Source: a virus. Taken from it: 26,217 nucleotides of DNA. Made by a program: the position numbers and the translations under genes. The notes beneath the pieces are model-generated. The model had not been told where the DNA came from. It ran no database searches and was given only the letters and a program-made list of their open reading frames with translations. The DNA is taken from IMG/VR virus record IMGVR_UViG_3300032006_000072, positions 1 to 26,217 of that record, one strand, 5' to 3'. Positions 1 to 26,217 of the stretch are shown one piece after another; within the stretch, counting starts at the first letter, position 1, and each line of letters starts with the position of its first letter.

Positions 1-1
1 A

Positions 2-28
2 GCGACCTTAGTATAACACAAGGGTCGC
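2..28. repeat. Hairpin at the left edge
   Basis: An inverted repeat pairs GCGACC (2-7) with GGTCGC (23-28). One or two further pairs are possible (T8-T9 with A21/G22), leaving a loop of about 10 nt. No run of T follows it on either side, so it is not a standard intrinsic terminator. It abuts the next hairpin directly. It may be the 3' end of something lying left of the window; its function is unknown. Confidence 0.35.
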
Positions 29-56
29 AAATATGTCAACCCCCCGTTACATATTT
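29..56. repeat. Second hairpin, stacked on the first
   Basis: AAATATGT (29-36) is the exact reverse complement of ACATATTT (49-56). Inside it AAC (38-40) pairs with GTT (46-48) around a CCCCC loop, with C37 bulged. That gives 11 base pairs. Four T residues end the 3' arm (54-57), so it could work as a weak terminator of a transcript entering from the left. A TTGACA hexamer overlaps its 3' end (56-61), but no good -10 box follows at the right spacing. Confidence 0.4.
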
Positions 57-92
57 TGACAGTATTACAGTTTCATAAAATATCAGATAGAC

Positions 93-121
93 TTGACAAT
101 TTTATGAATATGGACTATACT
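93..121 (+). promoter_or_regulatory. Sigma70-type promoter (TTGACA-17-TATACT)
   Basis: TTGACA at 93-98 and TATACT at 116-121 are separated by 17 nt, close to the bacterial vegetative consensus. A second TATACT lies at 122-127. This is the kind of promoter host RNA polymerase would use early in infection. The expected start near 128 would give a transcript carrying AAGGAGG at 136-142, the hairpins at 167-220 and then the possible gene at 235-459. Assigned by motif only. Confidence 0.7.
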
Positions 122-127
122 TATACT

Positions 128-234
128 ATAAAGATAAGGAGGATAGTATAGAGTATATGAGTACTACCTTGTGACACTTGCAGTAGTGCACACTAGGACC
201 AGACAGAGGCACCAGGTCTGTGTATAATAACAGC
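128..234 (+). promoter_or_regulatory. Structured leader with two stem-loops and a 5-codon mini-ORF
   Basis: Downstream of the promoter a perfect AAGGAGG (136-142) precedes only a 5-codon frame (ATG at 157, TGA at 172-174), 14 nt away. A hairpin then forms at 167-197: TGTG/CACA and CACT/AGTG with a bulged A174, loop 179-184, extended by CCT/AGG across a CT bulge. A second hairpin pairs CAGAC (200-204) with GTCTG (216-220). The combination looks like a leader RNA or a small RNA. That role is inference; the pairings are read directly. Confidence 0.4.
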
Positions 235-459
235 ATGGACAACCAACGAACCTCCATGAACAGTCTTACACAACTTGAAAACATCATCGCCGACTTGCAA
301 TCTGAAGGCATTCGTGCTAAAATAACAGTGCTACCTTCAACAACACTTAGGCAGCGTAAATCCTCCCTAGGTGTTAAGCGTTCCGCAAGTCGTCGTCGTT
401 CTGGCAACACTCAGATGCAGGATTGCAATAAAATCTATCATTCATCTGGGCACAATTAG
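235..459 (+). CDS. Possible small basic protein, unknown function
   Basis: An open frame of 74 codons from ATG 235 to TAG. GTG 220 would lengthen it, and ATG 256 is an alternative start. None of the three has a clear ribosome-binding site. The N-terminal half reads like a short amphipathic segment (LTQLENIIADLQSEG) followed by a beta-like stretch. The C-terminal half is very basic, with an SRRR cluster and many R, K and S. I do not recognise it. The stretch is far richer in GC than the structural genes: about 55% for 361-420 by direct count. That may mean recent transfer, or that this is a structured RNA and not a gene. It lies downstream of the promoter at 93-121. Confidence 0.45.
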   Translation: MDNQRTSMNSLTQLENIIADLQSEGIRAKITVLPSTTLRQRKSSLGVKRSASRRRSGNTQMQDCNKIYHSSGHN

Positions 460-525
460 ACTACACTAACTGACAGTCCTGGGCAAGACTTTAAACTGTT
501 CGTTGTTACTTTATTCATTTTTATT

Positions 526-651
526 ATGACTCGTGAAACTGCACTTGGACTTCTAGCTCAAGGTAATAACGGCAAAGAACTTCTTACCATTCTAGATGTT
601 ATTTTTGCTGATGTAATTGCACAAGAGGTAGGTAAGCGTTTGGCAGAATAA
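526..651 (+). CDS. Small conserved-type phage protein, 41 aa
   Basis: ATG 526 to TAA 651 encodes 41 residues beginning MTRETALGLLAQGNNG and continuing as a probable single helical region rich in I, L, V and A. No strong Shine-Dalgarno precedes it; the upstream run is T-rich. It resembles short hypothetical proteins I associate with cyanophage genomes, but I cannot name a family. An intrinsic terminator begins 16 nt after the stop, which supports it as the last gene of a short transcription unit. Function unknown. Confidence 0.65.
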   Translation: MTRETALGLLAQGNNGKELLTILDVIFADVIAQEVGKRLAE

Positions 652-666
652 CAGTTTATAACATAT

Positions 667-694
667 AGGAGGGCTAGTTTAGTCCTCCTTTTTT
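667..694 (+). terminator. Intrinsic terminator after the 41-aa gene
   Basis: AGGAGGGCT (667-675) pairs with AGTCCTCCT (681-689) through nine pairs, one of them G-T, around an AGTTT loop. The 3' arm runs into a continuous T tract (689-694). This is a textbook factor-independent terminator on the + strand. Confidence 0.88.
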
Positions 695-924
695 ATTAAC
701 GAACGAATGGATTGACAGTCTTATTCGTGAAATAGACAGTGTTTTATGTGGGTTAAATGTTATCGACCGCGCCGCGTTGCCGGTTGCGTGTTATAAAAAA
801 AGGAACCTTCCTAACCTACAGAGGTGACAAATCGAGAGAGCTATATAAAAATAAAAAAAAATTCCCGTATATTATTCCACCATCTCAACAGGATTAATAT
901 ATAAAAAAATGCCGCATAAAAAAT
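695..924. other. Intergenic stretch without a convincing gene
   Basis: About 230 nt with no supported coding frame. It contains TTGACAGT at 712-719 and a related TAGACAGT at 733-740, but no matching -10 box at good spacing. A GC-rich island sits at about 764-790 in otherwise AT-rich DNA. Tracts of A follow (797-803, 852-860, 904-909). A TATA-rich run at 842-853 vaguely resembles a late promoter. A 16-codon frame (746-796) and a 7-codon frame (909-932) are too short to accept. Confidence 0.5.
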
Positions 925-1137
925 ATGTCTGAAAAGGTCTACCACATATATGCAAAGGATCGTTGTTTATATCACAATTTAGAGAGAGAAGATTTTGAGG
1001 AGAAGTGGGAGATGTTGCATAATATGGTAGAGTTAATGACTGGTTATAAAGATGATATAGACTTGCAATTTGAGGAGATCAGTGATAGTATAGTAAATAA
1101 TGGTCCTGGACGTGACCTATTAGATTCATCTTATTAA
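925..1137 (+). CDS. Small conserved cyanophage-type hypothetical protein, 70 aa
   Basis: Seventy residues starting MSEKVYHIYAKDRCLYHNL, followed by a W/M-rich central helix (about 27-40) and an acidic C-terminal third (DDIDLQFEEISDS). The opening phrase with its YHIYAKD motif is one I associate with small uncharacterised proteins of T4-like cyanophages; no biochemical role is known to me. There is no good Shine-Dalgarno before the start. The preceding DNA is A/T-rich and may contain a promoter I cannot define. It is followed after 12 nt by the 29-residue membrane peptide gene, so the two are probably cotranscribed. Confidence 0.8.
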   Translation: MSEKVYHIYAKDRCLYHNLEREDFEEKWEMLHNMVELMTGYKDDIDLQFEEISDSIVNNGPGRDLLDSSY

Positions 1138-1149
1138 AGGAGATTTATT

Positions 1150-1239
1150 ATGTTGTATGTGAGTATCATCGGATTAATTGTGGTGCTTGCTATTTGTTAT
1201 GCTGTATATTCATTAAAGGTGTATAATCCGCATGACTAA
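1150..1239 (+). CDS. 29-residue single-pass membrane peptide
   Basis: ATG 1150 to TAA 1239 encodes 29 residues. Residues 4-22 (VSIIGLIVVLAICYAVYSL) form one hydrophobic segment, followed by a short polar tail with one K and one D. A strong Shine-Dalgarno AAAGGAGA lies at 1136-1143, six nt before the ATG, overlapping the end of the upstream gene. This is the best ribosome-binding site in the left third of the window and argues that the peptide is really made. I compared it mentally with small photosystem and cytochrome b6f subunits and saw no match. Function unknown; it is presumably inserted in the host inner membrane. Confidence 0.72.
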   Translation: MLYVSIIGLIVVLAICYAVYSLKVYNPHD

Positions 1240-1244
1240 TATTA

Positions 1245-1273
1245 TTGACACAATCTAAATAAACTGATATAAT
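1245..1273 (+). promoter_or_regulatory. Consensus sigma70 promoter for the glycosyltransferase unit
   Basis: TTGACA (1245-1250), a 17-nt spacer and TATAAT (1268-1273) give a perfect match to the bacterial housekeeping promoter. Transcription would start near 1280, about 17 nt before the glycosyltransferase ATG at 1297. The upstream gene ends at 1239, so the promoter fills the intergenic gap. Confidence 0.85.
1254..1261 (+). promoter_or_regulatory. Possible late promoter motif inside the sigma70 spacer
   Basis: TCTAAATA lies between the -35 and -10 boxes of the sigma70 promoter. The identical octamer occurs before the tail-fibre gene at 18210-18217, and it differs from the T4 late consensus TATAAATA only in its second base. 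The unit could therefore be read both early and late. A single octamer in AT-rich DNA is weak evidence. Confidence 0.4.
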
Positions 1274-1296
1274 TGAATTGAAGGTATTAAACAATT

Positions 1297-2076
1297 ATGG
1301 CAAAAGGATTTACTGTTAAAGCTAATGCACCAAAAGTTAAGAAAGCAGAAGACGATTGGGACATTGCAGCTATTAAAGAACGTATGAAGGGTAAAGCAAT
1401 TGTATTTTGCTTACCTGGACGTGGAGTATCTTATACATTTCTAAAGAATTTTGTACAGTTATGTTTTGATCTTGTACAGAATCAGATGAGTATACAGATC
1501 AGTCAAGATTACTCATCAATGGTTAACTTTGCAAGATGTAAGTGTTTAGGTGCTAATGTATTGAGAGGACCTGATCAAGTACCTTGGGATGGTAAACTTA
1601 AGTATGATTATCAGTTATGGATTGATTCGGATATTGTCTTTGATGTGAACAAGTTCTGGCAGTTATGTGATTTATCTGTACCAGCTGAAGGTGATGAAAG
1701 AGAGATTACTGCTGGATGGTATGCAACAGAAGATGGAGTCACAACCTCTGTCGCACACTGGTTAGATGAAGATGACTTCCGCAAAAATGGTGGAGTTATG
1801 AATCATGAAACAGTTGATAGTATTAGTAAGCGTAAGAAACCATTTACTGTAGATTATACAGGCTTTGGTTGGGTACTAATTAAGAACGGAGTATTTGAAC
1901 ATCCAGAGATGAAGTATCCATGGTTTGCTCCTAAGATGCAAGAGTTTGAATCAGGTAAAGTAGCTGATATGTGTGGAGAGGATGTTAGTTTCTGTTTAGA
2001 TGCTATTGAAGCAGGAATTGATATCTGGTGCGATCCTCGGATTAGAGTAGGGCACGAAAAGACTCGTGTTATTTAA
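1297..2076 (+). CDS. GT-A fold glycosyltransferase (family 2-like)
   Basis: A 259-residue cytoplasmic protein with no signal peptide. It probably moves a sugar from a nucleotide-sugar donor to an unknown acceptor. The first part (residues about 30-75) looks like a nucleotide-binding alpha/beta core (KAIVFCLPGRGVSYTFLKNF). A DxD-type metal/donor motif is present as WIDSD, with D110 and D112. An acidic GEDVSFCLDAIEAG block starts at G227, with E228 and D229 where GT-A enzymes keep the catalytic acid, and a terminal DPRIRVGH supplies H253. These elements occur in the usual order for GT-A enzymes. AAGG (1281-1284) is a poorly spaced ribosome site. It is the first gene of a unit ending at the terminator 2417-2443. 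The acceptor could be phage DNA, a virion protein or host surface sugar; nothing here decides between these. Confidence 0.82.
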   Translation: MAKGFTVKANAPKVKKAEDDWDIAAIKERMKGKAIVFCLPGRGVSYTFLKNFVQLCFDLVQNQMSIQISQDYSSMVNFARCKCLGANVLRGPDQVPWDGKLKYDYQLWIDSDIVFDVNKFWQLCDLSVPAEGDEREITAGWYATEDGVTTSVAHWLDEDDFRKNGGVMNHETVDSISKRKKPFTVDYTGFGWVLIKNGVFEHPEMKYPWFAPKMQEFESGKVADMCGEDVSFCLDAIEAGIDIWCDPRIRVGHEKTRVI

Positions 2077-2098
2077 TAGAGTATACGGAAAGTTTGGT

Positions 2099-2272
2099 AT
2101 GGTATGGAAAGAAGTTAAAGACTATAATACTTTATGGAATGAGGTAAGTGAAAATCTTACCGAACTTTCTCGTATTGATAAAGTTAAATATTATGTAAGA
2201 GCAACTGAAGATTCTATCGAAGCTAAGATTAAACGTGTTGAAGAACATTCAAAAAGATTGGAGACTAATTAA
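2099..2272 (+). CDS. Small charged protein, unknown function (57 aa)
   Basis: Fifty-seven residues, highly charged, beginning MVWKEVKDYNTLW and likely mostly helical; the last 25 residues (EDSIEAKIKRVEEHSKRL) could form a short coiled coil. I chose ATG 2099 because GGAAAG (2087-2092) lies six nt before it. The longer frame from GTG 2066 would overlap the glycosyltransferase by 11 nt and has no ribosome site. Its stop codon overlaps the next start (TAATG at 2270-2274), so the two genes are probably translationally coupled. I do not recognise a family. Confidence 0.7.
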   Translation: MVWKEVKDYNTLWNEVSENLTELSRIDKVKYYVRATEDSIEAKIKRVEEHSKRLETN

Positions 2273-2409
2273 TGGCACTTTATGGTACAACAGATCAAAA
2301 GTTAGAAGCAACACCAAAAAAGACTCGTCAAGGTACAGGTAAACATACTAAGTATGCCGCCACCTCTCGAAATGGTGTTAGAAAAAAATACCGAGGACAA
2401 GGTAAATAA
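2272..2409 (+). CDS. Small very basic protein (45 aa)
   Basis: ATG 2272 overlaps the previous stop by one base. The 45 residues begin MALYGTTDQK. The rest is dominated by K, R, G and T (TPKKTRQGTGKHTKYAATSR) and ends RKKYRGQGK. No hydrophobic core is evident, so it may be disordered or bind nucleic acid. A KKYRGQGK-like tail is familiar to me from tiny hypothetical proteins of cyanophages, without known function. A terminator starts eight nt after its stop, so it closes the glycosyltransferase unit. Confidence 0.72.
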   Translation: MALYGTTDQKLEATPKKTRQGTGKHTKYAATSRNGVRKKYRGQGK

Positions 2410-2416
2410 CATATAG

Positions 2417-2443
2417 AGATCTCCTTCGGGAGGTCTTTTTTTT
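2417..2443 (+). terminator. Intrinsic terminator with UUCG tetraloop
   Basis: AGATCTCC (2417-2424) pairs with GGAGGTCT (2429-2436), one pair being T-G, across a TTCG tetraloop (2425-2428). Eight T residues (2436-2443) follow. The very stable tetraloop and clean T tract make this one of the clearest signals in the window. It separates the glycosyltransferase unit from the genes leading into the baseplate operon. Confidence 0.92.
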
Positions 2444-2647
2444 ATGCTTATAATTAATAGTAGAGTTTCAATGGTAAGAGACATGGAAAGGAAAATGTTA
2501 AGAGAAATTGCAAATGACAATCAAACACCAAAGAAACGCGATTTACCATTACAAAATGATTTGTATGAGAGAATGGATGCTGATGAAGAGGAGATTAATC
2601 TAAATGATTGGGATACTAATGGACCTGTACCATTAGCCGAATTTTAA
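2444..2647 (+). CDS. Small hypothetical protein with acidic C-terminus (67 aa)
   Basis: Up to 67 residues. The N-terminal half is basic and helical (MVRDMERKMLREI) and the C-terminal half acidic (MDADEEEINLNDWDTNG). The first ATG (2444) is the base immediately after the terminator T tract and has no ribosome site, so the true start may be ATG 2471 (58 aa) or ATG 2483. A TATAAT at 2449-2454, preceded by TG at 2445-2446, could be a -10 element giving a transcript that starts just before 2471. I list the longest frame because no single start is decisive. The stop is two nt before a perfect late promoter. Family unknown. Confidence 0.7.
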   Translation: MLIINSRVSMVRDMERKMLREIANDNQTPKKRDLPLQNDLYERMDADEEEINLNDWDTNGPVPLAEF

Positions 2648-2649
2648 AC

Positions 2650-2657
2650 TATAAATA
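2650..2657 (+). promoter_or_regulatory. T4-type late promoter (TATAAATA) for gp25-gp6-giant protein
   Basis: TATAAATA is a perfect match to the T4 late promoter core, which in T4 is read by host RNA polymerase carrying gp55/gp33 and the gp45 clamp. It lies 33 nt before the gp25 ATG and just after the stop of the preceding gene. The next three genes are separated by at most one nt and have no further promoter motif, so it likely drives the whole baseplate run to 18206. Confidence 0.85.
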
Positions 2658-2690
2658 AGACAGGATATATCATCTTTTTTATAGGTACAT

Positions 2691-3095
2691 ATGCCTCTTC
2701 AGCGTGTAAGTCAAGGATTTAAAGATATTAGTATGACATTTGCCAGGAATCCTCTGACAAATGACTTAATTGCATTAAAAAATGCTAATGCAATTACAAG
2801 ATCTGTGAGAAATATTATTTTTACTTACCCTGGAGAGAAGCCTTTTGATCCTGAATTTGGTTCTCAAGTATCAAGAATGCTTTTTGAAAGCATTGATCCA
2901 CTTAATGCAATTAAAATTAAACGTGAAATTAGATATTCTATTGAAAGATATGAACCAAGAGTTTTGTTAACTAAAGTACAAGTAGTTCCTGATTATGATG
3001 GAAATGCTTTTGATGTCCAGATTGTATATAATATAATCGGTATTGATGTACCCTCTCAGCAATTAGAATTTGTGTTGCAATCAACATCTCAATAA
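2691..3095 (+). CDS. 25: Baseplate wedge subunit gp25
   Basis: A 134-residue protein, against 132 residues for T4 gp25. This family has a lysozyme-like fold without known enzyme activity. It sits at the inner baseplate where the tail sheath starts to polymerise and contacts gp6 and gp53. Diagnostic stretches are RNIIFTYPGEKPFDPEFGSQ (about 41-60) and IRYSIERYEPRVLLTKVQV with the family EPR motif (about 90-93). TAGG (2683-2686) lies just before the start. The stop overlaps the gp6 start (TAATG at 3093-3097), implying coupled translation of two proteins that assemble together. Confidence 0.96.
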   Translation: MPLQRVSQGFKDISMTFARNPLTNDLIALKNANAITRSVRNIIFTYPGEKPFDPEFGSQVSRMLFESIDPLNAIKIKREIRYSIERYEPRVLLTKVQVVPDYDGNAFDVQIVYNIIGIDVPSQQLEFVLQSTSQ

Positions 3096-5020
3096 TGGCA
3101 CTAGTAAATTTCGCAAATCTGGATTTTGACCAGATAAAACTTACTTTAGAGAATTATTTAAAAGATAATTCTAATTTTACAGATTATGACTTTGAAGGAT
3201 CTAATTTGTCAACGATTTTAGATGTTTTAGCATATAATACCTATATTACCTCATATAATGCCAATATGGTTACTAATGAGGTATTCATTGATAGTGCTAC
3301 TTTAAGAGAAAATGTAGTATCTTTGGCACGAAATATTGGTTATATGCCAAGAGCTCGTAAATCTGCACAAGCAACCATTAGTTTTTTCGTAAATACCACA
3401 GGAATTATACCAAGTCCATCAACAATTACATTAAAAGCTGGTCCAGTTGTAGTATCTTCAGGAACTTTTGGTACTCAGTCTTATGTTTTTTCAATAAAAG
3501 ATGATATTACAGTACCTGTTGTTAATAATGAAGCAGATTTTGACCTACTTCCTGTTTATGAAGGTAGTGTTGTTGAAGAAACATACGTTTATAGTTCCAG
3601 AAATCCAAATCAAAGGTTCTTAATTAGCAATATTGGAGTAGATACGGCATTAATTAACGTAACTGTTGGTACAAATGCTAGTACAGAGCAACAAAAATAT
3701 GCTTTTCAGGATAGTTTATTCGATATTGATGGTGAATCTAGAGTTTTCTTCTTACAAGAGGTTGAAGATGAGCGATATGAGGTGATTTTTGGTGATGGTG
3801 TCTTTGGAAAGAAACTTTCTGAAGGTAATGTAATAACAATTAACTATATTAAGTCAAGTGGAGACAGTGGAAATGGAGTTTCTAGACTTACTTTTAATGG
3901 AAGAATGGTTTATACAAGAAGTTCTACTGAATATACGGTAACTTCTGGTATTTCGATGATTACAACTGATATTGCTTCTACTGGAGGAGAGTCAATTGAA
4001 GGTGTTGATTCAATTAAGAAGTATGCACCACGAATTTATGCTTCTCAAAACAGAGCTTTGACTGCAAATGACTATGAAACGTTAATTCCATCAAGAATTT
4101 ATCCAGAAACAGAGTCAATTTCCGTTTTTGGGGGTGAAGAACTCATTCCTGCACAATATGGTAAGGTTTTTATCAGTATTAAACCAAGAACTGGTGAATT
4201 TTTACCTAATTTGATCAAAGAAAACATAAAAAGAGACCTTAAAAAGTATGCAGTAGCAGGAATTGTACCTGAAATCCTTGATTTGAAGTATCTTTACCTT
4301 GAAGTTGATTCACATATCTATTATAACAGTAATTTTGCTTCATCTGCAGCTAATGTATCAACAATTGTTCAAAATAATGTGAATACATACGCTGATTCTA
4401 GTGAGTTAAATAAGTATGGTGCACGATTTAAGTATAGTAAATTCCTTAAGGTTATTGATGACAGTCATTCTTCAATAACATCTAATATTACAACAGTTTT
4501 AATGCGTAGAGATATTAGACCTGCTATAAATGCAATAGCTGAATATCAAATTGGTTTTGGTAATGAATTCCATATTGGTAGTTTGGATGGTTATAATATC
4601 AAATCTTCTGCATTCCAAATTGAAGGAGTTTCTGGTGATGTTTATCTATCAGATGTTCCTAATACTAATAGAGAAGATGGAACAATATTTTTATTCTCTC
4701 TTTCAAATCCACAATCAACGGATGCAAAGATTGTAAGGAGAAATGTTGGTACTGTTAATTATATTAAAGGAATTATAACAATTAATCCTATTAATATTCA
4801 GGCAACATCTAAAAAGAAAGATGGCCAAGAAGTTATTGAAATTTGTATTGCACCAAGATCAAATGATGTGATCGGATTACAGGATTTGTATTTGCAACTA
4901 GATATTAATAACAGTACATTCGATATGGTAATTGATCAGATTGCATCAGGACTTGATCCTTCAGCATCTAATTATATTGTTTCTTCCAGCTACAGTAACG
5001 GATATCTAGTAAGACCATAA
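3095..5020 (+). CDS. 6: Baseplate wedge subunit gp6 (J-like)
   Basis: A 641-residue protein, close to T4 gp6 (660). gp6 dimers form the ring that joins the six baseplate wedges and controls the hexagon-to-star switch on infection. The N-terminus (MALVNFANLDFDQIKLTLEN, then DFEGSNLSTILDVLAYNTYI) is typical of gp6 in T4-like cyanophages. The middle holds the baseplate-J-like core (YEVIFGDGVFGKKL, about 227-240, and SRIYPETESISVFGGEE, about 331-347). It is linked to gp25 by a TAATG overlap and is one nt from the giant downstream gene, so the three are one translational unit. No frameshift seen. Confidence 0.95.
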   Translation: MALVNFANLDFDQIKLTLENYLKDNSNFTDYDFEGSNLSTILDVLAYNTYITSYNANMVTNEVFIDSATLRENVVSLARNIGYMPRARKSAQATISFFVNTTGIIPSPSTITLKAGPVVVSSGTFGTQSYVFSIKDDITVPVVNNEADFDLLPVYEGSVVEETYVYSSRNPNQRFLISNIGVDTALINVTVGTNASTEQQKYAFQDSLFDIDGESRVFFLQEVEDERYEVIFGDGVFGKKLSEGNVITINYIKSSGDSGNGVSRLTFNGRMVYTRSSTEYTVTSGISMITTDIASTGGESIEGVDSIKKYAPRIYASQNRALTANDYETLIPSRIYPETESISVFGGEELIPAQYGKVFISIKPRTGEFLPNLIKENIKRDLKKYAVAGIVPEILDLKYLYLEVDSHIYYNSNFASSAANVSTIVQNNVNTYADSSELNKYGARFKYSKFLKVIDDSHSSITSNITTVLMRRDIRPAINAIAEYQIGFGNEFHIGSLDGYNIKSSAFQIEGVSGDVYLSDVPNTNREDGTIFLFSLSNPQSTDAKIVRRNVGTVNYIKGIITINPINIQATSKKKDGQEVIEICIAPRSNDVIGLQDLYLQLDINNSTFDMVIDQIASGLDPSASNYIVSSSYSNGYLVRP

Positions 5021-5021
5021 A

Positions 5022-8000
5022 ATGACACAAAGCAGAGTCCCATTAAGAACAGTTGTTAAAAATCAACTGCCACTTTACGTTATAGATGAATTTCCTCTTA
5101 TTGGTGATTTTTTATCGACTTATTATCTTTCTCAGGATTTTCAGGGTGGTCCTCTCGATTTAATACAAAATATTGATAGATATGTCAAGTTAGATAATAA
5201 TGCCAATACTATATCATCTACTATTTTATTGAATGATATCACGGCAATTGATAATACTATTATAGTTTCTAATACAAAAGGTTTTCCTGATGAATATGGA
5301 CTTATTAGAATTGATGATGAAATTATAACCTATTCTGGAAAGACTGATATTAGTTTTACAGGATGTACTCGCGGATTTGATGGAATTGCGGATGATAAAA
5401 ATCAAAATTTAGTTTTTACACAAACTTTAGCAGAGGATCATGTTGCTGATGCAACTGTAGAGAATTTAAGTGTACTTTTCTTAAAAGAATTTCTTAAAAA
5501 GACAAAAAATCAACTTCTTCCAGGCCTTGAGGATAGATCTCTTTATGCTGATTTAGATAAAAGTCTTTTTATTAAGCAAGCTAAAGATTTTTATAGTTCA
5601 AAAGGTACAAGTCAATCTTTTAAGGTTCTTTTTAAAGCATTATACGGTGTTGATGTAGAAGTATTAAAACCTAGTGAACATCTTATTTCCCCTTCAGCAC
5701 CTCTTTATAAAATTACCAATGATATGGTTGTTGAACCTATATCTGGTGATGTTCAATCAATTAGAGGATATACATTAATTCAAGATTCGTATGGTACAAC
5801 AATTGATAAGGCTTATGCTCCAATTACGAATGTTGAAAAGGTATTTGTTAGTGGTGCATCGACAGATTTCTATAGATTAAGTATTGATTCTACTTTCAGT
5901 AGTGATAAGACTTATGGTGGCGCAGAATATGGAACATTTAGTGTTCATCCCAAAACAAAGTGTATTGGAGACTATACTACAAGTTCAACAACGCTTGATG
6001 TTGACTCAACCGTAGGATTTCCAACTTCTGGCGAATTATATGTTACTTATACTGATAGAAAAGCAGGAATTGTTTCATATACATCAAAAGCATTTAACCA
6101 ATTTTATGGTTGTAGTGGTATAACTGATAATATTGCTAATAATACTGTTATTGGTATTAATACACATGCTGTTGCTACTCTTGCTGATGATACGCAAGTA
6201 AAAGTAAGAATTACATCTGTTTTGGGTGATCTTAAGTATGATCAACCAAATTATTATTATGAAAAAGATGATACTATTGAAATTAAAACTTTAGGAATTA
6301 GTACAGCTGATGTTGCGTCTAATTCTTGGATTTTTAATGCTGCAACTTCATATAAAGTAGAAACAATAACTAAAATTAATGAAACTGCCTTTAGGTATAG
6401 AGTCATTCTTGATAATGATCATATTTTTAAGGTAGGAGATACTCTTACTGTTACAACCACCGGATATAGTGGTCAATCAAAAGTTTATGGTGTCAATGGT
6501 GTAAAGAGTATTACAATTGGTGATCAAGGATCTCTGGACGAATATATTACAGATACTATTACTATAACAATTAAAAAGAATATCTTAAAAGCAAATGCAA
6601 CTAATTTTCCGTCAGCTAATAACGTAACAACTGACGTATCATCTGTTTATAAAGATAATGGTAAAGATACATTAGTAGCATCATCATCCATTCCTTTCTA
6701 TAAGGATCAAAGATTAAATGTTAAAAAGAATTTAATTACTTTTGATGGTACTTTTACTGGAGATACCTTTAAAGTCCTTACTTCTGGTGATCATGGTTTC
6801 TATACTGGAGATACTGTTTATTACACCCCACAGAAGGTTACAAGCACCGTAGAAGACGCTGATGGTAATGAGACCATACAAACAACAACATTGACTGGTA
6901 TTACTCAAGAAGGAATTTATTTTGTAAAAAGATTATCAGATACTACTTCGTTAAAATTAGCTAGAAGTAGATCAGAACTTTATACTGAGGATTATGTAAC
7001 GACGGAAGCAATTGATGTAACTGATAATACTATTGAATTTTGGAAATTTAAAGGTCAGGAATTAGAAAATCATAAGTTGCTTAGAGAAATTAGTGATCCA
7101 GAAGATGAAGGTGGATTAGTTGAAACAAAAGCAGGTCAAGCATCTGGTATTTTAATAAATGGTGTTGAGATTTTAAATTATAAGTCAGTTGACTCTATTT
7201 TCTATGGAAGAATTGAAAGTATTGATGTTGATGGTAGTGGATCGGGATATAATGTAATAAGTCCACCTGATTTTAATATTGCTGATCCAACTGGTATTGG
7301 TGCAACTGGAAATGTTGCTGTAAGAGGAACATTTAATGAGATTAGAGTTGTTGATACTGGATTTGATTATATTGGTCAACCTACAATTAAAATTAGTGGT
7401 GGAAATGGTAAAGATGCAACAGCCGATGTAATAACAAGGTTAGTAGATCATGATGTTAATTTTAATTCCGAAGAAGGCTTTGGATTGGTAAATTTAACTA
7501 CCAATACTATTGGATTTAATACATATCATAAATTTAGAGATTATGAGAAGGTAATATACAAACCAAATGGTCAAGTTCCTATTACAGGACTTTCTACAGG
7601 AGCAGCATATTATGTTGATGTTCAAAACGCAACAAGTGTAAAACTTTATAAATCAAAAGATGAAGCTGTTAATCAGATTAATGTAATAGACCTTACTGGT
7701 TATGGTGAAGGTAGACATACACTTGCTTCAGAGACTAAAAAGGCAGTTGTTAGTTCTATTCAGATTACTAATGAAGGATCTGGTTATGAAAATAAGAAAA
7801 CAGCAGTTGTTGGATTAACTACATCTTTAGATAAGATTACTGTTGAAAGGCATGGATATAATTCTGGTGAATTGGTAACTTATTCTACTGCAGGAACAAC
7901 TATTGGTGGATTGACTGATGGAAGTAATTATTATCTTACAAAAATAGATGATAATACATTTAAACTATCTGAAATAGGTCCATCTGGAAAAGAGAAGTTT

Positions 8001-11000
8001 TATTATGATACAAGACAGTATATTAATCTAACAAGTACAGGATCTGCCTTAGATACACATTATTTTAACTACCCTGCAATTTCTGTCGAATTAATTGGTA
8101 GAGTCGGTATTTCTTCTATAGGCTCTGAAACGTTTAAAGCTACTTTACAACCAATTGTTACGGGTGAAATTGTATCAGTAAACTTATCCAGTAAAGGTTC
8201 TGCATATGGTTCTTCTGAAATTCTGAATCTTTATAAAGAACCGGAAATTTCTCTTGATATTGGAGATTCTGTTCAAGTTACTCCGGTAATTGCTAATGGT
8301 ACAGTTATTGAAGTATTGGTTGATAAAAAAGGATCTAATATTACTGCACCACCATTAATTGAAATTGAAGGTGGAATAGGTTTAGTAATGACGCCAGTTA
8401 TTGAAAATAGAGAAGTTACTAAAATAAATGTTATTGAAGGTGGTTCAACATTTTTTGGAGGACAAACTAGTACTAGAATTACGTATCCTGGATCTGGTGC
8501 TGTTTTCAGAGCAAATTTGCAGAGATGGACAGTTAATCAATTTGAAAAGAATTATGGATTCATTACGGATGATGATGGATTTATTGATGATGGATTGAAT
8601 GATGATTATGGTTTACAATATGTTCATCTTTATGCACCAAGAAAATTAAGAGAAATTTTATATGCAACAGATCAATCAGGTAATAGTCTTTATAATAGTC
8701 CTGATTTGATTATTGATAATGGATCTGAAAAGGAATCAACAAAGCATTCTCCTATTATTGGATGGGCTTATGATGGAAATCCCATTTATGGTCCATATGG
8801 ATATTCCAAAGTTGATGGAGGTGTTATTACACAAATGCTTTCTGGATATCAATTTGGAAATCCAGAAAATAGACCATCAATTAATACTTACAAGTCAGGA
8901 TTCTTTGTAGAAGATTATGTTCATATTCCTTCCTCAAGTGAATCTGTTCTTGATGAAAATAATGGAAGATTTTGTGTAACACCAGAATTTCCAAAAGGAA
9001 CATATGCTTATTTTGCTACTATTGATTCTGCACTTCCTGACTCTAGTGGAGTGTTCGTTAATTTTAAACGTCCAATCTTCCCATATTTGATTGGAGATAA
9101 GTTTCACTCAAAACCAAATAAGTTTAACTTTACAAAGAATTCCAATCAGGATGAATATGATATTCAAAATAGTCAATGGTTAAGAAATACTCATGTATAT
9201 AATTTCCTAAGTCCAACAAAATCATATGAGTATTTGGATCTTCCATATAAAATGAAGAAGACTCAAATATCTGATGTTGCTTTTGCAACTCCAGGAAGAA
9301 TCGATTCTGTTGGAATTATTACTGGCGGAACCAATTATAAAGTAGATGACAATGTTATTATTAATAATGAAGGAACAGGTGGATTTGGTGCTGATATAAA
9401 AGTATCTAAAGTTGGTGGTAAGGCTGTTACTTCTATTAGTTGTGCAACGACTTCTATTAATTTAATTGAAGTAGTACCTACGAAGAAAAGTGGTCAATAT
9501 GCTTTCTATGCTCCAACTCCACATAATTTTAAAAATGCTGAAATAATTTCCATTGCTGGTTTAAGTACAACAGCCGCAAAACTTTCTGGAGATTATAGTA
9601 TTGGTATTACCACGTCTGTTCATGTTTTAACTGCTGGTGTAGGAACTACTGGTGCAACAGGAATAGTTACATATTTTTCAATTTATGGAGATTTAAATTC
9701 TGATCTTATTAAACCAAATAATGTTTTAACTGTTGGTATAGGAACAACTGCTGAAAAAGTTAAGGTTCTGAATATTGATAAGGTATCTAATAGATTAAGA
9801 GTCTTAAGAGCAGTAGAAGGAACTACTGCTGTTGCACAAACTGCAACAAGTATTCTTTATGAAGATCAAAGGAAATTTACAACTACTGTTGGTTATAAGA
9901 CTTCCTTTAATTTCCAACTTAATAGAGAACTTTATTTTAATCCAGTTGATACACTTGGAATAGGAACACTTTCTGGTGTAGGTGTTGGTTATACAATAAC
10001 ATTTACAAATCCAGGAGCTGGTATTACTAATAAATTTGTCCCAACACAAACACTTTATTTACCGGAGCATGAGTTAAGGACAAATGATGAATTGATTTAT
10101 AATTTAAATGATGGAACTGCTATTGGTGTTTCAACTAATGGATCTGCTCCTTTAACTTTAAGTGATCAGCAAAAACTTTATGTTGCAAAAGTAAATGATA
10201 ATCTTATTGGTCTTTCTACTGTAAGAGTTGGAATGGCATCAACTGGTGTATTTGCTGGCATTGGTTCAACAGCAGCATCTTTAGGATTATTGTATTTTAC
10301 TAGTGTTGGAACAGGCGATAATCACAGTCTTAAGACCAATTATGGTAATGTAATTACTGTATCAGCTTATAAGAATACAGTAACTGTAACTACTGCAGAA
10401 ACTCATAGTCTTGGTGTTTCTGATAATGTGTATATTGATGCAAAACCATCCATTTCAGTTATCAAGACAGTTTCGTATAATGATGAAAATAGAAGAATTG
10501 TAATTGATAAGAGAACTATTGCAGCCAGTGATATAAATGTAACAACCAATGAAGTTACCGTATCAGATCATAGATTTGAATTGGGTCAAAAGTTAATTTA
10601 CAATTCAGGAACTCCTTCTGGTGGTCTTACGAATGAAAAATTCTATTATGCAGTAATTGTTAATAAAGATACGATTAAATTATCTGAATCTTATTATGAT
10701 GCAACAAGTGCTGTACCTACAATTGTTGATATTACAAGTGCCACAGGTGGATTCTTATCTCCAGTAAATCCACCAATTAAACTTTATAAAGATGCTCCGG
10801 TTGTCTTTAATCTTTCAGATTCTTCATTGGTTTATACAAAAAATGCTATTCAATATCCAGCATTTACATTTGAATTTTTTGAAGATGAGGATCAAGAGAG
10901 AATATTTGATAAAACAGAAGAATCGTCTACTTTTGAAGTAATTAAATCAGGAACAATTGGTGTTGATGGTCAAGTTACTTTAGTTGTTGATTCTACTCTT

Positions 11001-14000
11001 CCCAAACAACTTTATTATAATCTGGTTCCAATTTCAACTGATCAACTTCCAATTGAAAAGCTTCAAATTAGTATTGATGATGAAGTAAAGGCAAATAATG
11101 AGATAGAAATTGTAGATAGTGTATACAGTGGAAAACAGACTATTTCAATTGGTGCAACAAATACATTTACATATTTTATTTCAGAAGTTCCTGAAAGTTC
11201 TTCATATACTCAAAGTAATGCCAATATTAAGTATTCTACAGATTCTTCTTCTGGAATTGGATCCATTGTTGATTTAAAAATTTATAATAGAGGTAATAAT
11301 TATTATAAGTTACCACAAGTTACTGGGGCAGCTAAGAAAACTACGATAAATGATCCTACGGTTGGAATTGGTTCAAATGCCGTTCTTACGATTCAAAGTG
11401 ATAGTATTGGTATTATTAAAAGGACTAAATTAAAAGATGTTGGGTTTGATTATCCTTCTGATAATACTTTGAGACCCACTGCTAAACTTGCTGAAATAAT
11501 TAAAATTGATAATTTAGCTATTTTTGAATCTATTGGAATTACCTCTGCTGGTCGAGGATATGGTCCTACACCTAAAATCATTGTTTTTGATGGTCAAAGT
11601 GGTGAGCAAATGATTGAAGTTGATTTGCTTTTTGAAAAAGGTGCTAGAAATCTTAAAGTTCTTAAGAATACCTATGGAATTAATGATGTAGAACCAAGAT
11701 TACTTCCTATTAATAACTCTAATGGTGTAGGAATTCAAACTATTGGATTTAATACTACTACTCAAGATGCAACTATTACATTATCTACTGGATTTAGTAC
11801 AGTAACTTCATTCCCATTTTCTATTGGTGATGAGATCATGATTGAAAATGTTAGTGTTGGTATTGCATCAACAGCAGCAAATGGTGATGTTGTAACTGTG
11901 GATACGGGAAGAGGATATAATACAAATCTTTATAATTATCAATTATTCACAGTAACTGGTGTTGAAGAGAATTATGGTGGTGTTGGTTTTGTAACCTTTA
12001 GTATGAGCAATTTCTTAGGATCTGGTGAAATTCCTGGAACTTTTAATGCTCAAAGATCTTCTGGTAGAATTATAGCTAAAAAAGATTTCCCTATATTTGA
12101 TCCTGTACTTACAACAACTCATTTCTTAAAAGGTGAAGGTGTCATATCTTTAGATGATAATACTGTAACTGGAACTGTTGAAAGATGGGATAGTGATACT
12201 GGATATCTTAAAGTTCAAACAAATAAAGATTTTGTTGTTGGTCATGTAATTGAAGGAACTTCTTCAAAAACTAGAGGAAGAGTATCTGGAACTAAGAGTT
12301 TTACTGCCACTTATGATCTTGAAGCTAAATCGAAAGTTGAATCTGGATGGGAAGAAAAAACAGGATTCTTAAATTTAAATAGTCAAGTTATTCAAGATGG
12401 TGATTACTATCAGAAATTCTCATATGCATTGAAATCTACTATTGATATGGCAAAATGGGATGATGTAGTAAGTGCATTAAACCATACAGCAGGGTTTAAG
12501 AAGTTTTCTAATTTACAAGTTGAATCAATAGCTACTAATGATGCAGTTGTTGGTGTTGGATCTACTTTAAGTACTCTGGATCTTGTTGCTGATCTTTATG
12601 ATGTTGTTGATACGAATTGTGTTTATAATTTTGATTTAGCTACAGAGAATAATAAGAATAATACACTTTCTGATCAAGTTGTTCTTCAGAGTCAGATATT
12701 AACAGATTATTCTGAATCTATTGGCAATAGAGTTCTTTCTATTGATGATTTTAGTTCAGAATTTAATAGTAACCCAAGAGCAACAAGATATAGTAATATT
12801 GCACGATTTACAAACCTTGATGCAAATGCTCATAAGTATATAACTTATGTTCAAGATCGTAGATATACATATGAGCGTCAAATGATGATTTTGACTCTTT
12901 TACATGATGATGCTGGATTTGGTTATATGAACCAATATGCCAGACTTGATACTGTATCTGATTTAGGATCTTTTGATTATGGTCTTGATGGACTTGATGG
13001 TGTTATTCAATTCCTCCCAACAAAATATCAAGTAAATGACTATAATGTCTTTACTTTATCTTATAATATTAATGATTTAGTACTAGGAACTGGAACTTCT
13101 GATTTTGGTGGAGTCAGGATAGCTACAGCAAGTACTGCAGTTGCTACAGGAGTTGGAACTGGTTCAACCACTCGTTTTGTAAGTATTGCTAATACCTATA
13201 CATCAGGAAAAGTTCTATTTGAATTTAAGACAACTTCTGGAGATTATGAATTTAATGAGTTAACTTTTGTGCATGATGGAACCACAGTAGATTTACAAGA
13301 ATATGGTAGATTAACTAACTTAAATGAACTTGATGATGCTGCATCTGGTTTAGGAACTTATCATCCTTATATTTCAGGTAGCAATGTTGTAATTGATTTT
13401 ATTCCTAACGTTTCTACTGCTGCTTCTATTAATGCAATAACAGTTGGTATGGGCAATACTGCTGGAATTGGTTCTTTTGCCTTTAATCATGCATTGGTTG
13501 GTAGTGAGTATTGGAATATTGCAGCATCTGGTTCTCCAACAGCACATTCAGTAGGAGAATATCCAGATCGTTATGATGGTGCTTATATTATTGCTCAGGC
13601 TACTGATACAACTAATAATGTTACAGTAATTTCTGAAATAATGTTATGTGATACTGGTACTGATGTTCACATGACTGAGTGGGGAGATCTTAGAGTTGGT
13701 GCTACTGGTAGTTTTGTTGGTGTTGGAACATTTGGTGCTACTTATAACTCTACTACTGGTTTAACAGCATTGAAGTTTACTCCAAATGCTAGCATAGATG
13801 TAGAAGTAAGAACATTCTACAATTACATGCGTTTTGAAGATGATATTGGAGCTGCTGAGAATCCAATTACATTAGACTTCACTAATGCTTGGATGGATTC
13901 ACAGTATGGTGCATATCAAGGAACTGAAGTTGATGTTAAGAGAGCATTTAATTTAACTCATGAAACATATCAGATTTTTGAAAGGTATTTTGATGGATCA

Positions 14001-17000
14001 GACGGAACTGTTATTGGAACTCAAGGAGAAAATCCAGTTCTAACTGATTTGGTCCTTTATTTGGATGGACAAACTATTACTGGTATTACTACTTGGAGTG
14101 ATTCTAGTACTGAAGGTAATAATGCAGCATTAACGAATATATATGGTTGGCAAAATGGAGATGACGGTGAAACATTAGCATATATTTTTGAAAATGGGTC
14201 TTATGGTAATATTACTGATAGTACTGATTGGGATTTCAGTGGAGATTTCTCACTTGAAGTTTGGGCTAAGATGACAGCCGCTCCTGTTGGTTATTCTACT
14301 GCTTCTGCTTTAATTAGTAGTTGGGATACAGCAGGTAGTTCTGATAATAAGTTTATTCTTGGTGTTAATTCTGATTATGAGGTAGTACTTCAGTTAAATG
14401 GTGAGGCTAATACATTTACTAATGCACCTGCCAATATACAACTGGATAAGTGGCATCATATTGTGGTCAGTAGAATTGGTACTGAACTTGATATGTATTT
14501 GGATGGATCAAAAGGTGGAGTTACTGCAACCTATGCTGATGCAATCGCACCAACTTTAGATATAAGAGTTGGTAATTATGTTGGACTTTCTACAGTATCC
14601 TTTAATGGGCAAATAGGAGTAGTAAGAGCATATAAAGGTAAAGGATTGGATCTGTCTGAAGTTGAGAGGAATTTTGTTACACAGAGAGGAAGATTCTATC
14701 CCGAATTTGCAACTGCTATACCAGATGTACCATTTTCAGTTGATATTCCCAATCACTTCTTTGTCACTGGTGAGGAATTAACATATTCAAATCCAGGAGC
14801 TGGAACTACTCAAAATATTGGAATTGTAACTGCCACAGTACCTAGTATTGGATCTACTGATAAGTTACCAAGTTCTGTTTTTGTTGTTAAGGTTGATTCT
14901 AATAGAATTAAACTTGCATCAACTGCTGAAAATGCTTTAAAAGTTATTCCAGAGATACTTGAAATTAATAAAGTTGGAATTGGTACTACTCATACATTTA
15001 CAGCAAAGAATCAAAATGAAAAGATTATAGTTGCATTGGATAATTATCTTCAATCTCCTATTGTTGGAACATCTGTAACAACTTCTCTAACACAAGCAGC
15101 TTTAGATACTGAAGATATTGTGCATTTGGTGGGAATTACATCAATTTCTGGTAATGATTTGATTAAGATTGGTGATGAGGTTATGAAGGTTCAGGCAGTT
15201 GGAGTAGGAACTTATACAGAGGCATTAAGAGTTCAGAGACCATGGTTAGGAACTGTAGCTGTTGGTCATGATACTGGCGCACAAGTTCAGAAAATTTCTG
15301 GAAATTATAATGTTGTTAATAATTTCCTCAATTTTGTTGAAGCACCTTATGGTGGTATTCCAGAGTCTTCACCTACAAATGCGCCATATGATAGAGATTG
15401 GGTTGGAATTACTACCAGTTCTGTTTTCCAAGGAAGATCTTTTATGAGATCTGGAACTCCTGGTGGTTCTAATGAGACATATAGTAAGAACTATCTATTT
15501 GATGATATTTCAGATGACTTTAATGGTCTTGAAACTACATTTACTTTAAAGCAAGATTCTGCGAATATTACTGGAATTGAGAATGAAAATGCTGTTATAT
15601 TGGTTAATGATATCTTCCAGATTCCAGGAATTGCTAATGATTATACGATGAATGAACAAGCTGGAATTACTTCAGCAATCTTTAGTGATTCTTATGGTCA
15701 GGCAGTTCTTGGTGCTGATGTTAATAAATCAAACCTTCCAATTGGTGGTGTAATCGTTACGGTAGGATCTTCTGAAGGAAGCGCTTATCAACCTCTCATA
15801 GGTGCTGGAGCAACGATAACCGTTGGTTCAGGTGGAACGATATCTGCAATCACAATTGGCAGCACTGGGTCCGGTTATAGAGCAGATTACAACTATGAAA
15901 TTCTAACGGACGTTACTACAGCAATTCCTGCTTCATCGAATATTATTACTCTTGATAACAAGAATAGTGTATTTGGAAAACTTCAATTACTTGGTTATGG
16001 TAGTACTTGTACAATTGGAATTGGTACATATATCAAACCAACGAATATTACTTCTATAGGTACAACATCAATAACAATTGGAGTTTCAAGTGCAAGTGCA
16101 TATGAAATTGCTGCTGGTACTGCTGTCTTGATTAAGATTATTGCTCCACAAGTTGGCGTTGCAAATATTGGTATTGTAACAGGAACTGATCCATCTAATG
16201 ATAATGTTATCACACATATTGGATTTACTACTGTTAAAGATGGTTTTGTTTCAACAGCATGTTCTATAACCAATACAGATACTGGATTCTCTACAACCAA
16301 AACATATGAAGCGGTAGTTGATAGTCCTCTTTCTTATTCTAGTGTTCCTTTAATTTATCAAACAGATGGCGTATCGACACCAGTAGGAGTTGGAACTGAA
16401 GGTAAGGTTGATATTTTTGTTAGTGCAACTACGAAGGTTTCTGATTTCACTCTTGTAAATACTGGATATGGTTATAAACCAAATGAGAATCTTACTGTTC
16501 CTACAGGTGGTATTACTGGAATTCCAACTGATGCAACAGCATCGAAGTTGGAGAGATTCACTTTAACTCTTGAAAAGACATTTACTGATAAATTTGCTGG
16601 ATGGGCTATTGGTCAACTTCAACCTCTTGATGATATTAGTGATCAATTTGATGGAACAACTACAGATTTCCAATTAAGAGTTAATAGTGTAGTTACTTCC
16701 ATTAAAGCATCCAAAGGATCGAGTATTAATATTCAAGATGTTTTACTTGTATTCTATAATAATATTTTACAGGTTCCCGGTGAAGGATATACATTCCCTG
16801 GTGGCAGTACGATTATTTTTGGAGAGGCTCCTAAGTCTGGTGATAAAGTAAGTATTATCTTCTATAAAGGAAGCGGTGGTCTTGATGTTGTTGATGTTGA
16901 TGTTCTTGAAACTGTAAAAGCAGGTGATACTTTACAACTTAATAATGATCCGTCACAGGGTCAAAAAGAGGTTTTACAAGAAGATTCAAGAATTGCGATG

Positions 17001-18206
17001 AGTATAGATTCTACTGATGTAGTATCAACTAATCCATATTTTGGTCCTGGAAATGTTAATAATATTAATCTGAAGCGTCCAATGAATTGGTGCAGACAGA
17101 CTGAAGATATGATTCTTAATGGTAAGAGAGTTGCTAAAGATCGTGCTTTATATGAGGCATCTATCTATCCAAATACTAATGTTATTCAAACTGTTGGTGT
17201 TGGATCTACTACCATCTATGTTGAAAGTGTAAGACCACTCTTTAATGCTCAAAATGAAAATGATATTTCACTATCATTCCAAAAAGAGATAGTTCTTGTT
17301 TCTCAAGATAGGAGAGTTGCTGCTTCTGCTACGGCTACTGTATCTGCTGGCAATACAATTTCTGCAGTTACACTTACTGATGGTGGTGTTGGTTATTCTA
17401 CTAATCCTGTTGTAATTCTCGGAAATCCAGTTGGTGTTGGAACTACCAACAGAGCAACTGCTAGAGCATATATCAGTAATGCAGGTATAGTTACAGGTAT
17501 CACAATGACTGGACCTGGAACTGGATATACTTCTGTACCACAGGTCTTAATGACACCTCCTCCTGTTTTGGATGAGAGAGTCAGTTCTGGAGTAGAATAT
17601 AGTGGTGATTTTGGATTGATTGTTGGTGTTGGAACAACGGCTGTAACTGGGATTGCATCTACAGCACTTATATTTGAATTATTGATTCCAGAAAATTCTA
17701 TTATGAGAGATACAGTTATTACTGGAACTGCAGTTACTATAAGTGGTATAAGTACAAATGATTATTTTGTCTATAGAGAATCTAATATTGGTAATCCGGT
17801 AACATCTTTGGATGCTAGTGGAACTGTTGTTGGAGTAGGAACAACTTCTCTTGATAACGTTTATAAAGCATTAAAAGCTGAAACTGTTAAAGAATTTGTT
17901 TATGGTGTTGGAGATGTATTCCTTAGAAAAATTACTGTTGGCGTAACCACTTATAATGGATACGTTTTTGGAAAAACTGATACTTTTGATAGTATGGTTC
18001 AAACTTTTGATTCTACAACTACTTCTTTTGATAATTTTGTCTTCCGTAATTATTATGGAGTTTATAGTTGGGGTAGGATTGATTGTGATGCAAGAACAGC
18101 AACACAAGAGTTCCCATTCTATAATCAAAATGGAGTAACTGGAATTTCAACTTCTGCATATGTCAGAAGATATGTACCTTTAAAATATAGAGACTATCTC
18201 GCTTAA
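5022..18206 (+). CDS. Giant modular baseplate/tail structural protein with YHYH-like and LamG domains (4394 aa)
   Basis: A single uninterrupted frame of 4394 residues, very roughly 470 kDa, in the position T4 uses for gp7 (1032 aa). Residues about 1-225 form an N-terminal assembly region (LPLYVIDEFPLIGDFL; KGTSQSFKVLFKALYG at 194-209) of a type common at the start of large marine myovirus tail proteins. Next come two FP..G..I modules (78-121, 322-367), many GSGY-type beta modules, a YHYH-like domain (about 1198-1357, GWAYDGNPIYGPYGY at 1247-1261), a triplicated beta module (about 2616-2935), a LamG/concanavalin-like domain (3009-3225), a RPWLGT module (about 3382-3445) and two DDISD modules (from 3494 and 3870). 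The C-terminus ends YYGVYSWGRIDCDAR...RDYLA. VG(I/V)GTT turns recur throughout. It likely forms an extended chain at the baseplate rim. Identity with gp7 is positional inference only. Confidence 0.93.
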   Translation: MTQSRVPLRTVVKNQLPLYVIDEFPLIGDFLSTYYLSQDFQGGPLDLIQNIDRYVKLDNNANTISSTILLNDITAIDNTIIVSNTKGFPDEYGLIRIDDEIITYSGKTDISFTGCTRGFDGIADDKNQNLVFTQTLAEDHVADATVENLSVLFLKEFLKKTKNQLLPGLEDRSLYADLDKSLFIKQAKDFYSSKGTSQSFKVLFKALYGVDVEVLKPSEHLISPSAPLYKITNDMVVEPISGDVQSIRGYTLIQDSYGTTIDKAYAPITNVEKVFVSGASTDFYRLSIDSTFSSDKTYGGAEYGTFSVHPKTKCIGDYTTSSTTLDVDSTVGFPTSGELYVTYTDRKAGIVSYTSKAFNQFYGCSGITDNIANNTVIGINTHAVATLADDTQVKVRITSVLGDLKYDQPNYYYEKDDTIEIKTLGISTADVASNSWIFNAATSYKVETITKINETAFRYRVILDNDHIFKVGDTLTVTTTGYSGQSKVYGVNGVKSITIGDQGSLDEYITDTITITIKKNILKANATNFPSANNVTTDVSSVYKDNGKDTLVASSSIPFYKDQRLNVKKNLITFDGTFTGDTFKVLTSGDHGFYTGDTVYYTPQKVTSTVEDADGNETIQTTTLTGITQEGIYFVKRLSDTTSLKLARSRSELYTEDYVTTEAIDVTDNTIEFWKFKGQELENHKLLREISDPEDEGGLVETKAGQASGILINGVEILNYKSVDSIFYGRIESIDVDGSGSGYNVISPPDFNIADPTGIGATGNVAVRGTFNEIRVVDTGFDYIGQPTIKISGGNGKDATADVITRLVDHDVNFNSEEGFGLVNLTTNTIGFNTYHKFRDYEKVIYKPNGQVPITGLSTGAAYYVDVQNATSVKLYKSKDEAVNQINVIDLTGYGEGRHTLASETKKAVVSSIQITNEGSGYENKKTAVVGLTTSLDKITVERHGYNSGELVTYSTAGTTIGGLTDGSNYYLTKIDDNTFKLSEIGPSGKEKFYYDTRQYINLTSTGSALDTHYFNYPAISVELIGRVGISSIGSETFKATLQPIVTGEIVSVNLSSKGSAYGSSEILNLYKEPEISLDIGDSVQVTPVIANGTVIEVLVDKKGSNITAPPLIEIEGGIGLVMTPVIENREVTKINVIEGGSTFFGGQTSTRITYPGSGAVFRANLQRWTVNQFEKNYGFITDDDGFIDDGLNDDYGLQYVHLYAPRKLREILYATDQSGNSLYNSPDLIIDNGSEKESTKHSPIIGWAYDGNPIYGPYGYSKVDGGVITQMLSGYQFGNPENRPSINTYKSGFFVEDYVHIPSSSESVLDENNGRFCVTPEFPKGTYAYFATIDSALPDSSGVFVNFKRPIFPYLIGDKFHSKPNKFNFTKNSNQDEYDIQNSQWLRNTHVYNFLSPTKSYEYLDLPYKMKKTQISDVAFATPGRIDSVGIITGGTNYKVDDNVIINNEGTGGFGADIKVSKVGGKAVTSISCATTSINLIEVVPTKKSGQYAFYAPTPHNFKNAEIISIAGLSTTAAKLSGDYSIGITTSVHVLTAGVGTTGATGIVTYFSIYGDLNSDLIKPNNVLTVGIGTTAEKVKVLNIDKVSNRLRVLRAVEGTTAVAQTATSILYEDQRKFTTTVGYKTSFNFQLNRELYFNPVDTLGIGTLSGVGVGYTITFTNPGAGITNKFVPTQTLYLPEHELRTNDELIYNLNDGTAIGVSTNGSAPLTLSDQQKLYVAKVNDNLIGLSTVRVGMASTGVFAGIGSTAASLGLLYFTSVGTGDNHSLKTNYGNVITVSAYKNTVTVTTAETHSLGVSDNVYIDAKPSISVIKTVSYNDENRRIVIDKRTIAASDINVTTNEVTVSDHRFELGQKLIYNSGTPSGGLTNEKFYYAVIVNKDTIKLSESYYDATSAVPTIVDITSATGGFLSPVNPPIKLYKDAPVVFNLSDSSLVYTKNAIQYPAFTFEFFEDEDQERIFDKTEESSTFEVIKSGTIGVDGQVTLVVDSTLPKQLYYNLVPISTDQLPIEKLQISIDDEVKANNEIEIVDSVYSGKQTISIGATNTFTYFISEVPESSSYTQSNANIKYSTDSSSGIGSIVDLKIYNRGNNYYKLPQVTGAAKKTTINDPTVGIGSNAVLTIQSDSIGIIKRTKLKDVGFDYPSDNTLRPTAKLAEIIKIDNLAIFESIGITSAGRGYGPTPKIIVFDGQSGEQMIEVDLLFEKGARNLKVLKNTYGINDVEPRLLPINNSNGVGIQTIGFNTTTQDATITLSTGFSTVTSFPFSIGDEIMIENVSVGIASTAANGDVVTVDTGRGYNTNLYNYQLFTVTGVEENYGGVGFVTFSMSNFLGSGEIPGTFNAQRSSGRIIAKKDFPIFDPVLTTTHFLKGEGVISLDDNTVTGTVERWDSDTGYLKVQTNKDFVVGHVIEGTSSKTRGRVSGTKSFTATYDLEAKSKVESGWEEKTGFLNLNSQVIQDGDYYQKFSYALKSTIDMAKWDDVVSALNHTAGFKKFSNLQVESIATNDAVVGVGSTLSTLDLVADLYDVVDTNCVYNFDLATENNKNNTLSDQVVLQSQILTDYSESIGNRVLSIDDFSSEFNSNPRATRYSNIARFTNLDANAHKYITYVQDRRYTYERQMMILTLLHDDAGFGYMNQYARLDTVSDLGSFDYGLDGLDGVIQFLPTKYQVNDYNVFTLSYNINDLVLGTGTSDFGGVRIATASTAVATGVGTGSTTRFVSIANTYTSGKVLFEFKTTSGDYEFNELTFVHDGTTVDLQEYGRLTNLNELDDAASGLGTYHPYISGSNVVIDFIPNVSTAASINAITVGMGNTAGIGSFAFNHALVGSEYWNIAASGSPTAHSVGEYPDRYDGAYIIAQATDTTNNVTVISEIMLCDTGTDVHMTEWGDLRVGATGSFVGVGTFGATYNSTTGLTALKFTPNASIDVEVRTFYNYMRFEDDIGAAENPITLDFTNAWMDSQYGAYQGTEVDVKRAFNLTHETYQIFERYFDGSDGTVIGTQGENPVLTDLVLYLDGQTITGITTWSDSSTEGNNAALTNIYGWQNGDDGETLAYIFENGSYGNITDSTDWDFSGDFSLEVWAKMTAAPVGYSTASALISSWDTAGSSDNKFILGVNSDYEVVLQLNGEANTFTNAPANIQLDKWHHIVVSRIGTELDMYLDGSKGGVTATYADAIAPTLDIRVGNYVGLSTVSFNGQIGVVRAYKGKGLDLSEVERNFVTQRGRFYPEFATAIPDVPFSVDIPNHFFVTGEELTYSNPGAGTTQNIGIVTATVPSIGSTDKLPSSVFVVKVDSNRIKLASTAENALKVIPEILEINKVGIGTTHTFTAKNQNEKIIVALDNYLQSPIVGTSVTTSLTQAALDTEDIVHLVGITSISGNDLIKIGDEVMKVQAVGVGTYTEALRVQRPWLGTVAVGHDTGAQVQKISGNYNVVNNFLNFVEAPYGGIPESSPTNAPYDRDWVGITTSSVFQGRSFMRSGTPGGSNETYSKNYLFDDISDDFNGLETTFTLKQDSANITGIENENAVILVNDIFQIPGIANDYTMNEQAGITSAIFSDSYGQAVLGADVNKSNLPIGGVIVTVGSSEGSAYQPLIGAGATITVGSGGTISAITIGSTGSGYRADYNYEILTDVTTAIPASSNIITLDNKNSVFGKLQLLGYGSTCTIGIGTYIKPTNITSIGTTSITIGVSSASAYEIAAGTAVLIKIIAPQVGVANIGIVTGTDPSNDNVITHIGFTTVKDGFVSTACSITNTDTGFSTTKTYEAVVDSPLSYSSVPLIYQTDGVSTPVGVGTEGKVDIFVSATTKVSDFTLVNTGYGYKPNENLTVPTGGITGIPTDATASKLERFTLTLEKTFTDKFAGWAIGQLQPLDDISDQFDGTTTDFQLRVNSVVTSIKASKGSSINIQDVLLVFYNNILQVPGEGYTFPGGSTIIFGEAPKSGDKVSIIFYKGSGGLDVVDVDVLETVKAGDTLQLNNDPSQGQKEVLQEDSRIAMSIDSTDVVSTNPYFGPGNVNNINLKRPMNWCRQTEDMILNGKRVAKDRALYEASIYPNTNVIQTVGVGSTTIYVESVRPLFNAQNENDISLSFQKEIVLVSQDRRVAASATATVSAGNTISAVTLTDGGVGYSTNPVVILGNPVGVGTTNRATARAYISNAGIVTGITMTGPGTGYTSVPQVLMTPPPVLDERVSSGVEYSGDFGLIVGVGTTAVTGIASTALIFELLIPENSIMRDTVITGTAVTISGISTNDYFVYRESNIGNPVTSLDASGTVVGVGTTSLDNVYKALKAETVKEFVYGVGDVFLRKITVGVTTYNGYVFGKTDTFDSMVQTFDSTTTSFDNFVFRNYYGVYSWGRIDCDARTATQEFPFYNQNGVTGISTSAYVRRYVPLKYRDYLA
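8613..9095 (+). other. YHYH-like domain inside the giant protein
   Basis: Residues about 1198-1357 of the giant protein carry the hallmarks of the YHYH domain family: DGNPIYGPYGY (1251-1261), an LDENNGRF segment, and FPYLIGDKF (from 1353). At the place where the family is named for Tyr-His-Tyr-His, this protein reads YAYF (1328-1331), so both histidines are missing. Confidence 0.8.
12868..13830 (+). repeat. Three tandem related beta modules in the giant protein
   Basis: Three segments share one pattern. Copy 1 is residues about 2616-2685 (LTLLHDDAGFGYMNQYARLD), copy 2 about 2733-2807 (LTFVHDGTTVDLQEYGRLTN), copy 3 about 2862-2935 (IMLCDTGTDVHMTEWGDLRV). Each continues into a GSFD / GLGTY / VGTFG turn and an I.F.P strand (VIQFLP, VIDFIP, ALKFTP). 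The DNA has diverged, so the duplication is old. Confidence 0.6.
14046..14696 (+). other. LamG / concanavalin A-like domain inside the giant protein
   Basis: Residues about 3009-3225 begin with LVLYLDGQ, contain DFSGDFSLEVWAKM and the typical WHHIVVSR strand (W3144), and end with a strand followed by ERNFVTQRGRF. This matches the LamG-type jelly-roll fold that often binds sugars. Surface carbohydrate binding is a reasonable inference from the fold, not shown by any residue here. Confidence 0.8.
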
Positions 18207-18209
18207 AAA

Positions 18210-18217
18210 TCTAAATA
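18210..18217 (+). promoter_or_regulatory. Late promoter motif before the tail-fibre gene
   Basis: TCTAAATA followed by ACTAG, 23 nt before the fibre ATG, fills the 34-nt gap after the giant gene. It shares TAAATAACTA with the motifs at 19142 and 20666. AAAAGG (18224-18229) provides a ribosome site 11 nt before the ATG. Confidence 0.6.
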
Positions 18218-18240
18218 ACTAGTAAAAGGTCTATTAACCA

Positions 18241-19143
18241 ATGGCAAAGTTAGGAATAAATACGGGATCTGCCGCTAATGACGGAACAGGTGATGGCCTG
18301 CGAGTTGGTGGTGGAAAAATTAACACCAACTTTGATGAGGTTTATTCTTCTATTGGTGATGGTACTACATTAAGAATTGGTACGGGAAGTACATGTGCTA
18401 TTACCATGGCAGAACCTTCTGCTAGTGGAGAATCATTTGTTGGAATTGGTAGCACAATTCCTTCTTATATGTTAGATGTAAGAGGTGGAATAGGTGCTAC
18501 AAATATTAGTATAAGTGGTATTGCTACTGTTGTGGATCTTCGTGGTGTAACTGCCATAGATGCCACTACAACAGCAACCATTGAAGCTGCAACAGCAGCA
18601 ATGCCTAATCAATTTGAATATATTAATGTTACCGGAATGGGTACCATTAATAATCTGAGTGTATCAGGTGTTTCTACTCTTGGTATTGCAACAGCAACAA
18701 ATTTTAGTGTATCTGGTGTTACTACATTTAATCAGGATGTACAATTCCCTGGTGATTCATATAATGTTCTATGGGATCAAGCAACAAGTAAATTTAAGTT
18801 TGATGATTCTGCTAAATGTGTATTTGGCAGTGCATCTGGTGGAGATTTGTTGATATACCATACTGGTGGTAATAGCACTATAAAAAATGAAACAGGTGAA
18901 TTTAGAATTGTTGGTAATGATCTAAGATTACAAACTCAAGATGGTAGTGAAGATTATCTTTTAGCTGTTGATGGTGGATCTGTATCCATATTTTATGATG
19001 ATGGCAAGAAATTAGAAACTACTGGTGGAGGTGTAGATGTTACAGGAATTGTAACTGCTACTAGTTTTGCTGGTTCAGGATCTGCACTTACTGGTATAGA
19101 GGCAGGTTTAGATGCCTTCTCTGCTGGCATGTTTAGCATGTAA
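18241..19143 (+). CDS. Tail fibre protein, cyanophage type (300 aa)
   Basis: The N-terminus (GINTGSAANDGTGDGLRVGG, then KINTNFDEVYSSIGDG, residues about 5-41) is a virion-attachment segment widely seen at the start of cyanophage tail fibres. The middle has repeating SGVSTLGIATATNFSVSGVT units (about 141-160). A DLLIYHTGGNSTI...FRIVGNDLRL...VSIFYDDGKKLETTGGG block (about 202-264) is another common phrase in these fibres. The C-terminus is VTATSFAGSGSALTGIEAG. At 300 residues it is short for a complete long fibre and could be one segment of a multi-gene fibre. It has its own late promoter and lies between the giant gene and gp8, which are neighbours as gp7-gp8 in T4. Confidence 0.85.
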   Translation: MAKLGINTGSAANDGTGDGLRVGGGKINTNFDEVYSSIGDGTTLRIGTGSTCAITMAEPSASGESFVGIGSTIPSYMLDVRGGIGATNISISGIATVVDLRGVTAIDATTTATIEAATAAMPNQFEYINVTGMGTINNLSVSGVSTLGIATATNFSVSGVTTFNQDVQFPGDSYNVLWDQATSKFKFDDSAKCVFGSASGGDLLIYHTGGNSTIKNETGEFRIVGNDLRLQTQDGSEDYLLAVDGGSVSIFYDDGKKLETTGGGVDVTGIVTATSFAGSGSALTGIEAGLDAFSAGMFSM

Positions 19144-19149
19144 TAAATA
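19142..19149 (+). promoter_or_regulatory. Late promoter motif before the adhesin pair
   Basis: AATAAATA, followed by ACTAAAAA, overlaps the stop codon of the fibre gene and lies 18 nt before the next ATG. The 16-nt string AATAAATAACTAAAAA is repeated exactly at 20666. It differs from TATAAATA only at the first base. Confidence 0.65.
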
Positions 19150-19167
19150 ACTAAAAACTATAAACTA

Positions 19168-19551
19168 ATGGCACTACAGAAGACTAGATTACAAGATATC
19201 ATTAAAATCACAGGAGTAGCTAATCAGGCTGTTGGTCTTGTTACTGGTGGAGTATCTCCAACTCCTGTTGGAATTGCTTCTACCTGTTATGTCAAAAGTG
19301 TGGTGATGCATAATCCAACTTCTTTTGCTTCTACGATTTCTTTGTATTATGAAGCGGCTACTAGTCCCGCATCAAATCCTCCAGCTGAAGCAGATCAGTT
19401 TTATCATCAAACACTTGCTGCTAATGAGACTCAAATTTTAGAACTTAATTATCCATTGGTTTTTACGCATAATGATACATTAAGTGCTGTTGTTGGAATT
19501 GCGTCAACTGCAAATATTATGGTTCTTGGGGATATTGAGAGGACCGTTTAA
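19168..19551 (+). CDS. Small virion structural protein (127 aa)
   Basis: The 127 residues begin MALQKTRLQDIIKITGVANQ, an opening I associate with small structural proteins near cyanophage fibre genes. The rest alternates short hydrophobic strands (YVKSVVMHNP, ASTISLYYEA, ETQILELNYPLVF, NIMVLGDIERTV) and reads like a compact beta sandwich. Two VGIAST turns echo the VGIAST/VGIGTT turns of the giant protein. The stop overlaps the start of the glycine-rich gene (TAATG at 19549-19553), so the two are likely made in step and may interact, for example as a fibre adaptor and its tip. Function inferred from context only. Confidence 0.75.
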   Translation: MALQKTRLQDIIKITGVANQAVGLVTGGVSPTPVGIASTCYVKSVVMHNPTSFASTISLYYEAATSPASNPPAEADQFYHQTLAANETQILELNYPLVFTHNDTLSAVVGIASTANIMVLGDIERTV

Positions 19552-20660
19552 TGGGAATTAGATCCACATTAGGTAAAAATTTAAGTAGTTTTTTAAGTGT
19601 TAATAATACTTCTGATATTGGTACTACAGCAGATAATGTTCTTCCAATATTAGCAAGTGGTGGTACAGGAATTACAACCACAGGTAAGGATGGAAAAGTT
19701 ACTAATTATCATGTATTTACAGAACCAGGTCATTTTCGTTTAGGTCCTGCAGCAGTAGGAACTGGAAAAACTTTTACTGTTTTAGTTGTTGCTGGTGGTG
19801 GTTCTGGTGGTGGTTCATATTATGGTGGCGGTGGTGGTGCTGGTGAAGTTGTTTATGGTCCTGCAGTTACATTTGATCTTTCCAATGGATATGAATATAA
19901 AGTAGACGTTGGTGAAGGAGGAGCGGCTGTAATTTGTGATCAAGTTAATGGTGAGATGTTTATGGGTATGAATGGTGGTGATTCTAGATTTTACCCTACA
20001 CTTAATTACACACCCAGTAGACTTAATGATAGAACTATAGGTATAGTAACAAATTACCAATCTAATGTTGGATTAGCATCCACTGGTGTTATAGCTCTTG
20101 GTGGTGGCGGTGGCGGTGGTTCTAGTCCTGTTAGTCACACGTATGGAAGTCACGGTGGTTCTGGAGGAGGAAGTTCATATTATTCTACACAACAGACTGC
20201 TCCATCAAGATATACTAAGACAGGTGGTAGAGGATATAACCACCAATACGTTTATAGAGGAAGTGGTTCCGATCCTGGAGGAAGTGTTTGTCATGGTGGC
20301 GGTGGTGCCGGTTCTGTAGGTTCTGATGGAGCTGGTGGTATTGGACATCCCTTCGATTGTTTTGGCGATTTATATGTTGCTCCTGCTATTCCTGCTCCCG
20401 TACGACCTTATTGGATTCCTGAAGTAAGCCCTGGGGGTATATATGGTGGTGGAGGTGGGGGTGCTGAGTATGGAAATCCTGAGCGTGGAGAAGGTGGAGC
20501 TGGTGGCGGTGGCAATGGTGGTGATCCAAGCATGCCTGGAATACCTGGAACTGATTATACTGGTGGCGGTGGCGGTGGCGTTCAAAATGTTAACCAAGAT
20601 GGTGGCGCTGGTGGTAAAGGAATAGTCATCATAAAATATATCAATCCTTCATCACAATAA
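19551..20660 (+). CDS. Glycine-rich adhesin-like fibre protein (369 aa)
   Basis: Residues 1-78 are ordinary. TFTVLVVAGGGSGGGSYYGG then opens a series of glycine clusters at about 82-99, 184-192, 247-267, 300-325 and 342-359, separated by variable segments rich in Y, P and S. The protein ends GGAGGKGIVIIKYINPSSQ, a cap common in glycine-rich phage fibre proteins. Clustered GGGGG runs between variable loops recall the gp38 tip adhesins of some T-even phages, where packed polyglycine helices display host-binding loops. That fold is inference here; overall similarity to gp38 was not tested. It is coupled to the 127-residue gene by a TAATG overlap. GGC/GGT codon runs make this gene richer in G than its neighbours. 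Confidence 0.78.
   Translation: MGIRSTLGKNLSSFLSVNNTSDIGTTADNVLPILASGGTGITTTGKDGKVTNYHVFTEPGHFRLGPAAVGTGKTFTVLVVAGGGSGGGSYYGGGGGAGEVVYGPAVTFDLSNGYEYKVDVGEGGAAVICDQVNGEMFMGMNGGDSRFYPTLNYTPSRLNDRTIGIVTNYQSNVGLASTGVIALGGGGGGGSSPVSHTYGSHGGSGGGSSYYSTQQTAPSRYTKTGGRGYNHQYVYRGSGSDPGGSVCHGGGGAGSVGSDGAGGIGHPFDCFGDLYVAPAIPAPVRPYWIPEVSPGGIYGGGGGGAEYGNPERGEGGAGGGGNGGDPSMPGIPGTDYTGGGGGGVQNVNQDGGAGGKGIVIIKYINPSSQ
20102..20119 (+). repeat. 18-nt glycine-codon direct repeat (second copy at 20561-20578)
   Basis: TGGTGGCGGTGGCGGTGG occurs exactly at 20102-20119 and again at 20561-20578 in the glycine-rich gene, 459 nt apart start to start. Related shorter runs lie near 19824, 20294 and 20501. The spacing is a multiple of three, so recombination between the copies would keep the reading frame. 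Confidence 0.85.
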
Positions 20661-20665
20661 ACCCT

Positions 20666-20673
20666 AATAAATA
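20666..20673 (+). promoter_or_regulatory. Late promoter motif before gp8
   Basis: AATAAATA followed by ACTAAAAA lies 18 nt before the gp8 ATG, the same spacing as the copy at 19142. It probably drives gp8 and the downstream DUF4815-type gene. Confidence 0.65.
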
Positions 20674-20691
20674 ACTAAAAAATTATAAAAA

Positions 20692-22248
20692 ATGGCCGCA
20701 ATTATAACCGACCAAATTAGAATCTTGAACGCAAGGAATTTTCTCGCAGGAATAACTACGAGTACTAGTTCTTATTATTCTTTTATTGGATTACCAAATG
20801 CTTCGGATATTCAAAGTGATTGGGATAATAATCCACCTTCACCTGTGGATAGTTTTGATGAAGAAAATGAATATTGGGAAACTATAATTGCGCTTAAAAA
20901 ACTTGCATCTAATGATGTTAGATTAGTAATTCCGAAAATTGCTTGGAGATCTGGTAATACATATGATATGTATCGCTCAGATTATAGTACTTCTAATACT
21001 GCTCCAGTATCGGGTGCCACTAATCTATATGGCGCATCTTTCTTTGTAATGAATACTGATTATAGAGTTTATATTTGTTTGCAGAATGGAACTGCACCAG
21101 AAACTCCAAATGGAAGTCCTTCTCTTGATGAACCTAAATTTATTGATTTAGAACCAAGAGCAGCTGGATCTAGTGGAGATGGATATATTTGGAAGTATCT
21201 TTATACTATCAATCCATCGGATATTGTAAAATTTGATTCAACTAATTATATTCCGGTTCCTTCTGATTGGGAAACAGCAGATGCATATAGTGCTGTTCGT
21301 AATAATGCAATTGATGGTTCACTTAAAACAGTTGTTATTACAAATAGAGGAACAAGTGTTGGAACTGCAGGTGTAGTTTATACAAAGGTTCCCATTAATG
21401 GTGATGGAACAGGTGCAGAATGTACAGTTTCTATTAACAGTGATTCTCAAGTAGATTCAGTAGTTGTATCAAATCAGGGATCTGGATACACATACGGAAA
21501 TGTTGATTTAGTTGCTGGTGGAGTTCCTACTGGAATTACTAGACCAACTTTTGATGTTATTATTCCTCCCCAAGGTGGGCATGGATATGATATTTACAGA
21601 GAACTTGGTTCAAAAAATGTTCTTATGTATTCTAGATTTGAAAATGATATTCAGAATCCAGACTTTATTACAGGTAACCAAGTTGCAAGGGTTGGTATTA
21701 TTGAAAATCCTAGAGCCTTTGGTTCAACTGCAGTATTAGATCTTGATAAAGCAAGTGCACTTCAAGGTCTTAGATTAACTGGAATTGGATATAGTTCAGC
21801 AACATTTGCTTCTGATTCATTTGTTACTCAAACAGTAGCAACAGGATCTACTGCAGTTGCAAGAGTTGTTAGTTATGACCAAGCAACAGGAGTCTTAAAA
21901 GTCTGGCAAGATCGATCAATGTCGGGATTCAATACTGTTGGAGTGGCAATTACCAACCCACAATTTGGATTTGAGCAACATGAGTTTACAGCATCTCCTA
22001 GTGGTACAGGAAGTCTCACTATTGTTGGGGGATCTGTAGCTGAAGGATTAACAATTGATAACACCTTTACCGGTGTCTCAACTGTAATAAATAATAGAAC
22101 CTATTACCTTGGGCAGTCTTTTGTAGATGGAATTGCAAATCCTGAAGTTACAAAAGAATCTGGAAATATAATTTATGTTGATAACAGACCCTCAGTCACC
22201 CGATCTGCTAATCAAAAAGAAGATGTCAAGGTTATATTGCAGTTCTAA
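20692..22248 (+). CDS. 8: Baseplate wedge subunit gp8
   Basis: A 518-residue homologue of T4 gp8 (334 aa), a wedge protein that joins gp7 and gp10 in the T4 baseplate. Two stretches match T4 gp8 closely: GDGYIWKYLYTINPSDIVKF (about 162-181, then NYIPVPSDW) and the C-terminus GNIIYVDNRPSVTRSANQKE ending VILQF. The N-terminus (MAAIITDQIRILNARNFL, SSYYSFIGLPN) fits cyanophage gp8. The extra length lies mainly in the middle, including a GSGYTYGNVDL module (about 256-278) and an ARVVSYDQATGVLKVWQD module (about 388-405) shared with neighbouring proteins. It is separated from T4's usual partner by the fibre cassette. The next gene begins six nt after its stop. Confidence 0.94.
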   Translation: MAAIITDQIRILNARNFLAGITTSTSSYYSFIGLPNASDIQSDWDNNPPSPVDSFDEENEYWETIIALKKLASNDVRLVIPKIAWRSGNTYDMYRSDYSTSNTAPVSGATNLYGASFFVMNTDYRVYICLQNGTAPETPNGSPSLDEPKFIDLEPRAAGSSGDGYIWKYLYTINPSDIVKFDSTNYIPVPSDWETADAYSAVRNNAIDGSLKTVVITNRGTSVGTAGVVYTKVPINGDGTGAECTVSINSDSQVDSVVVSNQGSGYTYGNVDLVAGGVPTGITRPTFDVIIPPQGGHGYDIYRELGSKNVLMYSRFENDIQNPDFITGNQVARVGIIENPRAFGSTAVLDLDKASALQGLRLTGIGYSSATFASDSFVTQTVATGSTAVARVVSYDQATGVLKVWQDRSMSGFNTVGVAITNPQFGFEQHEFTASPSGTGSLTIVGGSVAEGLTIDNTFTGVSTVINNRTYYLGQSFVDGIANPEVTKESGNIIYVDNRPSVTRSANQKEDVKVILQF

Positions 22249-22254
22249 AGAATT

Positions 22255-25200
22255 ATGTCACAAGTAACTAATCTAAACGTTTCACCGTATTTTGACGATT
22301 TTAATGCCGCTGACAATTACCATAGGGTATTGTTTAAGCCAGGATATCCTGTTCAGGCAAGAGAATTAACAAACCTTCAGTCAATTCTCCAAAATCAGAT
22401 TGAGCGTTTTGGACAGCATTTCTTTAAAGAAGGTGCAAAGGTAATACCTGGAAATACTGCATATACTCGAAATTATTATGGTGTTGAACTTACCAATACA
22501 TATCAAGGTGTTCCTGTAGATGCTTATGTTGATCAGTTACTAGGAATAAAAATTACTGGTCAAACAAGTGGAATTACTGCTGTTGTTGATAATGTTCTTG
22601 TATCTAGCGATTCAGAAAGAGGAAATACCACACTATATGTAAATTATCTTGCATCAAGTTCTCAGGATAATAATACACAACAATTTTTAGATGGAGAAGC
22701 ATTAACTGCAGAAAGTGCAATTTTAAGCGGTCTTTTAGGTAATAGTACAATTCCTGCAGGAGAAACTTTTGCAATTACTACTGCAGATAGCGCATCTTCA
22801 ATTGGATCTGCTTTTTCTATAGTTAATGGTGTTTATTTTATTAGAGGTCAATTTGTAACTGTAGATGATGAGACATTGATTCTTGATCAGTATACAAATA
22901 CTCCTTCATATAGGATTGGTCTCTATATTAATGAACAGATTATTACTGCAGATCAAGATGAGACTTTAACTGATAATGCAACTGGTTATAATAATTATGC
23001 TGCTCCAGGTGCAGATAGACTTCAAATATCAGCATCACTTTTCAAGAAAGCTTTATCCGATAAGAATGATGCAAATTTTGTTGAATTAGCAGTTGTTGAA
23101 AATGGAATTTTAAGGTCCAAGAAAGAAACTGATCAATATGCTATAGTTAGTGATGAATTAGCACGAAGAACTTATGCTGAATCTGGTGATTATATTACAA
23201 AACCTTTTGATGTTACCGTTAAAGATTCTTTAAATAATGGAATGGGTAATAATGGAGTTTTGGAGGAAGGTCAACTTACTTCTGCAGGATCTCCAGTAAC
23301 TGAAGATTTAGCAGTTTATCAAGTTTCTCCAGGAAAGGCTTTTGTTAAAGGATATGAAATTGAAACTATCACTTCTCTTAATGTAGATTGTCCAAAACCA
23401 AGAGAAGTTAAGACAATTGAAAATGAAGCAGTATTTTATAATACAGGATCTACTTTAAAATTAAATAGAGTTTTTGGAACACCTTTAGTTGGTATTGGTA
23501 ATACATATGTTCTTAGTCTTAGAGATCGACCAGTAGGGGCAGCTCAGACTACTCCTGCAGGAAATGAAATTGGAGTAGCAAGAGTTTATGACTTTAGATT
23601 AGAATCTGGTTCGTATAGTACAACAAATGAAAATCTAAACGAATGGGATGTTTCACTTTTTGATGTACAAACCACAACAAAAATTACTTTAAATGAGAAT
23701 GTTACATTAACAACTCCTGTAATTATTGAAGGTCAGAATAGTGGTGCAGTTGGATATCTGAAGGATAGTATATCTGATACTAATGTAATTGATGTTTATG
23801 ATAAGACAGGAACCTTCATGTTAAATGAAGAGTTTGAATTTAATGGAATTGGTACGAATAGAAGAGTTGCAACTGCTATTACTAGTTTTGGATTATCTGA
23901 TGTTACATCTGTACATGGAAATATTGGTGGAGTTGTTGGCGTAGGAACTACATTTAGTGCTGATGTTATTCAACATAATAAATTTACGGTTGGTGTTGTA
24001 ACTTTCACTGGTGTTGATAATAATGGAATAAGTACAGCATATTCTCAATCTGTTGGTTTTCCCAATCGACTTTATGAAGGTAATTTACTTGAGTTTCCTC
24101 TTATAACATATCTTAGTGGTGGGGCTCTTGTTGCTGGTGATCGTTATCCAACTTGGCGTGTTAGAGTTGTAAGTGTAGGGTCTAGTACAATAACAGTTAC
24201 AGGAGTTACTAGTGTAACTGATCTTTATAATGGTGGGATTCCAAGTTTGCCATTCCAAGTATCTGATCTTAAAGTACTACAGTCAAATTTAGATGATTCT
24301 ATTGATAGGACACTTTATACATCACTTCCTAGAAAGAATGTTTCTAATGTTGATCTTGAAGATTCTTACGTTATAATTAGAAAATCTGTAACAGTAACTA
24401 TTAGTGGAAATCAATTAGGATCTCCTGTTGTTGCAGGAACTAATGAAACATTTATGCCATATGATGAAGAAAGGTATTCTTTGATTAGATCAGATGGAAC
24501 TACAGAAGTTCTTACAAAGGATAAATTTGGATTTAGTGGTGCATCAACAAGTCTTCAGATTTATAACCTAGGTGCCAATGATGGTGCAGCAAGGTTAACA
24601 TATACTTTGAAGAAGAGTAAGCCTACTGCAAAGAAAAAATTAAAGAATAGAGTTAATTCAGTTATAATTGATAAGTCTAAATTAGATGCATCTGGTACAG
24701 GTGAAGGAACCTTAAAAGATGGATTAACTTGGGGTGATTATCCATATGGAACAAGAGTTCAAGATAAGAGAATTTCACTTAATGTTCCTGATGTAATTAC
24801 AATTCTTGGTGTTTATGAGTCTGTTGATACTACTGAAGCATCTGCACCTACAGTTATATTCTCTAATATTTCTGGAGCGTCTGCTTCAACAGAAGATTTT
24901 ATAATTGGTGAGAAATTTACTGGTCAGAATACTGGTGCAATTGGTATGGTTGCACAAAAACTTACAGATTCTCAAATTCAGTATATTCCTCTCAATTCTT
25001 ATGATTTCAGAGAAGGAGAAATTGTAAAATTTGAAGAATCTAAAATTCAAGCATCAGTTTCTAATTTAGCATCTTCAAGTTTTAATATTTCACGTGAGTT
25101 TAAATTCAATCCTGGACAGCGTGGAACTTTTTATGATTATGGATCAATTATTAGAAGAGATGGTTTTGATGCTCCATTAAAGCAAATAAAAGTTTATTTC

Positions 25201-26217
25201 TCGAATGGATATTATGAATCCACTGATCTTGGAGATATAACAACAGTTAATTCATATGATAATGGATTTAATTATACTAATGACATTAAGGTTGTAAATG
25301 GTGAAAGAGTATCTGATATAATTGATATTAGACCATCTGTTAATAATTATACTGTAACTGAATCTGCAAGATCACCATTTGAATTTTACGGTAGAACATT
25401 TGATCAATCAGGAAATTCTGCTCCGAATATTTTAGCATCAGATGAATCTCTTAATTTTACATATTCATTCTATCTACCTAGAATTGATAGACTTTTCCTT
25501 ACAAAGGATGGTAAATTCCAGGTTCAGTATGGAGATCCATCAGAAAATCCAGAACCACCTGTATCTGTAGATAATGCAATTGAACTTGCAACTATAGATC
25601 TTCCTCCATATCTTTTCCATCCATCTCAAGCCGATGTTGATTTCTTGGAGCACAAGAGATATAGAATGGTTGATATTAGACAACTTGAGAAGAGAATTAA
25701 AAATCTTGAATATTATACTTCCTTAAGTCTACTTGAAACAAACACTGCTAATATGTTTGTTCCTGATAGTCAGGGTTTGAATAGGTTTAAATCTGGATTC
25801 TTTGTTGATAATTTTGCATCCGTAAGAGTTCAGCAAAGACCAGATGAGGAACTTCCTTTTAAAAATAGTGTTGATATTAAGAATAAAATTCTCAAACCTC
25901 AACATTATACAAATGCTATTGACCTGGTTGAAGGTCCTGAATCTGGTTGGGATAATAAGGATGACACTTTAGATTCGGCATTTACGCAACCTGAAGGTAT
26001 TAATATTAGAAAGACAGAAGGTATTGTTACTCTTGATTATGCCGAAGTTCCATGGCTTACACAATCATTTGCAACAAGAACTGAAAGTGTAACTCCATTC
26101 TTGGTAAGTTTCTGGCAAGGTGCTTTGGAACTAACACCAGCATCTGATACTTGGATTGATACTGCAAGGTTAGAAGCAAAAATTATTAAAGCAGAAGGTG
26201 ACTATAAAGAAACCATG
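22255..26217 (+). CDS. DUF4815-type virion structural protein, 3' end outside the window
   Basis: An open frame of 1321 codons from ATG 22255 to the window edge, without a stop in any line I translated. The N-terminus (SPYFDDFNAADNYHRVLFKP, then GYPVQARELTNLQSILQNQI) is the hallmark of the DUF4815 family of T4-like cyanophage structural proteins, usually encoded next to gp8. Residues about 1136-1162 (MVDIRQLEKRIKNLEYYTSL) form a heptad-like helix. Near the cut end is a TPFLVSFWQGALELTPASDTW segment, typical of the C-terminal half. Three G.(N/T)(S/T)GA-type modules occur (residues about 96-162, 489-530, 882-939). It has no promoter of its own and is probably cotranscribed with gp8. A role at the outer baseplate, where T4 has gp9/gp10, is inference from position. 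Confidence 0.9.
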   Translation, partial: MSQVTNLNVSPYFDDFNAADNYHRVLFKPGYPVQARELTNLQSILQNQIERFGQHFFKEGAKVIPGNTAYTRNYYGVELTNTYQGVPVDAYVDQLLGIKITGQTSGITAVVDNVLVSSDSERGNTTLYVNYLASSSQDNNTQQFLDGEALTAESAILSGLLGNSTIPAGETFAITTADSASSIGSAFSIVNGVYFIRGQFVTVDDETLILDQYTNTPSYRIGLYINEQIITADQDETLTDNATGYNNYAAPGADRLQISASLFKKALSDKNDANFVELAVVENGILRSKKETDQYAIVSDELARRTYAESGDYITKPFDVTVKDSLNNGMGNNGVLEEGQLTSAGSPVTEDLAVYQVSPGKAFVKGYEIETITSLNVDCPKPREVKTIENEAVFYNTGSTLKLNRVFGTPLVGIGNTYVLSLRDRPVGAAQTTPAGNEIGVARVYDFRLESGSYSTTNENLNEWDVSLFDVQTTTKITLNENVTLTTPVIIEGQNSGAVGYLKDSISDTNVIDVYDKTGTFMLNEEFEFNGIGTNRRVATAITSFGLSDVTSVHGNIGGVVGVGTTFSADVIQHNKFTVGVVTFTGVDNNGISTAYSQSVGFPNRLYEGNLLEFPLITYLSGGALVAGDRYPTWRVRVVSVGSSTITVTGVTSVTDLYNGGIPSLPFQVSDLKVLQSNLDDSIDRTLYTSLPRKNVSNVDLEDSYVIIRKSVTVTISGNQLGSPVVAGTNETFMPYDEERYSLIRSDGTTEVLTKDKFGFSGASTSLQIYNLGANDGAARLTYTLKKSKPTAKKKLKNRVNSVIIDKSKLDASGTGEGTLKDGLTWGDYPYGTRVQDKRISLNVPDVITILGVYESVDTTEASAPTVIFSNISGASASTEDFIIGEKFTGQNTGAIGMVAQKLTDSQIQYIPLNSYDFREGEIVKFEESKIQASVSNLASSSFNISREFKFNPGQRGTFYDYGSIIRRDGFDAPLKQIKVYFSNGYYESTDLGDITTVNSYDNGFNYTNDIKVVNGERVSDIIDIRPSVNNYTVTESARSPFEFYGRTFDQSGNSAPNILASDESLNFTYSFYLPRIDRLFLTKDGKFQVQYGDPSENPEPPVSVDNAIELATIDLPPYLFHPSQADVDFLEHKRYRMVDIRQLEKRIKNLEYYTSLSLLETNTANMFVPDSQGLNRFKSGFFVDNFASVRVQQRPDEELPFKNSVDIKNKILKPQHYTNAIDLVEGPESGWDNKDDTLDSAFTQPEGINIRKTEGIVTLDYAEVPWLTQSFATRTESVTPFLVSFWQGALELTPASDTWIDTARLEAKIIKAEGDYKETM

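Follow-up and report, generated by a model that had tools for sequence, protein, structure and literature searches.

A giant protein at the gp7 position of a virus genome fragment carries a gp7-type baseplate wedge core and, probably, two long built-in arms

The window analysed here is a whole virus contig of 26,217 bases (IMG/VR record IMGVR_UViG_3300032006_000072); it represents a genome fragment, and the rest of the genome lies outside it. Its genes occur in the order gp25, gp6, a giant gene, a gp9/10-N-like gene, a gene for 127 aa, a Gly-rich gene, gp8 and a DUF4815 gene that is truncated at the contig end. The giant is located directly downstream of gp25 (the sheath initiator; available text of PMC10457771) and gp6, its ATG beginning two bases on from the last base of gp6, and upstream of gp8, from which it is separated by three small genes (gp9/10-N-like, 127 aa and Gly-rich). 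The features are listed below (residues are those of the giant unless another protein is named).

2691..3095, + strand: gp25 (PF04965, 2.3e-16)
3095..5020, + strand: gp6, the predicted wedge partner (PF21379, 1.8e-15; PF21387)
5022..18206, + strand: giant ORF, 4394 aa
5022..5696, + strand: core A, the helical gp7 wedge core, residues 1-225, with the motif DFYSSKGTSQSFKVLF at 189 (PF23786, hhalign, PDB profile search)
5220..5465, + strand: beta module within core A, residues 67-148 (repeat HMM V_GFP at 67-121; AF2 strands)
5703..6230, + strand: T4-domain-V-like part, residues 228-403, with a second V module at 312-366 (VIA-align to T4 gp7; V module)
6231..12311, + strand: internal insert, residues 404-2430, with GxGY modules and the YHYH domain
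8697..9029, + strand: YHYH domain, residues 1226-1336 (PF14240, 8.8e-24)
12312..12560, + strand: core B with the HTAGF motif, residues 2431-2513 (present in 43/43 long relatives; hhalign)
12561..14015, + strand: residues 2514-2998, up to the point where the first gp7 gene ends in S-SSM7 and Sf-FS3
14016..14744, + strand: laminin-G-type cassette, residues 2999-3241 (243 residues; PF13385; the most divergent part vs L126/L132 and L127, which are IMG/VR relatives)
14745..18203, + strand: C-terminal extension, residues 3242-4394, the conserved part of which is a separate protein in S-SSM7 and Sf-FS3
18241..19143, + strand: gp9/10-N-like connector, 300 aa (PF07880, 2.9e-6)
20692..22248, + strand: gp8, with one GxGY module at gp8 residues 209-269 (PF09215, 4e-14)

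The giant frame opens with an ATG and contains no internal stops. Six relatives that jointly span it (two of them, L126 and L132, almost identical to each other) gave dN/dS values below 1 in all 36 bins of at most 400 codons each, as computed with the experimental NG86 module of Biopython. In a tblastn search of 50,697 phage records, residues 1-333 matched 470, and 457 of these were named Synechococcus, Prochlorococcus or Cyanophage; the C-terminal 494 residues matched 94. Since the N-terminus is matched in 470 records and dN/dS stayed below 1 throughout, the ORF did not arise by chance, and the giant is a genuine gene under purifying selection. Thus, an earlier reading made from the DNA letters alone (the sequence-only reading) was right about the intact frame of 4394 residues at 5022-18206 and about the presence of such proteins in T4-like cyanophages.

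The size of the giant is ordinary for its family. In the cyanophages examined, the protein that follows gp6 measured from 1454 to 7312 aa (S-CRM01, 1454; S-CREM2, 1937; S-PM2, 3048; ACG-2014e, 3495; Bellamy, 4067; S-SM2, 4156; P-SSM2, 5195; S-MbCM100, 6064; S-RIM2, 6378; P-SSM4, 7312), and that of methylophage Melnitz-3 measured 896 aa. In GenBank, many members of the family carry the name gp7 or 'baseplate wedge initiator', and others appear as 'structural' or 'hypothetical protein'; phrog_2885, which has no curated cut-off and with which the giant scored 3446 bits, names the family 'baseplate wedge subunit'. The roles of these proteins had been called essentially undescribed, which agreed with the open-licence literature, where we found no description, but overlooked the GenBank and PHROG labels. 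The Kyanoviridae 'baseplate wedge initiator' gp7 of S-SM2 and Bellamy occupies the same locus as the giant and has the same order of core A, YHYH region, core B and C-terminal region, with 44-45% identity over about 3060 alignment columns; unlike the giant, it has no laminin-G cassette, and the corresponding junction consists of 8 residues.

Several lines of evidence identified the N-terminal part of the giant as a gp7 core. PF23786 (Baseplate_wedge) matched residues 9-220 at 3.6e-7 (30.4 bits vs a cut-off of 27), in agreement with the assembly-type N-terminus proposed from the letters. It should be noted that this model is a weak finder, since a six-frame search of 17 genomes gave a match in 11 of them and a match above the cut-off in none. 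By hhalign, residues 181-288 aligned with T4 gp7 725-813 (probability 96.1, E 2.9e-9), and core A scored 77.7 against T4 gp7, whereas no more than 22.9 was reached by any of 30 versions of the T4-like profile with shuffled columns, and no more than 20.6 by any of ten other T4 proteins. When 177,635 PDB sequences were searched with the core A profile, gp7 of T4 (2.1e-5) and of phage KP1 (9e-5) came out on top, and the next match was at 0.17. Core A is helical and has a DFYxxKG motif in common with T4 gp7.

The structure of this region was modelled with AF2 for residues 1-403 (mean pLDDT 66.7, pTM 0.36; the first 62 residues largely below 50). In the model, the helix run is broken by the beta module at 67-148, the strands (66-148) being flanked by helices 57-62 and 149-165, and this is similar to the model of a Moby-type gp7. 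VIA-align placed residues 228-403 on T4 gp7 763-844, the domain V region (Z 9.1, rmsd 2.0, 82 aligned); Z values of 8-11 were also obtained for chains from phage virions, tails and tailspikes, mostly on the V modules. Foldseek with the same model returned nothing at E <= 0.001, and no gp7 was present among the 50 matches listed. None of the T4-specific gp7 models PF21427, PF21456 and PF21428 (domain V, domain VI and helical), all of which match T4 gp7, was found in the giant at E 0.1. The giant would therefore not be filed under T4-type (Straboviridae) gp7, and its domain V fold was recognised only by structure, in the predicted model. NCBIfam had no match for the giant, and when its full length was used as a phmmer query on PDB sequences, the sole result was a weak match to a pentraxin (E 0.19). 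The profile evidence, together with the location after gp25 and gp6, supports the conclusion that the giant carries a gp7 core at the gp7 position, which is the position that the sequence-only reading had assigned to it.

On the other hand, T4 gp7 has been described as absent from cyano- and pelagimyophages and seemingly substituted by VrlC (available text of PMC7029224). According to this, the phages would have no gp7, VrlC (represented by DUF4815 in the window) would replace it and the giant would be an accessory structural protein. The VrlC/DUF4815 gene is located after gp8, and T4 gp7 as a single query matched in just 7 of 16 cyanophage genomes, both of which fit such a replacement; but all seven matches fell inside the giant, at T4 720-808. 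With family profiles, core A and core B were each identified in 18 of 18 non-T4 genomes of relatives, and the core B matches were all in ORFs at the gp7 place and never in VrlC. In six other ORFs, the A profile matched weakly (E 5e-5 to 1e-3) and only across its beta-module parts. In 17 of the 18 genomes, A and B occurred together in one ORF only, and the remaining genome, S-B43, had two such ORFs, each downstream of its own gp25-gp6 pair. Thus, a gp7 homologue encoded elsewhere, which had been named beforehand as evidence against a gp7 assignment, was not found in these relatives. We consider a replacement by VrlC highly improbable, and the published statement on the absence of gp7 is contradicted for the cyanophages tested.

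The gp7 core of the giant is not continuous. Residues 1-403 and core B are about 2030 residues apart, and about 1880 residues follow core B; the insert starts directly after the domain-V-like part and stops at core B. BLASTP between giants and short proteins at the gp7 place gave two separate colinear matches. Among these short proteins, Moby (503 aa), pf16 (523 aa) and phiM12 (1007 aa) have A followed by B, as in the giant, and in two of the three, Moby and phiM12, GxGY modules lie in between; unlike in the giant, the insert is only about 200-800 residues long and fewer than 100 residues follow B. Core B is separated from the DFY motif by 102 residues in T4, by 265 in Moby and by 2227 in the giant. 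Core B was present in 43 of 43 long proteins, where it followed A or, for the three loci with a split gene that were used, lay on the ORF that follows. These 43 sequences comprised 31 ORFs of more than 2600 aa from 80 IMG/VR loci, nine named giants and the second ORFs of loci L017, L018 and L020; 74 of the 80 IMG/VR-locus ORFs run to the end of the DNA, so that their lengths are lower bounds.

By hhalign, core B aligned with residues 365-440 of Moby-type gp7 (probability 96.3, E 1.5e-9) and with T4 gp7 864-889 at a probability of 13.7 (score 31.9 vs at most 22.7 in 30 shuffles). The core B model touched T4 850-889 at 7e-4 (small set, filters off), and the core B profile matched neither PDB sequences nor anything in the T4 genome. 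The link between core B and T4 is a weak one, made through the short gp7 proteins as a bridge and through the order of the parts. T4 gp7 (1032 aa, Straboviridae) resembles the giant in following gp6 and in having the helical core (T4 726-758) and the domain V fold (763-844), and its HPVGF stretch (864-889) is probably the counterpart of core B; unlike the giant, it has about 640 residues ahead of the core and a domain VI, both unmatched in the giant. When the Moby-type gp7 (503 aa) was modelled with AF2 (mean pLDDT 66.8, pTM 0.47; core B part largely below 50), the model gave only two PDB matches at E <= 0.001, chains of 5iv5 and 9f4a, which we took as T4 and KP1 gp7 from their length and residue range. 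A second-look aligner equated Moby 72..431 with T4 713..890 (Z 8.3, rmsd 10.8), the domains fitting and their arrangement differing, and, with a lower score, matched Moby 2..434 to a baseplate chain of P1 that is 190 residues long (Z 4.9, rmsd 9.3). In phmmer searches of the PDB, pf16 gp7 did not find gp7, and Moby gp7 found it only at E 0.04-0.07.

A precedent for such a divided core may be found in Vibrio phage XM1. Its gp17, a minimal gp7 of 242 aa, is an orthologue of T4 gp7; domain I is divided there into residues 1-79 and 107-133, and the protein holds twelve spikes, six at loop 80-106 and six at the C-terminus (201-242), according to the available text of PMC10457771. By analogy, the insert and the C-terminal extension of the giant would be placed at the same two sites, the internal loop and the C-terminus, with the difference that the spike of XM1 is a separate protein, whereas the arms of the giant would be built in.

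Natural splits of the gene were observed at two points. In six of the 80 IMG/VR relatives (L017-L022), the first ORF ends after the domain-V-like part: homology to the giant stops at residue 403 or 404 and resumes at 399 or 402 in a later ORF. These loci are partly near-identical and perhaps represent three kinds. Past the end of homology, the L017-type first ORF has a new tail of about 100 residues (complete in L017, whose first protein has 503 aa), which matches the gp5 hub proteins of S-SSM7, S-SCSM1 and P-TIM68, in S-SSM7 within the last 150 residues; the second ORF of L017 has AAGG five bases upstream of its ATG. The other point lies near residue 3000. In S-SSM7 and Sf-FS3, the first protein (3007 and 2995 aa, respectively) contains A, the YHYH region and B, as in the giant, and a second protein of about 340 aa is gp9-like by name in S-SSM7; unlike in the giant, the C region is on a separate third protein (3001 and 2492 aa). 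S-SKS1, whose gp7 region consists of several ORFs, some without annotated genes, was excluded from the split count.

With the gene divided at one or other of these two points in relatives, the idea of a fusion has unfused counterparts. The sequence-only reading had pictured a wedge protein fused with a side fibre; the unfused relatives agree with this, but the giant is not simply an N-terminal wedge followed by a fibre, because a second core half lies at 2431-2513. A resemblance of the C-terminus to T4 gp7 or gp10, which had also been considered, was not recovered: hhalign of the C-terminal 495 residues with T4 gp7, gp8, gp9, gp10, gp11, gp12 and wac gave probabilities below 1%. The occurrence of the parts as separate genes would also fit a polyprotein that is cleaved after synthesis into gp7 and one or two fibre proteins, a possibility that we regard as unlikely.

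Three kinds of repeat module could be identified in the giant, a 64-position GxGY module with 11 matches, a 51-position module with four and a 55-position module with two, none of which had any match in five shuffled database copies. The beta modules expected from the letters are thus present, but the description as long arrays was overstated, since they are dispersed along the protein. The GxGY module is shared with gp8 and with Moby's short gp7; in the Moby model, the GxGY region could be placed on domain I of the T4 sheath protein gp18 (Z 7.9, rmsd 2.7, 74 residues), and its match to PF22639 was weak (3.6e-5, below the cut-off).

The YHYH domain of the insert matched PF14240 with 85 bits (cut-off 25) over profile positions 79-184 of 193. 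A metal-dependent hydrolase that uses three histidines and one aspartate has been predicted for YHYH (available text of PMC7824862), from which it might be supposed that the arm serves mainly as a hydrolase opening the host wall. In the family, H1242, D1251, D1298 and D1311 are invariant in 43 of 43 rows, but H1242 is the only invariant histidine, and the motif reads Y-A-Y at 1328-1330, its middle residue being Ala in 41 of 43. With a single invariant histidine and Y-A-Y, a hydrolase role of the domain in the giant appears doubtful, and an arm that acts mainly as a wall-opening enzyme is accordingly improbable. The sugar-binding-type folds of the sequence-only reading could be confirmed for the laminin-G-type domain (Laminin_G_3, 3e-14), whereas the YHYH domain is not known to bind sugar.

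The laminin-G-type cassette matched Laminin_G_3 with 53.9 bits (cut-off 27.6), and the cassettes of L126 and L127 matched it as well (three examined, including that of the window). It is located at the junction near 3000 where the first gp7 protein of S-SSM7 and Sf-FS3 ends. Among 58 sequences with both flanks, a set that includes the window and some repeats (L087 duplicates Bellamy; the cassettes of L126/L132 and of L130/L131 are identical), the junction measured 8 residues in 47, 13 in four and 243-255 in seven, the last being the window and its nearest kin. Among others, P-SSM2, P-TIM68, P-HM2, P-SSM4, S-PM2, S-T4, ACG-2014f, S-SSM7 and Sf-FS3 were not counted, as they do not have both flanks; in P-SSM4, a laminin-G domain was found past core B when residues 2501-7312 were searched with Pfam. 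Between the giant and L126, amino-acid identity is 44% in residues 3021-3210, compared with 95% before and 92% after; dS is 0.69 in the cassette and 0.20 and 0.16 in the flanks before and after it, and dN/dS is 0.12 before, 0.73 in the cassette and 0.31 after. With L127, identity is 48% in the cassette and 82% and 79% in the flanks. The raised dS of the cassette points to recombinational exchange rather than to point selection alone. The cassette is probably an exchanged, lectin-like domain, for which glycan binding is predicted.

A different reading of the same features is that the arms are architecture only, forming a second layer or ring of the baseplate without host contact, and that the laminin-G domain binds another virion protein. 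The presence of GxGY modules in gp8 and their resemblance to a virion part, domain I of the sheath protein, would agree with this, as would the two-layered baseplate predicted for such phages (available text of PMC7029224). The cassette is also missing in most relatives, so that host contact through it could not be general. But no other part of the giant diverges as fast as the cassette, which looks exchanged, as expected of parts in contact with the host, and we rate purely architectural arms as a serious but minority option.

We propose, with a probability of roughly three in four, that the giant is the gp7 of a T4-like cyanophage, consisting of a split wedge core and two giant arms, at least one of which would serve host contact. 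Residues 1-403 and core B would pack together as the conserved wedge core and, as in T4 and XM1, would pair with two copies of gp6. The stretches of about 2030 residues between A and B and about 1880 residues after B would form two long arms, leaving the core at the spike sites of XM1 gp7, that is, at the loop inside domain I and at the C-terminus; the two spike sites of gp7 would thereby have become two built-in arms. Most likely, the exchangeable laminin-G-type domain of the second arm touches glycans on the host surface, and force or binding on the arms might be passed through gp7, gp6 and gp25 to the sheath.

Two published observations bear on this proposal. In S-CREM2, the homologue gp122, in which we confirmed both cores by profile, was detected in the virion with 91 unique peptides covering 27.2% of 1937 aa (available text of PMC10665884). 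S-PM2d081 (3048 aa, 'hypothetical') carried an early non-synonymous mutation, and later ones, in replicate co-cultures with its host (available text of PMC9910659); by number and length it is S-PM2p081, which has A and B. The S-CREM2 peptides and the S-PM2d081 mutations are not assigned to domains in the available text of the two papers. Of a more general kind are the 41 proteins reported for the virion of S-SM1 (available text of PMC3037559) and the mutated tail and baseplate genes of S-TIM4 (available text of PMC6224464); gp7 is not named among either in the available text.

A further possibility, which we put forward only tentatively, is that the wedge protein itself is the receptor-binding apparatus. 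The arms would have grown from the two spike points of an ancestral gp7, each being able to bud off, and a plug-in lectin cassette at the junction would be swapped between close relatives, thereby changing host recognition.

The gp7 reading contradicts the published absence of gp7 from cyanomyophages and gives an identity to the very large 'hypothetical' S-PM2d081, known to mutate during co-culture with the host (available text of PMC9910659). Placement on the gp7 scaffold leads to exact predictions, namely that residues 1-403 and 2431-2513 would be found in one wedge and that the arms would be found at the XM1 spike sites, and the small lectin-like cassette can now be tested. Thus, gp7, a part of the baseplate, may in these phages also be the part that touches the host.

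The 3048-residue 'hypothetical' protein S-PM2d081, which is reported to have mutated in co-culture (PMC9910659), matches by number and length a gene that contains both cores, A and B, of the gp7 wedge protein:

L007:2573-11719, S-PM2p081, cores A and B present

On that match of number and length, S-PM2d081 is S-PM2p081, the gp7 of S-PM2.

Among other relatives, the larger gp7s of P-SSM4, S-RIM2 and S-MbCM100 (loci L008, L120 and L124) have core A interrupted by approximately 460 residues, its pieces lying at about 1-120 and 574-830; in P-SSM4 the interruption contains GxGY modules, the 64-position beta repeat of the giant gp7-place protein. In S-SKS1 (L123), several ORFs, part of them without annotated genes, were found across the gp7 region, reflecting either an error in sequencing or a gene that is truly split. 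The gp25-gp6-gp7 set occurs twice in S-B43 (L153, S-B43 122000-147000, and L125), with gp7s of 4337 and 2162 residues; either the duplication is genuine or the record combines two phages. In locus L017 (5261-6772), and likewise in L018-L022, the gp7 gene is split after residue 403-404. The first L017 protein has an extra tail, YYGPFHVHRGRKMVG..HDYIYDT plus a Gly-rich end, that it shares with gp5 hub proteins; this tail is a domain that has moved between the hub protein and the wedge protein.

Around the giant gene, the window contains:

1297-2076, 259-residue protein, phrog_1574, upstream of gp25
18241-20660, three genes separating gp7 from gp8 (gp9/10-N-like, 127 residues, Gly-rich)

The former showed weak glycosyltransferase likeness (phrog_34859, 1.1e-5). 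The latter three are lacking in S-SM2 and Bellamy; P-TIM68 has a large gp9-like connector at their place.

Both gp7 and gp8 contain the GxGY beta module:

window gp8, 209-269
giant protein, 11 places
Moby gp7, 219-320

In one model, its fold resembled domain I of the T4 sheath protein gp18. The GxGY module may serve generally as a decoration module in T4-like virions.
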